Positions 1 to 64,000 of a stretch of DNA of 64,000 nucleotides are shown here, one piece after another; positions within the stretch are counted from its first letter, which is position 1, and each line of letters opens with the position of its first letter. Origin of the DNA: Pseudoxanthomonas sp. CF385 (GTDB lineage: Bacteria; Pseudomonadota; Gammaproteobacteria; Xanthomonadales; Xanthomonadaceae). The DNA lies in the NCBI RefSeq assembly GCF_900104255.1, contig NZ_FNKZ01000004.1, positions 62,001-126,000 on the forward strand. Direction: 5' to 3'. The notes below the pieces were generated by a model. That model saw nothing but the letters and a program-made list of their open reading frames with translations, was not told the DNA's origin and ran no database searches. Both the position numbers and the translations under genes were made by a program.

Positions 1-84
1 TGCGTCGGGCGATGCCGGCGGCTCCGCCAGCATGTCGATCAACACCTCGCCGAAACACACGATCTTGCGCGCCCGAGTGCTCAT
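1..84 (-). CDS. PfkB-family sugar kinase, probable fructokinase (5' end only)
   Basis: Only the first 28 codons lie in the window; the rest is beyond base 1. The visible peptide contains KIVCFGEVLIDML, the first strand and sugar-contact region of PfkB/ribokinase-fold kinases. The ATG (82-84) is preceded on the minus strand by AGGGGG six bases upstream, a good ribosome site. It follows the LacI gene on the same strand after a 165-bp gap. Inference: the cluster also encodes a cytoplasmic mannose isomerase-type enzyme, which makes fructose, so a fructokinase giving fructose-6-phosphate would complete mannose use. Another PfkB substrate (for example 2-keto-3-deoxygluconate) is not excluded because the catalytic C-terminus is not visible. 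Confidence 0.75.
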   Translation of the reverse strand, partial: MSTRARKIVCFGEVLIDMLAEPPASPDA

Positions 85-249
85 GCCATGCCCCCTGGCG
101 TACGGGCAGGCGATGGCACCGCGGCATCGGCGCGGCGAGGGAGTCGAGTGTGCGGAGCGATCGGATTCATGGAGAGTAGGACGATGGAAAGGAGATCGGG
201 AAGGGTCGTCGTCGCACGGATACGATGACTGGCGGGGATGCGGGTCGGC

Positions 250-1401
250 TCATTTCAGCCGCGCCCCGCTGCTCTCGCGCACGGACAACGCCACCGGCGC
301 GATCGTCCTGCCGGGCGCGGCGCCGTCGTCGAGTTGCCTGAGCACCAGCTGCGCCGCCTGCCGCCCGCGCTCTCGCGGGTTGGCGGCCAGCGTGGTCAGC
401 GGCGGCGTCGTTACGGCCGCTTCGGGGATGTCGTCGAAGCCGGTGACCGCGAAGCCCTTGCCGGGCTGGATGCCGCGCGCCAGCAGGCCCAGCATCAGGC
501 CCAGCGCGACCGTGTCGTTGTAGCAGACCGCCGCCGTCGGCGCCGCGTGGTCGCCGAACAATTCGCCGGTGCGTGCGGCCGCTTCGAGTCGATTGGGCGC
601 GGATTCGATCAGCCACGCCGCATCGACGGGCAGACCCGCCTTCTTCATCGCCAGCGCATGCCCGGCGCGGCGCTGGCGGCACGAACTCGAGTCGGCATGA
701 CCGCCGTAGAACGCGATGCGCCGATGGCCCAGCGAGATCAGGTGCTCCGTGGCGAGCTGCGCGCCGTTCTGGTTGTCCAGGCCCAGGAAGCCCCAATCGT
801 CCGCGCCCGAGAGTTCGCGATTGAAGAGCAGTACGTTGGCCCGCGCGTCCAGGACCTTGTGGAGTTGCGCGGCGCTGCTGCCCTCGGCGGGCGAAAGGAT
901 CACGCCTGCCGGCGTATGCTCCATCAGCGAGGTGAGTACCGCCTGCTGGCGCTCGGGAGATTCGCCCGTGCTGCCGAGCAGCGTCACGTAGCCCTTCTCG
1001 CCCAAAGCCTCGTCGACGCCGGCCGCGAACTCCGCGAAGAACGGATTGGCCAGGTCGTTGATGACCAGCGCCACGCTGGACGACGTGCGCCTGCGCAGAT
1101 TGGCCGCGCCCCGGTTGTAAACGTAGCGCTGCCGCTTCAGCTCGGCCTCCACCCTCGCCCGCGTGTCCACGTGCACGAGCGGACTGCCGCGCAACACCAG
1201 GGACACGGTGGCGCGTGAGACACCGATCGCGTTGGCAATGTCGGTAACGGTCACCACGCGTTGGGGATCGCGCTTGCGCTCGCTCTCGGCCGGCTTGCCG
1301 GCCTTGGCCCGGGATGCAGCGGCTGTCCCCTTGGCGGCCTTGGAAGCAGCGGCCTTGGACGTGCGTGCGGATCCCGGACGGGGCGGGCGCTTCGAGCTCA
1401 T
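250..1401 (-). CDS. LacI-family transcriptional regulator of the N-glycan island
   Basis: A 383-residue LacI/GalR-type repressor. Residues 1-45 form an unusual Lys/Ala-rich basic extension. The helix-turn-helix follows at about 50-70 (VTVTDIANAIGVSRATVS) with its hinge helix, and the rest is a periplasmic-binding-protein-like effector domain, including the conserved GFDDIP near the C-terminus. A perfect palindrome (1402-1415) touches its start codon, suggesting autoregulation. The same motif recurs before the receptor, GH2, GH92 and kinase genes of the cluster, so this is the best candidate for the island's regulator. The ligand is not readable from sequence; mannose or a small manno-oligosaccharide is a guess. 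Confidence 0.9.
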   Translation of the reverse strand: MSSKRPPRPGSARTSKAAASKAAKGTAAASRAKAGKPAESERKRDPQRVVTVTDIANAIGVSRATVSLVLRGSPLVHVDTRARVEAELKRQRYVYNRGAANLRRRTSSSVALVINDLANPFFAEFAAGVDEALGEKGYVTLLGSTGESPERQQAVLTSLMEHTPAGVILSPAEGSSAAQLHKVLDARANVLLFNRELSGADDWGFLGLDNQNGAQLATEHLISLGHRRIAFYGGHADSSSCRQRRAGHALAMKKAGLPVDAAWLIESAPNRLEAAARTGELFGDHAAPTAAVCYNDTVALGLMLGLLARGIQPGKGFAVTGFDDIPEAAVTTPPLTTLAANPRERGRQAAQLVLRQLDDGAAPGRTIAPVALSVRESSGARLK

Positions 1402-1415
1402 ATGGATCGATCCAT
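1402..1415. promoter_or_regulatory. LacI-type operator, site A
   Basis: ATGGATCGATCCAT, a perfect 14-bp palindrome immediately upstream of the LacI ATG, inside the 75-bp gap after the GH92 gene. It matches the island motif TTGGATCGATCCAA except at the two outermost bases. The position fits autorepression. Confidence 0.6.
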
Positions 1416-1476
1416 TGCGATGGTGCTCCCAGCGTAAACCATCACGTTGACCTCGATGCCATGGCGCCCAGTGGAC

Positions 1477-3921
1477 TCAATGGCCCGCCCCGGATGCCGT
1501 CGCCGCGTCCGCAGCGCAGGGCGATGCCGGCAGGTCCTGCGGACGCGTGCCCCAGCCCTGCGGTTGCGGCGCATCGGTCAGATCGAACCGCAGGCGGCCG
1601 CCCTGGCGGAGGCGGTTCCAGTCCAGCCACACGGCCGGGTGCGCGCTGCCGTCCAGCGACACGCCCCGGATGTACCGTGGCTTCCCGTCGCCGGCCTGCG
1701 GCGCCTCGATACGCAGGGTGCGGCCGGGGGCCACGTCCACGTCGATGCGGGAGAAGCGTGGCGCATGCAGGACGAACTGGCCCGTGCCGGGCACCACCGG
1801 ATACAGGCCCATCGCGCTGAAGAGATACCAGGCGGACATGGTGCCCAGGTCGTCGTTGCCGGTGACGCCATTCGGCGCGTTCGTGAACAGCTGCTGCGCG
1901 GCATGCAGGACGGTGGACGTCTTCCAGGGCTGGCCGATCAGCGTGTACATCCAGGGCACATGCAGGTCGGGCTCGTTGTTGGGGTTGTAGCGGAACTGGT
2001 TGTAGTAGCTGTAAGGCCCGACGACCCACGCCTTGCGCGCCGCGCCGGCGGGGTCCGCCAGCAGCGCCTCGTAAGCGAAGAAGTCGTCCAGCCGGCGCGC
2101 GGCTTCCTGCGGGCCGTGCATCGCCTGTACCAATCCCGGCACATCCTGCTGCGCCAGCCACTGGTACTGCCACGCCGTGCCCTCATGGAACCCATGGTGC
2201 GAGCGCGGGCTGTAGTGGCCGTCGGAGGGCGTGTACCACTGGCCATCCTCGGTGCGGGGGCGCGGGAAGCCGCTGAAGCCCGCCTCCTCGTCGCGTACCG
2301 TCGCATCCCACAACGTGCGCCAGTTGCGGCCGCGGCGCTTCAGCACGGCGGCATCGTCGCCATGCCCCAACGCGTCGGCCATCACCGACAGCGAGCAATC
2401 GGCCAGTGCGTATTCCAGCGTCGCCGAGCCGCCATGGTGCGGATCCACATCCATGCCCTTGGACGGGAATGCACGGTCGTACTGCACGTAGCCCTGCGCA
2501 AGATAGTTCGGATTGCCGGAGCGGCCGGCATGCCGGGAATTCAACGGCGGCACGCCGAACGCATTCCTGCGCAGCGCGGCGTACGCGTCGGCTTCGCGCC
2601 CCTCCAGCGCGCCGAAGCGCCACAGGTCCACCAGGAACGGCGTGACCGGGTCGCCGGTCATGATGTTGGTTTCGAAACTGGCGTAGCCCCAGCGCGGCAA
2701 CCAACCGCCCTGCTCGTCGATCGCCAGCACCGAACGCGCGATGTCGGCGGCGCGCTGCGGGCGCAGCAGCGCGATCAGCTGGTTCTGCGAACGGTAGGTG
2801 TCCCACAACGAGAAATATTCGTAGTAGGTCCACCCTTCCGCGCGGTGGATGAGGTCGTCGTAGCCCCGGTAGCGCCCGTCGGCATCGCTGCCGGTCAACG
2901 GCTGCAGCAAGGCGTGGTACAGCGCGGTATAGAACACGGCCCGGTCGTCGCCGGTACCGCCCTGCACGCGTACGCTCGAGAGCTCGGTGTCCCAGACCTT
3001 CTGCGCGCGTGCGCGCATCGCATCGAATCCGAGCAGCGCACCGCCGGACATCCCATCGCTGCGCAGGTTGTTGCGTGCACCTTCGGCGTCCACGTGCGAG
3101 ATCGCCGAAACGGCGGTGACGGCGCGGTCCTTGCCGAGATCGAAGGTCAGCCACGCACCGCTGGGCTTGCCCTCGCCTTCCATGCCATGGCGCGAACCCG
3201 GCACGCCCCCCGCCTCGCCCCAGGTACCGAACGTCTCGAAGGGACGGTCGAACTCGAGGCGGAACCAGGTCGTGTACTGATGGCCGCCGCAGAAGCTCTG
3301 GGTGACCACCTTGCCTTCCACCGCGCGATCGCCCACCACCGTCAGCGTGCTTCCCGTCACCGCGTGGCGCTCGTTGGCCTGCCCGATGTTGACGAGGACA
3401 TGGCCCTCGCCGGTCGCGGTGAAGGTGTAGCGTTCGGCCGCGGCCCGGGTCAGCGCGGTGGCTTCGGCATCGATGCCGCCGTAGTCGGTCAGTCGAACCT
3501 TGTAGTAACCGGCCTGGCCGCTCTCGCCGTCATGCCGGTAGCGCGACCCATAACGCTTGTGGTCGAACGCCTTGGGATCGGCGGTATCGAAATCCCCCCC
3601 CGGGCCGATGCGCCCGGTCACCGGCAACACCGACACCTGACCGCCCTGTTCCCAGCATCCGGCACCGGACAGGAACGAGTGTCCGAAGCCACGGATCTGC
3701 GGATCGTCGTAGCGCCAACCCGAGTAGTGCGAACCGATCGGACTGACCTGGATCATCCCGAACGGCGCGGATGCGCCGGGGAACGTGTTGCCGTCGTCCT
3801 TGCTGCCGATGAACGTGTTGACCTCGGCGCTCGGCCCCTGCGTGGCGGCCGTCGCCGGGACCGCCAGGACGAACAGCAGCGGCAATGCACGGAAAAGGGG
3901 AAGGAGCGAGCCGGGTTTCAT
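1477..3921 (-). CDS. GH92 exo-alpha-mannosidase (first of three)
   Basis: An 814-residue protein with a clear signal peptide (residues 1-26, hydrophobic core LPLLFVLAVPATA), so periplasmic or exported. GH92 enzymes are calcium-dependent inverting alpha-mannosidases. The family signatures are present: VNTFIGSKDDGNTFPGA at the N-terminus, the catalytic-acid region EGTAWQY (Glu580) and the base region GNDDLGTMSAWY (about 687-698). The segment that reads HGNEPSHH in typical alpha-1,2 enzymes reads NNEPDLHVPWMY here, so the linkage specificity probably differs from the GH92 at 15084. It lies downstream of the TonB receptor on the same strand, separated by tandem hairpins, and upstream of the LacI gene. 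Confidence 0.92.
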   Translation of the reverse strand: MKPGSLLPLFRALPLLFVLAVPATAATQGPSAEVNTFIGSKDDGNTFPGASAPFGMIQVSPIGSHYSGWRYDDPQIRGFGHSFLSGAGCWEQGGQVSVLPVTGRIGPGGDFDTADPKAFDHKRYGSRYRHDGESGQAGYYKVRLTDYGGIDAEATALTRAAAERYTFTATGEGHVLVNIGQANERHAVTGSTLTVVGDRAVEGKVVTQSFCGGHQYTTWFRLEFDRPFETFGTWGEAGGVPGSRHGMEGEGKPSGAWLTFDLGKDRAVTAVSAISHVDAEGARNNLRSDGMSGGALLGFDAMRARAQKVWDTELSSVRVQGGTGDDRAVFYTALYHALLQPLTGSDADGRYRGYDDLIHRAEGWTYYEYFSLWDTYRSQNQLIALLRPQRAADIARSVLAIDEQGGWLPRWGYASFETNIMTGDPVTPFLVDLWRFGALEGREADAYAALRRNAFGVPPLNSRHAGRSGNPNYLAQGYVQYDRAFPSKGMDVDPHHGGSATLEYALADCSLSVMADALGHGDDAAVLKRRGRNWRTLWDATVRDEEAGFSGFPRPRTEDGQWYTPSDGHYSPRSHHGFHEGTAWQYQWLAQQDVPGLVQAMHGPQEAARRLDDFFAYEALLADPAGAARKAWVVGPYSYYNQFRYNPNNEPDLHVPWMYTLIGQPWKTSTVLHAAQQLFTNAPNGVTGNDDLGTMSAWYLFSAMGLYPVVPGTGQFVLHAPRFSRIDVDVAPGRTLRIEAPQAGDGKPRYIRGVSLDGSAHPAVWLDWNRLRQGGRLRFDLTDAPQPQGWGTRPQDLPASPCAADAATASGAGH

Positions 3922-3989
3922 ACGTTCTTGACCTGCCTTGATTCACCGCACGCGACAGCGGACCGATCGTCGCATGCGAAGGGAAAAGT

Positions 3990-4039
3990 GGCCCGGCCTG
4001 AGCCGGGCCGTCGGCCCCACGCCGCCCGTTTCCGGGCGG
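3990..4039 (-). terminator. Tandem GC hairpins between TonB receptor and GH92
   Basis: Two inverted repeats follow each other. GGCCCGGC/GCCGGGCC (3990-4009, 4-base loop) is followed on the minus strand by ACTTTTCCC. CCGCCCG/CGGGCGG (4022-4039) has loop TTTC. They lie after the receptor stop and before the GH92 start. They could act as a leaky terminator or an mRNA-stabilising 3' end that gives more receptor than enzyme. Confidence 0.5.
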
Positions 4040-4075
4040 GAGAGAAAGCATGGGGCCAAAACACGAAGCACGACC

Positions 4076-7000
4076 TCAGAACTTGTACGTCAGCCCCAGG
4101 TACGCCATGCGGCCGGCATAACCGTTCGTGTAGAAACGGTCCTTGGTGTCGTTGCCCAGGTGCGAGCGCGTCTCTTCCTCGGTCAGGTTCAGCACCGAGG
4201 CGCTGATCGTGAGCGCCGGGGTGATGTTGTAGGCCGCATTGAGGTCGATCTGGTAGTACGGCTCGTCGTACACGTTCAGGCCGTTGACCAGACCCTGCAC
4301 CACTTCGCCGCGGCGGTTGTACGAGGCGCGCAGCAACAGGTCCTGGGTTTCGTAGAACACCGTGAAGTTCGTCTGGTTCTTGGCGCTGCCCGGCATCGAG
4401 GTCTTGCCGACTTCGGTGCCGTCTTCCAGCGACACGGCCGCCTTGCTGGCGTCGTTGTAGGTGTAGTTGAACTGGAAGCCGAGACCGAAGTCCAGCGTGT
4501 GCTGCGCATACAGTTCGACGCCCTGCGAGACCGCATCCTGGCCGCCGGCCTGGGTGCTGTAGTTCTGCACGGTGACGGTCTGGCCGCCGACGACCATGTT
4601 CACGTCGGTGATCACATTGACGGCGAAGTTCTGGACATTCTTGCGGAACAGCCCCACGCCCGCGACCGAACCCGGACGGAAGTACCACTCCAGGCCCAGG
4701 TCGAACTGGGTGGCCTTGTACGGCTCCAGCCCCTTGTTGCTGCCCGAACCGTACCAGCCGAGCTCGCCCGCACCGCCGGTCAAACGACGGTCGTCGACAT
4801 ATTCCTGGCTGTAGTACTCCAGGCTGCCGGGCGAGGCGATGTCGCCGTAGCTCGGGCGCGACATGACCTTCGACGCGGCCGCGCGCAGCACCAGGTCGTC
4901 GGTGAGGTCGTAGGCGAGGTTGAAGCTCGGCAGGATATCGGTGTAGGTGCGATCGAGCGAGGCGACCTCGTACGACTCCGGCCGCGCCACTCGTTCGTGG
5001 AGCCTCCAGAATCCTTCGCTGCCGCAGTACGTGTCGGCGGGCGCGCCGACCGGCGTCGCGGCACCCTGCACGCAGGCCAGCGGATTGCCGTCGGCGCCAT
5101 CGAAGAAGTAGTCGTCGTAAGAGGTGATCTTGTCCGTCGAATCGGCATGCTGCTTCGTGCGCGCGATACGCACGCCGACGTTGCCGCGCAGGCGGTCGGT
5201 ACGGAAGTTGGCCTGCAGATAGGTGGAGTAGATCTTCTCGTCCACGTTGTAGACGAAGTTCTCTTCTTCACGGGTCTGCATGGCACCGTAGGTGCTGTTG
5301 AGGTAGGCGATGTAGCCCGGGAAGTTGATCGCCGGGTAAGCACTCGCGCGGATGCCACCCGGCAGGTTGCCCAACGGGTTGATGAGGCTCGGCGAGAACT
5401 GGGTGGCGACGCTGTTGCAGCGACCGGCCCAGTAGCGATTGTCGTAGTCGCTGGCGTCGGTGCCCGGGCACACCCAGTAGCTGTTGCCGGTGCTGCGGTG
5501 GATCCCGCCGTCACGACCCTTGATGCCGAACTGGAGCGATTCGAAGACATCGCCATCGAAGTGCCAGGTGCCGTCGACCTGGGCGTACTTCTGCTGGGTG
5601 TCGTTGCGGGTCCAGGACGAACCGGTCGAGCCGAGATCGACCTGCAGGATACCGTTCTGCAGGTTCTGCATCAGCTCCGGCGAGAACGTCATCGTCGGCG
5701 TGCCGGTCAGGTCCCACGCGCTGGCGTAGTTGCCGTTCGTCCAGCTGCCATCCGCGTTCTGCAGGCGTGGCTTGATCGGCAGCGAGAACTGCAGCTCGGG
5801 ACCGCCCTTGGCCCACGTGCGACCCACCTTGAAGGACACATCCAGCTTCTCGCCTTGCCATTCGCCGCCGAAATCGGCGGTCTGCGACAGCGACTTCTCG
5901 ATGTTGTAGCTGCCGGTGATCTGCGGCGTCGGCACGGTGCAGTCGTCCGAACCCCAGCCACCCGGCGCCATGCCGGCGGCGGCGGCTTCGTCCTCACTGC
6001 AGTAGTAGGGCTTGTTCGGGTGCAGGCTGTAGTTCGCGCCGGTGACGATGGTGCCGCTCGGATCGAAGGTGAGGCCGTCGAGCAGGCGTCCGCCGCGCCA
6101 GTTGCCGTCGCCGTAGTAGCGCGCGATGTTCCATTCCGGAACCTTCAGCGTATTGGTCTGGGAGTCCTGCGACAGGTCGAAGCGGAAGTAGTTGGCGGTC
6201 AGGGTCAGGTTGTCGGTCGGCTTGAACTGGAATGTCAGCTGCCCACCCTTGCGCTCGCGTTCTTCTTCCTTGACGTTGAAGTTGACCGACGTCGGCATCA
6301 TGAAGCCGGTGTAGTAGTTGCCGTTCTGGTCCCAGAAACCCGTGCCGCCCCACCAGTTCGAGTTGAAGTCGGAGGGCCTGCCGTTGACGTCGACCGCGGT
6401 GCCACCTTCGTCACGGCCGTACCATTGCCAGCTTTCGGTGCTCGCCCCCATGGTCCGCGTGGTGCGCTTCTGCTGCGTGTAGCCGACGAAGACGCCGAAG
6501 CGGTCTTCCTGGTCGTGCCACGAGTAGGAGCCGGAGATCTGTCCATCGGTCTTCTTGGTGGTGTCCGCCCACGTGCCTTCGATGTTGACGAAGCCGGAGT
6601 TCGGCTCCAGTTCGAGCGGACGGCGGGTGTGCAGGATCACCGTGCCGCCGATGCCGCCTTCGTCGATGCGCGCTTCCGGCGTCTTGAACAGCTCGGCGCT
6701 ACCCAACATGTTCGAAGGCAGCAGGGTGTAGTTGAACGAACGGGTCGGATCGCCGTTGGATTCGGCGCTCGCGATGTAGTTGCCGTTCAATTCGGTCAGA
6801 ACGAGTTCCGAGGACAGGCCGCGGACGCTGACGTTCTTGCCCTCGCCGCCGTCGCGGCTGATCAGCACGCCCGGCACGCGCTGCAACGCATCGGCCACGT
6901 TCTTGTCGGGGAACTTGCCGACGTCTTCCGCCGTGATCACCTCGACGACGGCGTTGGCGTTGCGCTTCTGCTCCAGGCTCTGCTCGATCGAGTAGCGGTA

Positions 7001-7177
7001 GCCCTTCACCGTCACCGTGTCCAGGTCCGTGGCCTGCGTCGACGCCTGGTCGGACGCGGCCGGCGCGGCGTCAGCCTGCTGGGCGAACGTGCTGCCGGAA
7101 ACGGCGGCGGCGGACAACGCGATGGCGATCCCGACGTACAACGTGCTGCGATTGCGTGCGTGTGGCGTGCATTTCAT
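4076..7177 (-). CDS. TonB-dependent outer-membrane receptor of the N-glycan island
   Basis: A 1033-residue TonB-dependent receptor of the large Xanthomonas/Caulobacter carbohydrate type. It has a signal peptide (about 1-33, ending TFAQQ), a TonB box LDTVTVKG (52-59), a plug domain (ALQRVPGVLISRDGGEG, VRGL), a long beta-barrel and a C-terminal TYKF ending in Phe, as expected for outer-membrane insertion. I chose ATG 7175-7177 because AGAGGG lies about eight bases upstream; the GTG three codons earlier overlaps that ribosome site. Two operators lie upstream. Inferred role: energised uptake of N-glycans or glycopeptides into the periplasm, where the GH92 and GH2 enzymes act. Confidence 0.93.
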   Translation of the reverse strand: MKCTPHARNRSTLYVGIAIALSAAAVSGSTFAQQADAAPAASDQASTQATDLDTVTVKGYRYSIEQSLEQKRNANAVVEVITAEDVGKFPDKNVADALQRVPGVLISRDGGEGKNVSVRGLSSELVLTELNGNYIASAESNGDPTRSFNYTLLPSNMLGSAELFKTPEARIDEGGIGGTVILHTRRPLELEPNSGFVNIEGTWADTTKKTDGQISGSYSWHDQEDRFGVFVGYTQQKRTTRTMGASTESWQWYGRDEGGTAVDVNGRPSDFNSNWWGGTGFWDQNGNYYTGFMMPTSVNFNVKEEERERKGGQLTFQFKPTDNLTLTANYFRFDLSQDSQTNTLKVPEWNIARYYGDGNWRGGRLLDGLTFDPSGTIVTGANYSLHPNKPYYCSEDEAAAAGMAPGGWGSDDCTVPTPQITGSYNIEKSLSQTADFGGEWQGEKLDVSFKVGRTWAKGGPELQFSLPIKPRLQNADGSWTNGNYASAWDLTGTPTMTFSPELMQNLQNGILQVDLGSTGSSWTRNDTQQKYAQVDGTWHFDGDVFESLQFGIKGRDGGIHRSTGNSYWVCPGTDASDYDNRYWAGRCNSVATQFSPSLINPLGNLPGGIRASAYPAINFPGYIAYLNSTYGAMQTREEENFVYNVDEKIYSTYLQANFRTDRLRGNVGVRIARTKQHADSTDKITSYDDYFFDGADGNPLACVQGAATPVGAPADTYCGSEGFWRLHERVARPESYEVASLDRTYTDILPSFNLAYDLTDDLVLRAAASKVMSRPSYGDIASPGSLEYYSQEYVDDRRLTGGAGELGWYGSGSNKGLEPYKATQFDLGLEWYFRPGSVAGVGLFRKNVQNFAVNVITDVNMVVGGQTVTVQNYSTQAGGQDAVSQGVELYAQHTLDFGLGFQFNYTYNDASKAAVSLEDGTEVGKTSMPGSAKNQTNFTVFYETQDLLLRASYNRRGEVVQGLVNGLNVYDEPYYQIDLNAAYNITPALTISASVLNLTEEETRSHLGNDTKDRFYTNGYAGRMAYLGLTYKF

Positions 7178-7225
7178 TTCAATCACCCTCTCCCAAGATT
7201 GATCGGCTGCTGACGCGATGGATTT

Positions 7226-7239
7226 TTGTATCGATCTAA
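7226..7239. promoter_or_regulatory. LacI-type operator, site B
   Basis: TTGTATCGATCTAA, differing from TTGGATCGATCCAA at two symmetrical positions (4 and 12). It lies 49 bp upstream of the receptor ATG within an AT-rich stretch, where a bound repressor would block RNA polymerase. Confidence 0.5.
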
Positions 7240-7333
7240 ATTTGCGGAAAATAAAAAAGAACCGCTGCTGCGAGACGCTCCGGGTTCCTGAAACGGCACT
7301 CCGTGGCGGCCTCGCCTCCTCCCTGCTTCCGGA

Positions 7334-7357
7334 TCGAATTAGATCGGTCTAATTCGA
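7334..7357. promoter_or_regulatory. LacI-type operator, site C, long palindrome
   Basis: Two perfect 10-base inverted arms, TCGAATTAGA and TCTAATTCGA, flank TCGG. The inner 14 bases TTAGATCGGTCTAA differ from the island motif at three positions. Its centre is 113 bp from site B, close to eleven DNA turns, which would allow looping between two repressor dimers. Confidence 0.55.
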
Positions 7358-7488
7358 CGGATTGCATAATTAGCACAGCACTTCCCTGGATGCATGCTGC
7401 CTCGCAGCATCCCCGGGGCGCCGCCGACGCGGCAGTACACCGTCAACGTTCGGCGGGCGCACCGGGCGCCGCCCGCCGTACCGCACGC

Positions 7489-10400
7489 TCAGTGTGCGGA
7501 CTGCCCGACCTCGGGCTGCAGCAACTCGACCTCGGACAACGCCACGTCGCCACCGCCGTCGATCCGCAGGCGGTACCCGGTGTAGTCGCCCGGCCGTTCG
7601 ATGCGGAAAGGCCGGAGTTGTCGGGCCCATGGGAACGCCTGGTCGTGGCGCTGGTCCAGTTCCACCCAGGCACCTTCGCCACTGCGCGCTTCCAGCGTCC
7701 ACGAGACGCCCGTGATGGCCGTCTCCGCGCTGGAGAGCGTGTAGTGGCTCACGCGCACAGGAGTGGGGAAGCGGAAGTCGACCTCCGCACGCGCCGGCAG
7801 CACGCGCGACGTGCCCGCATCGTCGTCGATCAACTCCGCCGCCCGTCGCGGCATACCCTGCACCGCGACGCGGGCGCGTGATGCCACGTCGACCAGGCCG
7901 CGCGGCGCGACACCGACCGCTGTCAGCGACGGCGGCAATGCATCGACACCGCTGCCCCACGTGGAGGGCGTATCGCCCATGACGAACTCCAGGGTGGCGC
8001 CGCCGGCGATGTCCTCATGCGGGATCCAGGCCTTGTCCCATGGCTGGCCGTTGACCTTCAACGACTGGACGTAGACGTTGCGTGCGCCATTGTTCCGGGC
8101 GATCACGGTGAGCGTGCGTCCGCCGCCCAGGTCGACCTCGGCGCGAGGGAAGGCCGGTGAACCGATGATGTATTCCGGCGCTCCCATCCTCAGCGGATAC
8201 AACCCGAGCATGCCGAAGAGGTACCACGCCGACATCTCGCCATTGTCTTCGTCGCCGGGGTAGCCCTGCCCGATCTCGCTGCCCAGGTACAGCCTGTCCA
8301 CGAGCTCGCGGGTGATGCGTTGCGTTTTCCATGGCTGTCCCGCCGCGACGTACATCCAGGGGATGTGGTGCGACGGCTGGTTGCTGTGGGCGTACATGCC
8401 CATGCGCACGTCCCGCGCCTCGGTCATCTCGTGAATGACGTCGCCGTAGGAACCGGAGAACGGCTTTTCCGCGGTTTCCGGCGTGGCGAAGAATGCGTCC
8501 AGGCGCTTGGCCAACGCCTCCTCGCCGCCGTACAGCGAAGCGAGGCCTGCGCCGTCGTGAGGCGCGGTGAAGGCGAACGTCCACGCGTTGGCCTCCGTGT
8601 AGTCGCCACCCCATACACGCGGATCGAACCGGCTCGCCGGCGTGTGCCAGTCGCCGCCCGCCGTGCGGCCACGGAAGAAGCCTGTCGCCGGATCGAACAG
8701 ATGCGTGTAGTCGGTGGCACGGGCCCGGAAGTATTCGGCTTCTTCCCGATAGCGCCGCGCGCGGGCCGGATCCTTCTCGTCGGCCGCGAGCGCGAGGCCC
8801 AGTTGCGCCAGACCGAAGTCGTTGAGCGCGCCTTCCAAGGTCCACGACAGGCCTTCGTGCACGCTGCTGTCGGCGTAGCCACGGTACATGGAGCGTACCA
8901 GCCCCTTCCGACCCACATTCGACACCGGAGGCACGACCGTCGCATTGCGCAGCGCGGCCTCGTAGGCTTCGTGCGCGTCGAAGCCGCGGACACCCTTCAG
9001 CCACGCATCGGTGAAGGCGACGTCGGAACTGGTGCCGACCATCAGGTCGGCGTAACCGGGGGAGGACCAGCGCGCGATCCAGCCGCCATCTCGGTACTGC
9101 TGCAGGAACCCGTCGACCATCTCGCCCGCACGCTCGGGCGCGAACAGCGAATATGCGGGCCAACTGGTGCGGAACGTGTCCCAGAACCCGTTGTTGACGT
9201 AGATCTTTCCCGCGCGGACGGTCGCGGAGGTGCGCAGCGCGTCGCCGCCGCTGTTGTCCTTGGACCAGCTGTTCTGGTCGGCATGCCGCCAGTCCGGCCG
9301 GTCGATGCTGCCGACGTTCTCGTGCGCGACATTCGGATACAGGAACAGGCGATACAGGTTGGAGTACACCGTCACCCGCTGGTCGTCGCTGGCGCCGTCG
9401 ACCCGCACCCGGCCGAGGAGTGCGTCCCATGCTGCCTGCGCGCGCGATCGGACGCCCTCGAATCCGGCGGCGCCGATCTCCTGGTCCAGATTGCGGCGCG
9501 CCTGCTCCACCGAGATCAGCGACGTGGCGATCCGCATGGTCACCTCGCCGTCTCCCTCCGGCGCGAACTTCACGTAGCCGGTGGGTCGTCCGGTCGCGAT
9601 CTTGCCGTTGTCCCGCCAGGGCTGGTCGAAGCGCGCATAGACGAACATCCGCGTCGCGCCATTGGACAGGCCACTGCGGGTGTCGGTATAGCCCTGCAGG
9701 GTTTGCGTCGAGGCATCCAGCGTCAGCCCGCCGCGTGCGTCGACATTGTCGAACAGCAGGTTGGCGTCGCCCCCTTCCGGGAAACGGAAGCGGAAGATCG
9801 CGGCCCGCTCGCTCGGCGCGATCTCGGCACGGATGCCGTTGTCGAAATCCACGCGATACGTGTGCGGTCGGGCTTCTTCGCGGTCGTGGGAGAAGGACAG
9901 CGCCCGCTTCTGACGGTCGGCCTCGGGCACGCCCTTGGTCGCCGATGGCATGACCTGGAAAGTCTGGCGATCGCCCATCCACGGGCTCGGCTGGTGGCTG
10001 ATCGACAGCGCCTGCAGTCGCGGCCGGTTGTCGGGGCCGTTCTGCTCGTTCCAGCGGTACAGCCAGCTCAGCGAACCGGCGTCGGTGACGGGCACCCAGA
10101 AATTGAAGCCATGCGGCATCGCGGTGGCCGCAATGTTGTTTCCCCGCGAGAACGTACTGTTGGATTGCGTCCCGCGGGTGGTGAGCACGTAGTCGCTGGG
10201 GCTTCGCTTGTCGCCGGGCTCGACAGGGCCGATGGCGATGTCGTCGATCCAGCCGGACGACGTGCCGTGCGCTCCCGGCTGAAGTTGCAACTCGATGGCG
10301 CGGATGCGTTTGCCTCGCAACGCGGGCACCTCGCCCACGCGCACCTGCTTCCGCGCCCACTGCTGCGGATAGAGCGTCATCGATGCCGCCTGCCCGGCCG

Positions 10401-10842
10401 CGGTAACAAGCGCGCCATGCTGGTCGGACACGCCGAGCCCGGACAGGCGCTGGCCGTCATCGAAGACCAGGTCCAACGACACGCCCGTGGACGCTGCCGT
10501 GTCGCCCGCGACGATCTCGGGCAGCACCATCCACGACAGCGCCGTGTCTTTCTTCACTTCGATGTCGACCGCGAACAGGGACACGTGCCCGCCCGCACTG
10601 CCGCGATAGCCCAGCGCACGGCTGCCGGTGTAGCCCATCCCGGCTTTGGCGGCATACGGCGCCTCCGGCCCACCGCCGATCGTCGCGCGCACGTCGCCCA
10701 CCTGCGCCTCTGCGGGCGCCGGCTCCCCCACTTCGAACGAGGTGGCGAAGCGCGTATCGCGCGCAGACGCCACAGGAGAGGCCAACAACAGCACGAGAGC
10801 CGCCGGGAGGATCCGGCCGCGAACCAGGGCCGGATCAGCCAT
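7489..10842 (-). CDS. GH92-type alpha-mannosidase with extra N- and C-terminal modules
   Basis: An 1117-residue protein with a signal peptide (MADPALVRGRILPAALVLLL, cleaved near ASA-RD). An N-terminal beta-sandwich-like region (about 30-190) precedes the GH92 domain. The C-terminal ~170 residues resemble an F5/8-type (discoidin) carbohydrate-binding module. The active-site blocks diverge from the norm: EANAWTFAF for EGNAWQY, HSNQPSHHIPWMY for HGNEPSHH, and GDEDNGEMSAWY for GNDDxGQMSAWY. The acidic residues are kept, so activity is likely, but the linkage is probably not classical alpha-1,2. Its ATG overlaps the upstream epimerase-family stop by 8 bp, showing translational coupling. Confidence 0.9.
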   Translation of the reverse strand: MADPALVRGRILPAALVLLLASPVASARDTRFATSFEVGEPAPAEAQVGDVRATIGGGPEAPYAAKAGMGYTGSRALGYRGSAGGHVSLFAVDIEVKKDTALSWMVLPEIVAGDTAASTGVSLDLVFDDGQRLSGLGVSDQHGALVTAAGQAASMTLYPQQWARKQVRVGEVPALRGKRIRAIELQLQPGAHGTSSGWIDDIAIGPVEPGDKRSPSDYVLTTRGTQSNSTFSRGNNIAATAMPHGFNFWVPVTDAGSLSWLYRWNEQNGPDNRPRLQALSISHQPSPWMGDRQTFQVMPSATKGVPEADRQKRALSFSHDREEARPHTYRVDFDNGIRAEIAPSERAAIFRFRFPEGGDANLLFDNVDARGGLTLDASTQTLQGYTDTRSGLSNGATRMFVYARFDQPWRDNGKIATGRPTGYVKFAPEGDGEVTMRIATSLISVEQARRNLDQEIGAAGFEGVRSRAQAAWDALLGRVRVDGASDDQRVTVYSNLYRLFLYPNVAHENVGSIDRPDWRHADQNSWSKDNSGGDALRTSATVRAGKIYVNNGFWDTFRTSWPAYSLFAPERAGEMVDGFLQQYRDGGWIARWSSPGYADLMVGTSSDVAFTDAWLKGVRGFDAHEAYEAALRNATVVPPVSNVGRKGLVRSMYRGYADSSVHEGLSWTLEGALNDFGLAQLGLALAADEKDPARARRYREEAEYFRARATDYTHLFDPATGFFRGRTAGGDWHTPASRFDPRVWGGDYTEANAWTFAFTAPHDGAGLASLYGGEEALAKRLDAFFATPETAEKPFSGSYGDVIHEMTEARDVRMGMYAHSNQPSHHIPWMYVAAGQPWKTQRITRELVDRLYLGSEIGQGYPGDEDNGEMSAWYLFGMLGLYPLRMGAPEYIIGSPAFPRAEVDLGGGRTLTVIARNNGARNVYVQSLKVNGQPWDKAWIPHEDIAGGATLEFVMGDTPSTWGSGVDALPPSLTAVGVAPRGLVDVASRARVAVQGMPRRAAELIDDDAGTSRVLPARAEVDFRFPTPVRVSHYTLSSAETAITGVSWTLEARSGEGAWVELDQRHDQAFPWARQLRPFRIERPGDYTGYRLRIDGGGDVALSEVELLQPEVGQSAH

Positions 10843-12115
10843 GCGCGCGCAGTACGGCCAGGACGTCATGGCAGGCTCCCATGGTGTGGTAGTCGGTCTT
10901 CCCCGCGGGGCTCTTGTTGTCGTCGTACTTGCGATTGCGCCGGTCGAGAATGCGGAACCAGGCACCATGGACGTGGTCGACCATGTGCGTCCAAGCGTAG
11001 TCCCACAGCCGGTCGTACCACTGCCAGTAGCGCTCCTCGCCGGTGGCGGCGGCCAACCGGGCCGCACACGCCAGCGACTCGGCCTGCACCCAGAAGTACT
11101 TGTCGTCGTCGCAGATGAAATGGCGACCGTCGGGAAGCGACGGGCCTTCGATGTCCTTGCGCAGCGTCTCCGGCGCGAAGCCGTAGACCAGACCGCCGGA
11201 CTCCGTGTCCCAGGATGCCTCCATCGACCGGTCGAACAACGCGCCGGCCTTCGGTAGCAGCCAGTCCGCCGGCGTGCCGGCGCGGCGCAGATGTCCATCG
11301 AGGATCACGAGCAGCTTGGCCCATTCGGTCTGGTGGCCCGGCTGGAAGCCCCAGGGACGGAACAGGTGCTTCGGATCGTCGCGGTGGTAGTCGGTGTCGA
11401 CACGCCAGCGGGCGTCGTAGTGCTCCCAGACGAGACCTTCGGTCTGGGCCGCCTGGCGGCGCGTCATGTGGTCCGCCAGTTGCAGGGCACGATCCAGATA
11501 CCGCACCTCGTGGCTTGCCTCGTACGCGGCAAGCATCGCCTCGCACATGTGCATGTTGGCGTTCTGGCCGCGGTAGTCGCTGAACTGCCAGTCGCGCGTG
11601 GCTTCGTCGCGGTACAGGCCGTGCTCCGGTTCCCAGTAGCGGGTTTCCAGCAGGTCCCAGTGCGCATCCATCCACGGACGGCAGGCTTCGACTCCGGCCT
11701 TCAGGGCGATGGAGTACGCCAACAGCACGAAGGCCGCACCGTAGCAATGCTGCGTGGCGTCTTCCGGCTGGCCATCGCGCAGCGTCCAGAAATACCCGCC
11801 GCTCGCGGGGTCCAGGTGCCTGTCGCGCAGGAACGCCAGGCCGTGGCGCACCGCGTCCATGTACGTCGCGCGCAATGCCGCGTCCTCGCCACCGAACTCG
11901 AGCGCCGCCGTTGCGTAGTTGAAGACGAAGCGCGTGCTGCTGACCAGGTGGCGATGGGAAGCGTCGTAGACGCGTCCGTCGTCCTTGAAGTAGTGGAAGA
12001 AGCCGCCTGCCGGATCGATGCAGCGCGGGTGGTAGAAGGCCATCGTGCGGCGTATGTGGTCGCGCAGGAAGGACTCGCTGCGGAAATCGTCGTGCGCGGG
12101 AATGGTCGGGCTCAT
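10835..12115 (-). CDS. AGE-family sugar isomerase/epimerase, probable mannose isomerase
   Basis: A 426-residue (alpha/alpha)6-barrel enzyme of the N-acylglucosamine 2-epimerase superfamily, without a signal peptide, so cytoplasmic. Candidate catalytic histidines sit in PGHQTEWAKLL (His261) and KTDYHTMGACHDVL (His410), the positions used by YihS/mannose isomerases and related 2-epimerases. In this locus the expected substrate is mannose released by four mannosidases, converted to fructose. It shares an ATGA overlap with the GH2 stop and overlaps the next GH92 start by 8 bp, so the three are made from one message. An N-acetylglucosamine or cellobiose 2-epimerase activity remains possible. Confidence 0.8.
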   Translation of the reverse strand: MSPTIPAHDDFRSESFLRDHIRRTMAFYHPRCIDPAGGFFHYFKDDGRVYDASHRHLVSSTRFVFNYATAALEFGGEDAALRATYMDAVRHGLAFLRDRHLDPASGGYFWTLRDGQPEDATQHCYGAAFVLLAYSIALKAGVEACRPWMDAHWDLLETRYWEPEHGLYRDEATRDWQFSDYRGQNANMHMCEAMLAAYEASHEVRYLDRALQLADHMTRRQAAQTEGLVWEHYDARWRVDTDYHRDDPKHLFRPWGFQPGHQTEWAKLLVILDGHLRRAGTPADWLLPKAGALFDRSMEASWDTESGGLVYGFAPETLRKDIEGPSLPDGRHFICDDDKYFWVQAESLACAARLAAATGEERYWQWYDRLWDYAWTHMVDHVHGAWFRILDRRNRKYDDNKSPAGKTDYHTMGACHDVLAVLRAHG

Positions 12116-14817
12116 GGGGTGGCGGTACTCCGGGGAGAGGAAGGCGCGGACAAGGCATCCGCCAGGGTGCTGATATGCAGGGCGTCACGCAGGGCGTCGG
12201 GCGCGGCGCCGGAGGCGATGCGCACGGTGACACGCTCGCCGGGCAGCAGCGTCATCGCGTTGTCGGAGATCTCGGCATCGAGGGTGCCGAAGTCGATCCA
12301 GACCGCGCGCGCCAACGCGTCGGCGGTCAGGTCGAGCGTCGCACCCTGCCGATCATGGCGGAGCCGTGTCTGCACGGGGGACGAGGGCCATGCGACGTGC
12401 TTGGCTTCGGTGAAGTACACCACGTCGCGCGAAGCCGGCTCGCCATCCACGCTCAGGTCGAAGACCGCCACCGTGCGCGCGGGGTCGGCGTCGCCGAGCA
12501 GGTCCGCATCATCGTAGGCGCCCAGGCGCAAGGCCGACAGCGGCGGCACATCGATCGGCTTTCGCTCCTCGCGCAGCACGCGGCCATGCAGGTCCATGAC
12601 CCGCATGCGCCATTCGCCCCGACGCGACGTGGTGCGGTCCGACACCACGCTGACCGTGGTGCGTGCTTCCTTGCGCAATGCCGCGACAGCCACCGGCGCG
12701 AAGAACCGTCGGGCATGGAACTGCAGCGCCTTCCATCGCCCGAACCAGTCGATCCCCGACCAGGATGCGCCCGGCCAGACATCGTTGAGCTGCCAGTACA
12801 GCGAGCCCATCGTGTGGGGTCGGCTGGCGCGATGGTGCCGCGCGGCCAGCCCGATGCCCTCCGCCTGCATCACCTGGCTCAGGTATACGAAATCGCCGAA
12901 ATCCTTCGGCTCGCCGAATTCCATGCGGATGTAGTGCAGCAGGCGTTCGTTGCCCTTGCCCGCCATGAATTTCTGATGCGCCTGGACCGTGGGCGAATCG
13001 ACGCGCTGGTCATCGCGGCCGATCACGCGATCGATCGTGCTGCGCACCGGCCAGGCCTGCAGGCCGTACTCGGACATGAATCGCGGCGTGATGTCGAGAT
13101 AGGCCGACGGCGGCCGCGCCGGATTGCCCCAGACTTCCCAGTAATGCATGTCGCCGCTGGCGGGCGTGTTCGCCACCTCCGCCATGTCGTCGCTGGGCGA
13201 ACTTGGCCAGTACGCGATGCCGCCACCCTCCTCGGCCACGACGCGGCGCAGGTCGCGATCGAACAATTGCACGTATCCGTCCCAGACCCGGGCGGCGAAC
13301 GCGGGGTCGGCTTCCTTCAGTGTCTTGCCGTGGCCCCAGTATTTCCAGGCGATCTCTTCTTCGTTGTTCCCGCACCACACTACGAGGCTGGGATGATTGC
13401 GAAGGCGCCTGATCTGATCGTGCGCCTCGGCGACCACGTTGGCCCGGAAAGCGGGGTTGTAGGCCGGCTGCATGCCACCGCCGAACATGAAGTCCTGCCA
13501 CACCAGCAATCCGAGCTCGTCGGCGATGTCGTAGAACGCGTCGCTTTCGTAATAGCCGCCACCCCAGCTGCGCACCATGTTCATGTTGGCATCCACCGCC
13601 GACTGCAGGACGCGCCGCAGCTGTGCGGACGTTACCCGCGACGGGAACATGTCGAACGGGATGCTGTTCGCGCCCTTGGCGAAGATCGGGATGTCGTTGA
13701 CGACGAAGGCGAACTCGCGCCCGCCCGCGTCGCGTTCGCGCCGCAGTTGGACGCTCCGCAGGCCGGTGCGCACGGCGCGATGATCGACGACGCGCTCCCC
13801 CTGCAGGACTTCGACCTCGAACGTGTACAGCGGTTGCGCGCCGTATCCGGCCGGATACCAGCGCTGCGGCCGTTCGATGCGGACGGCCTGGGGGATGCGG
13901 TTGATGCCCGCGGGCAGCGCGATGCGACGGGTGGCGACGACCGTCCTGCGTCCCCCGGGCGCGACCTGCCACGTACGGATCGCATAGTCGCCCGGCGTAG
14001 CGATATCCACCGTCGGGATCGCCGTGACTTCAGCGACGTCCGCCGTCACGCGGTCCTGGCGTATCTGCAGGTCCTGCACGCGCGCGATGTCCCAGCTGGT
14101 CAGCTGCACGTCTCGCCAGATGCCGGCCGTGACGTAACGCGGCCCCCAGTCCCAGCCGTAGTGGTAGCCGGGCTTGCGCACGAAGTTCGCCGTCAGCACA
14201 TCCTTGGGTTCGTCACCGTAGGGCGAAGGGTAGTTGCCGGCGATGCGATGCGGCATGGCCTGCACCCGCGGCAGCAGGCGCCCGATCGGCGATCGCAACA
14301 CCACGCGCACTTCGTTGGAGCCCTCGCGCAACCGGCCTTGCACCGGTATCCGCCAGGTGCGGAACGCGTTGTCGGCGTCCAACACCTTTTCGCCGTTGAG
14401 GAAGACCTCGGCGAACGTGTCCAGGCCTTCGAACGTCAGCTCGCTGCGCGGCGCACCGCGCATGGCGGCGGTCGCCTCGAAGGTGGTGCGGTATTCCCAG
14501 TCGGAGAGGCCGATCCACTGCAGATCCGCCTCGGGCGCACCGACATAGGGATCGGGAATCAGGTTGTGCGCGAGCAGATCGGTGTGCACGGTGCCTGGCA
14601 TCGATGCGGTACGCCATACCGTGAAATCGACTTCCGGGCTGACGGCGCTCCCCGTCGAAGGCACCTGCCGGAACTGCCAGCCCTGGTCCACGCGATGCCG
14701 GTCCACCGCATGGGCCGCCGCGGCCACCACCAGCAACGCGAGGAAGCAGAGCGATCGCACCCCTTCCAGGCTGGATCGCACGCGACATGCGGGGAACGTC
14801 GGGGGCCTGGTCTGCAT
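12112..14817 (-). CDS. GH2 beta-mannosidase, exported
   Basis: A 901-residue protein with an N-terminal signal segment (core SLCFLALLVVAAAAHA, about 24-39). It has sugar-binding and immunoglobulin-like GH2 domains followed by the TIM barrel. GWDWGPRYVTAGIW is typical of the GH2 beta-mannosidase/exo-glucosaminidase group. The acid/base is Glu486 in WCGNNEEE and the nucleophile is Glu583 in FMSEYGLQ. I chose the ATG at 14817 because upstream in-frame sequence lacks protein character and would displace the signal peptide. Expected role: cleavage of the Man-beta-1,4-GlcNAc bond of the N-glycan core after alpha-mannose removal. Operator site D lies 83 bp upstream. Confidence 0.9.
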   Translation of the reverse strand: MQTRPPTFPACRVRSSLEGVRSLCFLALLVVAAAAHAVDRHRVDQGWQFRQVPSTGSAVSPEVDFTVWRTASMPGTVHTDLLAHNLIPDPYVGAPEADLQWIGLSDWEYRTTFEATAAMRGAPRSELTFEGLDTFAEVFLNGEKVLDADNAFRTWRIPVQGRLREGSNEVRVVLRSPIGRLLPRVQAMPHRIAGNYPSPYGDEPKDVLTANFVRKPGYHYGWDWGPRYVTAGIWRDVQLTSWDIARVQDLQIRQDRVTADVAEVTAIPTVDIATPGDYAIRTWQVAPGGRRTVVATRRIALPAGINRIPQAVRIERPQRWYPAGYGAQPLYTFEVEVLQGERVVDHRAVRTGLRSVQLRRERDAGGREFAFVVNDIPIFAKGANSIPFDMFPSRVTSAQLRRVLQSAVDANMNMVRSWGGGYYESDAFYDIADELGLLVWQDFMFGGGMQPAYNPAFRANVVAEAHDQIRRLRNHPSLVVWCGNNEEEIAWKYWGHGKTLKEADPAFAARVWDGYVQLFDRDLRRVVAEEGGGIAYWPSSPSDDMAEVANTPASGDMHYWEVWGNPARPPSAYLDITPRFMSEYGLQAWPVRSTIDRVIGRDDQRVDSPTVQAHQKFMAGKGNERLLHYIRMEFGEPKDFGDFVYLSQVMQAEGIGLAARHHRASRPHTMGSLYWQLNDVWPGASWSGIDWFGRWKALQFHARRFFAPVAVAALRKEARTTVSVVSDRTTSRRGEWRMRVMDLHGRVLREERKPIDVPPLSALRLGAYDDADLLGDADPARTVAVFDLSVDGEPASRDVVYFTEAKHVAWPSSPVQTRLRHDRQGATLDLTADALARAVWIDFGTLDAEISDNAMTLLPGERVTVRIASGAAPDALRDALHISTLADALSAPSSPRSTATP

Positions 14818-14899
14818 GCGGGTTCCAGTATCGAGGCCAGCAAGGGTTGGGCGATGCCGCGTCCCTGCGCACCATCCGGCAATGCCGGCAGGCAGGGTT

Positions 14900-14913
14900 T
14901 TGGATCGATCCAA
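14900..14913. promoter_or_regulatory. LacI-type operator, site D, perfect palindrome
   Basis: TTGGATCGATCCAA, a perfect 14-bp palindrome in the divergent region between the GH2 and GH92 genes. It is used here as the reference motif for the other five sites. Its centre lies 159 bp from site E. Confidence 0.65.
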
Positions 14914-15058
14914 TTCACGCGTAGATTTACCATGCCCTCCGCCATCTTGCATGTTGCTCCGCAGCAGCCGATCGGCGCCTCGAGGGCACGATGATCGAGC
15001 GCACGCTCCGTCCGTACCCGATGCTCCGCGTTCCTTGCCTGTGCTAGCTTTTCCCGAA

Positions 15059-15072
15059 TTCGACCGATCCAA
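15059..15072. promoter_or_regulatory. LacI-type operator, site E
   Basis: TTCGACCGATCCAA, two mismatches to site D. It abuts the ribosome site AAGGTG (15074-15079) of the GH92 gene starting at 15084, so a bound repressor would act as a roadblock or cover the leader. Confidence 0.5.
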
Positions 15073-15083
15073 AAGGTGCGGCA

Positions 15084-17432
15084 ATGAAGCAACCGGGTGC
15101 GTTGGCGGCAGTGCTGATGGGCGTCGTGGGGGCATGCATCGCCGTGTCGGGTGGCGCACTCGCGGCGCCGGCCTCGCCGGGCGACGCGGCCTACCAGGCG
15201 GTGGATCCTTTCATCGGCACCGGAGGTGAAGGCCACACGTACCCCGGCGCGACCGTGCCGTACGGGATGGTGCAACTCTCGCCGGACACCCGCATCCAAC
15301 CACGGAAAGATGGCTACGGCTGGGCCGCGGGATACCGCTACGACGACACGACCATCGCCGGCTTCTCGCATACGCACTTCTCCGGCACGGGACACTCGGA
15401 CCTGGGCGACCTGTTGCTGATGCCCACGACCGGCGAGCTGAAGCTGGAGCGCGGCGACCCCGACAAGCCCGGCAGCGGATACACCTCGCGGTTCCGTCAT
15501 GCCACCGAGACCGCGCAGCCCGGCTACTACGCGGTCACGCTGGACGATCACCAGGTGCGTGCCGAACTCACCGCCAGCCTGCGCGTGGGCATGCATCGCT
15601 ACGCTTTTCCCAAGGGCCAGCCTGCGCACGTCGTGCTGGATCTGCGCACCAGCATGTACGACTACCCCGGCAAGGTGTCTTGGTCGCGCGTGCGCGTGAG
15701 GCCCGACGGCACGGTGACGGGTTTCCGCGAAACACGCGGCTGGGCGCCGGGTCGGCAGCTCTACTTCGCGGTTCGCTTCTCCCAGCCGCTGACCGGCCAT
15801 CAACTGCACAACACCGAGCAGGACATCCCCTACAAGGGATTCCCGCCGCCGGGAGAAAAAGATCCCCGGCAGCGCGTGCAGATCGAAGGGCGCCAGCTGG
15901 TGGCCGCCTTCGACGTCGCGCCAACCGCCGGCCGGCCGTTGCTCGTGAAGGTGGCCATCTCGCCCGTCAGCGAGGAGGGCGCCATCGCAAACCTCGACGC
16001 GGAAGCGCCTGGCTGGGACTTCGACGGCATGCGCACTGCCGCCAGGCGGCAATGGAGCGATGCGCTAGGCGCCGTCGAGGCTCGCGGCACCCCTGCCCAG
16101 CGCACCAGTTTCTACACCGCGCTGTACCACACGCTGCTGGGTCCCACCCTCTTCATGGACAGCGACGGACGCTATCGCGGCCCCGACAATGCGGTGCACC
16201 AGGCCAAGGGATGGACGAACTATTCGACCTTCTCCCTGTGGGACACCTATCGTGCGCTGCACCCGTTGACCACCCTGGTCCAACCGGAGCAACGCACCAA
16301 CGACTTCGTCAACTCGCTGCTCGCTTCACGCAGGGAAAGCGCATACGGCGTACTGCCCGTGTGGTCGTTCCACGGGCTGGAGACGTGGTGCATGATCGGC
16401 TACCACGCCGTTCCCGTGATCGCGGACGCCTACATGAAGGGCATCCGCGGCTACGATGCCGATGAAGCCCTTCAAGCCATGGTGGCCAGCGCCAACTACG
16501 GTCCCTACGACGGCATCGCGGCGTACCGCGAGCTTGGCTACGTGCCGATCGACGAGGAAGGCGAAGCCGCTAGCAAGACCCTCGAGTACGCCTACGACGA
16601 CTGGACCATCGCACGGATGGCGCAGGCGATGGGCAAGAAGGAGGTGGCGGAGGAATTCACCCGCCGCGCAGCCAACTGGAAGCACGCCTTCGACCCCGCC
16701 ACGGGCTTCATGCGCGCGCGCAAGCGGGATGGCGCATTCCGCGAGCCGTTCGATCCGGCCGCCAGTGGCTACGGCACCGACTACACGGAAGGCAACGCGT
16801 GGCAGTACTCCTGGTACGTGCCGCAGGATGTCGCCGGCCTGGCGGACGCGCATGGCGGTAGCGACAAGCTGCTGGCACGACTCGATGCCGTGTTCGATGC
16901 CAAGGTCGATCCGGCGGTGTTCGAGCACATGGAGGACATCACCGGCCTGATCGGCTGGTACGCGCACGGCAACGAACCCAGCCACCATGTCGCCTATCTG
17001 TACGCGTACGCGGGCCAGCCCTGGCGTACGCAGGCGCGGCTGAAGCAGATCATGGACACCCAGTACGCGCCGCGACCGGACGGCCTGGCGGGCAACGACG
17101 ACCTGGGCCAGATGTCGGCGTGGTACGTATTCACGACCCTTGGCTTCTATCCGGTCGCGCCGGGCAGCAACCAGTACGTGCTGGGCCGTCCCTTCCTGCC
17201 GCGCGCCACGCTGCATCTCCCCAATGGCCAGCGTTTCACCGTCATCGCCGACGGCCTGGACGATGCGCATGCCTATGTGGGCGGCGTCACGCTCAATGGC
17301 AAGCCGCTGGAGCGCACGTATCTGGAGCACGCGGAGATTCTTGCCGGCGGTGAACTGCGCTTCACGATGCAGGCGACGCCCGACACGTCGCGCGCCGGCC
17401 AGTGGGTACTGCCGTATTCGATGTCGCACTAA
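15084..17432 (+). CDS. GH92 alpha-mannosidase, canonical alpha-1,2-like
   Basis: A 782-residue exported enzyme (signal peptide about 1-27, ending GALAAP). It carries the textbook GH92 blocks: VDPFIGTGGEGHTYPGATVP, EGNAWQYSW (catalytic acid Glu569), HGNEPSHHVAYLY and GNDDLGQMSAWY (from residue 670). The intact HGNEPSHH block is that of exo-alpha-1,2-mannosidases, so trimming of terminal alpha-1,2-mannose of high-mannose glycans is the best guess. It is the only plus-strand gene of the island, driven from the divergent region holding operators D and E. It ends 15 bp from the convergent cutC gene, with no room for a terminator between them. Confidence 0.93.
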   Translation: MKQPGALAAVLMGVVGACIAVSGGALAAPASPGDAAYQAVDPFIGTGGEGHTYPGATVPYGMVQLSPDTRIQPRKDGYGWAAGYRYDDTTIAGFSHTHFSGTGHSDLGDLLLMPTTGELKLERGDPDKPGSGYTSRFRHATETAQPGYYAVTLDDHQVRAELTASLRVGMHRYAFPKGQPAHVVLDLRTSMYDYPGKVSWSRVRVRPDGTVTGFRETRGWAPGRQLYFAVRFSQPLTGHQLHNTEQDIPYKGFPPPGEKDPRQRVQIEGRQLVAAFDVAPTAGRPLLVKVAISPVSEEGAIANLDAEAPGWDFDGMRTAARRQWSDALGAVEARGTPAQRTSFYTALYHTLLGPTLFMDSDGRYRGPDNAVHQAKGWTNYSTFSLWDTYRALHPLTTLVQPEQRTNDFVNSLLASRRESAYGVLPVWSFHGLETWCMIGYHAVPVIADAYMKGIRGYDADEALQAMVASANYGPYDGIAAYRELGYVPIDEEGEAASKTLEYAYDDWTIARMAQAMGKKEVAEEFTRRAANWKHAFDPATGFMRARKRDGAFREPFDPAASGYGTDYTEGNAWQYSWYVPQDVAGLADAHGGSDKLLARLDAVFDAKVDPAVFEHMEDITGLIGWYAHGNEPSHHVAYLYAYAGQPWRTQARLKQIMDTQYAPRPDGLAGNDDLGQMSAWYVFTTLGFYPVAPGSNQYVLGRPFLPRATLHLPNGQRFTVIADGLDDAHAYVGGVTLNGKPLERTYLEHAEILAGGELRFTMQATPDTSRAGQWVLPYSMSH

Positions 17433-17447
17433 GGCGATGCGGCACCG

Positions 17448-18197
17448 CTACGTCGACGCGCCGGCATCCAGCGCCGCACGCAGCGCACGGACGCGCTCCG
17501 GATCGGTCTCCGTCCAGTCGGGAGAAAGCCCCTGTAGCGGAGTGCCGCGGAAGCGCATCGCGGATGCGCGCGGCGCCTTGGCGGAGGCATGGAACTCGCG
17601 GGCACCGGTAGTCACCGCGAGCGCCGCGACATTGCCTCCCGTGATGCCCGCGCCCGGCATCACCACGATCCTCCCTGCGGCCTGCTGCACGCGTAACGCG
17701 ATGGATTCGGCACCCTCCACGGCGGTGCTGCACCCACCCGAGGTCAACACGCGCGCAAAGCCCGCTTCGATCACCTGCTCCAGCGCCGTTTCAGGATCCC
17801 GTACAGCATCGAATGCCCGGTGGAACGTCACCGGCAGCGTCCCCGCGGCGGAAACGAACTGGCGGCACAACGACAGGTCGACGTCGCCATCGGCATCGAG
17901 CGCGCCGATGACGATGCCATCGCAGCCCAACCGGACGCAGCACTCGATGTCGCGGAGCATCACCTCCGCCTCCCGAACGCTGTAGAGGAAATCCCCCGCG
18001 CGCGGGCGCACGAGTACGAACAAGGGAATGTGCAGGCGCTCACGGGCGAGCGCCACGGCCCCGTAAGAAGGCGTGGTGCCGCTCGCCTCGAGCGTGCCGC
18101 ACAGCTCCACACGGTCCGCCCCGGCCTGCTGCGCGGTCAGCGCGGAGGAAAGCGACCCCGCCGCTATCTCGAGAACGCGCGGCACGGGAACACTCAT
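17448..18197 (-). CDS. cutC: CutC-family TIM-barrel protein
   Basis: A 249-residue CutC family protein (PF03932), with VLEIAAGSLSSALTAQQAGA at the N-terminus, RVELCG, TFHRAFD and LTSGGC blocks. The family was named for copper homeostasis in E. coli, but that role is disputed. Here it is the last gene of an operon with glycosylasparaginase and a glucokinase-family gene (ATGA overlap with the former) under operator F. It has no signal peptide. Context argues for a step in amino-sugar or N-glycan breakdown rather than copper handling, but the reaction cannot be named from sequence. Confidence 0.85.
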   Translation of the reverse strand: MSVPVPRVLEIAAGSLSSALTAQQAGADRVELCGTLEASGTTPSYGAVALARERLHIPLFVLVRPRAGDFLYSVREAEVMLRDIECCVRLGCDGIVIGALDADGDVDLSLCRQFVSAAGTLPVTFHRAFDAVRDPETALEQVIEAGFARVLTSGGCSTAVEGAESIALRVQQAAGRIVVMPGAGITGGNVAALAVTTGAREFHASAKAPRASAMRFRGTPLQGLSPDWTETDPERVRALRAALDAGAST

Positions 18198-19207
18198 GCG
18201 CCCCCGCCATAGATCGAACCCGAGGCGTGCAGAACGTCCTGCTTCTTGGCATCGCAGACGGCATATTCGAAACCCGCGTGCAGGGCGAAGGCGCCCACTT
18301 CACCGTGACGGTTCAAGGCCAGGAAACATACCTGCAGGGACTTGCTCGCTTCCGGTCGCTTGCGCACCACGCGTTCGATGGCTTCGCGGCACGCGTCCGC
18401 GGGCGCACGCCCCTGCCGCATCAGCTCCACCACCAGGAAGCTCGCCGCGTTGCGGATCATCTCCTCGCCCACGCCCGACGCGGTCGCGGCGCCCACCTCA
18501 TTGTCCACGTACAGTCCCGCACCGACGATAGGGCTGTCGCCTACGCGTCCATGCATCTTCCACGCCATGCCGCTGGTCGTGCAGGCGCCTGCCAGACGGC
18601 CATTCCGGTCGATGGCGAGCATGCCCAGGGTGTCGTGATTGTCCTTGTTGCCGGGCCGGACGCTGCGTTCGGCATTGATCTGCGGTTGGTACTCGGCGCG
18701 CGCACGCCATTCGCGCCACGCCTGCTCGGCCTCGGGTGTCAGCAGACGGCGCTTCCTGAAGCCCTGGGCCATCGCGAACTGCTGTGCGCCCTCGCCGACC
18801 AGCATCACGTGCGGTGTCTTCTCCATCACGAGCCGCGCCACGCTGATCGGATGATCGATGTCCTCGATCGCCGCCACCGCACCGCAGCGGCCATCGCCGT
18901 CCATGATGCTCGCGTCCAGCGTGAGCACGCCGTCGCGGTCGGGGTTGCCGCAGCGGCCGACCGTGGGATTGCACAGTTCGCTTTCCGCCCATCGCGCACC
19001 CTGTTCGACGGCGTCCAGCGCGCTGGCACCCGTCGACAGGTGTTTCCATGCGGCTTGATTGGCGCCGACGCCGAAATCCCAGGTGGACACGACGCGTGCA
19101 CCGGCGTCAGCGCGCGGGTCAGAGGGGTCGGATGCCCAGCCGCGGGGAATCGCCAGCGCGCCCGCGGACAGGGCGGCCTGCGCGAGGAATCGTCTTCTGT
19201 CGTTCAT
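18194..19207 (-). CDS. N4-(beta-N-acetylglucosaminyl)-L-asparaginase (glycosylasparaginase)
   Basis: A 337-residue Ntn-hydrolase precursor. It self-cleaves before the nucleophile Thr193 in NHDTLGMLAID, giving alpha and beta chains, and hydrolyses the GlcNAc-Asn bond of glycopeptides. GMAWKMHGRVGDSPIVGAG is the typical beta-chain substrate region. The N-terminus DRRRFLAQAALSAGALA looks like a twin-arginine signal, so it is probably folded before export to the periplasm. It is translationally coupled (ATGA overlaps) to the kinase gene upstream and cutC downstream. This gene is the strongest evidence that the island targets asparagine-linked glycans and not free mannan. Confidence 0.92.
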   Translation of the reverse strand: MNDRRRFLAQAALSAGALAIPRGWASDPSDPRADAGARVVSTWDFGVGANQAAWKHLSTGASALDAVEQGARWAESELCNPTVGRCGNPDRDGVLTLDASIMDGDGRCGAVAAIEDIDHPISVARLVMEKTPHVMLVGEGAQQFAMAQGFRKRRLLTPEAEQAWREWRARAEYQPQINAERSVRPGNKDNHDTLGMLAIDRNGRLAGACTTSGMAWKMHGRVGDSPIVGAGLYVDNEVGAATASGVGEEMIRNAASFLVVELMRQGRAPADACREAIERVVRKRPEASKSLQVCFLALNRHGEVGAFALHAGFEYAVCDAKKQDVLHASGSIYGGGA

Positions 19208-20214
19208 GCGTCGTCCTTCACGGCTGTCTTGCTACGGAGACCACGATGCGCGTGCCAGTAGCTCGCGGCGCCGACCAGGCCAAGCTGGCCGTGCTCGATG
19301 CGCCAGACCGGCGGCGGCACGCGGCCTGCGATGAACGTTCCCGCATACCGTTGGCGGAAATGTCCCGCATGCAGGAACGGCGCGATGTGGGTGGTCACGC
19401 CTCCCGCCAGGTAGACGTCGCGCGCGCCGAGCGTCAACGCCAGATTCGCCACCTGGCTGCCGAGCCATCCGCAGAAGATCTCCAGCGTTTCCTGCGCGAT
19501 CGCATCGCCCGCTCGCGCGGCCGACACCACGTGTTCCGGCCGTTCGTAGCACGGCGACTCTCCCGCCAGGCCGCACAGGGCTTCGGCGAGATTCATCAGT
19601 CCCGGACCCGAGAGCACGCGCTCGCTGTCCACATGCTGCCAACGCTTCGAGAGGATGCTCAGCACATCACACTCCTTCTCGTTGTTCGCCGCCAGCGCCG
19701 CGTGGCCGGCTTCGCTCAGCAGTACGGCGGCACCTGTCTGATCCAGGCACAGGGCCGCACCCAGGCCGGTGCCCGGCCCCAGCACCAGCGCCGGCACCTG
19801 CAGGCCTTGATCCTGCCGTGGCGGCGCGAGCGATACCAGCGCATGCCGCGGCACGCCGGGAATGGCGTGCGCGACGGCGCCGAAATCGTTGATGAGGGCC
19901 AGCGATCCCAGCCCGGCCGCCTCGGTAGTCAGTGCCACCGACACGTCCCACGGCAGGTTGGCGTTCACCAGACGATCCTGGTCGAGATATCCCGCGATCG
20001 CCACCACCGCATCGCGGAGCCGCAGGCCGGCATGCTGCACGGCGACTGCGTCGGCGTAATGAAGAAGGATGTCGGCCAGCGATACGAAATCAGCGCAACG
20101 GTAGGAGACCACCTGCTGCACGTCCCTGCCGTCGCGGGTCCAGCCCAGGCGCGCGTTCGTGCCGCCGACGTCAGCCACCAGGCAGGCTTGGGGGGTGCTT
20201 CGGAGGGGATCCAT
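19204..20214 (-). CDS. Glucokinase-family sugar kinase
   Basis: A 336-residue Glk-type kinase: phosphate-binding ADVGGTNARLGW at the N-terminus, the LINDFGAVAHAI block, the catalytic region GPGTGLGAAL, and the adenosine motif LAGGVTTHI. I start it at ATG 20212-20214, with GGAAG eight bases upstream; an upstream TTG lacks a ribosome site. It is the first gene of the operon with glycosylasparaginase and cutC, behind operator F. The ROK-type zinc motif CxCGxxGCxE is absent. Glucose is the family's usual substrate; GlcNAc or mannose would suit this cluster (inference). Confidence 0.85.
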   Translation of the reverse strand: MDPLRSTPQACLVADVGGTNARLGWTRDGRDVQQVVSYRCADFVSLADILLHYADAVAVQHAGLRLRDAVVAIAGYLDQDRLVNANLPWDVSVALTTEAAGLGSLALINDFGAVAHAIPGVPRHALVSLAPPRQDQGLQVPALVLGPGTGLGAALCLDQTGAAVLLSEAGHAALAANNEKECDVLSILSKRWQHVDSERVLSGPGLMNLAEALCGLAGESPCYERPEHVVSAARAGDAIAQETLEIFCGWLGSQVANLALTLGARDVYLAGGVTTHIAPFLHAGHFRQRYAGTFIAGRVPPPVWRIEHGQLGLVGAASYWHAHRGLRSKTAVKDDA

Positions 20215-20265
20215 CGAGGACGCTTCCAGCAAGGAGCCGTTGAATCGACACCGGAATCATCTCAT

Positions 20266-20279
20266 TTAAATCGATCCAG
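20266..20279. promoter_or_regulatory. LacI-type operator, site F
   Basis: TTAAATCGATCCAG, three mismatches to site D but with the ATCGATCCA core intact. It lies 52 bp upstream of the kinase ATG, in the 136-bp gap separating the island from glmS. Confidence 0.45.
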
Positions 20280-20350
20280 TACAGCCCGGATCCGGAGACG
20301 CGGCCGACGGCCCACCTGCTCGCCAGGTGGACCGCTCGGGCGTCACGGCA

Positions 20351-22177
20351 TCACTCCACCGTCACCGATTTCGCCAGATTGCGCGGCTTGTCCACGTCGG
20401 TGCCGCGCGCCAGCGCGGTGTGGTACGCCAGCAGCTGCACGGGAATGGTGTGCACGATGGGGCTGAGCACGCCGACATGGCGCGGGGTGCGGATGACGTG
20501 CACGCCTTCCGATTCGCTGAAATGGCTGTCCTGGTCGGTGAACACGAACAGCTCGCCGCCGCGCGCGCGCACTTCCTGCATGTTGGACTTCACCTTCTCC
20601 AGCAGCACGTCGTTGGGCGCGATCACCACCACCGGCATGTCGGCATCCACCAGCGCCAAGGGCCCATGCTTCAGCTCGCCGGCCGGATAGGCCTCGGCGT
20701 GGATGTAGGAGATTTCCTTCAGCTTGAGCGCGCCTTCCAGCGCGATCGGGTAGTGCAGGCCGCGGCCGAGGAACAGCGCATCGGACTTCGGTGCGAAGCG
20801 TTCGGCCCACGCGGCGATCTGCGGCTCCAGGTTCAGCGCGTGCTGCACGCTGCCCGGCAGGTGGCGCAACTGCTCCAGGTAATCGGCTTCCTGCGCCGGC
20901 GTGACCTTGCCGCGCAACTTGCCCAGCACGACGGTCAACTGGAACAGGGCGGCCAGCTGGGTGGTGAACGCCTTCGTCGATGCCACGCCGATCTCGGCGC
21001 CGGCGCGCGTGTAGCAGACCAGCTCGCTAGCGCGCGGGATGGCGCTCTCGGGCACGTTGCAGATCGACAGCGTGTGCTGGTGGCCCAACGACTTGGCGTA
21101 CTTCAGTGCCTCCATCGTGTCCAGGGTTTCGCCGGACTGGGAGATGGTGACGATGAGGTGCTTGGGATTGGCGTACGCGGCGCGATAGCGGTATTCGCTG
21201 GCGATCTCGACGTTGCACGGCACGCCGGCGATGGCTTCGAGCCAGTAACGCGCGGTCATGCCGGCGTAGTAGCTGGTGCCGCAGGCAAGGATCTGCACGC
21301 CTTCGATGTCCTTCAATGCGGCTTCCGCATTGGCGCCGAACAGCGTGGGCTGGAAGCCGCCGTCGATGACCGCTTCGATGGTGTCGGCGATCGCACGCGG
21401 CTGCTCGTGGATCTCCTTCTGCATGAAGTGGCGGTACGGGCCCAGCTCCAGCGAGGCCAGCGACACGTCGGACACATGCACGTCGCGCTCGATCGGCTGG
21501 TCCTTGTCGTCGAACACATGCACGGCCTGGCGGGTGACTTCGGCGGTATCGCCTTCTTCCAGGAAGATCACGCGGCGCGTGGCCTGGATGATCGCGGACA
21601 CGTCCGAGGCGATGAAGTTCTCGCCTTCGCCCAGGCCGATCAGCAGCGGGCAGCCCATGCGGGCGCAGACCATGCGCTCGGGTTCCTTGCGGCTCACCAC
21701 GGCCAGCGCGTAAGCGCCGGTCAGTTCCTTCACCGTGCGCTGCAGCGCGGCCAACAGGTCGTCGCCGCCCTTGAGGTGGTAGTGCATCAGGTGGGCGATG
21801 ACTTCGGTGTCGGTCTGCGACTCGAACACGTAGCCCAGCGCGCGCAGGCGCTCGCGCTGTTCTTCGTGGTTCTCGATGATGCCGTTGTGCACCAGCGCCA
21901 CGCCGTGGCTGATGTGCGGATGCGCGTTGGCTTCGGTGACGCCGCCGTGGGTGGCCCAGCGGGTATGACCGATGCCCAGGCTCGCGTTGAAGCCCTCGGC
22001 GGCGGCGGCGCCTTCCATTTCGGCGACGCGGCCCGTGCGGCGCACGCGACGGACATCCTGCTGGTCGACCACCGCGATGCCCGCGGAATCGTAGCCCCGG
22101 TATTCCAGCCGCTTCAGTCCTTCGATGAGTACCGGCACCACGTCGCGATCGGCGATCGCGCCCACAATTCCGCACAT
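20351..22177 (-). CDS. glmS: Glutamine-fructose-6-phosphate aminotransferase
   Basis: A 608-residue GlmS that makes glucosamine-6-phosphate from fructose-6-phosphate and glutamine for peptidoglycan and LPS. The N-terminal glutaminase nucleophile is Cys2 (MCGIVGAI), with [11 protein letters not shown] and the HNGIIEN block. Two SIS domains follow, with CGTSYYAG and SQSGETLDT. The C-terminus ends KSVTVE. The length is usual for the family. Its 5' side is divergent from the ABC export operon, and the half-site array upstream could in principle affect it too. No glmS ribozyme is expected or seen. Confidence 0.97.
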
Positions 22178-22209
22178 AGGCCTGCGCCTTCCTTCTGGAT
22201 AAGTCGTGT

Positions 22210-22290
22210 GGACATTCTACGTGTCCGGCACTGGACAGGCCCTGTCCGGCGAGTGTCCGCGGACACCCGGACAGCCTGCTGCGCCGGACA
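22210..22290. promoter_or_regulatory. Array of TGTCC/GGACA half-sites upstream of a sigma-54 promoter
   Basis: Eight half-sites in 81 bp: GGACA at 22210, 22233, 22261, 22269 and 22286, and TGTCC at 22222, 22243 and 22254. They form nested palindromes, notably the perfect GTGTCCGCGGACAC (22253-22266) and TGTCC-N6-GGACA (22222-22237). They lie about 30-110 bp upstream of the -24 element, where enhancer-binding proteins normally bind. The sigma-54 activator encoded at 28275 is the natural partner. Confidence 0.65.
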
Positions 22291-22317
22291 ACCCCCTTGT
22301 GAATCAACCGCTTGCGT

Positions 22318-22334
22318 TTGGCACGCATCCTGCT
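22318..22334 (+). promoter_or_regulatory. Sigma-54 (-24/-12) promoter of the ABC export operon
   Basis: TTGGCACGCATCCTGCT: the invariant GG (22320-22321) and GC (22332-22333) are exactly ten bases apart, and TGGCACG matches the -24 consensus fully. The -12 block reads CTGC where TTGC is ideal. The predicted start, near 22345, leaves a leader of about 18 bases before the ATG at 22363. Confidence 0.7.
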
Positions 22335-22362
22335 GTTACCAGCCGGTCATTCCAAAGAACGC

Positions 22363-23640
22363 ATGCCGCCGATGATTCGGGACACCTCCGCGCAAGACCG
22401 AGTGCTCAGCTCCACCCAGGCCCGCCCCGCCTGGCGCCGTTGGGTATGGCCCGCCGCCGGTGGCGCCCTGCTGCTGGCCGGCATCGTCTTCGCCGCCCGC
22501 GGCTGGTTGTCCGGCACCACGTCGGTGGACGGCGCCCGCCTCCGGTTCGCCGAAGTGACCCGCGGCGACCTGGTCCGCGACATCGCCGCCGATGGGCGCG
22601 TCATCGCCGCCAACAGCCCCACCTTGTATGCCATCGCAGGTGGCGTGGTCACGCTGAAGGTCGTGGCCGGCGACAAGGTCGCCAAGGGCCAGCCGCTGGC
22701 CGAGATCGACAGCCCCGAGCTGCGCAGCAAGCTGGCGCAGGAGCAGACCACCCTGGCCGGCCTGGAAGCCGAGGCCAGCCGCGCCAACCTGGATGCCAGC
22801 GTCACCCGCGCCAATGCGCAGAAGGCGCTGGACCAGGCCGAAATCGAACGCCAGGCCGCCGAGCGCACCCTGCAGCGTTACCAGCGCGGCTACGACGGCG
22901 GCGCGGTGCCGCAGGTCGACGTGATGGAAGCCCAGGACAACCTGCGCAAGGCCGAGATCGCGTTGTCCCACGCGCGCAAGGACGCGGGCCTGCAGGGCCA
23001 GGGCGCCGGCCTGGACGCCCGCAACAAGCAGCTGCTGGCCGAGCGCCAGCGCGCGGTGGTGGCCGAAGTGCAGCGCCAGGTCGATGCACTGACCCTGCGC
23101 GCGCCGTTCGACGGCCAGGTCGGCCAGGTGCAGGCCGTGCAGCGCTCCAACGTGGCGATAAACGCACCGGTGCTGAGTGTGGTGGACCTGTCGGTGTTCG
23201 AAGTCGAGATCAAGGTGCCCGAGAGCTTCGCGCGCGATCTCGCGATCGGCATGCCGGCCACCCTGACCAGCGCCGGTCAGCCGTACGCCGGCGAGATCTC
23301 CGCGGTGTCGCCGGAAGTGGTGAACGGCGAAGTCGTCACCCGCCTGCGCTTCTCCGACAAGCAACCGCCCGGCCTGCGCCAGAACCAGCGCCTGTCCGCC
23401 CGCATCCTGATGGATACGCGCCGCAACGTGCTGATGGTGGAGCGCGGCCCGTTCGTCGAGCAGGGCGGCGGTCGGTACGCCTATGTCATGGATGGCAGCT
23501 CCGCGGTACGCCGTCCGGTGCAGTTGGGCGTCAGCAGCCTGAGCAACGTCGAAGTGCTCAGCGGCCTGCAGCCCGGCGACAAGGTCGTCGTCTCCGGCAG
23601 CGACCTGTTCGGCGATGCCGAGCGCGTCTCGGTCAACTGA
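22363..23640 (+). CDS. Periplasmic adaptor (HlyD/MacA-like membrane-fusion protein)
   Basis: A 425-residue adaptor. There is one N-terminal membrane anchor (about 25-43, WPAAGGALLLAGIVFAARGW), then a biotinyl-lipoyl-like domain (GGVVTLKVVAGDKVAKGQPL), a long alpha-helical hairpin rich in Ala/Gln/Arg (about 110-225), and beta-barrel and membrane-proximal domains. It should bridge the permeases below to an outer-membrane channel that is not encoded here. I start at ATG 22363, just downstream of the sigma-54 promoter. First gene of an operon of five ABC/adaptor and regulatory genes. Confidence 0.88.
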   Translation: MPPMIRDTSAQDRVLSSTQARPAWRRWVWPAAGGALLLAGIVFAARGWLSGTTSVDGARLRFAEVTRGDLVRDIAADGRVIAANSPTLYAIAGGVVTLKVVAGDKVAKGQPLAEIDSPELRSKLAQEQTTLAGLEAEASRANLDASVTRANAQKALDQAEIERQAAERTLQRYQRGYDGGAVPQVDVMEAQDNLRKAEIALSHARKDAGLQGQGAGLDARNKQLLAERQRAVVAEVQRQVDALTLRAPFDGQVGQVQAVQRSNVAINAPVLSVVDLSVFEVEIKVPESFARDLAIGMPATLTSAGQPYAGEISAVSPEVVNGEVVTRLRFSDKQPPGLRQNQRLSARILMDTRRNVLMVERGPFVEQGGGRYAYVMDGSSAVRRPVQLGVSSLSNVEVLSGLQPGDKVVVSGSDLFGDAERVSVN

Positions 23641-23711
23641 TTCCCCACCTCCCCCACGCGTCCTCCCCCACGTCTCCCACTCCGCACCAGAACCCGAAGA
23701 AGGAACCCGCC

Positions 23712-24434
23712 ATGCTTGAGATGCGCCAAGTCGCCAAGGTCTACCGCACCGAACAGGTGGAAACGCATGCGCTGCGTTCCCTCGATCTGCATGTCCGCGA
23801 GGGCGAGTTCGTCGCGGTCACCGGTCCGTCGGGTTCCGGCAAGACCACGTTCCTCAACATCGCCGGCCTGTTGGAGACCTTCACCGGCGGGCAGTTCCTG
23901 CTCGACGGACAGGACGTCAGCCACTTGGGCGACGACGCCCGCTCGCGCCTGCGCAACCAGAAGATCGGCTTCATCTTCCAGGGCTTCAACCTGATCCCCG
24001 ACCTCAACCTGTTCGACAACGTCGACGTGCCGCTGCGCTATCGCGGCATGCCCGCGTCCGAGCGCAAGCAGCGCATCGAGGACGCGCTGGCCCGCGTGGG
24101 CCTGGGCTCGCGCATGAAGCACTATCCGGCCGAACTGTCGGGCGGCCAGCAGCAGCGCACGGCGATCGCGCGCGCCCTGGCCGGCAGCCCGCGCCTGCTG
24201 CTGGCGGACGAACCCACCGGCAACCTGGACTCGCAGATGGCCCGCGGCGTGATGGAACTGCTGGAGGAGATCAACCGTCAGGGCACGACCATCATCATGG
24301 TCACGCACGACCCGGAGCTCGCCGCGCGCGCGCAGCGCAACGTGCACATCGTGGACGGCATGGCCACCGACCTGTCGGTGGAGCCCGCGCTGATCCGCGC
24401 GGCGCACGCCGCCGAAACCAGCGCCTCCGCCTGA
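23712..24434 (+). CDS. ABC transporter ATP-binding subunit (MacB/LolD type)
   Basis: A 240-residue nucleotide-binding protein: Walker [11 protein letters not shown]-loop [13 protein letters not shown], signature [15 protein letters not shown], Walker [14 protein letters not shown], and the H-loop MVTHDPE. It belongs to the MacB/LolD/FtsE-like group that works with FtsX-type permeases in mechanotransmission rather than classical transport. It is 71 bp downstream of the adaptor and 11 bp before the first permease. It is the only ATPase in the operon, so it must serve all the permease subunits. Confidence 0.94.
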
Positions 24435-24445
24435 GGAGACCCGAC

Positions 24446-25756
24446 ATGTTCGGCTACTACTTCACCCTCGCGCTGCGCAGCTTCAAGCGCAACAAGGCGC
24501 TGACCTTCCTGATGGTGCTGGCCATCGCGCTCGGCATCGGCGCCAGCATGACCACGCTGACCGTGTTCTACGTGCTGTCGGGCGATCCGATCCCGCAGAA
24601 GAGCGACAAGCTGTTCTACCCGCGCATCGACCCGCGTTCGGCGAACGGGTTCGCACCCGGCGACGAGCCGGAGGACCAGTTCACCCGCCACGACGCCGAG
24701 CGCATGCTGCGCGACAAGAAGGGCGACCGCCAGGCCTTCATGACCGGCGGCGCCTCGTCGATCGAGACGGAGGACGGCCGGATCGAACCGTTCCGCATCG
24801 ATGCGCGCTACACCACCGCCGACTTCTTCCCGATGTTCGAGGTGCCGTTCCGCTACGGCAACGGCTGGTCGGCCGCCGACGACGAATCGCGCGCGCGCGT
24901 GGCCGTCATCTCCAAGGCGCTGAACGAGAAACTGTTCGGCGGCATCAACAGCGTGGGCCGCGACATCAAGGCCTCCGGCGCGACGTTCCGCGTGATCGGC
25001 GTGCTGGACGAATGGCGTCCGGCGCCGAAGTTCTACGACATGACCCAGGACCGCTTCACCGAGGTGGAGCAGCTGTTCGTCCCGTTCTGGACGTCGCGCA
25101 CGCTGAAGATGGGCACCCAGGGCAACATGAACTGCTGGGGCGATTCCAGCGCGGAAGAGGAAGGCTCGCAGGGACCGAACGCGCCGTGCTCGTGGCTGCA
25201 GTACTGGGTCGAGCTGGGCACGCCGGAGAAGGTCGAGGCCTACAAGCAGTACCTGAAGAACTACTCCGACCAGCAGCGCGCGGCCGGTCGTTTCGAGCGC
25301 CCCGCCAACGTGGACCTGCACAACGTGATGCAGTGGCTGGACAAGCAGGGCGCGGTGCCCGGCGACGTCCGCCTGCAGGTGTGGCTGGCCTTCGGCTTCC
25401 TCGCGGTGTGCCTGCTCAACACGGTGGGCCTGCTGCTGGCGAAGTTCCTGGGGCGCGCCTCGCAGATCGGCGTGCGACGTGCGCTCGGCGCCACCCGTCG
25501 CGCCATCTTCGCGCAGTGCCTGGTCGAAGCGGGCACCGTGGGGCTGGTCGGTGGCGTACTCGGTCTCGCCCTCGCCTGGCTGGGCCTGTGGGCCGTGCGT
25601 CACCAGCCCGCCGGCTACGCCGATCTCGCCCACATGGACGTGAAGATGTTGCTGGCCACGTTTGCCCTGGCGATCGTCGCCAGCCTGCTCGCCGGGATGC
25701 TGCCTGCCTGGCGCGCGATGCAGGTGACGCCCGCCATCCAGCTCAAGAGCCAGTGA
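24446..25756 (+). CDS. MacB/FtsX-type ABC permease 1
   Basis: A 436-residue permease. A first transmembrane helix (about 18-45, ALTFLMVLAIALGIGASM) is followed by a large periplasmic MacB-PCD domain and three C-terminal helices, with the cytoplasmic coupling motif IGVRRALGATRRAIF. The periplasmic domain contains two cysteines close together (GNMNCWGD and NAPCSW) that could form a disulfide. GAGGAGA precedes the ATG. It ends ILKS-like with AIQLKSQ, the typical MacB tail. Confidence 0.9.
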   Translation: MFGYYFTLALRSFKRNKALTFLMVLAIALGIGASMTTLTVFYVLSGDPIPQKSDKLFYPRIDPRSANGFAPGDEPEDQFTRHDAERMLRDKKGDRQAFMTGGASSIETEDGRIEPFRIDARYTTADFFPMFEVPFRYGNGWSAADDESRARVAVISKALNEKLFGGINSVGRDIKASGATFRVIGVLDEWRPAPKFYDMTQDRFTEVEQLFVPFWTSRTLKMGTQGNMNCWGDSSAEEEGSQGPNAPCSWLQYWVELGTPEKVEAYKQYLKNYSDQQRAAGRFERPANVDLHNVMQWLDKQGAVPGDVRLQVWLAFGFLAVCLLNTVGLLLAKFLGRASQIGVRRALGATRRAIFAQCLVEAGTVGLVGGVLGLALAWLGLWAVRHQPAGYADLAHMDVKMLLATFALAIVASLLAGMLPAWRAMQVTPAIQLKSQ

Positions 25757-25779
25757 CCCATCCATTCAAGAGGCACGTC

Positions 25780-27003
25780 ATGGACATCCGCCCCATCCTC
25801 TCCACCCTGGCCCGCCACAAGACGGCTGCCGCACTGATCGTGCTGGAAGTGGCGCTGTCGTGCGCCATCATCTGCAACGCCGTGTTCCTGATCACCCAGC
25901 GGCTCGAGCGCATCGACCGGCCCACCGGCATGACGAACGAGGAGATCGTGCGCATCAGCATGGGCAACCTCGGCGAGAACCCCGAAGCCGACGCCCTGGT
26001 GAAGCAGGATGTCGCCAGCCTGCGCGCACTGCCGGGGGTCAAGTCCGCCGGCAGCATCAACCATGTGCCGTTCGACAATTCGTCCTGGAACAGTTCCATC
26101 CAGCTCGCACCCGAGCAGGAACGCCCCAGCGCGCAGGCGAACGTCTATCTGGGCGACGCCGTGATCGAAACCCTCGGGTTGAAGCTGGCCGAAGGCCGGG
26201 ACTTCACCCCGGAGGAATACGTCAACTGGACCGACATCAACAAGCAGAACGCCAAGTACGTGATGCCGGCGGTGATCCTGAGCCGCGAGCTGGCGAACAA
26301 GCTGTTCCCGGGCGAGAGTGCGGTCGGCAAGAACATCTATGCATGGAACACCGACAACGTCCCGCACCGCGTGGTCGGCGTGGTCGACCGTCTGATCCGC
26401 ACCAACGACAACGGCGGCCCCGCCGAAGCCGGCTTCACGATGATCCTGCCGGCGAGGGACCTCACCATGGGCACCTTCGTCCTGCGGACCACGCCCGAAC
26501 GGCGCGCGGAAGTCCTGAAGGCCGCGCTCGCGACGCTGGAGAAGAACAGCGCCCGCCGGCTGGTGCTGCGCGATGGCACGTTCAGCGACATCAAGAGCGA
26601 CTATTACCGCGGTGATCGCGCGATGGCCTGGCTGCTGATCACCGTGATCATCTCGCTGCTGGTCGTCACTGCGCTCGGCATCGTCGGCCTGGCCAGCTTC
26701 TGGGTGCAGCAACGCACCAAGCAGATCGGCATCCGCCGTGCGCTGGGCGCCACCAAGGGCCAGATCCTGCGCTACTTCCAGACGGAGAACTTCCTGCTGG
26801 CCACGCTGGGCATCGTGATCGGCATGATCCTGGCCTACGGCATCAACCAGCTGCTGATGGGCAAGTACGAACTGCCGCGCCTGCCGCTGCTCTACCTGCC
26901 GGTCGGTGCCGTGCTGCTGTGGCTGCTCGGCCAGGTGGCGGTGTACGGTCCGGCGCGCAAGGCCGCCTCGGTGCCGCCCGCGGTCGCCACCCGCACCGCC
27001 TGA
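25780..27003 (+). CDS. MacB/FtsX-type ABC permease 2
   Basis: A 407-residue permease with the same plan as its upstream neighbour but divergent in sequence: helix 1 at about 16-38, a periplasmic domain, then three helices with IGIRRALGATKGQIL. The ATG at 25780 follows AAGAGG. Together with permease 1 it probably forms a heterodimer over a homodimer of the ATPase. Confidence 0.9.
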   Translation: MDIRPILSTLARHKTAAALIVLEVALSCAIICNAVFLITQRLERIDRPTGMTNEEIVRISMGNLGENPEADALVKQDVASLRALPGVKSAGSINHVPFDNSSWNSSIQLAPEQERPSAQANVYLGDAVIETLGLKLAEGRDFTPEEYVNWTDINKQNAKYVMPAVILSRELANKLFPGESAVGKNIYAWNTDNVPHRVVGVVDRLIRTNDNGGPAEAGFTMILPARDLTMGTFVLRTTPERRAEVLKAALATLEKNSARRLVLRDGTFSDIKSDYYRGDRAMAWLLITVIISLLVVTALGIVGLASFWVQQRTKQIGIRRALGATKGQILRYFQTENFLLATLGIVIGMILAYGINQLLMGKYELPRLPLLYLPVGAVLLWLLGQVAVYGPARKAASVPPAVATRTA

Positions 27004-27059
27004 TTCCTCCGCTTCCTGCCGCGCACGCCCACCGGCGTGCGCGGTCCGACGGGGTTCCC

Positions 27060-28271
27060 ATGTCTCCTCCCTTCCTGCTGCTGGGACGCCACCATGCGGG
27101 CACCTGGTTGATCGCGCTGCAACTGGCGATCGGCGTGGTGCTGTGCCTGCAGGCCTGGCAGGCGGTCACCGGTCTGCACGCCGCGCGCGCGATGCCCGAC
27201 GGCATCGATGACGCGGGACTGCTGCTGGTGCCCTGGCTGCAGATGACACCGGGAAGCGATCCGGGCGTCGCCGATGTCGTCCGCCGCCTGCGCAACGTGC
27301 CGGGCGTGCAGTCGGCCACGGCCGCCAATCAGGCGCCCTACGGAAACAGCGCCTGGAGCATGCATGTGTGGATGTCGGCGCGACCCGCGGAGCGGCACGT
27401 CGTGTCGGTATTCCTCGGTGACGAGCGGTTCGCCTGGACGCTCGGACTGGCGACGGTGCGGGGTCGGGAGTTCCTTCCCGACGAGTTCCGCGACTATGCC
27501 GGCGACCAGACCGATCTGCATGCCGCGCTCGGGCCGGCCATCATCTCGTCGGCCCTGGCCCGACGGCTGTATGGCGATGCGGACCCGCTCGGCCGCACGG
27601 TGTGGACGGCACCGGGCGCTCGGCTGCACGTGGTCGGTGTGATCGATCGCGTACCTCCGCCGGCCAGCGCGCGCGACACGGGAGACTTGGCCATGCTGCT
27701 GCCGGTGCGGATGGTGCGCGCCGGCGATGCGCAGTTCCTCGTCCGGCACACGGGCGATGCGGATGGCGTGGCGTCGCGGATCCGCACCGCGCTGGCCGCC
27801 GCCTATCCGTCCATGGCGGTCGCCGATCCGGTCGGCATGACTTCGCTGCGCGAGGCCTCGCTGCATGCGCCGCGCATGCGCGCACGCTGGTCTGTAGGCG
27901 CGTGCGTCGCGTGGTGGTTCTCCACCCTCGGCCTGCTGATGCTCGGCGGCGAGCGTTGGGTGCAGGCGCACGCGCAGGAGTTCAGCCTGCGCCGTGCCGC
28001 CGGTGCGACCGGTCGCCAGCTCGCACGCCGCCTGCGCTGCGAATACCTGGGACTGGCATGCATGGCGGTGATGGCGGGCCTGACCTGCGGTGGCTGGTTG
28101 CTGCCGCGCGTCGCCCCGGACGGGCTGGTCAGCACGCCGTCGATGGGCGCGATGCTCGCGGCCGCCGCATGGGCGACGCTGGCGGTGCAGTTCGCCGCGA
28201 CATGGCCCGCACGCCTGGCCCGCCGCATCCCGCCGCACCTCGTCAGCCGCAGCCCTTCGGTTAGGCTATAG
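27060..28271 (+). CDS. Third, divergent FtsX-like permease subunit
   Basis: A 403-residue protein sharing the layout of permease 2: an N-terminal helix (about 17-35), a MacB-PCD-like region including SATAANQAPYGNSAWS (compare INHVPFDNSSWNS in permease 2), and three C-terminal helices. The coupling loop has drifted to FSLRRAAGATGRQLARR, which keeps RRAxGAT. It starts 57 bp after permease 2 and ends three bases before the response regulator, so it is part of the operon. It may be a diverged duplicate acting as a sensor or alternative partner. Confidence 0.8.
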   Translation: MSPPFLLLGRHHAGTWLIALQLAIGVVLCLQAWQAVTGLHAARAMPDGIDDAGLLLVPWLQMTPGSDPGVADVVRRLRNVPGVQSATAANQAPYGNSAWSMHVWMSARPAERHVVSVFLGDERFAWTLGLATVRGREFLPDEFRDYAGDQTDLHAALGPAIISSALARRLYGDADPLGRTVWTAPGARLHVVGVIDRVPPPASARDTGDLAMLLPVRMVRAGDAQFLVRHTGDADGVASRIRTALAAAYPSMAVADPVGMTSLREASLHAPRMRARWSVGACVAWWFSTLGLLMLGGERWVQAHAQEFSLRRAAGATGRQLARRLRCEYLGLACMAVMAGLTCGGWLLPRVAPDGLVSTPSMGAMLAAAAWATLAVQFAATWPARLARRIPPHLVSRSPSVRL

Positions 28272-28274
28272 CGC

Positions 28275-29608
<1,334 letters not shown>

Positions 29609-29612
<4 letters not shown>

Positions 29613-30937
29613 TCCGCCGCTCGCTCGCCGGCCGCGTATTGTCCTGGCTGCTGCCGTTGCTGGCGGTGGCGCTGGTGCTGCCGGTCGCGCTGTCGCACTG
29701 GCTGCAGGACGACCTGCTGGCGGTGCTGCTGTCCGCGCTGGTCGTGCTGCCGCTGGCGGGCTGGGCGATCCATCGTGGCCTGCGCAGCACGCGCTCGCTG
29801 TTCCGTGCGCTGGCCGGCAGCGTCAACAGCTATCGCGACGGCGAGTACAACTTCGGCATCCATTGGCAGGGCAGCGACGAACTTGCCGAACTCGTCCGTT
29901 CGCACGGCGCGCTGGGCGACGTCCTGCGCGAGCAGCGGCAGACCCTGGTGCAGCGTGAACTGCTGCTGGACACGATGGTGCAGAACACCCCGGTGGCCAT
30001 GCTGCTGGTGGCGCCCGGCGGGGATGGCGTGCGCCGGGTGGTGTTCGCCAACGTCGCCGCGCGCAAGCTGCTGCACAGCGGCTGGAAGCTGGAGGGACAG
30101 GACTACGACTCGTTGCTGGCCGCCTCGCCGGTGGAGATGCGCGAAGCGCTCGCGCGCAGCGGCGACAGCCTGTTCGCCATCGGCAGCGAGGAGGACGACG
30201 AGGAAGAGCAGGTCTACCATCTCGCACGCCGCAACTTCCGCCTCAACGGCCGCCCGCACGAGTTGCTGCTGCTGCGGCTGCTGACGAACGAACTGCGTCG
30301 GCAGGAAGTGATGACGTGGAAGAAGGTCATCCGCGTGATCAGTCACGAACTCAACAACTCGCTGGCACCGGTGGCGTCGCTGGCGCACTCCGGCGCGGAA
30401 CTGGTCCGCCGCGGCAAGCACGAGCGGCTGGAAGAAGTGTTCGGCACCATCGAGGACCGCGCCCGCCACCTGGAGGGCTTCATCCGCGGATACGCGCGCT
30501 TCGCCAAGCTTCCGCAGCCGCAGCTGCATACGGTGCACTGGCGGGCCTTCCTCGAAGGCCTGCAGCGGCAGATCGGGTTCGAACTGGCGATGCAGGAGGC
30601 CGACATCGATGGCCGCATCGACCTGGCGCAGGTCGAGCAGGCGCTGCTGAACCTGCTGAAGAACGCGCACGAATCCGGCACGACCGCCGACGGCGTGTCG
30701 GTGCGTGTCACCCGCCTGCCCGGCTGGGTCCGTATCGAGGTGATGGACCGCGGCACGGGCATGAACGATGCGGTGCTGCAGAACGCGTTGGTGCCGTTCT
30801 ATTCGACCAAGCGCAACGGCACCGGCCTGGGCCTGGCGCTGACCCGCGAGATCGTCGAAGCGCACGGCGGACGGCTGTCGCTGCACAACCGCGACGGTGG
30901 CGGGCTGTGCGTGGCCATCCAGTTGCCCGAAAACTGA
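29609..30937 (+). CDS. NtrY-like sensor histidine kinase
   Basis: A 442-residue kinase. Two N-terminal transmembrane helices (about 9-28 and 35-53) have almost no periplasmic loop between them, so sensing is probably within the membrane or through the transporter. HAMP- and PAS-like linkers follow. Phospho-acceptor His246 is in VISHELNNSLAPV, typical of NtrY-like kinases, followed by the ATPase domain with LLKNAHES, MDRGTGM and GTGLGLAL. It forms a pair with the response regulator through an ATGA overlap. Confidence 0.93.
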
Positions 30938-31004
30938 TCTGTCCGATGGCGGCGCGACGGCATCACCGCGCTGTACCCGAAGCCGAACCCGCATGGCACC
31001 GACT

Positions 31005-31034
31005 CCCCCTCTCCTACCGGGAGAGGGCAAGGGG
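31005..31034. repeat. CCCTCTCC/GGAGAGGG dispersed hairpin repeat
   Basis: An imperfect inverted repeat (stem 31007-31014 with 31020-31027, loop TACCG) in the convergent gap between the kinase and glmU. It resembles short palindromic repeats common in Xanthomonadaceae intergenic regions and could terminate the operon message. Confidence 0.5.
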
Positions 31035-31092
31035 TGAGGGCTGGCAGCCGCGACCCGCATTCAACGGGCTTTCGTTCAGATACGCGACCCGT

Positions 31093-31114
31093 GGCGGGCT
31101 TAAGCCCGCCCTAC
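31093..31114 (-). repeat. GTAG-type REP at the glmU 3' end
   Basis: On the minus strand it reads GTAG followed by GGCGGGCT and AGCCCGCC arms. It abuts the glmU stop at 31116. It is the same element type as the pairs at 36009 and 38393. Confidence 0.65.
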
Positions 31115-31115
31115 G

Positions 31116-32483
31116 TCACTTCGGTTTCTTCACCGGTCGCTGCCAACCCTCGACCGTCATCTGGCGCGCACGCGCGACCGTCAGCTTGTCGGCGGGCGCA
31201 TTCTTCGAGATCACCGAGCCCGCGCCGATGGTGGCGCCGTCCGCCAGGGTCACCGGTGCGACCAGCGACGAGTTCGAGCCGACGAAGACGCGGTCGCCGA
31301 TCGTCGTGGTGGACTTGTTAACGCCATCGTAGTTGCAGGTGATGGTGCCGGCGCCGATGTTGGTGCCGGTGCCGATCACCGTGTCGCCGAGATAGGTCAG
31401 GTGGTTGGCCTTGCTGCCCACGCCGATGCGCGCGTTCTTCGTCTCGACGAAGTTGCCCACATGCACGCCATCGGCGAGCACCGTGCCCGGGCGCAGGCGC
31501 GCGTAGGGGCCGATCAGCGCCGCACCTTCGCTGGCGACGCCTTCCAGATCGCAGTGCGCGCGCACCTGCGTGCCGGCGGCCAGCGTCACGTCCTTCAGAC
31601 GCGTGAAGGGGCCGATGACGACGCCATCGCCCAGCTCGACTTTGCCTTCCAGCACCACGTCCACGTCGATCTGCACGTCGCGACCCACCGTTACCGTGCC
31701 GCGCTGGTCGAAGCGCGCCGGGTCGACCAGGCGCGCGCCCTGCACGCACAGCGCGCGCGCGGCACGCAACTGGTAGGCGCGCTCGAGCTGCGACAGCTGC
31801 CAGGGATCGTTCGCGCCTTCGGCCTCGATCGGTTCGCCCACGAGGACCATTTCGGCGGGGGTGAATTCTTCGGCCGCCATCGCGAACACGTCGGTCAGGT
31901 AGTACTCGCCCTGCGCATTGTTGTTGGACAGCCGCGCCAGCCAGCCCTTCAGGGCACTGCCGTCGGCGGCGATGATGCCGGTGTTGATGGTGCGGATGCG
32001 GCGTTGCTCCTCGTCGGCGTCCTTGTGCTCGACGATGGCGGCCACACGGCCCGCTTCATCGCGGACGATGCGGCCATAGCCGGTCGGATCGACGGGTTCG
32101 GCGACCAGCACCGCTAGGCGACCCGGCGCGTCCAGCAGGCGCTGCAGGGTCTCGCTGCGGGTCAACGGCACGTCGCCGTACAGCACCAGCACGCGTGCGC
32201 CGTCCGGAATGGCGGGGATCGCCTGCGCGACCGCATGACCGGTGCCCAGCTGCTGCGCCTGGTGCGCCCAGTACAGATCGGGCTGATCGGCGAACGCCGC
32301 CTGCACCTGGTCGCCACCGTGCCCGTAGACCACGTGCACGCCCGCCGGCGATAGCGCGCGCGCCGCCTCGATCACATGCGCCAGCATCGGCCGCCCGGCG
32401 ATCGGCTGCAGGACCTTCGGCAGTGCGGACTTCATGCGCTTGCCCTCACCGGCAGCGAGGATGACGACGTGTAGTGGCTTCAT
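31116..32483 (-). CDS. glmU: Bifunctional UDP-GlcNAc pyrophosphorylase / glucosamine-1-phosphate acetyltransferase
   Basis: A 455-residue GlmU. The N-terminal uridylyltransferase has [17 protein letters not shown] and LYGDVPLT. The C-terminal left-handed beta-helix acetyltransferase has hexapeptide repeats, [25 protein letters not shown], and YDGVNK. It makes UDP-GlcNAc for peptidoglycan and LPS, downstream of GlmS. I start at ATG 32481-32483 ([12 protein letters not shown]), with GGGA six bases upstream; a second ATG four codons earlier is possible. Confidence 0.97.
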
Positions 32484-32561
32484 GTGGTTTCCCATTACGA
32501 TGATGGCGGCCTTCGCCCCTGGTGCGATGGTATCAACTCAGTCCGCCACAAGACCTCGCCC

Positions 32562-34139
32562 ATGACCGACCGCACCGACGCCACCCGCATCCGCCATTGG
32601 GGGCTCCCTTCGGTCGTGGCGTTGCTGCTGGTGCTGCTGGCGCTCTTCAAGCAGGGCCAGGACGCGAACTGGGACCTGCGCAACTACCACCTCTATACGC
32701 CATCCGCGCTGCTGGACGGCCGTTTCGCCGACGACATCGCGGCGGCGCAGCTCCAGACCTGGCACAACCCGGCGCTCGACATCCCCTTCGCCTGGTCGGT
32801 GAAGGCAGGTCTGCCCGGATGGGCGATATCGCTGTGGCTGGCGCTGCCCGCCTTCCTCGCCATCCTGTTTGCGCTACGCCTGCTCGACCTGGCATGGCCG
32901 GAGGGGCGCAGCGCGATGCGCACGACGATGGCCGGCCTGGCGGCGGTGACGGGCGCCGCCGTGATGCCCAGCATCGGCACGACATTCAACGACGCGACCG
33001 TGGCAGCCGGGATGATGGCGGCGCTGTGGTGGATCGCGGACTCGCAAGGTCGCCGCCATGCGTGGGCCACGTGGCTGCCGGCAGGCTTGATGGCAGGGCT
33101 GTGCGCCGGCCTGAAGCTCACCGGTGCGCTGTACTGCATCGGCTTCATCGGCGCCGCCCTCGTGTGCGGACCGATGCGCGCCGCCCCGTCGCGGATCATG
33201 GCGCTCGCTGCGGGTGGCATCGCCGGCGCCTTGCTGACCGCCGGCCCATGGGCCTTCCATCTCTGGCACGAATACGGCAACCCGCTTTTTCCCTATTTCA
33301 ACGAATGGTTCAGGTCGCCCGACGCGCTGGCGCATGCGCACAAAGACGCACGGTTCATACCGCACGGCATTGATGCCCTCTTGGCTCCGTTCCATCTGCT
33401 GACCGACAGCAGCCGCTTCTCGGAAGGAAAGCTGTCGGATCCGCGCGCGCTGCTCGGCCTCGCCGCGCTGGGTGCCTGGTGGATCTCGGCCTGGCGCAGG
33501 CGCCGAGAGGACGTCGCCACCATCGCCATCGCCAACGCACTGATCGTGTTCGCGCTGCTCAGTTTCGCCGTCTGGGCGAAGCTGTACGGCATCTACCGCT
33601 ATCTTTTCGCACTGGAGCTCGTGTGCTCCGTCGCCATCCTGGGCGTGGTGTCGGCATGGGTGCCGCCGCGCTACGTACGCATCGCGATGGTGGCAACGGC
33701 CGTGATGCTGGTGGCGGGCGCCAACCGGCCGAACTGGGGACGGGCGCCGTTCCGCACGCCGATGATATCCGTGCAGGTACCCGCGCTGCCCCACGACAGC
33801 CTCGTGGTGCTGGCGGACGACAATCCCATGGCCTATGCCGTCGCTTTCCTGCCACGTACCGTGCCGGCGATATCGATACAGAACAACTTCATGACACCTG
33901 CACGCTGCACGCGGCTGCAGGCCGCTGCCGAACGGCGCGTGCGGCGACATGCGGGCCCGATCTTCCTGCTGCGCCAGTCGTCTTCGACGGGAGCACCTGC
34001 GGCGATCCTCGCCTACGGACTGGCGTCCGGGGGTAATTGCCTGGCGATGCCGACGAGCCTGGACGAACTGGAGCTCTGCCCGCTGGCGCGCGGCACGCCT
34101 ACGCCGACGGTCTGCGCTGCGCCAGCACCTGGTCCGTGA
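32562..34139 (+). CDS. Polytopic membrane protein, GT-C glycosyltransferase-like
   Basis: A 525-residue protein with about ten hydrophobic segments. The first loop after helix 1 carries NWDLRNYHLYTP, an acidic-residue arrangement like that of GT-C membrane glycosyltransferases using polyprenyl-phosphate sugars. The C-terminal ~120 residues are soluble and contain several Cys (RCTRL, NCLAMP, LCPLA, VCAAP). It has no close named family that I can recognise. Neighbouring GT2 and GtrA-like genes support a role in envelope glycan or lipid glycosylation. Its 3' end overlaps the convergent GT2 gene by 41 bp. ATG 32562 is chosen; the ribosome site is weak. Confidence 0.7.
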   Translation: MTDRTDATRIRHWGLPSVVALLLVLLALFKQGQDANWDLRNYHLYTPSALLDGRFADDIAAAQLQTWHNPALDIPFAWSVKAGLPGWAISLWLALPAFLAILFALRLLDLAWPEGRSAMRTTMAGLAAVTGAAVMPSIGTTFNDATVAAGMMAALWWIADSQGRRHAWATWLPAGLMAGLCAGLKLTGALYCIGFIGAALVCGPMRAAPSRIMALAAGGIAGALLTAGPWAFHLWHEYGNPLFPYFNEWFRSPDALAHAHKDARFIPHGIDALLAPFHLLTDSSRFSEGKLSDPRALLGLAALGAWWISAWRRRREDVATIAIANALIVFALLSFAVWAKLYGIYRYLFALELVCSVAILGVVSAWVPPRYVRIAMVATAVMLVAGANRPNWGRAPFRTPMISVQVPALPHDSLVVLADDNPMAYAVAFLPRTVPAISIQNNFMTPARCTRLQAAAERRVRRHAGPIFLLRQSSSTGAPAAILAYGLASGGNCLAMPTSLDELELCPLARGTPTPTVCAAPAPGP

Positions 34140-35028
34140 TCAGCCGCTGGATCTCGTTCGAGCGGCGGTTGACCGTATCCAGGATGAGTCCCGTCGCCAT
34201 CGACACCACGCCGACCAACGCGAACGCCACCGCCAGGACGGCGGTGGACGGGTGGGTGACCAAGCCCGTGCGCGCGAACTCATGGATGACGATGGCGCCG
34301 AAACCCAGGCTCAACAGCACGCAAAGTACGGCGAGCGTTCCGAAGAACAGGAGCGGGCGCATGTCCTTGAACAGGAACAGGATCGTCTTCAGGACGCGGA
34401 TGCCGTCGCGGTACGTGTGGAGCTTGGACTCGCTGCCATCGGGCCGCGTGCCGTAGTCGATGGTCCGCTCCGACAACACGAAACCGTTGGCCAGCGCGAA
34501 CACCGTCATCTCGGTCTCGATCTCGAAGCCACGGGAAAGCACGGGCATGGACTTGACGAAGCGGCGGGAGAACACCCGGTAGCCGGATAGCACGTCGCGG
34601 ACCGGGTGGCCGAACAGGGCGCTGATGCAGCCACGGACCAGCCGGTTGCCGACGCCGTGGAATCGGCGGAAGGATGCGTTTTCATGGGATTCCAGCCGCG
34701 TCCCCACGACCATGTCGGCCCGTCCTTCCGCGACGTCTTCGATGAGCGACCTCACGGCGGATGCCGGATAGGTGTCGTCGCCATCCACCATGACGTAGAT
34801 GTCGGCATCGACATCACGGAACATCGCGCGCACCGCGTTGCCCTTGCCCTTGGCCAGCACGTGCCGCACATGCGCGCCCGCCTGCGCGGCCAGATGCGCC
34901 GTGGCGTCGGCGCTGGCATTGTCGAAGACCCACACGTCCGCTTCGGGCAGCGCCTGGCGGAAGTCCGCGACGACCTTCTGCACCGTCGGCGCTTCGTTGT
35001 GGCAGGGAATCAAGACGGCGATGCGCAA
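34099..35028 (-). CDS. GT2 family glycosyltransferase with C-terminal membrane helices
   Basis: A 309-residue GT-A-fold transferase: VLIPCHNEAPTVQKVV at the N-terminus, the metal/nucleotide DGDDTYP at about 85-91, then DVLSGYRVFSRRF and FEIETEM, characteristic of polyprenyl-phosphate mannose/glucose synthases (DPM1/GtrB-like). Two transmembrane helices follow at about 225-285. It would load a sugar onto undecaprenyl phosphate for the GtrA-like flippase and a GT-C transferase, both neighbours here. Confidence 0.88.
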   Translation of the reverse strand: MRIAVLIPCHNEAPTVQKVVADFRQALPEADVWVFDNASADATAHLAAQAGAHVRHVLAKGKGNAVRAMFRDVDADIYVMVDGDDTYPASAVRSLIEDVAEGRADMVVGTRLESHENASFRRFHGVGNRLVRGCISALFGHPVRDVLSGYRVFSRRFVKSMPVLSRGFEIETEMTVFALANGFVLSERTIDYGTRPDGSESKLHTYRDGIRVLKTILFLFKDMRPLLFFGTLAVLCVLLSLGFGAIVIHEFARTGLVTHPSTAVLAVAFALVGVVSMATGLILDTVNRRSNEIQRLITDQVLAQRRPSA

Positions 35029-35104
35029 GGCGACAATCCGGGTCGGCGACGGGCGCCCGCATCTTACACGGCAACCCCCGCATGGCCGGGGTTACCATCG
35101 CCAC

Positions 35105-35509
35105 ATGGCACCCTCTTCTTCCAGGCACACCCTGCTGCGCCAGGGCGGCAGTTTCCTCGTCATCGGCGCACTCCAGTTGCTGGTGGACTGGGCGCTGTTC
35201 GTGGCGTTGACCGCACTCGGCGTGCCGGCGGCGCCCGGCAATCTCGCGGGTCGCATCGGTGGCGCGCTGCTCGGCTTCTGGTTGAACGGACGCGTGACCT
35301 TCGCCCGCGACGGCGCCGCGCGGCTGGGCTGGCGGCGCTTCGCCAAGTTCCTGCTGGTGTGGGTGCCGCTGACGGTGATCAGCACCGTGGCGGTCGCATG
35401 GGTCGCCTCGTCGCTGGGCCTGGCGCATGCCTGGCTGGCCAAGCCGCTGGTGGAAGGCGTGCTGGCCATCGTGGCCTTCTTCCTCTGGCGGCACGTGGTC
35501 TACCGCTAG
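35105..35509 (+). CDS. GtrA-like membrane protein
   Basis: A 134-residue protein with four predicted transmembrane helices. Its N-terminus LRQGGSFLVIGALQLLVDWALF and the AGRIGGALLGFWLNGRVTF block match the GtrA/DPMS family, proposed to flip polyprenyl-phosphate-linked sugars. It is divergently placed from the GT2 gene with a 76-bp gap. With that gene and the GT-C-like protein it makes a plausible three-component glycosylation module. Confidence 0.87.
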   Translation: MAPSSSRHTLLRQGGSFLVIGALQLLVDWALFVALTALGVPAAPGNLAGRIGGALLGFWLNGRVTFARDGAARLGWRRFAKFLLVWVPLTVISTVAVAWVASSLGLAHAWLAKPLVEGVLAIVAFFLWRHVVYR

Positions 35510-35517
35510 CTGGAATG

Positions 35518-35544
35518 AAAACGCCGGCGCGAGGCCGGCGTTTT
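35518..35544. terminator. Bidirectional intrinsic terminator between gtrA-like gene and atpC
   Basis: A perfect 11-bp stem AAAACGCCGGC/GCCGGCGTTTT with a 5-base loop. It has T-runs on both strands and serves the convergent gtrA-like gene and the ATP synthase operon. Confidence 0.9.
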
Positions 35545-35568
35545 CGATGAAGCGTGCGTGCGTGGACC

Positions 35569-35991
35569 TCAGTGCTTGAGGTTCTTGCGTAGGCGCTCCA
35601 GCGCGCTGAGCTGGGCGATGCTCATGGCCAGCTGGGCCTGGGCTTCTTCCACGCTCATCTTCGGATCCTGCTTGGCCAGGATGCGCTCGGCTTCTTCCTT
35701 GGCCTTGCGGACCTGCGCCTCGTCGATGTCCGACGCACGGATCGCGGTGTCGGCCAGCACGGTGACGACCTGCGGCTGCACTTCGAGGATGCCGCCGGAG
35801 ATGGCGAAGTCCAGCTGCTCGCCATTGGCCAGCGTCACCACCACCTTGCCCGGCTTCAGGCGGGTGATCAGCGGCGCGTGCTTCGGCGCGATGCCGAGTT
35901 CGCCCAGTTCGCCGGTGGCAACGACCAGGGTGGCTTCACCGTGGAAGATCTCCTGCTCGGCACTGACGATGTCGCAACGGATGGTGCTCAT
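35569..35991 (-). CDS. atpC: ATP synthase F1 epsilon subunit
   Basis: A 140-residue epsilon subunit: an N-terminal beta-sandwich ([34 protein letters not shown]) and a C-terminal helical pair that inhibits ATP hydrolysis. Last gene of the operon. It is separated from atpD by 80 bp occupied by a REP pair. Confidence 0.97.
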
Positions 35992-36008
35992 GGAACTCTC
36001 TTTGCCGT

Positions 36009-36067
36009 GTAGGGCGGGCCTGGGCCCGCCGCCGGTTGCCGCGAAGGTGGGCCTGGGCCCACCCTAC
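36009..36067. repeat. Inverted pair of GTAG REPs between atpD and atpC
   Basis: GTAGGGCGGGCCTGGGCCCG begins a REP at 36009-36030, and an inverted copy ends ...CCCTAC at 36067. Each copy folds on itself and the two can also pair with each other. They fill the atpD-atpC gap almost completely. Confidence 0.8.
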
Positions 36068-36071
36068 GTGC

Positions 36072-37490
<1,419 letters not shown>

Positions 37491-37517
37491 CTAGATGAAT
37501 TCTTGTGACTACGCGCG

Positions 37518-38381
37518 TCAGACTGCCGCCGCGCCGCCGACGATTTCGGAGATTTCCTGGGTGATCGCCGCCTGGCGGGCCTTGTTGTAGACCAGCTGCA
37601 GGGTACCGATGAGCTTGTTGGCGTTGTCGCTGGCGGCCTTCATGGCCACCATGCGCGCCGCGTGTTCCGAGGCGATGTTCTCCAGCACGGCCTGGTACAC
37701 CAGCGACTCGATGTAGCGCGTGATCACGTGGTCGAGCACGGTCTCGGCATCGGGTTCGTAGATGTAGTCCCAGTCGTGGTGCGCGACCTGCGTCTCCGCC
37801 GCCGGCAGCGGCAGCAGCTGGTCGAACGCGGCGCGCTGGGTCATCGTGTTGACGAAGTCGTTGTAGACCACGAACACGCGATCGAGGTTGCCTTCGGTGT
37901 AGGCGTCCAGCATCACCTTGATCACGCCGATCAGCTGGTCGAGCTTGGGCGCATCGCCCAGGTGCGACACGCTGGCCAGCATGTTGACCTTGACCCGGCG
38001 GAAGTACACCGAGGCCTTCTGGCCGATGGTGACCACGTCGACTTCGACGCCCTTCTCGTTCCACTGGCGGATCTCGCCGAGCATCTTGCGGAACAGGTTG
38101 TTGTTCAGGCCGCCGGCCAGGCCGCGGTCGGACGACACGATGATGAAGCCGACGCGCTTGACGTCCTTGCGCTCCACCATGAAGGGATGCTGGTAATCGG
38201 TGTTGGCCTGGGCCAGGTGGCCGATCACCTGCTTCATCGCGCGCGCGTACGGGCGCGAGGTCTTCATGCGGTCCTGGGCCTTGCGGATCTTGGAGGCCGA
38301 GACCATCTCGAGCGCGCGCGTCACCTTGCGGGTGTTCTGCACGCTCTTGATCTTGGTTTTGATTTCGCGTCCGCCTGCCAT
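37518..38381 (-). CDS. atpG: ATP synthase F1 gamma subunit
   Basis: A 287-residue gamma subunit, the rotating central stalk: N-terminal [19 protein letters not shown] and the C-terminal [19 protein letters not shown] helix that enters the hexamer. It is 75 bp downstream of atpA, with a REP pair in the gap. Confidence 0.97.
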
Positions 38382-38392
38382 CTCTTCTTCCC

Positions 38393-38448
38393 GTAGAGCG
38401 GAGCTTGCTCCGCTTTCTGTCCGATCAGCGGAGCAAGCTCCGCTCTAC
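38393..38448. repeat. Inverted pair of GTAG REPs between atpA and atpG
   Basis: GTAGAGCGGAGCTTGCTCCG at 38393-38412 and an inverted partner ending CGCTCTAC at 38448 fill the atpA-atpG gap. The arms differ in sequence from those in the atpD-atpC pair, but the head tetranucleotide and design are the same. Confidence 0.8.
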
Positions 38449-38456
38449 ACGTCGTA

Positions 38457-40004
<1,548 letters not shown>

Positions 40005-40050
40005 GGGTAAGTCCTGTGTGCCGGCTTGCGCGCGGCGGTTCAATGGGAAT

Positions 40051-40578
40051 TCAGTGCGTCAGCGCCGACTGCAGGCGCGCCAGCTTGCCTTTCAGCGAGC
40101 CGTCGATCACCACGCTGCCAGCATCGATCACGGCGCCACCGATCAGCGACGCGTCCACCGCCGTCTCCACCTCGACCTCGCGGCCGAAGCGCTTCTTCAG
40201 CGCGGCCTTGATCTGGTCCAGTTCGGCGGACGGCAGGGCGGTGGCCGAGGTGACCTTGGCCTTCACGACATGCTCGGCCTCGGCGCGCAGCTCCTCGAAC
40301 AGGCCGGCGATCTCCGGCAGCTGCGGCAGCCGGCGGGCATCGGCCAGCACCGCAAGGAAGCGCGTGAACGACTCAGCCGCGCCTTCCGGTGCGAGCAGCT
40401 TCACGGCCTCAGCGGGCAGCAGGCGCGGGTTGGGCAGCAGCGCGGCCACGCGCGGGTCCGCCGCGGCATGCGCGGCGAAACCCAGCGCCTGCGACCAGGC
40501 GGCGAGATTGCCCTCGCCATGCGCCGTCGCAAAGGCGGCGCGGGCGTAGGGACGGGCGACGGTAAGGGCCTGGCTCAT
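40051..40578 (-). CDS. atpH: ATP synthase F1 delta subunit
   Basis: A 175-residue delta subunit (OSCP family). It has an N-terminal helical domain ([14 protein letters not shown]) and the C-terminal region [14 protein letters not shown] that joins F1 to the b-subunit stator. It lies between atpF (17-bp gap) and atpA. Confidence 0.96.
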
Positions 40579-40595
40579 CGATCAGATCATCCGGA

Positions 40596-41066
40596 TCAGA
40601 TTTCGGCGGCGAGTTCGTCGAGCAGCGCCTTGTGGGCGTTGGCGTCGATCTCGCGCTTCAGCAGCTTCTCGGCACCGCTGACGGCCAGCGACGACACCTG
40701 CTTGCGCAGGTCTTCGCGGGCACGCGTGGCGGCGGCGTCGATCTCGGCTTCGGCCAGCGCCTTCTGGCGGTTGGCTTCGGCGATGGCCTCGTTCTTCGCG
40801 GCGTCGACGATCTGGTTGGCGCGCGCGTGGGCCTGGTCGATGATGTCGTTGGCCTTGACGCGGGCTTCCTTCAGCGCCTCGTTGACCTTTTCCTGGGCCT
40901 GCGCCAGATCCTTCTGGCTGCGATCGGCCGCGGCCAGGCCTTCGGCGATCTTCTGCTGGCGTTCTTCGATGGCAGCCAGCAGCGGCGGCCAGATTTTGGT
41001 CGCAATGATCCAGATCAGGCCAGCGAAGGCCAGCGCCTGGGCGAACAGAGTGAGATTGATATTCAT
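40596..41066 (-). CDS. atpF: ATP synthase Fo b subunit
   Basis: A 156-residue b subunit: one N-terminal transmembrane helix ([20 protein letters not shown]) then a long charged helix rich in Ala, Lys and Glu forming the peripheral stalk. Start ATG 41064-41066. A GC-rich hairpin-capable stretch lies in the 106-bp gap from atpE. Confidence 0.96.
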
Positions 41067-41172
41067 CGGTAACCTGCCGGTGAGGAAGGGCCCGCGCACG
41101 ATGCGCGCGCCCAGCGACGCCTGATGGCCGACCGCGGAGGCGAACCGCCGCGGCCAGGCTTCACGCGGCTTC

Positions 41173-41490
<318 letters not shown>

Positions 41491-41541
41491 TTAGTTGCTA
41501 AAGAGTGGATGGTACGAAAGGGACAAGGGTGAAGCGGAAAC

Positions 41542-42339
41542 TTAGTGGCTGTCTTCCGACAAGCTGAGGTAGACGATCGACAGCATCATGAAGATGAACG
41601 CCTGCAGCGGGATGACCAGCAGGTGGAACAGCATCCAGCCCAGGCCGAATACCGCGCCGCCGAACATGCCGACGATGCCCGCGCCGCCCAGCACCCAGAT
41701 CAGCAGGAAGACGATCTCGCCGCCGAACATGTTGCCGAACAGTCGCATCGCCAAAGAGATGGGCTTGCTGACCCATTCGACGATGTTGAGGATCAGGTTG
41801 AACGGCATCATCCACTTGCCGAACGGCGCCGTCAGGAACTCGTGGGCGAAGCCACCGAAGCCCTTCGAGCGGAACGCGAAGACGATCATCAGGAAGAACA
41901 CGCTGATCGACATGCCCAGGGTGGCATTGACGTCGGCGGTGGGGACCGGCTTCCAGTAGTGGATGCCCAGCAGCTCGAGCGGCTTGGCGATGAAGTCTGC
42001 CGGGATCATCTTCAGCAGGTTCATCATCAGGATCCAGAAGAAGATGGTGATCGCGATAGGCGTCACCAGCTTGCTGGTCCCGTGGTAGGTGTCGCGGGCC
42101 TGCTTGTCGACGAACTCCAGCATGATCTCGACGAAGGCCTGCCACTTGCCCGGCACGCCGGCGGTCGCCTTGCGGGTCGCCAGCCAGAACGCGAACACGA
42201 TCAGCAGACCCATCAGCACGGCCGTCACGAAGGTGTCGACGTTGATCGTCCAGAAAGGACCGTCGCCGCCCACCTGGGCCGTGAGGTTCTTCAGGTGGTG
42301 CTGGATATAGGTGGTGGGAGTAAGAGCCTCGCCCGCCAT
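41542..42339 (-). CDS. atpB: ATP synthase Fo a subunit
   Basis: A 265-residue integral membrane subunit with the essential arginine in LAMRLFGNMFGGE and the C-terminal helix ending IVYLSLSEDSH. It forms the proton half-channels facing the c-ring. Confidence 0.97.
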   Translation of the reverse strand: MAGEALTPTTYIQHHLKNLTAQVGGDGPFWTINVDTFVTAVLMGLLIVFAFWLATRKATAGVPGKWQAFVEIMLEFVDKQARDTYHGTSKLVTPIAITIFFWILMMNLLKMIPADFIAKPLELLGIHYWKPVPTADVNATLGMSISVFFLMIVFAFRSKGFGGFAHEFLTAPFGKWMMPFNLILNIVEWVSKPISLAMRLFGNMFGGEIVFLLIWVLGGAGIVGMFGGAVFGLGWMLFHLLVIPLQAFIFMMLSIVYLSLSEDSH

Positions 42340-42368
42340 GTGTCGGAAACCTTTCGTCTAGATTGGGT

Positions 42369-42740
42369 TTATCGCTGCTTGCCAACCGCAACCAGCATCT
42401 GTGCCACCAGTCCGGCGACCACGCCTGCCATCAGGGGCAGCGGGGGCAGCTTGTACAGCCCCGCGCCCATCACCAGCACGCCGATCACCACGACCCACTT
42501 CACCACCATGCCCGCGACCAGCCTCAGCACCGCCGAGACGGCGCCGAGCACGCCACCGCCGAAGGCCATCCAGGCCGCCAGCAGTGCGCCAGCCACGATC
42601 GCCAACCCTCCGACGGCCGCCGCGACTGCCTGGGGCACGCCCCGGAGCAGGAACAACAGCGCGACCAGCAGTACCGCGACCGTCTGCCAGACGGCGGCGC
42701 GCAACACTAGCCGCCGGCCCGCAGCGACGGAATTCAGCAC
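42369..42740 (-). CDS. atpI: ATP synthase protein I
   Basis: A 123-residue protein with four hydrophobic segments, in the usual first position of the atp operon. AtpI assists c-ring assembly and possibly magnesium handling. Sequence conservation in this family is low; the assignment rests on size, topology and position. Confidence 0.85.
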   Translation of the reverse strand: MLNSVAAGRRLVLRAAVWQTVAVLLVALLFLLRGVPQAVAAAVGGLAIVAGALLAAWMAFGGGVLGAVSAVLRLVAGMVVKWVVVIGVLVMGAGLYKLPPLPLMAGVVAGLVAQMLVAVGKQR

Positions 42741-42800
42741 ACGAAAGCCCTACGGAATTGGCGGGGTACAAGGCGGTAAAGCGCCTCGCCGAGCCGCAAA

Positions 42801-42830
42801 AGTATAGCAGCGGGACAATTTCCGGGACAA
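42801..42830 (-). promoter_or_regulatory. Sigma-70-type promoter of the atp operon
   Basis: On the minus strand, TTGTCC (42825-42830) and TATACT (42801-42806) are separated by 18 bases. Initiation near 42794 would leave a leader of about 53 bases before atpI. Confidence 0.6.
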
Positions 42831-42969
42831 CCGCCAAAGGTCGAAAACGCGGGCGACGGCGCGTTCGCCCGCAATCCCTTGGCCTGACTGCGTGTAACCG
42901 TTTCCCCTATTCAGAATTTTCCTGACGATTTTCCGGAACTTTGACGAAAACCCTGTGTCAGTCCCTACA

Positions 42970-43052
42970 AGGCCTGCTGCTCAACTTCCTCGTCCGATGC
43001 TCCGTCGCAGGCCTCACGAAGCCCCGGCTGCCCCCGGGGCTTCGCCTTTTGC
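42970..43052 (+). ncRNA. Candidate small RNA with exposed anti-Shine-Dalgarno loop
   Basis: AGGCCTGC (42970-42977) pairs perfectly with GCAGGCCT (43007-43014). The 29-base loop contains ACTTCCTCGTCC, complementary to purine-rich ribosome sites. An intrinsic terminator follows: CGAAGCCCCGG/CCGGGGCTTCG (43017-43044) then CCTTTT. A possible -35 TTGACG lies at 42941. No gene upstream on this strand needs the terminator, so a free-standing short transcript is the simplest reading. Confidence 0.4.
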
Positions 43053-43172
43053 GGGCCGGAAGCGCGTCGATAGTCAGGCGCTATCAATCCGAATTGATCA
43101 ATCCATTGGACTTGCCAATGGAAAGCGCCACAATGAGATCAATTCTCATCTGTAGCCGTCCCGGACCCCGCC

Positions 43173-43376
43173 ATGAACAAGACGCTGAGCTTCGCGATCC
43201 TGCACTTCTCAGTGGCCTTCACCCTGGGCTATCTGTTCACCGGCAGCCTGCTGGTGGGCGGCATGCTGGCGCTGATCGAGCCGGCGACCAATACCGTGGT
43301 GTTCCACTTCCATGAAAAGGTGTGGAAGCGGATCGAAGCGCGCCGCGCGGCGAAGGCGATGCCCCTGCCCGCCTGA
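43173..43376 (+). CDS. DUF2061 small membrane protein
   Basis: A 67-residue protein with an N-terminal amphipathic/transmembrane stretch (FAILHFSVAFTLGYLF), a second hydrophobic segment, then IEPATNTVVFHFHEKVW, the DUF2061 hallmark. Function unknown. Monocistronic, followed by a strong terminator. Confidence 0.88.
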   Translation: MNKTLSFAILHFSVAFTLGYLFTGSLLVGGMLALIEPATNTVVFHFHEKVWKRIEARRAAKAMPLPA

Positions 43377-43397
43377 TGCGCCGATTCCTCCGAATGG

Positions 43398-43425
43398 AAA
43401 AGGCCGCGCTGATGCGCGGCCTTTT
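43398..43425. terminator. Bidirectional intrinsic terminator
   Basis: A perfect 12-bp stem AAAAGGCCGCGC/GCGCGGCCTTTT with loop TGAT, between the convergent DUF2061 and lpdA genes. Confidence 0.9.
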
Positions 43426-43448
43426 CGTTGTGCGCTCGCGAGCGGCGC

Positions 43449-45590
43449 TTACTTTTTCTTCGGGATGTACAGGTCGGTGATCGTGCCTTCGTAGACTTCG
43501 GCCGCCATCGCCACGGACTCGCTGAGCGTGGGGTGCGGATGGATGGTCGCGCCGATGTCGCCGGCTTCCGCACCCATCTCGATCGCCAGCGCCAGTTCGC
43601 TGATCAGGTCGCCCGCATGCACGCCGACGATGCCGGCGCCGATGATGCGGTGGGTGTGTTCGTCGAAGATGAGCTTGGTGAAGCCTTCGCCGCGACCGAT
43701 GCCGACCGCGCGCGCGGACGCCAACCACGGGAATTTGCCCACCCCGATCTTCAGGCCCTTGGCCTTGGCTTCGGTCTCGGTCACGCCGACCCAGGCGATC
43801 TCCGGATCGGTATAGGCCACCGACGGAATCACCCGCGCCACCCATTCCTTCTTCTCGCCGGCCGCCACTTCCGCCGCCAGCTTGCCCTCGTGCGTGGCCT
43901 TGTGCGCCAGCATCGGCTGGCCCACCAGGTCGCCGATGGCGAAGATGTGCGGCACGTTGGTGCGCATCTGCGCATCGACCGGGATGAAACCGCGGTCGGT
44001 GACGGTGACGCCGGCCTTGCCGGCATCCAGCTTGCCGCCGTTCGGCGAACGGCCCACGGCGACCAGCACGCGATCCCAGGTGCCCGTTTCCAACTCCGGC
44101 TTCTGGCCTTCGGTGGCGCTCTCGAAGTGCACGGTGATGCCCTTCTTCGAGGCCTCGACCTTGGCGGCCTTGGTCTTCAGGTGCACGACCGCGCCCTGCT
44201 TCTTCAGGCGGTCGGCCAGCGGCTTCACCAGGTCCTTGTCGGCGCCCGGCATCAGCTGGTCCATGAACTCGACCACGGTGACTTCGGCGCCCAGCGCGCG
44301 ATACACGGTCGCCATTTCCAGGCCGATGATGCCGCCGCCGACGACGAGCAGCTTCTTCGGCACCTCGGCCAGCTGCAGCGCATCGGTGGAATCCATCACG
44401 CGCGGATCGTCCCACGGGAAGTTCGGCAGCTTCACCGCCTGCGAACCGGCGGCGATGATGCACTGCTCGAAGCGCAGCAGCTGCGTCTTGCCGTCGCTGC
44501 CCACGATCTCCAGTTCGTTCGGCGATACGAACTTCGCCACGCCGGTGACCGTGCGCACCTTGCGCTGCTTGGCCATGCCGGCCAGGCCCTTGGTGAACTG
44601 GCCGACCACCTTGTCCTGCTTGAAGCCGCGCAGCTTGTCGATGTCGATCTTCGGTTTGCCGAAGCTGATGCCGATCTCGTCCGAATGGGCCGCTTCCTCG
44701 ATCAGCGCCGCGGCATGCAACAGCGCCTTCGACGGGATGCAGCCGACATTGAGGCAGACGCCGCCCAGCGTTTCGTAGCGCTCGATGAGCACCGTATCCA
44801 GACCGAGGTCGGCAGCACGGAACGCCGCGGTGTAGCCGCCCGGACCGGAACCGATCACGACGATGCGGCATTCGATGTCCGCCGGCTTGCCGGTACCCAG
44901 CGCCGGCTTCGGTGCCGAGGTCGCCGGTGCCGCGGGCGCGGCCGGCGAGGCGGCGACCGGGGCGGGCTTGGACGGCGCCGCAGCGGCGCCCTCGCCTTCC
45001 AGGATCGCGACGAGACTGCCTTCAGCCAACTCGTCGCCGAGCTTGACCTTGATTTCCTTCACCACGCCGGCGGCGGGGGACGGCACTTCCATCGTCGCCT
45101 TGTCCGACTCCAGCGTGACCAGGCCCTGGTCCTTCTTCACCGTGTCGCCCACGGCCACCAGGATCTCGATGACCGGCACGCCGTCGTAGTCGCCGATGTC
45201 GGGCACCTTGGCCTCGATCAGGCCGCCGCCAGCGGCGGCGGGCGTGGCAGCCACAGGCGCGGGTGCAACCGCCGGTGTCGGCGCAGGCGCGGCGGGAGCC
45301 GGCGGCGCAGCCGGTGCCGGTGCCGGTGCCGGCGTGGACGCGGCAGCACCTTCGGCTTCCAGCACGGCCACCACGCTACCTTCGGACAGCGCATCGCCCA
45401 GCTTGACCTTGATCTCCTTCACCACGCCGGCGGCCGAGGACGGCACTTCCAGCGTGGCCTTGTCCGACTCCAGCGTGACCAGGCCCTGGTCCTTCTTCAC
45501 CGTGTCGCCGACGGCGACCAGGATCTCGATGACCGGTACATCGCTGTAATCGCCGATGTCGGGGACTTTGACTTCAATCGTGTTCGCCAT
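43449..45590 (-). CDS. lpdA: Dihydrolipoamide dehydrogenase (E3) with two tandem lipoyl domains
   Basis: A 713-residue fusion: lipoyl domain 1 (about 1-80, ESDKATLEVPS), a Pro/Ala linker, lipoyl domain 2 (about 123-200, ESDKATMEVPS), a second Ala/Pro linker, then full E3 from about 240. E3 shows the FAD site VVIGSGPGGYTAA, redox pair Cys279/Cys284 in GGVCLNVGCIPSK, NAD site VVGGGIIGLEMA, and the catalytic HPHPTLSE near the end. It reoxidises dihydrolipoyl groups of the pyruvate dehydrogenase complex. Neisseria- and Xanthomonas-type E3 proteins usually carry one lipoyl domain; two is unusual. It lies 13 bp downstream of aceF. Confidence 0.95.
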   Translation of the reverse strand: MANTIEVKVPDIGDYSDVPVIEILVAVGDTVKKDQGLVTLESDKATLEVPSSAAGVVKEIKVKLGDALSEGSVVAVLEAEGAAASTPAPAPAPAAPPAPAAPAPTPAVAPAPVAATPAAAGGGLIEAKVPDIGDYDGVPVIEILVAVGDTVKKDQGLVTLESDKATMEVPSPAAGVVKEIKVKLGDELAEGSLVAILEGEGAAAAPSKPAPVAASPAAPAAPATSAPKPALGTGKPADIECRIVVIGSGPGGYTAAFRAADLGLDTVLIERYETLGGVCLNVGCIPSKALLHAAALIEEAAHSDEIGISFGKPKIDIDKLRGFKQDKVVGQFTKGLAGMAKQRKVRTVTGVAKFVSPNELEIVGSDGKTQLLRFEQCIIAAGSQAVKLPNFPWDDPRVMDSTDALQLAEVPKKLLVVGGGIIGLEMATVYRALGAEVTVVEFMDQLMPGADKDLVKPLADRLKKQGAVVHLKTKAAKVEASKKGITVHFESATEGQKPELETGTWDRVLVAVGRSPNGGKLDAGKAGVTVTDRGFIPVDAQMRTNVPHIFAIGDLVGQPMLAHKATHEGKLAAEVAAGEKKEWVARVIPSVAYTDPEIAWVGVTETEAKAKGLKIGVGKFPWLASARAVGIGRGEGFTKLIFDEHTHRIIGAGIVGVHAGDLISELALAIEMGAEAGDIGATIHPHPTLSESVAMAAEVYEGTITDLYIPKKK

Positions 45591-45603
45591 GGTCTCGGTC
45601 TCC

Positions 45604-47031
45604 TTACAGCAGCACGCGGCGCATGTCGCCGAGCAGCTGGGCGAGATAGGCGGTGAAGCGCGCGGCGGCGGCGCCGTCGATCACGCGGTGGTCGTAGCTC
45701 AGCGACAGCGGCAGCATCAGGCGCGGCTGGAACTGCTTGCCGTCCCAGACGGGCTGGATCGACGATTTGGACACGCCCAGGATGGCGACTTCCGGCGCAT
45801 TGACGATCGGCGTGAACGCCACGCCGCCGATGCCGCCCAGCGAGGAGATCGAGAAGCAGCCGCCGGACATCTCGGCCGGGCCCAGCTTACCATCGCGCGC
45901 CTTCTTCGCCAGATCGCCGCTTTCCTGCGCGATCTCGTTGACGCCCTTCTTGTCGACGTCGCGGATCACCGGCACGACCAGGCCGTTCGGCGTGTCGGCG
46001 GCGAAGCCCACGTGGAAGTACTTCTTCAGCGTGAGGTTCTCGCCGCTGGCGTCGAGCGAGGCGTTGAAGTCGGGGAACTTCTTCAGCGCCGAAACGCTGG
46101 CCTTCATCAGGAAGGCGAGCATGGTCAGCTTGATGCCGGCCTTCTCGTTCTCCTTGTTCAGCGCCACGCGCAGCGCTTCCAGATCGGTGATGTCGGCGTG
46201 GTCGTGCTGGGTGACGTGCGGGATCATCGCCCAGTTGCGCGCCAGGTTGGCGCCGGAAATCTTCTTGATGCGCGACAGCGCGACGACTTCGGTCTCGCCG
46301 AACTTGCTGAAGTCCACCTTCGGCCAGGGCAGCAGGTTGAGCCCGCCGCCCGCGGCAGCCGGCGCACCCGTGGATGCGGGCGCCGCCACGCCGCCGCCCA
46401 GCACGCCCTTGACGTACTTCTGCACGTCTTCCTTGCTGATGCGGCCTCCACGCTCGGTGCCCTTCACCTGGTTGAGGTCCACGCCCAGCTCGCGGGCGAA
46501 CAGGCGCACGGTGGGGCTGGCGTAGGCCACTTTCTCCGGCAGCACGCGGTCGGCGTTGAACTCGACCGGCGGCGTGCGCGGCGGTGAGGCTTCCGGATCG
46601 ATGCCCGGCTTGTCGTCCAGCACGCGCGAGGCCGCGGGTGCCACGGCCGGCGCGGCGCGCTCCTGCGCGATCTCGCGCTGGGCCAGCTTGTCCGGCGTCG
46701 GGGACACGGCGACCGGCTCCACCTTCGCGCCGGTCTCGGCAGCGGGCACCGGGGCGGGTGCCGCAGCGGGCTTCGCATCGGCGGCGCCTTCGCTGGCTTC
46801 GATTAGCGCGACCACGGCGCCCTCGGCGATCTCGTCGCCCAGCTTGACCTTGATCTCCTTCACCACGCCGGCGAACGGCGACGGCACTTCCATCGTCGCC
46901 TTGTCCGATTCCAGCGTGACCAGGCCCTGGTCCTTCTTCACCGTGTCGCCCACGGCGACCAGGATCTCGATCACCGGTACGCCGTCGTAGTCCCCGATAT
47001 CGGGGACTTTGGCTTCCTTGATGTCGGACAT
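45604..47031 (-). CDS. aceF: Pyruvate dehydrogenase E2, dihydrolipoamide acetyltransferase
   Basis: A 475-residue E2: one lipoyl domain (about 1-80, lipoylated Lys in ESDKATMEVPS), an Ala/Pro linker, a peripheral subunit-binding domain (about 165-210, ASPTVRLFARELGVDL), and the acyltransferase core with the catalytic SYDHRVIDG. E. coli-type E2 has three lipoyl domains; here one is on E2 and two are on E3. No aceE lies next to it, so E1 must be elsewhere. Confidence 0.95.
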   Translation of the reverse strand: MSDIKEAKVPDIGDYDGVPVIEILVAVGDTVKKDQGLVTLESDKATMEVPSPFAGVVKEIKVKLGDEIAEGAVVALIEASEGAADAKPAAAPAPVPAAETGAKVEPVAVSPTPDKLAQREIAQERAAPAVAPAASRVLDDKPGIDPEASPPRTPPVEFNADRVLPEKVAYASPTVRLFARELGVDLNQVKGTERGGRISKEDVQKYVKGVLGGGVAAPASTGAPAAAGGGLNLLPWPKVDFSKFGETEVVALSRIKKISGANLARNWAMIPHVTQHDHADITDLEALRVALNKENEKAGIKLTMLAFLMKASVSALKKFPDFNASLDASGENLTLKKYFHVGFAADTPNGLVVPVIRDVDKKGVNEIAQESGDLAKKARDGKLGPAEMSGGCFSISSLGGIGGVAFTPIVNAPEVAILGVSKSSIQPVWDGKQFQPRLMLPLSLSYDHRVIDGAAAARFTAYLAQLLGDMRRVLL

Positions 47032-47239
47032 GGCGTTACTCCGGTGCGGGCGTGAAGAGGGGAACCCCTATTGTGTCCGCAGTGGCGCGATGCGCCAACC
47101 ATCCCTTGGTGTTAATTGCTGTCCCCGCCGGGACAATGCCTGCCGTGATGGCCCCGTCGCCGCTCGCCCGCTGCCGCACGATCCCATTGGTATCGCTTTG
47201 GTTCGCCGATGCGCGAACGCACGATACGCCGCCGCATTG

Positions 47240-47758
47240 TCAGGCGGCGCGGCGCAGGAACGGCGTGATCGCGCCCCAGGCTTCCACCAGCGCGGGCAAT
47301 CCCATCGCCGCATGCGCGGGGCTGGTGGAGGGCAATGCAAGCAATGCCGGCAGCGGATCCGCCAAGGTCGGCCGGACATGCCGGCGGAACGCCTCCGCCG
47401 CCTTGCCGCCGTTGAGCGCGATCGCGGCGACACCGGGATGCGCCGCCAGCCAGTCGCCGATGGCATTGGGTACTTCGCTGCCGCGCACGATGGCTGCATC
47501 CAGGCTGCCCTGGCGCTCACAGCGACCGATCACATCCCACACGCCGATGCCGGCGCGCGCCAGTGCCTCGAGGCGATCTTCGTAGGGCGCCTCCGGAGCG
47601 AAGCCGCACAGCGCGCCCATCACCGGCCAGAAGCGGTTGCGCGGATGCGCGTAGTACTGCGCCCCGCGCAGGGACGCGTTGCCGGGCATCGAACCCAGCA
47701 CCAGCACGCGGCAGTGCGCGTCGGCACGCGGCGGCAAGCCGACCAGCAGTTCGGACAC
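47240..47758 (-). CDS. Hypoxanthine/uracil-DNA glycosylase family protein (UDG family 6-like)
   Basis: A 172-residue protein of the uracil-DNA glycosylase superfamily. Motif 1 is LGSMPGNASLRGAQYYAHPRNRFW and motif 2 is ALPSTSPAHA, as in hypoxanthine-DNA glycosylases (deoxyinosine repair). The Asn of GN in motif 1 probably activates water. Uracil/mismatch (Mug-like) activity cannot be excluded. It is four bases from the next gene, suggesting an operon with the DMT transporter. Confidence 0.8.
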   Translation of the reverse strand: MSELLVGLPPRADAHCRVLVLGSMPGNASLRGAQYYAHPRNRFWPVMGALCGFAPEAPYEDRLEALARAGIGVWDVIGRCERQGSLDAAIVRGSEVPNAIGDWLAAHPGVAAIALNGGKAAEAFRRHVRPTLADPLPALLALPSTSPAHAAMGLPALVEAWGAITPFLRRAA

Positions 47759-47761
47759 GCG

Positions 47762-48217
47762 TCAGCCGCCTGCGGACTGCCAGGGCCGCACCACCAGCGT
47801 CGCGCCGGCCACGACCAGCAGCAGGCCGACGACGCGCAGCGTGTCCACCGGCTGGCGCGCGTGCAGCACGCCGAAATGGTCGAGCAGCACCGAACCCACC
47901 AGTTGCCCCGCCACCACCAGGCAGATCAGCGAAGCGGCCCCCAGCCGTGGCACCAGCAGCGTCGCGGACGCGACGAACACAGCGCCGATCACACCGCCGG
48001 TCCATGCCCACCACGGCACCTTGCCCAGGGCTGCAGGCACGAATACCGGTCGCGTCAGCAGCCACCACGCCAGCAGCACGCCGGTGCCCACCATGAAGGA
48101 GGCGAGCGAAGCGAACACCGGGCCGAACGACTGCCTGCCGAGCGAAGCATTGATCAGTGCCTGGAGCGGCAACAGCATGCCGATGAAGAGGGCGAGGGCG
48201 ACGCCGGTCGCGTTCAT
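47762..48217 (-). CDS. DMT-superfamily small transporter (YdcZ/DUF606-like)
   Basis: A 151-residue protein with five hydrophobic helices. LQALINASLGRQSFGPVFASLASFMVGT is characteristic of DUF606 half-size transporters, which work as dimers. The substrate is unknown. Start ATG 48215-48217. Confidence 0.82.
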   Translation of the reverse strand: MNATGVALALFIGMLLPLQALINASLGRQSFGPVFASLASFMVGTGVLLAWWLLTRPVFVPAALGKVPWWAWTGGVIGAVFVASATLLVPRLGAASLICLVVAGQLVGSVLLDHFGVLHARQPVDTLRVVGLLLVVAGATLVVRPWQSAGG

Positions 48218-48268
48218 GTCGGGTCTCGTGCCGGGAAAGAACGACACGATACGCCAAGCCCCCTGCGC

Positions 48269-49510
48269 TCAGGCCGGCGCCACCGCGCCATCGCGCCGGG
48301 CCACCGCGCGGTGCAGCAATGCCATCGACACGAGCAGCATCGCCATCGGCGCCAGCAGCAGGTAGAACGCCCGCGATCCGTCGAAATGCGCGAACAGCTG
48401 GCCCGTGATGTACGAGCCCGTGGTCCCGCCCAGCGCGGAGAACACCACAATCAGGCCCGTCATCGCCGCATGCCGCGCCTTCGGCAGCGCGCTCAGCACC
48501 ACCGAATTGATCGCCGGGTAGATCGGCGCCATCAGCAGGCCGATCAGCGGGAACACATACGCCGCCAGCGGCGCGTTCCACCACGTCATGCCGTCGCGCG
48601 GCTGCACGTTGGCGGCCAGCGGCAGCGCTACCAGCACCAGCGCCGCCATCGCGACCACGCAGCCGGCCAGCAACCAGAACCAGGGCACGCGCCGCAACAG
48701 CACGCCGCCGCCCAGCCGTCCCAGCGCCAGCGAGCCGGCGAAGATCCCCGCCGCCTGCACGCTGAGCGTGGTCGGCAGGTGCAGGATTTCGCGGTTGAAG
48801 GTCGGCAGCCAGGTGTTGATCGCCTGCTCCATCAGCACGTAGAGGAAGGCTGAGATCAGGAACACCACCACCAGCGGCAGCGCCAGCAGGCGGAACATGT
48901 CGGCGAAGGATTCGCCGGCCGCATGGCCGTCCTGGGCGGCGCGCTCGTCCAGCGTGCAGGTCGCGAGCAGGACGATCACCGCCACGCACATCGCCGCCAG
49001 CACCCAGTAGACATCCAGCCAGACCGGATCGCCCGGCGCGTCGGCATTGATGAAGGCGGCGAACAGCCACGCACTGCCCAGTATGCCGACCATGAACCAC
49101 CCTTCCACCGTACTGGTGAGCGCAGCGTGCGCCTTCGCATCATCGGTCAGCAGGCCGATGCTGGAGTACACCGACACCTTCACCAGTGCGAACGACACGC
49201 CGACCGTGGTGAACAGCAGCTTGGTCGCCCAGAACGCGTGCAGCAACGGCATCGCCGCGCAGGCCAGCGCGACCAGCGACAGGCCGAGCATCATCGCCCG
49301 GCGGTAGCCCAGGCGCGGCAGGAACGACGCCACCAGGAACGAGGTGATCGCAATGGGCAGGTCCTTGAAGGCTTCCAGCAGGCTCGCATCGGCCTTGCTG
49401 ATGCCGAACCCCTGGATGGACTGCAGGATCACCGTGCCCACGGAGTTCAACAGCATGGCGAAGATCATGTAGGTCAGGATCATCGCCAGGATCATGCGGG
49501 TGCGCGTCAT
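48269..49510 (-). CDS. MFS transporter, probable sugar importer
   Basis: A 413-residue protein with twelve predicted helices. It carries the FucP-like features FGISKADASLLEAFKDLP and PAINSVVLSALPKARHAAMTGL. It follows the TonB receptor at 49652 on the same strand (gap with two strong hairpins) and lies in the same locus as a cytoplasmic GH65 phosphorylase. The inferred role is inner-membrane import of the disaccharide that the receptor brings into the periplasm. Confidence 0.82.
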   Translation of the reverse strand: MTRTRMILAMILTYMIFAMLLNSVGTVILQSIQGFGISKADASLLEAFKDLPIAITSFLVASFLPRLGYRRAMMLGLSLVALACAAMPLLHAFWATKLLFTTVGVSFALVKVSVYSSIGLLTDDAKAHAALTSTVEGWFMVGILGSAWLFAAFINADAPGDPVWLDVYWVLAAMCVAVIVLLATCTLDERAAQDGHAAGESFADMFRLLALPLVVVFLISAFLYVLMEQAINTWLPTFNREILHLPTTLSVQAAGIFAGSLALGRLGGGVLLRRVPWFWLLAGCVVAMAALVLVALPLAANVQPRDGMTWWNAPLAAYVFPLIGLLMAPIYPAINSVVLSALPKARHAAMTGLIVVFSALGGTTGSYITGQLFAHFDGSRAFYLLLAPMAMLLVSMALLHRAVARRDGAVAPA

Positions 49511-49582
49511 GGGCGGTACCGGTCGGTTCGTGCGCGGCGTCGGCGCGGCCCTGCCGCGCGACGCCCAGTGCCAAGAGGATAT

Positions 49583-49644
49583 CCGCCGCCGCGCCGGGGA
49601 GAGGCGGCGCGGCGGCGGAAGACGGCCCGCGGTGACGCGGGCCG
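49583..49644 (-). terminator. Tandem GC hairpins between TonB receptor and MFS gene
   Basis: A perfect 13-bp stem CCGCCGCCGCGCC/GGCGCGGCGGCGG (49583-49618) and a 9-bp stem CGGCCCGCG/CGCGGGCCG with loop GTGA (49623-49644). On the minus strand the second is followed by TCTTCC. The arrangement mirrors the one after the other receptor gene at 3990-4039. Confidence 0.5.
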
Positions 49645-49651
49645 CGGTACG

Positions 49652-52057
49652 TCACCAGCGGTAGGCGACGGAGGCCTGGTACGACGTGCCTTCCAGCGGG
49701 CGGCCCATGAAGACGCCGCCGCTGGTCGCATTACCGAGCACGCGGGCGTTGCCCTCGGTCAGCGCGATCTCGTCGGTGACGTTGCGGCCCGAGAAGGTGA
49801 ACTCCCAGTGGTCGCCCATGTGCGCGCTGGCACCGACGTCCCAGGTGTCGTACTTCGGCAGCACCTGGCCGTTGGCCGGATCGGAGTAGCGATCGCCGAC
49901 GTGCGTGTAGGTGGTGAACACCTTCAGGTCGCCCCACGGCAGCGACCAGTAGTAGCTGGGTGTCAGCCGCGCGCGGAACTTCGGCTGGCGCACCACCTGG
50001 TTGCCGTCGTAGGTCGCGAAGTCGCCGTACTTGGCGCGCAGCCAGGTCGCGTTCCACGCCAGTTCGAAGCCGCCCGCCGGCCGCCATGCACCCTCGAACT
50101 CCAGGCCGCGCGCCTTCGAGTCGCCGATGATGACGACGTTGTTGCCGTTGTTGTCGAACGCCTGGTACCGCAGGCCGGTGAAGTCGTTGTAGAACGCGGT
50201 GAGGTACATCTCGTACGTCTCGCCGCCGGCCTTCAGGCCCAGCTCGTACTGGTCGATCTCGGTCTTGTTGTTGGCCCCGTCGCGCAGGTTGTCGAACTGC
50301 GGGAACGTGAAGCCCGAGTTGACGCGGCCGAACAGGCTGACGCTGTCGTTGAGCGTGTAGTTCAGGCCGGCCGTCCAGGACACGTCGCTGTCGTTCTGGT
50401 CGATGCTGCGCGGCGTGGTCGAGACCGAGGTGGTGTTGTCGTACAGCGTGTTCGGGTTGCCGTCCAGGTCGACCGTGATCGGATCCCACACCGTGCCGTT
50501 CACTTCCTGCCGCTCGTAGCGCACGCCGGCATCCAGGCGGATGCGATCGTTGACGGTCCACTCGTCGGCGATGAAGAAGGCCGTGTTCTGGCCGTCGTAG
50601 TCACCCCGGATGTTGTAGAACGCCGTGCCCACGAAGCCGTCGCGCGTGGCGACCTGCCCGTTGGACAGCGCCAGGTTCACCCGGCGCGCGTTGTCCTGCG
50701 CGGTGAGCAGCATGTTGTTGCCCAGCCACCAGCGGTCCTTGGACGAATAGTCCGCGTAGTACACGCCGAAGGTCAGCGCATTGCGCTCGGTCAGGTCGAT
50801 GCTGAAGCGCAGATCGTTGGTGAACGAACTGATCTCCTTCTCCACCACCCAGAAGCCGGCGGTCAGCACTTGCTGGTTCGGATCCACGGCACCGCCGCCG
50901 TTGACGAAGGTACCGGTGCCGGTGACGCCCGCGCCGTAGGTGTCGGTGATGTAGGACGACAGCGTCTGCGGGTTGGCACCGGTGAACAGCGCATAGGTCG
51001 GCGCATAGCCCTTGAGGTAGTTGAACTTGTCGCTGATCGTCCAGTTGCCGACATACCAGTCCAGCGAACCGCCGAACACGTCGATGTCCACGCCACGGCC
51101 ATCGGCCAGGTCGCGCGTCATCGTCTGGTTGCCGACGCCGGTGGGCAGGGTAACGCGGCGGAAGTCGTCGCCCACCAGCGTGCCGGTGGTCGCGTCCAGG
51201 CCCGGGAAGTTGGAGATGTCCTCGCCGTTGTTGCGCGATACCAGCGGCACTGCGGTATAGAACGTGTTCTTGTCGTCGGTGTGGCGCGCGTAGAGGTTGA
51301 ACTCGCCCTCGGCCCAGCGCTTGGTCAGCGTGGCGCTGAGCTGGCCGCCCTTCTCCACCGGGAAACCGGTCTCGCGCACGCCGTCGGTCTCGCGGTAGAA
51401 ACCGCCCACGCTGTAGTACCAGCCGGTGTCGGTGCCCAGCGGGCCGCCGCTGTAGAAATCGAGACGACGCAGGTCGTCGGTACCCACGGTCAGCCGGACC
51501 AGGCCTTCAGGCGTGTCCTCGCCCTTCTTCTGGATGAAGTTGACGGTGACGCCGGGCTGGCCGTTCGAGTAGATCGGGCTGGGGCCGCCGCGCAGGCCTT
51601 CGACGCGCGCGATGGTGTCGTCGATGCGGAACAGCGTGGTGTTCTCGAGGAACGACAGCGTCGGCGGCGGGAAGATCGGCGAACCGTCCAGCTGCAGGGT
51701 GAAGAACGGCGCGTCGCCCTCGGAGGGCATGCCGCGCACGAAGACATTGGCGCCGGTGCCGCCGCCGCTGGCCTCGGCCCAGACGCCGGGCACGATCTTC
51801 AGCAGGTCGGCGGTGCTGGTCGGCGCGGTTTCCTGGATCTGTTCCGGCGTGGCGGTGCTGATCGAGAAGCTGGCGTCGCGCTTGCGCAGGCCCTTGAACT
51901 TGGCCGTGCCGCTGACGACCACGGCGTCCAGCGTCTTGGCCTCCTGCTCGGCCGGCGCCACGGGTGCGGCTTCCTGTGCGCTCGCCAGGGCCGGCGATAG
52001 CGCCAGCGCGATGGCGGCCGACAGGGCGTAGCGCATCGGGTGCTTGGTGTGTTGCAT
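49652..52057 (-). CDS. TonB-dependent receptor of the alpha-glucoside/disaccharide locus
   Basis: An 801-residue receptor: signal peptide (about 1-27, ALSPALASA), TonB box TLDAVVVSG (42-50), plug (ADLLKIVPGVWAEASGGGTG, VFVRGMP), beta-barrel and terminal VAYRW, an aromatic last residue. ATG 52055-52057 is preceded by a strong GGAGGGAGA. It lies 74 bp downstream of the GH65 fusion and upstream of the MFS gene, so it is part of that sugar locus. Confidence 0.92.
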   Translation of the reverse strand: MQHTKHPMRYALSAAIALALSPALASAQEAAPVAPAEQEAKTLDAVVVSGTAKFKGLRKRDASFSISTATPEQIQETAPTSTADLLKIVPGVWAEASGGGTGANVFVRGMPSEGDAPFFTLQLDGSPIFPPPTLSFLENTTLFRIDDTIARVEGLRGGPSPIYSNGQPGVTVNFIQKKGEDTPEGLVRLTVGTDDLRRLDFYSGGPLGTDTGWYYSVGGFYRETDGVRETGFPVEKGGQLSATLTKRWAEGEFNLYARHTDDKNTFYTAVPLVSRNNGEDISNFPGLDATTGTLVGDDFRRVTLPTGVGNQTMTRDLADGRGVDIDVFGGSLDWYVGNWTISDKFNYLKGYAPTYALFTGANPQTLSSYITDTYGAGVTGTGTFVNGGGAVDPNQQVLTAGFWVVEKEISSFTNDLRFSIDLTERNALTFGVYYADYSSKDRWWLGNNMLLTAQDNARRVNLALSNGQVATRDGFVGTAFYNIRGDYDGQNTAFFIADEWTVNDRIRLDAGVRYERQEVNGTVWDPITVDLDGNPNTLYDNTTSVSTTPRSIDQNDSDVSWTAGLNYTLNDSVSLFGRVNSGFTFPQFDNLRDGANNKTEIDQYELGLKAGGETYEMYLTAFYNDFTGLRYQAFDNNGNNVVIIGDSKARGLEFEGAWRPAGGFELAWNATWLRAKYGDFATYDGNQVVRQPKFRARLTPSYYWSLPWGDLKVFTTYTHVGDRYSDPANGQVLPKYDTWDVGASAHMGDHWEFTFSGRNVTDEIALTEGNARVLGNATSGGVFMGRPLEGTSYQASVAYRW

Positions 52058-52131
52058 GGTCTCTCCCTCCACTTGCATTGTTGTCGTGTTGTTGGCTGGG
52101 TGCCCGCCGCGGCTTCTGTGGCCGCGTGCGG

Positions 52132-55100
52132 TCAGGGCGATACGAATGTCCTCAGGTCGAACGCGTTGATGTGCGGGATGACGGCGTCGGCGTGGCGCAG
52201 CGCGCGCGCGTCGCCGATGCCGATCGCGGCCATGCCCGCCGCATGGATGGCCTCGATGCCGGCCGCGGCGTCTTCCACGCCGATGCAGCGGTGCGCCGGC
52301 ACGCCCAAAGCGGCGGCGACGTCGAGGAAGATGGCCGGATCGGGCTTGGCCCGGACGATGCGGCCGGCGTCGGCGATGTAGTCGAAGCAGCCGGCGATAC
52401 CGAGCTTCTCCAGCAACGCCGGCGCATTGCGGCTGGCCGAGGCCAGGCCCAGCTTCAGGCCGGCGGCGCGCGCGGCGTCCAGCACCTCGCGCACGCCATC
52501 GAAGAGATCCTGCGGCCCGACGCTGGCGATCTCCTGCACGTAGTAACCGTTCTTGGTGCCCGCCAGCGCGCGCTTCTCCTCGGCCGAGTACGTGCGCGTG
52601 GCGCGTTCGAGGATGATCTCCAGCGACGCCATGCGGTCTACGCCCTTCAGGCGCTCGTTGACCTGCAGGTCGAACGGCACGCCGATCTCGTCGGCCAGGC
52701 GCTTCCACGCGCGGTAGTGCGTGTGCGCGGTATCGGTCAGTACGCCGTCGAGATCGAAGATCAGTGCTTCACAGGCGCGCGGGAACGGCTGCTTGGGCGG
52801 CGACGGCACGGCCAGCGGCAGCACCACATCGAGGCCGGGCTTCAGCACCACCTCGCTGCCGACGTGGCCGAAGGCCAGCGCGTCGCCTTCGTCGAGCCGG
52901 TAGCGCACGCCGCGCGCATCGACGTCCACGCGCAGGGCGCAACCGCGCCACCGCAGATTGAAGCCGTAGCCGCGCCAGGCGGCCGGCAGCGTCGGTGCGA
53001 ACTCCAGCCGCCCTTGCACCACGCGCAGCCCGCCGAAGCCCTGCACCAGTCCCAGCCAGCTGCCGGCCATCGCCGCCATGTGCACGCCGTGGTCGGTGTT
53101 GCCGTGCAGGTCGTCCAGGTCCACGCGCAGGCTCGCGTCGAAGTAGTCCCAGGCCTTGCCGTCCTGGCCGACTTCGCTGGCGAGGATGCCGTACACCGGC
53201 GCCGACAGCGTGGAATCGTGGGTGGTGACGGCGTCGTAGTAATCGAAGTCGCGCCGCTTCGTCGCCAGGTCCACGCCGTCGCCGGCCAGCACCATCGCCA
53301 TCGCCACGTCGGCCTGCTTGCAGACCTGGTGGCGGTACAGCGTGAGCGGGTGGTAGTCGAGCAGCAGCGGGCGGTGCGGCCCTTCGCGACGCGGGAACGG
53401 CCAGCGCGGCTTGGCGAGGAAGTCGTCGTCCTGCGGGTGGATGCCCAGCGCATCGTCGACCGGCAGGTGCATCGCATCGGCGGCCCGCTGCCACAGCGCC
53501 ACCTCGGCGGCATCGAGCCCGATGCGCGTCGCGAGCGCGCGCAGCGCGTCCGGCCGGTCCGCCGACAGGCGGCGCCACGCGTCGATGGCGCGCTGCAGGT
53601 GCCGCTGCGCCATCCGGTTGGTGTACCAGTTGTTGTTGACCAGCGTGGTGTATTCGTCGGGCCCGGTCACTTCGTGGATGCAGAACGCGCCGCCGAGCCG
53701 CGGATTGAAGTGCCCGGCCTGCGGCCAGATGCGCGCGGTCTCGAAAAGAATCTCGGCGCCAGCCTCGCTGAGGAAGTCGAGATCATCGCTGGCGTCGAGA
53801 TAAAGCCCGATCCCGTAGGCGATGGCGGCATTGATGTGGTACGCCGCCGAGCCGCTGGGATAGTGCGCGGAACATTCGCGGCCGGCGATGGTGCGCCAGG
53901 GGTACAGCGCGCCACGCGGGTGATTCATCGCGCGCGCGGTGTCGCGTGCGCCGTCGAGGGTGCGGAAGCGGTACATCAGCATCGCCCGCGCCACGTCCGG
54001 CGCGGTGTACGCCATGACGGGCAACACGAAGGCTTCCGTGTCCCAGAAGCAGTGCCCTTCGTAGCCTTCGCCGGTGATGCCCTTGGCCGCCGTGCCGTTG
54101 ATGCCGTCGCGGCCGGCCGATTGCAGCAGGTGGAACAGGTTGAAGCGCAGTGCCAACTCGGCCGCGGGATCGCCGTCGACGGACAGGCCGGCACGCTGCC
54201 AGAAGCCCTGCATCGCATCGGCCTGCGTCGCGGCGATGCGGTCGAAGCCGTCGCGCTGCGCGCGCGCCAGCACCGCGCCCGCGCCGTCCTGCGCGCGGCC
54301 GTTGCCGTCGTCGTAAGCCACGTACTTCTCGATCACCACCGACGCACCTGGCGACAGGGTGGCGCTGAAGCGCTGCTCTACCCGGCCCTGGCCCACCTCC
54401 GCGCCGACGAACACCAGGCCCGGCGACAACCGGTGCCGCTGCGCGCAGACCAGGGCGACCCCGCTGTGGTGGGTCCGCTGGGTGAGCTGCGCACCTTCGG
54501 CATCGGCCTGCTCGTCGGCGACCCGCAGGTCCTTGCCGCCATGCACGCCGATGCGGGGATCGTCGCCCTGCTCAACGGCCTGGCGCCCGGTCTCGATCGA
54601 CGACCCCAGCGTCAGCGGGCCGGCGTAATCGATGGACGCCACCTCGAAGCAGATCGCCAGCAGCGCGCGCTCGGCCAGCGGCACCACGCGCCGCGCGCGG
54701 ATCTCCAGCGTATGACCCTGCGCGGTCTTCAGGCGCAGGCGGCGGTCCAGCGCACCGGCGGCAAGATCGAGCGTGCGCTCGAAGTCGAGCCACTCGGCGT
54801 CTCGCAGGCGCAACGGCGCATCGCCCAGGCGCAGGCGGATGTGCTTGCCCTCGGCCACCGGCACGCGGGTATCGGTGCTGCGGGTGAAGCCGGGGAAGCG
54901 CTCGTGGTAGTGGATCGGATTCTGTTCGAACACGCTCGACAGGAACGTGCCGTCGCTGGGGCTGTCGTCCTCCTCCAGCGCACCGCGCACGCCCAGCGTG
55001 CCGTTGGCGAGGGCGAACAGGGTTTCATCGCGCGCCGCACGCGCGGGGTCGAAGGCCCGCTGGGTGAGCCGCCACGGATCGGACCGGCCGTCGTCCCGCT

Positions 55101-55167
55101 CCGCGCCCCCGCCTGTTGTTTTCGCCTGCTGCTGTTCCACCGACATCCTCGTGCTGAGCCCTTGCAT
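52132..55167 (-). CDS. GH65 disaccharide phosphorylase fused to beta-phosphoglucomutase
   Basis: A 1011-residue two-enzyme fusion without a signal peptide. Residues ~30-780 are a GH65 phosphorylase with FALANGTLGVRG, GYEGHCFWDTEAF, and the catalytic Glu505 in HEVTGPDEYT. Residues ~795-1011 are a HAD beta-phosphoglucomutase with nucleophile Asp805 and Asp807 in IFDLDGVLTDTAH, and KPDPAIFLDVA and GVEDAAAGIEA. The pair would turn a disaccharide plus phosphate into beta-glucose-1-phosphate, then glucose-6-phosphate, saving ATP. Maltose, trehalose, kojibiose and nigerose are all possible. ATG 55167 is tentative; a second in-frame ATG is at 55146. Confidence 0.9.
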   Translation of the reverse strand: MQGLSTRMSVEQQQAKTTGGGAERDDGRSDPWRLTQRAFDPARAARDETLFALANGTLGVRGALEEDDSPSDGTFLSSVFEQNPIHYHERFPGFTRSTDTRVPVAEGKHIRLRLGDAPLRLRDAEWLDFERTLDLAAGALDRRLRLKTAQGHTLEIRARRVVPLAERALLAICFEVASIDYAGPLTLGSSIETGRQAVEQGDDPRIGVHGGKDLRVADEQADAEGAQLTQRTHHSGVALVCAQRHRLSPGLVFVGAEVGQGRVEQRFSATLSPGASVVIEKYVAYDDGNGRAQDGAGAVLARAQRDGFDRIAATQADAMQGFWQRAGLSVDGDPAAELALRFNLFHLLQSAGRDGINGTAAKGITGEGYEGHCFWDTEAFVLPVMAYTAPDVARAMLMYRFRTLDGARDTARAMNHPRGALYPWRTIAGRECSAHYPSGSAAYHINAAIAYGIGLYLDASDDLDFLSEAGAEILFETARIWPQAGHFNPRLGGAFCIHEVTGPDEYTTLVNNNWYTNRMAQRHLQRAIDAWRRLSADRPDALRALATRIGLDAAEVALWQRAADAMHLPVDDALGIHPQDDDFLAKPRWPFPRREGPHRPLLLDYHPLTLYRHQVCKQADVAMAMVLAGDGVDLATKRRDFDYYDAVTTHDSTLSAPVYGILASEVGQDGKAWDYFDASLRVDLDDLHGNTDHGVHMAAMAGSWLGLVQGFGGLRVVQGRLEFAPTLPAAWRGYGFNLRWRGCALRVDVDARGVRYRLDEGDALAFGHVGSEVVLKPGLDVVLPLAVPSPPKQPFPRACEALIFDLDGVLTDTAHTHYRAWKRLADEIGVPFDLQVNERLKGVDRMASLEIILERATRTYSAEEKRALAGTKNGYYVQEIASVGPQDLFDGVREVLDAARAAGLKLGLASASRNAPALLEKLGIAGCFDYIADAGRIVRAKPDPAIFLDVAAALGVPAHRCIGVEDAAAGIEAIHAAGMAAIGIGDARALRHADAVIPHINAFDLRTFVSP

Positions 55168-55208
55168 GCCGTGGGAACGCCACGGGCCGGGGCACGCTAG
55201 GAGTCGTT

Positions 55209-55236
55209 GTTATCGATGTCAAGTTATCGATGTCAA
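55209..55236 (-). promoter_or_regulatory. Tandem 14-bp operator repeat overlapping a promoter
   Basis: GTTATCGATGTCAA occurs twice, exactly and with no gap. On the minus strand the repeat reads TTGACATCGATAAC twice, placing a perfect -35 (TTGACA, 55231-55236) about 16-17 bases from a -10-like GATAAC in the second copy. The ATCGAT core is typical of LacI-family operators. The GH65 fusion starts about 40 bp downstream. Confidence 0.6.
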
Positions 55237-55386
55237 AACACCGGTTAGCGAGACGTCAGGGTATGCAGCGCATCCGCCGGCTCGCGACTTCGGCCTTTTC
55301 ATTCAATCAGTTAGCCAGCTTCTCGCGCACGCAAGCGCGGCCGGATGTCCACCGGGTGGACGCTGCGATGCAGCAGCCCGCTGCGC

Positions 55387-56421
55387 TTACGTCGTGCGGA
55401 CGACCAGATGGGTCGGCAGGGTCTCGGAGACCGCGTCGTCGCCTTCGATCAGGGCGCGCACCTTGCGGGCCAGGAGGACGCCGGCGTCGATGAAGTTCTG
55501 GTGCACCGAGGTCAGCGGCGGCACGTAGGTCGCGCCCAGCGGGGAATCGTCGTAGCCGATTACCGAGACATCCTCCGGCACCCGCCGGCCGCGCTCGATC
55601 AGCGCCCGGATCGCGCCGATGGCCAGCAGGTCGCTGGCCGCGAACAGGGCATCGACCTGCGGATGCGCCTGCAGCAGCGCATGCACCGCATCGGCGCCGG
55701 CACCGACCGTGAAGCTGGAGACCGTCGGCGCGATCGGCGTGATGCCGTGCCGCGCGAGGGCCGTGCTGAACCCCTCCAGGCGCTCGGCGAACTCGCCGTG
55801 CGCGGGATCGCCGAGGAACGCGGGGCGGCTGCGCCCCAGCGCGATGAACCGCTCGGCCGCCAGCGCACCGCCACGGCGGTTGTCGCTGCCCACCACCACC
55901 TGCGATTCGTGCCGGCTCACGGCGCCCCAGACCACCATCGGGCGGCCCCAGCGCTGTACGGCGTGCATCGCATCTTCGTGCGCACCCTGGCCGAGCAGGA
56001 TCACGCCATCGGCCGCCTGCACGTTCGGCAGCGAGCCGCCCTGCAGCGAGGTCAGCAGCACGCTGTAACCGGTGGAGGTGAGTTCCTGGGTGATGCCGCC
56101 CAGCAGGTCGAGCGGATAGGGCCCGGACATCTGCCGTTCGACGGTGGGCTTCATCTCCACCACCACCGCCACCGTCATGCTCCGGCGGAGTTTGAGATTG
56201 CGCGCGCTGACGTTGAACGCGTAACCATACTGCTGCGCCACCTCGCGCACGCGGGCGCGCGTTTCCGCATTCACCAGCGGGCTGTCGCGCAGCGCGCGCG
56301 AGACGGTGATCGCCGATACGCCGGCCACTTTCGCCAGATCCGCCATCGTCAGGTGGTCGCCGGGCGACGGCAGCGCCGCCGTGGCGCGACCGGTGCGGCT
56401 CTTGCGTTTGGCAGGGGGCAT
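55387..56421 (-). CDS. LacI-family regulator of the GH65 locus
   Basis: A 344-residue repressor with the helix-turn-helix at about 26-46 (MADLAKVAGVSAITVSRAL), a hinge, and an effector-binding domain with the VIGYDDSPLG block. It lies directly upstream of the GH65 gene on the same strand, with the tandem 14-bp repeat in the gap. A disaccharide of glucose, or its phosphate, is the likely inducer (inference). It starts five bases after the DUF1801 stop. Confidence 0.9.
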   Translation of the reverse strand: MPPAKRKSRTGRATAALPSPGDHLTMADLAKVAGVSAITVSRALRDSPLVNAETRARVREVAQQYGYAFNVSARNLKLRRSMTVAVVVEMKPTVERQMSGPYPLDLLGGITQELTSTGYSVLLTSLQGGSLPNVQAADGVILLGQGAHEDAMHAVQRWGRPMVVWGAVSRHESQVVVGSDNRRGGALAAERFIALGRSRPAFLGDPAHGEFAERLEGFSTALARHGITPIAPTVSSFTVGAGADAVHALLQAHPQVDALFAASDLLAIGAIRALIERGRRVPEDVSVIGYDDSPLGATYVPPLTSVHQNFIDAGVLLARKVRALIEGDDAVSETLPTHLVVRTT

Positions 56422-56426
56422 GCGGG

Positions 56427-56876
56427 TCACGTCCGTGCGCGGCTGGCTTCGTATTGTGCAATAAGCGTGTCCACCGGCGTCGAGGCGATCACGCCGCCGA
56501 TCACCTCCGGCAACAGGTCGTCCGTGGACTTGAAGCGCAGGCAGCTCTTGCCCATGTCCAGCTTCCTGCCGGCGTCCGCGTAAGCGTTGCGCAACACCAC
56601 GTCCTGCGCGGAATTCGCGTAGCACACGGTCAGGTACAGCGCGTAGTACTGCTTCTGCGCCGCCAATGCGACGTACGGCAAGGGCTGCTTGTTGTAGGTG
56701 GTCGGATAGCGCGACAGCGGCACCTCCCACGCGATCATGCCCCAGCTCATCGCCTCGACGTAGCCGTCCGGTAGGTGCCGGTTGACCAGCGCGCGGACCG
56801 ATGCGATCACCGCGCGGCGATCCTCCGGCAACTCCGCGAGGTACTCCTCCACCGTCTTCGCCTTGCTGCTGGCCAT
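56427..56876 (-). CDS. DUF1801 / YdhG-like protein
   Basis: A 149-residue protein with TVEEYLAELPEDRRAVIASVRALV and EAMSWGMIAWEVPLSRYP, matching the DUF1801 (YdhG-like) family. Its biochemical role is unknown. It immediately precedes the LacI gene, with a 5-bp gap, so it may be co-transcribed with it. Confidence 0.82.
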   Translation of the reverse strand: MASSKAKTVEEYLAELPEDRRAVIASVRALVNRHLPDGYVEAMSWGMIAWEVPLSRYPTTYNKQPLPYVALAAQKQYYALYLTVCYANSAQDVVLRNAYADAGRKLDMGKSCLRFKSTDDLLPEVIGGVIASTPVDTLIAQYEASRART

Positions 56877-56940
56877 GATCGCCTCCCGTTCGGCGCGACA
56901 TTAGCGCAGCCGTGCCGCCACGTCATGCGGCATCGGCGCC

Positions 56941-56978
56941 TGCGTCGATCCGACGCATCGCTGCGTCGATGTCGACGC
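56941..56978. promoter_or_regulatory. Two GCGTCG palindromes in the DUF1801/ompW divergent region
   Basis: TGCGTCG-ATC-CGACGCA (56941-56957) and GCGTCGA-TG-TCGACGC (56963-56978). Both have perfect 7-base arms, and their centres are about 21.5 bp apart, two helical turns. This looks like a double operator for an unidentified regulator. Confidence 0.4.
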
Positions 56979-57147
56979 GCGGTGAAAAGCCGATGAACCC
57001 ACGCTGGATATCGCCCGCGTTGCGTTCGGTTCACGTCGAGGGGCGGACAAGGTTCATCCCGCGCTGGTTACGGTGCCCACGCCTTCGATGCCGCACGTGT
57101 TCCGCGTGATGCACCGGGGCGATAAGAACACAACAGGAGATGCCCGC

Positions 57148-57789
57148 ATGACTTCGATCCGCACCCTCACGATCGCCCTTGCTTCGCTGCTGGCCGTCCC
57201 GGCGGCCTTTGCCCAGGACACCTCGACCGACACCGCGTCGTCCTCTTCGACCAGCGGCAAGCGTTTTGCCGTGGTCGGCGGCGCCGCCATCCTCAAGCCC
57301 GACGGCGACCCGGCACCGGGCCTGAAGGTCGACGGCGACGTCGCGCCCGTGATCAGCGCCAGCTGGTACGCGACCGACAACATCGCCGTCGAGCTGTGGG
57401 GCGCGGCGGACAAGTTCAACCACCGCGTGAAGGCGGATGGCGCCGGCAAGATCGGCACCGTCGACCAGCAGCCGATCGCGCTGAGCGGCCAGTACCACTT
57501 CGGCACGCCGGACAAGGTGATGCGTCCGTTCGTGGGCCTGGGCTACTACGAGTCCAACTTCAGCAACGAGAGCATCGGCACCGACGATGCCCACGTGGGC
57601 CTCGAAACCGCCAAGGGCGCCATCGCGACCGCTGGTGTGGACTTCAACATCAACCAGACCTGGTTCGCCCGCGCGGATGCCCGCTACCTGAAGGGCGACG
57701 CCGGCGTGCGCGTCGCCGGCCAGGGCACCGGTGAAGAACTGACGATCGACCCGTGGGTCGTGGGTGTGGGTATCGGCGCGCGCTTCTGA
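57148..57789 (+). CDS. OmpW-family outer-membrane protein
   Basis: A 213-residue small beta-barrel with signal peptide (about 1-21, LLAVPAAFAQD). FGTPDKVMRPFVGLGYYESNF and the C-terminal VGVGIGARF ending in Phe match OmpW/AlkL. AGGAGA lies eight bases before the ATG. The family forms an 8-stranded barrel with a hydrophobic lateral channel, often for small hydrophobic molecules and stress response. Confidence 0.9.
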   Translation: MTSIRTLTIALASLLAVPAAFAQDTSTDTASSSSTSGKRFAVVGGAAILKPDGDPAPGLKVDGDVAPVISASWYATDNIAVELWGAADKFNHRVKADGAGKIGTVDQQPIALSGQYHFGTPDKVMRPFVGLGYYESNFSNESIGTDDAHVGLETAKGAIATAGVDFNINQTWFARADARYLKGDAGVRVAGQGTGEELTIDPWVVGVGIGARF

Positions 57790-57813
57790 TCCATCGCTCC
57801 ATCGCGTCGATAC

Positions 57814-57843
57814 GGCGGCGGGCTTCCGGGCCCGCCGCCTTTT
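57814..57843 (+). terminator. Intrinsic terminator after ompW-like gene
   Basis: Stem GGCGGCGGG/CCCGCCGCC (57814-57822 with 57831-57839) followed by TTTT. Confidence 0.85.
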
Positions 57844-57847
57844 GCTG

Positions 57848-58405
57848 TCAGCGGCCGCCTCGCCCCTGCAGGCGGCGCAGGCGCGCCACGCGCCATTTCG
57901 CGCCCCAGGCGTAGACCAGGTAGTGGCCCAGCAGCACGCCGGCCACGGCGAGCAGGCTGCCATGGCCGCTCAACAGCGCATGCGTCGGCGCCACCGCGCC
58001 GGCCTGCCAGTACTGCACCATCTGCACGAACCCCAGCACGATGCGGCCCGCCACGATCGCCACCAGCAGCAGCGACAGCCATGCATTGGGTTGGTAGAAC
58101 ACGCCCTGCGGCGCGACTTCCCAACGCGTGAGCCACAGCCCGAACAGGCCCAGCACTGCGCCCGCCGCCAGGCCGATACCCGCGCCGACCAGGCTGTCGG
58201 GCCACCAGAACAAGCCCAGCGCACTGACGGCGACGAAGATCGCCACCGACACCAGCAGGCTCCATGCATTGAGTGCCAGCAACCAGTCGCGCGCCATTCG
58301 CCGCGCACGTCCGTAGCGATAGCGCTGCCACAGCGTCAGGGGCAGCGCCACGACCCACAGGGCAAGCAGCAGGAACAGGATGAGCAGGGCGATCACGATG
58401 GGCAT
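57848..58405 (-). CDS. Polytopic inner-membrane protein of unknown function
   Basis: A 185-residue protein with about five hydrophobic helices (first at 3-24, last near 150-168) and Arg-rich loops (RYRYGRARRMAR and a C-terminal RLRRLQGRGGR). There is a faint resemblance to CcdC/DUF1453-like proteins, not firm. It is convergent with ompW and lies 30 bp after the EamA gene, so it may share its transcript. Confidence 0.65.
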   Translation of the reverse strand: MPIVIALLILFLLLALWVVALPLTLWQRYRYGRARRMARDWLLALNAWSLLVSVAIFVAVSALGLFWWPDSLVGAGIGLAAGAVLGLFGLWLTRWEVAPQGVFYQPNAWLSLLLVAIVAGRIVLGFVQMVQYWQAGAVAPTHALLSGHGSLLAVAGVLLGHYLVYAWGAKWRVARLRRLQGRGGR

Positions 58406-58435
58406 GGCCGCATGATGCCCGAAATGCAGGGCGTG

Positions 58436-59320
58436 TCAGGGATGCTCGGCTTCCACGTGGACCTTCTCGCGGCGCAGCAGGTACAGCCCGCTGGCGACGA
58501 TGATGCCGGCGCCGATCCAGGTGACGCCGTCCGGCAGCACCGACCACAGGGCGACATCGAGGATCACGCCCCACACCAGCGCCGTGTATTCGAGCGGTGC
58601 GATCAGCGAGGCCTCGCCGCGACGGAAGGCCTCGGTCAGCGCCACCTGCGCCAGCGAGCCCGACACGCCTACGCCGGCGATGATCCACCCGTGCGCGGCC
58701 TGCAGCGGCACCCAGGCGGGCAGCGCGAGCAGCCACGCGCCGAGCGAGAGCAGGACGACGAACCAGAACACCAGCGCCTGCGTGCTGTCGCGCTGCGCCA
58801 GCATGCGCACGGTGACCGCGCCCAGCGCGTAGCAGATCGCCGCGATGAGGATGGCCAGGCCACCCCCGGTCAGCATGCCCTCGCCGGTCGGCCGCAGGAT
58901 CACCAGCACGCCGACCAGGCCGATGCCGATCGCGGCCCAGCGGCCGGCGCCGACCTTCTCCTTCAACAGCGGCCCGGCCATCGCGGTCACCAGCAGCGGT
59001 GCGACGAAGGTGATGGCGTACGCCGTCGACAACGGCATCGTGCGCAGGCCGTAGACGAACCCGGCCATCATCGCGATGCCCAGCACGCCGCGCAGCAGGT
59101 GCAGCGGCCAGTGCACGCGCAACAGCGAACGTGCCGGCACCGTCGCCAGCACCCAGATCGCGACCAGCGGCAGCGAGGACAGTCCGCGCAGGGCCGCGAC
59201 CTGCAGTGGCGGGTACTGCGACGAAAGCAGCTTCAGTCCCGCGTCCATCAATGCGAACAACAGCACCGCGGCCAGCATCAGCAGGACGGCGGAGGTGAGC
59301 GAGGGGCGGGGCGCGGCCAT
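58436..59320 (-). CDS. EamA/DMT-superfamily transporter
   Basis: A 294-residue protein with ten predicted helices in two EamA repeats. The second repeat has SLAQVALTEAFRRGEASLIAPLEYTALVWG, typical of RhaT/RarD-like metabolite exporters. Substrate not predictable. Confidence 0.85.
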   Translation of the reverse strand: MAAPRPSLTSAVLLMLAAVLLFALMDAGLKLLSSQYPPLQVAALRGLSSLPLVAIWVLATVPARSLLRVHWPLHLLRGVLGIAMMAGFVYGLRTMPLSTAYAITFVAPLLVTAMAGPLLKEKVGAGRWAAIGIGLVGVLVILRPTGEGMLTGGGLAILIAAICYALGAVTVRMLAQRDSTQALVFWFVVLLSLGAWLLALPAWVPLQAAHGWIIAGVGVSGSLAQVALTEAFRRGEASLIAPLEYTALVWGVILDVALWSVLPDGVTWIGAGIIVASGLYLLRREKVHVEAEHP

Positions 59321-59399
59321 GCGCCATTATCCCCGCCCGGCACGCAGCCGCGAAGGGCGGCAAGGTAGAATTGGCGCCGTACCGCCAGGAAGAACCCCC

Positions 59400-59882
59400 A
59401 TGCCCTCCTTCGACGTCGTTTCCGAAGTCAACGTCCACGAGCTCACCAACGCCGTGGATCAGGCCAACCGCGAACTCTCCACCCGCTTCGACTTCAAGGG
59501 CGTGGACGCAAAATTCGTGTTGGAAGAGAAGCTGATCACCCAGTCCGCGCCCAGCGATTTCCAGCTCAAGCAGATGACCGACATCCTGCGCTCGCGCCTG
59601 ATCGCCCGCCAGATCGATGCCCGCTGCCTGGACTTCGGCGACGTGGAGACCAACCTCGCCGGCGCGCGCCAGAAGATCACCGTCCAGCAGGGCATCGAAC
59701 AGAAGCTGGCGAAGAAGATCGTTTCGACCATCAAGGACGCCAAGCTGAAGGTGGAAGCGCAGATCAACGGCGACAAGCTGCGCGTCACCGGCAAGAAGCG
59801 CGACGACCTGCAGGACGTCATCGCCCTGCTGAAGAAGACGGAGTTCGAGCTGCCGCTGCAGTTCGACAACTTCCGTGACTGA
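59400..59882 (+). CDS. yajQ: YajQ-family nucleotide-binding protein
   Basis: A 160-residue protein beginning MPSFDVVSEVNVHELTNAVD and ending LPLQFDNFRD, a full-length YajQ. In Xanthomonas campestris a YajQ protein binds cyclic di-GMP and acts with a transcription factor in virulence control; in E. coli it binds tRNA/GTP. AGGAAG lies upstream of the ATG. Confidence 0.95.
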   Translation: MPSFDVVSEVNVHELTNAVDQANRELSTRFDFKGVDAKFVLEEKLITQSAPSDFQLKQMTDILRSRLIARQIDARCLDFGDVETNLAGARQKITVQQGIEQKLAKKIVSTIKDAKLKVEAQINGDKLRVTGKKRDDLQDVIALLKKTEFELPLQFDNFRD

Positions 59883-60438
59883 TACGCCTGACGTTCCGGG
59901 CGACGCAAGCGACCCCATCGACGCCACGCGTCGCTGGGTGGAACGCGCGGTGATCGGCCTGAACCTGTGCCCGTTCGCCAAGGCGGTGTACGTCAAGCAG
60001 CAGGTGCGCCTCGTGCTGAGCGACGCCAGCACCCCGGAGGCCCTGCTCGAGGAACTGGCCGAGGAACTGGTGTTGCTGCGCGACACCAATCCCGAGCAGG
60101 TCGACACCACGCTGATCGTGCACCCGGACGTGCTGACGGACTTCCTCGACTACAACGACTTTCTCGACAACGCCGACGCCGCGGTCGAGGCGCTGGACCT
60201 GCAGGGCGTCATCCAGGTGGCCAGCTTCCACCCCGACTACCAGTTCGCCGGCACCATGCCCGACGACATCAGCAACTACACCAACCGTTCGCCCTACCCC
60301 ACCCTGCACCTGCTGCGCGAAGCGAGCATCGACCGCGCGGTGGAGGCCTTCCCGGATCCGGACATCATCGTCGAGCGCAACGTGAAGACGCTGGATGCGC
60401 TGGGGCATGCGGGGTGGACGAAGCTGTTCGCGGACTGA
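59875..60438 (+). CDS. DUF1415 protein
   Basis: A 187-residue protein. VIGLNLCPFAKAVYVKQQVRLVLS near the N-terminus and FHPDYQFAGTMPDDISNYTNRSPYP are DUF1415 hallmarks. It starts with GTG inside the last codons of yajQ (8-bp overlap), so it is translationally coupled to it. Function unknown. Confidence 0.88.
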   Translation: MTDTPDVPGDASDPIDATRRWVERAVIGLNLCPFAKAVYVKQQVRLVLSDASTPEALLEELAEELVLLRDTNPEQVDTTLIVHPDVLTDFLDYNDFLDNADAAVEALDLQGVIQVASFHPDYQFAGTMPDDISNYTNRSPYPTLHLLREASIDRAVEAFPDPDIIVERNVKTLDALGHAGWTKLFAD

Positions 60439-60461
60439 CAGAGCCAACCCGCGCAGCCCGG

Positions 60462-60484
60462 TGTGGGAGCGACGTGAGTCGCGA
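60462..60484 (+). repeat. REP element, left flank of the RAYT gene
   Basis: TGTGGGAGCGACGTGAGTCG begins the copy, with hairpin arms GCGAC/GTCGC around GTGA. An inverted copy with one mismatch lies at 61068-61090 on the other side of the transposase gene. Confidence 0.8.
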
Positions 60485-60517
60485 TGCTTTTCCTTCCACG
60501 GCCTCGCACAACGGCGA

Positions 60518-60970
60518 TCAGAGCCAGACCGCGTCCCACCATGCATAGTCGGCGACGCTTCGCGCCAGTCCGGCGCGCAAGGGATTGGCCACGATGTAGC
60601 GTCCTGCCGCGAGGATCGATGGTCCACTGCGCAATGCGTGATCGTGGAATCCCTTGTCCCACACGGGGCCGGACTCGGGGTGATGCAAGCGAATGCTACG
60701 GCCACTATTGGATTTCAATCGCTGCACTGTCGTCGACAGGCTATCCAGCGCACCCAGCTCGATCACGCCGTGCCAATGGTCCGGCATCAGTACCCAGCAC
60801 AACAGCCTTGAGCGATACCACAGGCGCGAGGAGGTCATCGCCCGGCACGCATCCATGGCACGTTCCGGATCAAGGAAGAGCGGTCGGCGATCCACCGTCG
60901 TGAAGGTCACCATGTAGGCCTGACCCGCCTCGGAAGAGCGGCCTTTCCTCAGTTCCGAATAGCCCGACAT
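60518..60970 (-). CDS. REP-associated tyrosine transposase (RAYT)
   Basis: A 150-residue Y1/HUH-family protein. It has the histidine pair as His65-Trp-His67 in MPDHWHGVIEL and the candidate catalytic Tyr125 in AAGRYIVANPLRAGL, followed by the WWDAVWL tail. RAYTs are single-copy, domesticated relatives of IS200/IS605 transposases that cleave and join REP sequences. It is flanked by inverted REPs, the standard layout. Full length, no frameshift. Confidence 0.92.
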   Translation of the reverse strand: MSGYSELRKGRSSEAGQAYMVTFTTVDRRPLFLDPERAMDACRAMTSSRLWYRSRLLCWVLMPDHWHGVIELGALDSLSTTVQRLKSNSGRSIRLHHPESGPVWDKGFHDHALRSGPSILAAGRYIVANPLRAGLARSVADYAWWDAVWL

Positions 60971-61067
60971 CGCTCACCTCCCGTGGAAGAAGGTGAGCAT
61001 GGCAAGCACAACGTAAAGCGCCATCGGAGAACCGCTCGCCGGGGTATCGGCGTTTCACGGGACAGCC

Positions 61068-61090
61068 TCGCGACTTACGTCGCTCCCACA
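61068..61090 (-). repeat. REP element, right flank of the RAYT gene
   Basis: An inverted copy of the left REP with one base change in the loop (GTAA for GTGA). It directly abuts the stop codon of the HAD gene at 61091. Confidence 0.8.
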
Positions 61091-61780
61091 TCAGGCATTC
61101 GGGTACGCAGCCAGCCGTCGCTCCAGCAACGCGCGCGCATCGTGCAGCGACGGCAGGATGGTGTGGCCCAAGGCGCGGACCGCGTCGTCGGGCTCCAGCA
61201 GGTCGGGGATCTGGATCGGATACATGCCGGCCGCCAGCGCGGCGCGCACGCCGGTCGGCGAATCCTCCAGTACCAGGCAACGCGCCGGAGCGACGCCGAG
61301 CGAGCGCGCCGCCAACAGATAGACGTCCGGCGCGGGCTTCGGGTGCGCCACGTCGCTGCTGGTGCAGATGGCATCGAAGCGCGGCAGCAGGCCCGCGGCC
61401 TCCAGCTTCTTCAGCGCCAGCGGACGGCGCGTCGAGGTAGCCACCGCCCGCGGAATGCCGCGCGCCTGCAGGAGATCCAGCATCTCGATGATGCCCGGCC
61501 GGTGCGGCACGCCGGCCGCGACGACCGCGTCGTAAAGCGCGTGCGAGCGTCGCAGGATATGTTCACGCTCCGCTTCACCGACTGCCTCGTCCAGCAGGTG
61601 GCGGCACACGGCTTCGCTGTGACCGACCATCGACAGCCAGAGCAGCTCGGGCAGATCGTGCCCGCGCTCGCGTGCAGCCTCGGCCAGGCAGCCGATGATC
61701 GCGCGCTCGCTGTCGAGCATCAGGCCGTCCATGTCGAAGATCACCGCGACCGGCGTAAACGGCAGGCCCACGTGACTCAC
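61091..61780 (-). CDS. HAD-superfamily sugar-phosphate phosphatase (YniC/Gph-like)
   Basis: A 229-residue HAD hydrolase: nucleophile in VIFDMDGLMLDSE, ATSTRRP, KPAPDVYLLAARSLGV and VLEDSPTGVRAA. The cap type and DxDGLxxDSE favour small sugar phosphates (2-deoxyglucose-6-phosphatase-like). Start GTG 61778-61780 overlaps the rsuA stop as GTGA, showing coupling; an alternative GTG lies three codons on. Confidence 0.87.
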   Translation of the reverse strand: MSHVGLPFTPVAVIFDMDGLMLDSERAIIGCLAEAARERGHDLPELLWLSMVGHSEAVCRHLLDEAVGEAEREHILRRSHALYDAVVAAGVPHRPGIIEMLDLLQARGIPRAVATSTRRPLALKKLEAAGLLPRFDAICTSSDVAHPKPAPDVYLLAARSLGVAPARCLVLEDSPTGVRAALAAGMYPIQIPDLLEPDDAVRALGHTILPSLHDARALLERRLAAYPNA

Positions 61781-62484
61781 GCGGCCGTCTCGAACAGCTG
61801 GCGAAGATCGTCCTCGCCGAGCACGCGCCACTGCCCGGGCGCCAGGTCGTCCAGCGTCAGTCCGCCGATGCGACTGCGATGCAGCGCTTCGACGTGGTTG
61901 CCGACCGCGGCGAACATGCGCCGCACCTGGTGGTAGCGGCCCTCGGTGAGCGTGAGTTGCGCATGGCGCGGATCGATGACCTGCAATCCCGCGGGTGCCA
62001 ACGGCGTCTGCTCCGACTCCAGCATCAGCGTGCCGCTGGCGAACACCGCGCCTTCGTCGCCGCGCAGGTCCTGGGCCAGGGTGGCGTCGTAGACCTTGGG
62101 CAGGTTCGCCTTCGGCGAGATGATCCGATGCAGCAGCCCGCCATCGTCGGTGAGCAGCAGCAGGCCGCTGGTTTCGCGATCCAGCCGGCCCACCGTGGAC
62201 AGCACCGGCGAACGCTCGCGGAAACGCGAAGGAAACAGGTCGTAGACGATGCGGCCGGTGTCCTTGGTCGAACAGGTGTAGCCGACCGGCTTGTGCAGCA
62301 GGATCGCGAGGCCGGGCGCGGGATCGAGCGGTTCGCCATCCACGCGGATGTTGTCATGGTCGACCGGGTCGTCGGCGTACAGCACCTCGCCGTCGGCGTC
62401 GGTGATGCGGCCTTCGCGGAACATCCACTGCACGTCCTTGCGGCTGCCGTAGCCGAGGTTGGCGATGTGCTTGACGATCTTCAT
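61777..62484 (-). CDS. rsuA: 16S rRNA pseudouridine synthase RsuA
   Basis: A 235-residue protein: N-terminal S4-like RNA-binding region, then the catalytic Asp in STVGRLDRETSGLLLLTDDG and the C-terminal LTEGRYHQVRRMFAAVGNHVEAL. Expected to make pseudouridine 516 in 16S rRNA. It lies four bases after rsmC and overlaps the HAD gene. Confidence 0.9.
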   Translation of the reverse strand: MKIVKHIANLGYGSRKDVQWMFREGRITDADGEVLYADDPVDHDNIRVDGEPLDPAPGLAILLHKPVGYTCSTKDTGRIVYDLFPSRFRERSPVLSTVGRLDRETSGLLLLTDDGGLLHRIISPKANLPKVYDATLAQDLRGDEGAVFASGTLMLESEQTPLAPAGLQVIDPRHAQLTLTEGRYHQVRRMFAAVGNHVEALHRSRIGGLTLDDLAPGQWRVLGEDDLRQLFETAA

Positions 62485-62488
62485 GCGC

Positions 62489-63541
62489 TCACCGCCGTGC
62501 CTTGGTCGCCGCGATGACCTTGAAGCCATCGCGCTCGCCCGCCACGCGCACCTCGCCGAAGCGCTCGTTGAAGGTCTGCTCGTAGGGCAGGTGGCGATTG
62601 GCGACCAGCCACAGGCGGCCGCCCGGCTTCAGCGCTTCCGCGGCCGCGGCGATGAAACGCTGGCCGATGTCGGGACGGTCCGCGCGGCTCTGCGTGTGGA
62701 AGGGCGGGTTGCTGACGATGAAATCGTAGCGTTTCGGCAACCCGGCGGTCACGTCGTGCCACTGGTAATCGAGCGCGACAGGCGATGCGACGTCGGCAAG
62801 ATTCTGCTTCGCCAGCGCCAGCGCGCGCGCCTCGGCTTCGTACAGGTCGAGCGCGGCGATGCCGGGATTGCGCGCCAGCAGCGACAGCGACAGGAAGCCC
62901 CATCCCGCGCCCAGGTCGGCGCCGTGCCCGGCGATGTCGGTCGGCAGGCTCTCGACCAGCAGGGCCGAAGCGGGATCGACGCGATTCCAGGCGAAGACGC
63001 CGGGACGGCTGAGGTAGCGTCCGCCTTCGATGCGGCGCGGCGCATCCAGCGATGCCCACTGCGTGAGCAGGGCGCCGTCGCCGTTGCCCTCGAGCGGGCG
63101 CGTCCAGAACGTGCGGCAATGGAACTTGGTCAGCGTGCCGGCCAGGCCGGTGAGCTGCTTGAGGTCGGCTTCACCCGACTTTGCGCCTTCGTTGTTCGTC
63201 ATCGCGGCGACGACGATGCCGCCGGGCGCCGCGAGCTGCACCGCGCGAGCCAGCAATGCGCGTGCTTCCTCGCGCTGGCGGGGCGGCAACACCAGCACCA
63301 GCGGATAGCGCATGCCCTCGACCGCGGCATCGGCCACGACGCGCAGGCCGGCGCGCTCCAGCAGGTCGGCATCGGGCCGGAAACTCTGCTCGCACACCAG
63401 CTGCGACAGCGGGAACTGGCGCAGTGCCGCGCCATCGCGCGCGCGCAGGAACAACACCGGCCCCTGCGGCCAGGCGAGCAGCCCCTGCGCGAAGGGCAGC
63501 ATCAACGCATCGAGTGCGGGATCGGAAAACTTGGAAGCCAC
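62489..63541 (-). CDS. rsmC: 16S rRNA (guanine-N2) methyltransferase RsmC
   Basis: A 350-residue two-domain enzyme: an N-terminal degenerate methyltransferase fold, then the catalytic domain with PGVFAWNRVDPASALLVESL, SAM site GADLGAGWGFLSLSLL and active-site FIVSNPPFH. The layout matches E. coli RsmC (m2G1207 of 16S rRNA); RlmG is the closest alternative. It forms a probable operon with rsuA and the HAD gene. Confidence 0.9.
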   Translation of the reverse strand: MASKFSDPALDALMLPFAQGLLAWPQGPVLFLRARDGAALRQFPLSQLVCEQSFRPDADLLERAGLRVVADAAVEGMRYPLVLVLPPRQREEARALLARAVQLAAPGGIVVAAMTNNEGAKSGEADLKQLTGLAGTLTKFHCRTFWTRPLEGNGDGALLTQWASLDAPRRIEGGRYLSRPGVFAWNRVDPASALLVESLPTDIAGHGADLGAGWGFLSLSLLARNPGIAALDLYEAEARALALAKQNLADVASPVALDYQWHDVTAGLPKRYDFIVSNPPFHTQSRADRPDIGQRFIAAAAEALKPGGRLWLVANRHLPYEQTFNERFGEVRVAGERDGFKVIAATKARR

Positions 63542-63643
63542 GGCGCGAAGTACGAAGGGAGGATGCGCATCATTCTAGCGGCAGCCACTGACGGTCACTT
63601 CCACTGCCGTCGGTCGGGCATCGAAAATAAAATGAAAAAAGTG

Positions 63644-63672
63644 TTGCGCTTCGCAATCAAGCGGCGTATTGT
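63644..63672 (+). promoter_or_regulatory. Sigma-70-type promoter of the leader-peptide transcript
   Basis: TTGCGC (63644-63649) and TATTGT (63667-63672) separated by 17 bases, preceded by an A-rich stretch (63624-63640). Initiation near 63679, about 43 bases before the 40-codon frame. Confidence 0.5.
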
Positions 63673-63721
63673 GCGCGCCCGTCGGCCCAGTGGCCGTTTT
63701 TTCATCAATCGAATTCTTCCC

Positions 63722-63844
63722 ATGAAGCCCGCCTATTCCTTCGACAGCAAGCCCGCCCTGCAGCTCTCGCGCTGCGGCCTGGTGCTGCGTGCGAACGGCG
63801 GCGACCTGCGCGATATCGAACGCGCACGGCACCTGGACTTCTGA
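63722..63844 (+). CDS. Putative 40-residue leader peptide
   Basis: A short frame starting MKPAYSFDSKPALQLSRCG and ending RHLDF. It sits between a promoter and a three-hairpin attenuator, the place of a leader peptide in amino-acid biosynthetic operons. Leu (6) and Arg (5) are common but there is no obvious run of one control codon. No strong ribosome site precedes the ATG. It could instead be a small protein of unknown function. Confidence 0.45.
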   Translation: MKPAYSFDSKPALQLSRCGLVLRANGGDLRDIERARHLDF

Positions 63845-63861
63845 CATCCGGCTGACTCCCT

Positions 63862-63935
63862 GGGAGATCGGCCACCCCGATCTCCCGAGGAACGCGAACG
63901 CCCTCGGGTCGCAACACCCGGGGGCGTTTTGTTTT
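63862..63935 (+). terminator. Attenuator-like terminator with competing antiterminator
   Basis: Hairpin 1:2 is GGGAGATCGG/CCGATCTCCC (63862-63886). Segment CCCGAGG (63884-63890) can instead pair with CCTCGGG (63902-63908). The latter is also the left arm of a 13-bp terminator stem (63897-63909 with 63916-63928), followed by TTGTTTT. The three pairings are mutually exclusive, the classical attenuation layout. Confidence 0.6.
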
Positions 63936-63956
63936 CGGCGTTCGCGGAGGATGCGC

Positions 63957-64000
63957 ATGCATCAAACAGGTTCGTTTCTTTCCACCACGGAAATTCTTTT
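63957..64000 (+). CDS. Gene truncated by the window end, downstream of the attenuator
   Basis: After a strong GGAGG (63946-63950), ATG 63957 opens a frame reading MHQTGSFLSTTEIL before the window ends; ATG 63951 is in the same frame but too close to GGAGG. Too short to identify. If the upstream element is a true attenuator this should be an amino-acid biosynthesis gene. Confidence 0.4.
   Translation, partial: MHQTGSFLSTTEIL

Follow-up and report, generated by a model that had tools for sequence, protein, structure and literature searches.

Two questions are raised by the exporter operon that is divergent from glmS in Pseudoxanthomonas sp. CF385: what controls its promoter, and whether the regulator encoded in the operon is part of that control. 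They were addressed in a 64,000-nucleotide stretch of contig NZ_FNKZ01000004.1 (hereafter the window; all coordinates are window positions). In the region 20351-32495, the operon lies in antiparallel orientation between glmS (minus strand, 20351..22177) and glmU, with atpC further along; the region left of glmS (12112-20232) presumably carries glycan-degradation-like genes, judging from translations (glycoside hydrolases, an asparaginase-like amidase and a glucokinase-like protein). The seven operon genes, all on the plus strand, lie no more than 71 bp apart or overlap slightly, and no internal terminator was found on this strand between 22150 and 31150. Profile matches identified a periplasmic adaptor of the HlyD/RND_mfp type (22363..23640), an ABC transporter ATP-binding protein resembling MacB, LolD and DarD (23712..24434), and three MacB/FtsX-type permeases (24446..25756, 25762..27003 and 27060..28271), the start codon of the third being inferred and a longer frame from 26919 having been used in the searches. 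Among the matches listed, no exporter gene reached the cut-off of a specific exporter model, and the adaptor passed only the general RND_mfp subfamily model. A darobactin-type exporter was rejected, as the scores lay below the cut-offs for DarD (263.1 vs 375), DarC (48.7 vs 450) and DarB (27 vs 700).

The last two genes encode an NtrC-type response regulator (28275..29612) and a histidine kinase with a HATPase_c domain match (29609..30937). The regulator has the domain matches of a two-component enhancer-binding protein, namely a receiver, a Sigma54_activat domain with a GAFTGA-type loop, here GAYTGA, and a Fis-type helix-turn-helix (HTH_8); the first-pass annotation had stated GAYTGA for an activator encoded together with its kinase. 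It is 97% identical to its counterpart in Pseudoxanthomonas sp. Root630 and 96% identical to that of P. mexicana DSM 17121. On the comparisons described below, the promoter of this adaptor-ABC-permease (three copies)-regulator-kinase operon is very probably sigma-54-dependent and positively autoregulated, with putative assistance from IHF.

The presumed enhancer for the regulator, located by motif positions and shuffles, is an array at 22210..22290 of eight TGTCC/GGACA half-sites, starting at 22210(-), 22222(+), 22233(-), 22243(+), 22254(+), 22261(-), 22269(-) and 22286(-). The count of eight within 81 bp, noted at first pass, is borne out by shuffling: 2000 dinucleotide shuffles of the 140 bp that precede the -24 box gave a mean of 0.46 and a maximum of 4, and any other 81-bp span in the 64-kb window contains at most three half-sites. 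The perfect palindrome GTGTCCGCGGACAC that had been described in the array is present at 22253-22266, and it occurs as a single exact copy genome-wide, with one further place matching at one mismatch. Within the array, a core of the form TGTCC-N6-TGTCC-N2-GGACA-N3-GGACA (22243..22273, plus strand) recurs as a same-order four-half-site core in 63 of 98 orthologous regions; in the window, the final half-site of the core begins 50 bp ahead of the -24 box. No Rfam RNA element was matched in 21900-22700 at E up to 1.

Downstream of the array, TGGCACGCATCCTGCT (22319..22334, plus strand) has the composition of a sigma-54 promoter, with a TGGCAC-type -24 box and a TGC-type -12 box. The GG-N10-GC spacing is exact, as previously reported (GG at 22320-22321, GC at 22332-22333), and a transcription start near 22345 therefore fits. 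The adaptor more likely starts at ATG 22372, because many ortholog alignments begin there, and this start would give a leader of approximately 27 nt. By itself the -24/-12 pattern has no genome-wide significance, giving eight matches against eight for the reversed control, so the case for the promoter rests on conservation. Between the array and the promoter, adjoining the -24 box, a block at 22302..22314 (plus strand) matches 9/9 informative positions of the IHF consensus WATCAANNNNTTR; this placement between enhancer and promoter is that expected of an IHF-assisted promoter. The block had been overlooked at first pass, as had the near-constant distance from the core to the promoter and the degeneracy of the half-site.

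Conservation was assessed from orthologous upstream regions. Of 112 loci fetched, 10 gave no adaptor: L002 was off-target, L093 begins at the regulator, and in the other eight (L049, L052, L054, L058, L087, L109, L110 and L112) the adaptor presumably lies beyond the stretch fetched. In these eight, regulator and permeases are several kb further apart than in the window, pointing to additional operon genes, perhaps further copies of a permease. From the remaining 102 loci, a duplicate (L001) and three loci whose adaptor is cut by the locus end (L090, L091 and L103) were dropped, leaving 98 regions. As these include duplicates between genome sets and many close species, the statistics use a set of 50 genomes of the family, in most cases one for each genus, with G034 left out where n = 49. 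An adaptor match was found in 53 of 60 family genomes, of which G004 (stop inside the gene), G014 and G047 (contig ends) were left out of the upstream analysis, and of the seven genomes without an adaptor match, G041 was left out for having no glmS match. The glmS locus of G004 (L129) and a second match in G059 (L130) were also left out.

Across the Xanthomonadaceae, 49 of the 50 orthologous regions carry a -24/-12 site scoring at least 19, compared with 95 of 5000 shuffles (1.9%) and 2 of 50 antisense strands. In 44/49 genomes, a GGAC(A/G) half-site starts 48-51 bp ahead of the -24 box (1.1% of shuffles), and at least 7/9 informative positions of the IHF-like block are matched in 41/49 (about 1% of shuffles). 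At the usual position of this block, two genomes, G045 (L159) and G011 (L163), have a GGAC(A/G) half-site instead, as if it replaced the block. The number of strict TGTCC/GGACA half-sites ranges from 0 to 9 across the 98 regions; a single region has none, CGTCC being used instead in parts of the family, and the half-site is better written as (C/T)GTCC. In this form, 3 to 10 half-sites are present per genome (49 genomes). The spacing between half-sites is also variable. Measured between their starts, facing half-sites are most commonly 7, 8 or 9 bp apart, and additional peaks lie at 15-19 and 27-29 bp; same-strand half-sites peak at 8-13 and 20-21 bp, both distributions having been compiled without a shuffle control. 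A single dimer spacing was considered and rejected, as several distances are common, none is exclusive and no one geometry explains all of them.

That the half-sites are a purposeless by-product of G+C-rich sequence is scarcely credible. The G+C content is indeed high and the strict count varies between 0 and 9, as such an origin would allow, but the mean number of (C/T)GTCC is 5.65 per genome against 0.98 in shuffles, with a minimum of 3 among 49 genomes, and the half-sites occupy a near-fixed position, so that the by-product explanation is already contradicted by conservation.

As the array lies between divergent genes, whether it belongs to the operon or to glmS was addressed by comparing locations. 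The operon is found between glmS and glmU in 66 of the 67 named loci with both genes in reach. In five genomes without the operon at this site (G023, G059, G049, G005 and G057), glmU and glmS are direct neighbours, from which it follows that the operon probably entered the site. In 10 of 11 genomes where the operon is absent or elsewhere, only 0-3 (C/T)GTCC are present in the 220 bp before glmS, with the glmS promoter motif mostly kept. In G005, G057, G022, G033 and G040, five genomes whose operon is not next to glmS, the half-sites are kept before the operon. The array thus goes with the operon and not with glmS. The exception among the 11 genomes, G050 (L117), gave no adaptor match but has five (C/T)GTCC upstream of glmS, a small cluster that may be left over from a lost operon.

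The array could in addition act as a dual operator, at which the bound regulator also blocks the promoter of divergent glmS, or tunes it, and thereby couples export to amino-sugar synthesis. This proposal is compatible with sigma-54 autoregulation, and we consider it unlikely. A consensus scan of 22150-31150 detected no sigma-70-type promoter at glmS, and the likely -10 element (TAGAAT, 22214..22219, minus strand), located between two half-sites, rests on a loose -10-like motif conserved in 39 of 43 glmS-adjacent genomes. In the window, the left end of the array overlaps this likely promoter, one half-site overlapping the -10 element and another lying 3 bp away, and in 30 of the 39 genomes with the motif, one or more half-sites fall between 12 bp downstream and 40 bp upstream of it, a count made without a shuffle control. 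However, overlap is expected anyway from the short intergenic region. The distance from the glmS ATG to the -24 box varies from 121 to 255 bp among 43 genomes, whereas the half-sites, and the core in particular, remain in place relative to the -24 box; the scarcity of (C/T)GTCC before glmS in genomes lacking the adjacent operon likewise argues against a role at glmS.

Sigma-54-dependent autoregulation of the operon was further supported by G034, whose region, alone among the 50, has no -24/-12 site. Of 296 family genomes, 295 gave a match to the sigma-54 DNA-binding domain; the sole exception is G034, in which the sigma-54 activator-interacting domain was also not found. The G034 regulator is 58-59% identical and has GAFAGV in place of GAYTGA, a motif present in 80/80 named orthologs and in 13 of 15 further orthologs, the other deviation being GAYTSA in G045, where both sigma-54 and the -24/-12 site are kept. 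G034 retains the operon, the kinase, the SRQALYRRM segment of the DNA-binding helix of the regulator, and upstream half-sites arranged as TGTCC-N4-GGACA and TGTCC-N2-GGACA. The -24/-12 site, GAYTGA and sigma-54 are thus jointly missing while the half-sites persist. These losses, though confined to a single lineage, point the same way, namely that the half-sites would serve the DNA-binding domain and GAYTGA would serve the -24/-12 promoter. Read as a natural knockout, G034 is the best evidence for the proposed circuit.

G034 also bears on the identity of the protein that binds the array. The genome of strain CF385 encodes eight Sigma54_activat matches, four of them strong, so that a regulator other than the operon's own has candidates. 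Half-site clusters nevertheless precede the operon in all 50 family genomes, including G034, where no Sigma54_activat match apart from the operon regulator is strong (the other four are weak, with E values of 7e-7 or above); binding of the array by another regulator is therefore very improbable.

As the operon, kinase, helix and half-sites of G034 have outlasted sigma-54, the -24/-12 site and GAYTGA, the operator may now serve another activation mechanism. TTGACA and TATAAA are present upstream of its operon. Whether the regulator has switched its partner from sigma-54 to the housekeeping polymerase, using the same kind of operator, appears evenly balanced. If so, G034 would provide a natural snapshot of a sigma-54 activator turning into an ordinary regulator; it makes possible a natural test of how a GAFTGA activator can persist once its polymerase partner has been lost.

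Relatives of the operon outside the family were searched in the class, where 13 of 377 genomes gave adaptor matches, four in the own family and eight outside it once G631 was set aside. G631 was excluded as a bin with 7% contamination placed in another family; its adaptor (L208) is 96% identical to that of the window and preceded by the same promoter, and is probably contamination. Half-site clusters were found upstream of the operon relatives in six of the eight genomes. The -24/-12 score was 22 in G588, G644, G654 and G448 and 20.5 in G591, and in G647 the half-site cluster is present and a -24/-12 site was not found. Five of the six genomes with a cluster have a regulator with GAYTGA downstream, and in G644 it is absent from the stretch fetched. 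The two genomes without a cluster, G412 and G436, are also without the regulator in the stretch fetched.

The array and promoter thus accompany the operon throughout the family and in several more distant relatives, which supports the positive autoregulatory circuit proposed at first pass. Against it stand the variable number and spacing of half-sites, the missing -24/-12 site in G647, GAYTSA in G045, and the restriction of the joint loss to a single lineage. We infer the following course of events from the sites and domains. The kinase would phosphorylate the NtrC-type regulator, which would then bind the (C/T)GTCC/GGAC(A/G) half-sites, whose core stops about 46 bp short of the -24 box, while extra half-sites further upstream probably help the AAA+ ring to assemble. 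IHF bound beside the promoter would bend the DNA and assist looping, and GAYTGA would contact the sigma-54 RNA polymerase and lead to promoter opening, so that exporter and regulators would rise together.

Further targets of the regulator were sought and rejected, as the strict three-half-site core showed no excess outside the operon in 60 genomes (6 matches vs 4 for the reversed control), nor did the looser pattern TGTCC-TGTCC-GGACA with gaps of 0-20 in the own genome (2 other places vs 1). The exporter, which is common in the family, has a probable, apparently single-target sigma-54 circuit, and the operator motif helps to find this exporter circuit in other Gammaproteobacteria.

Tandem TGTC-type half-sites also precede the sigma-54 promoter of pilA in Pseudomonas, where PilR acts, although no paper showing this site was found in the openly licensed literature. 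A search of the same literature, limited to openly licensed papers, yielded no recognised treatment of the regulator, promoter or motif of the exporter operon, and the only match to TGTCCGCGGACA was a paper on human CD164. Excerpts of PMC7280030 and PMC3162934 contain nothing on the operon. One of the NtrC-family regulators named in a 2021 review may be an ortholog of the window regulator; the excerpted text gives no targets for them (PMC8657755). In excerpts of a sigma-54 study in Xylella, a site is predicted before the HlyD gene XF2093 (PMC3224663).

Among known systems, the NorR enhancer at norVW of E. coli resembles the array in having several sites upstream of a sigma-54 promoter; these are inverted repeats of the form GT-(N7)-AC, and three of them are essential and serve as a scaffold for the oligomer (excerpts of PMC2941729 and PMC1274295). 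By analogy with these three NorR sites, the extra half-sites of the array probably contribute to assembly. The window regulator is not NorR, as it scores 277.5 bits against a cut-off of 476, carries a receiver in place of the GAF control domain, and faces a palindrome of the form GT-(N6)-AC; a facing spacing of 8 bp corresponds to GT-(N7)-AC, whereas that in the window is 7 bp, and a NorR-spaced pair occurs in 19 of the 50 genomes. GlrR/QseF, which acts at glmY in enterobacteria, is likewise a two-component sigma-54 regulator with TGTC half-sites, and in Proteus mirabilis three QseF and two IHF putative sites precede glmY-qseEGF, an operon that includes qseF (excerpt of PMC8745638). Its target is a small RNA, whereas that of the window regulator is an exporter, and identity with GlrR/QseF was rejected on score (270.8 vs a cut-off of 763 bits) and on the absence of TGTC-N10-GACA spacing from the array. 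Given strict counts of 0 to 9 among orthologs and these precedents, the first-pass description of so dense an array as unusual was too strong, while its sigma-54 promoter, enhancer array and positive autoregulation are supported by comparison. The cooperative or multi-state binding suggested at first pass stands as a proposal. Multi-site enhancers before sigma-54 promoters were already known, and the exporter circuit is a well-supported addition to them.
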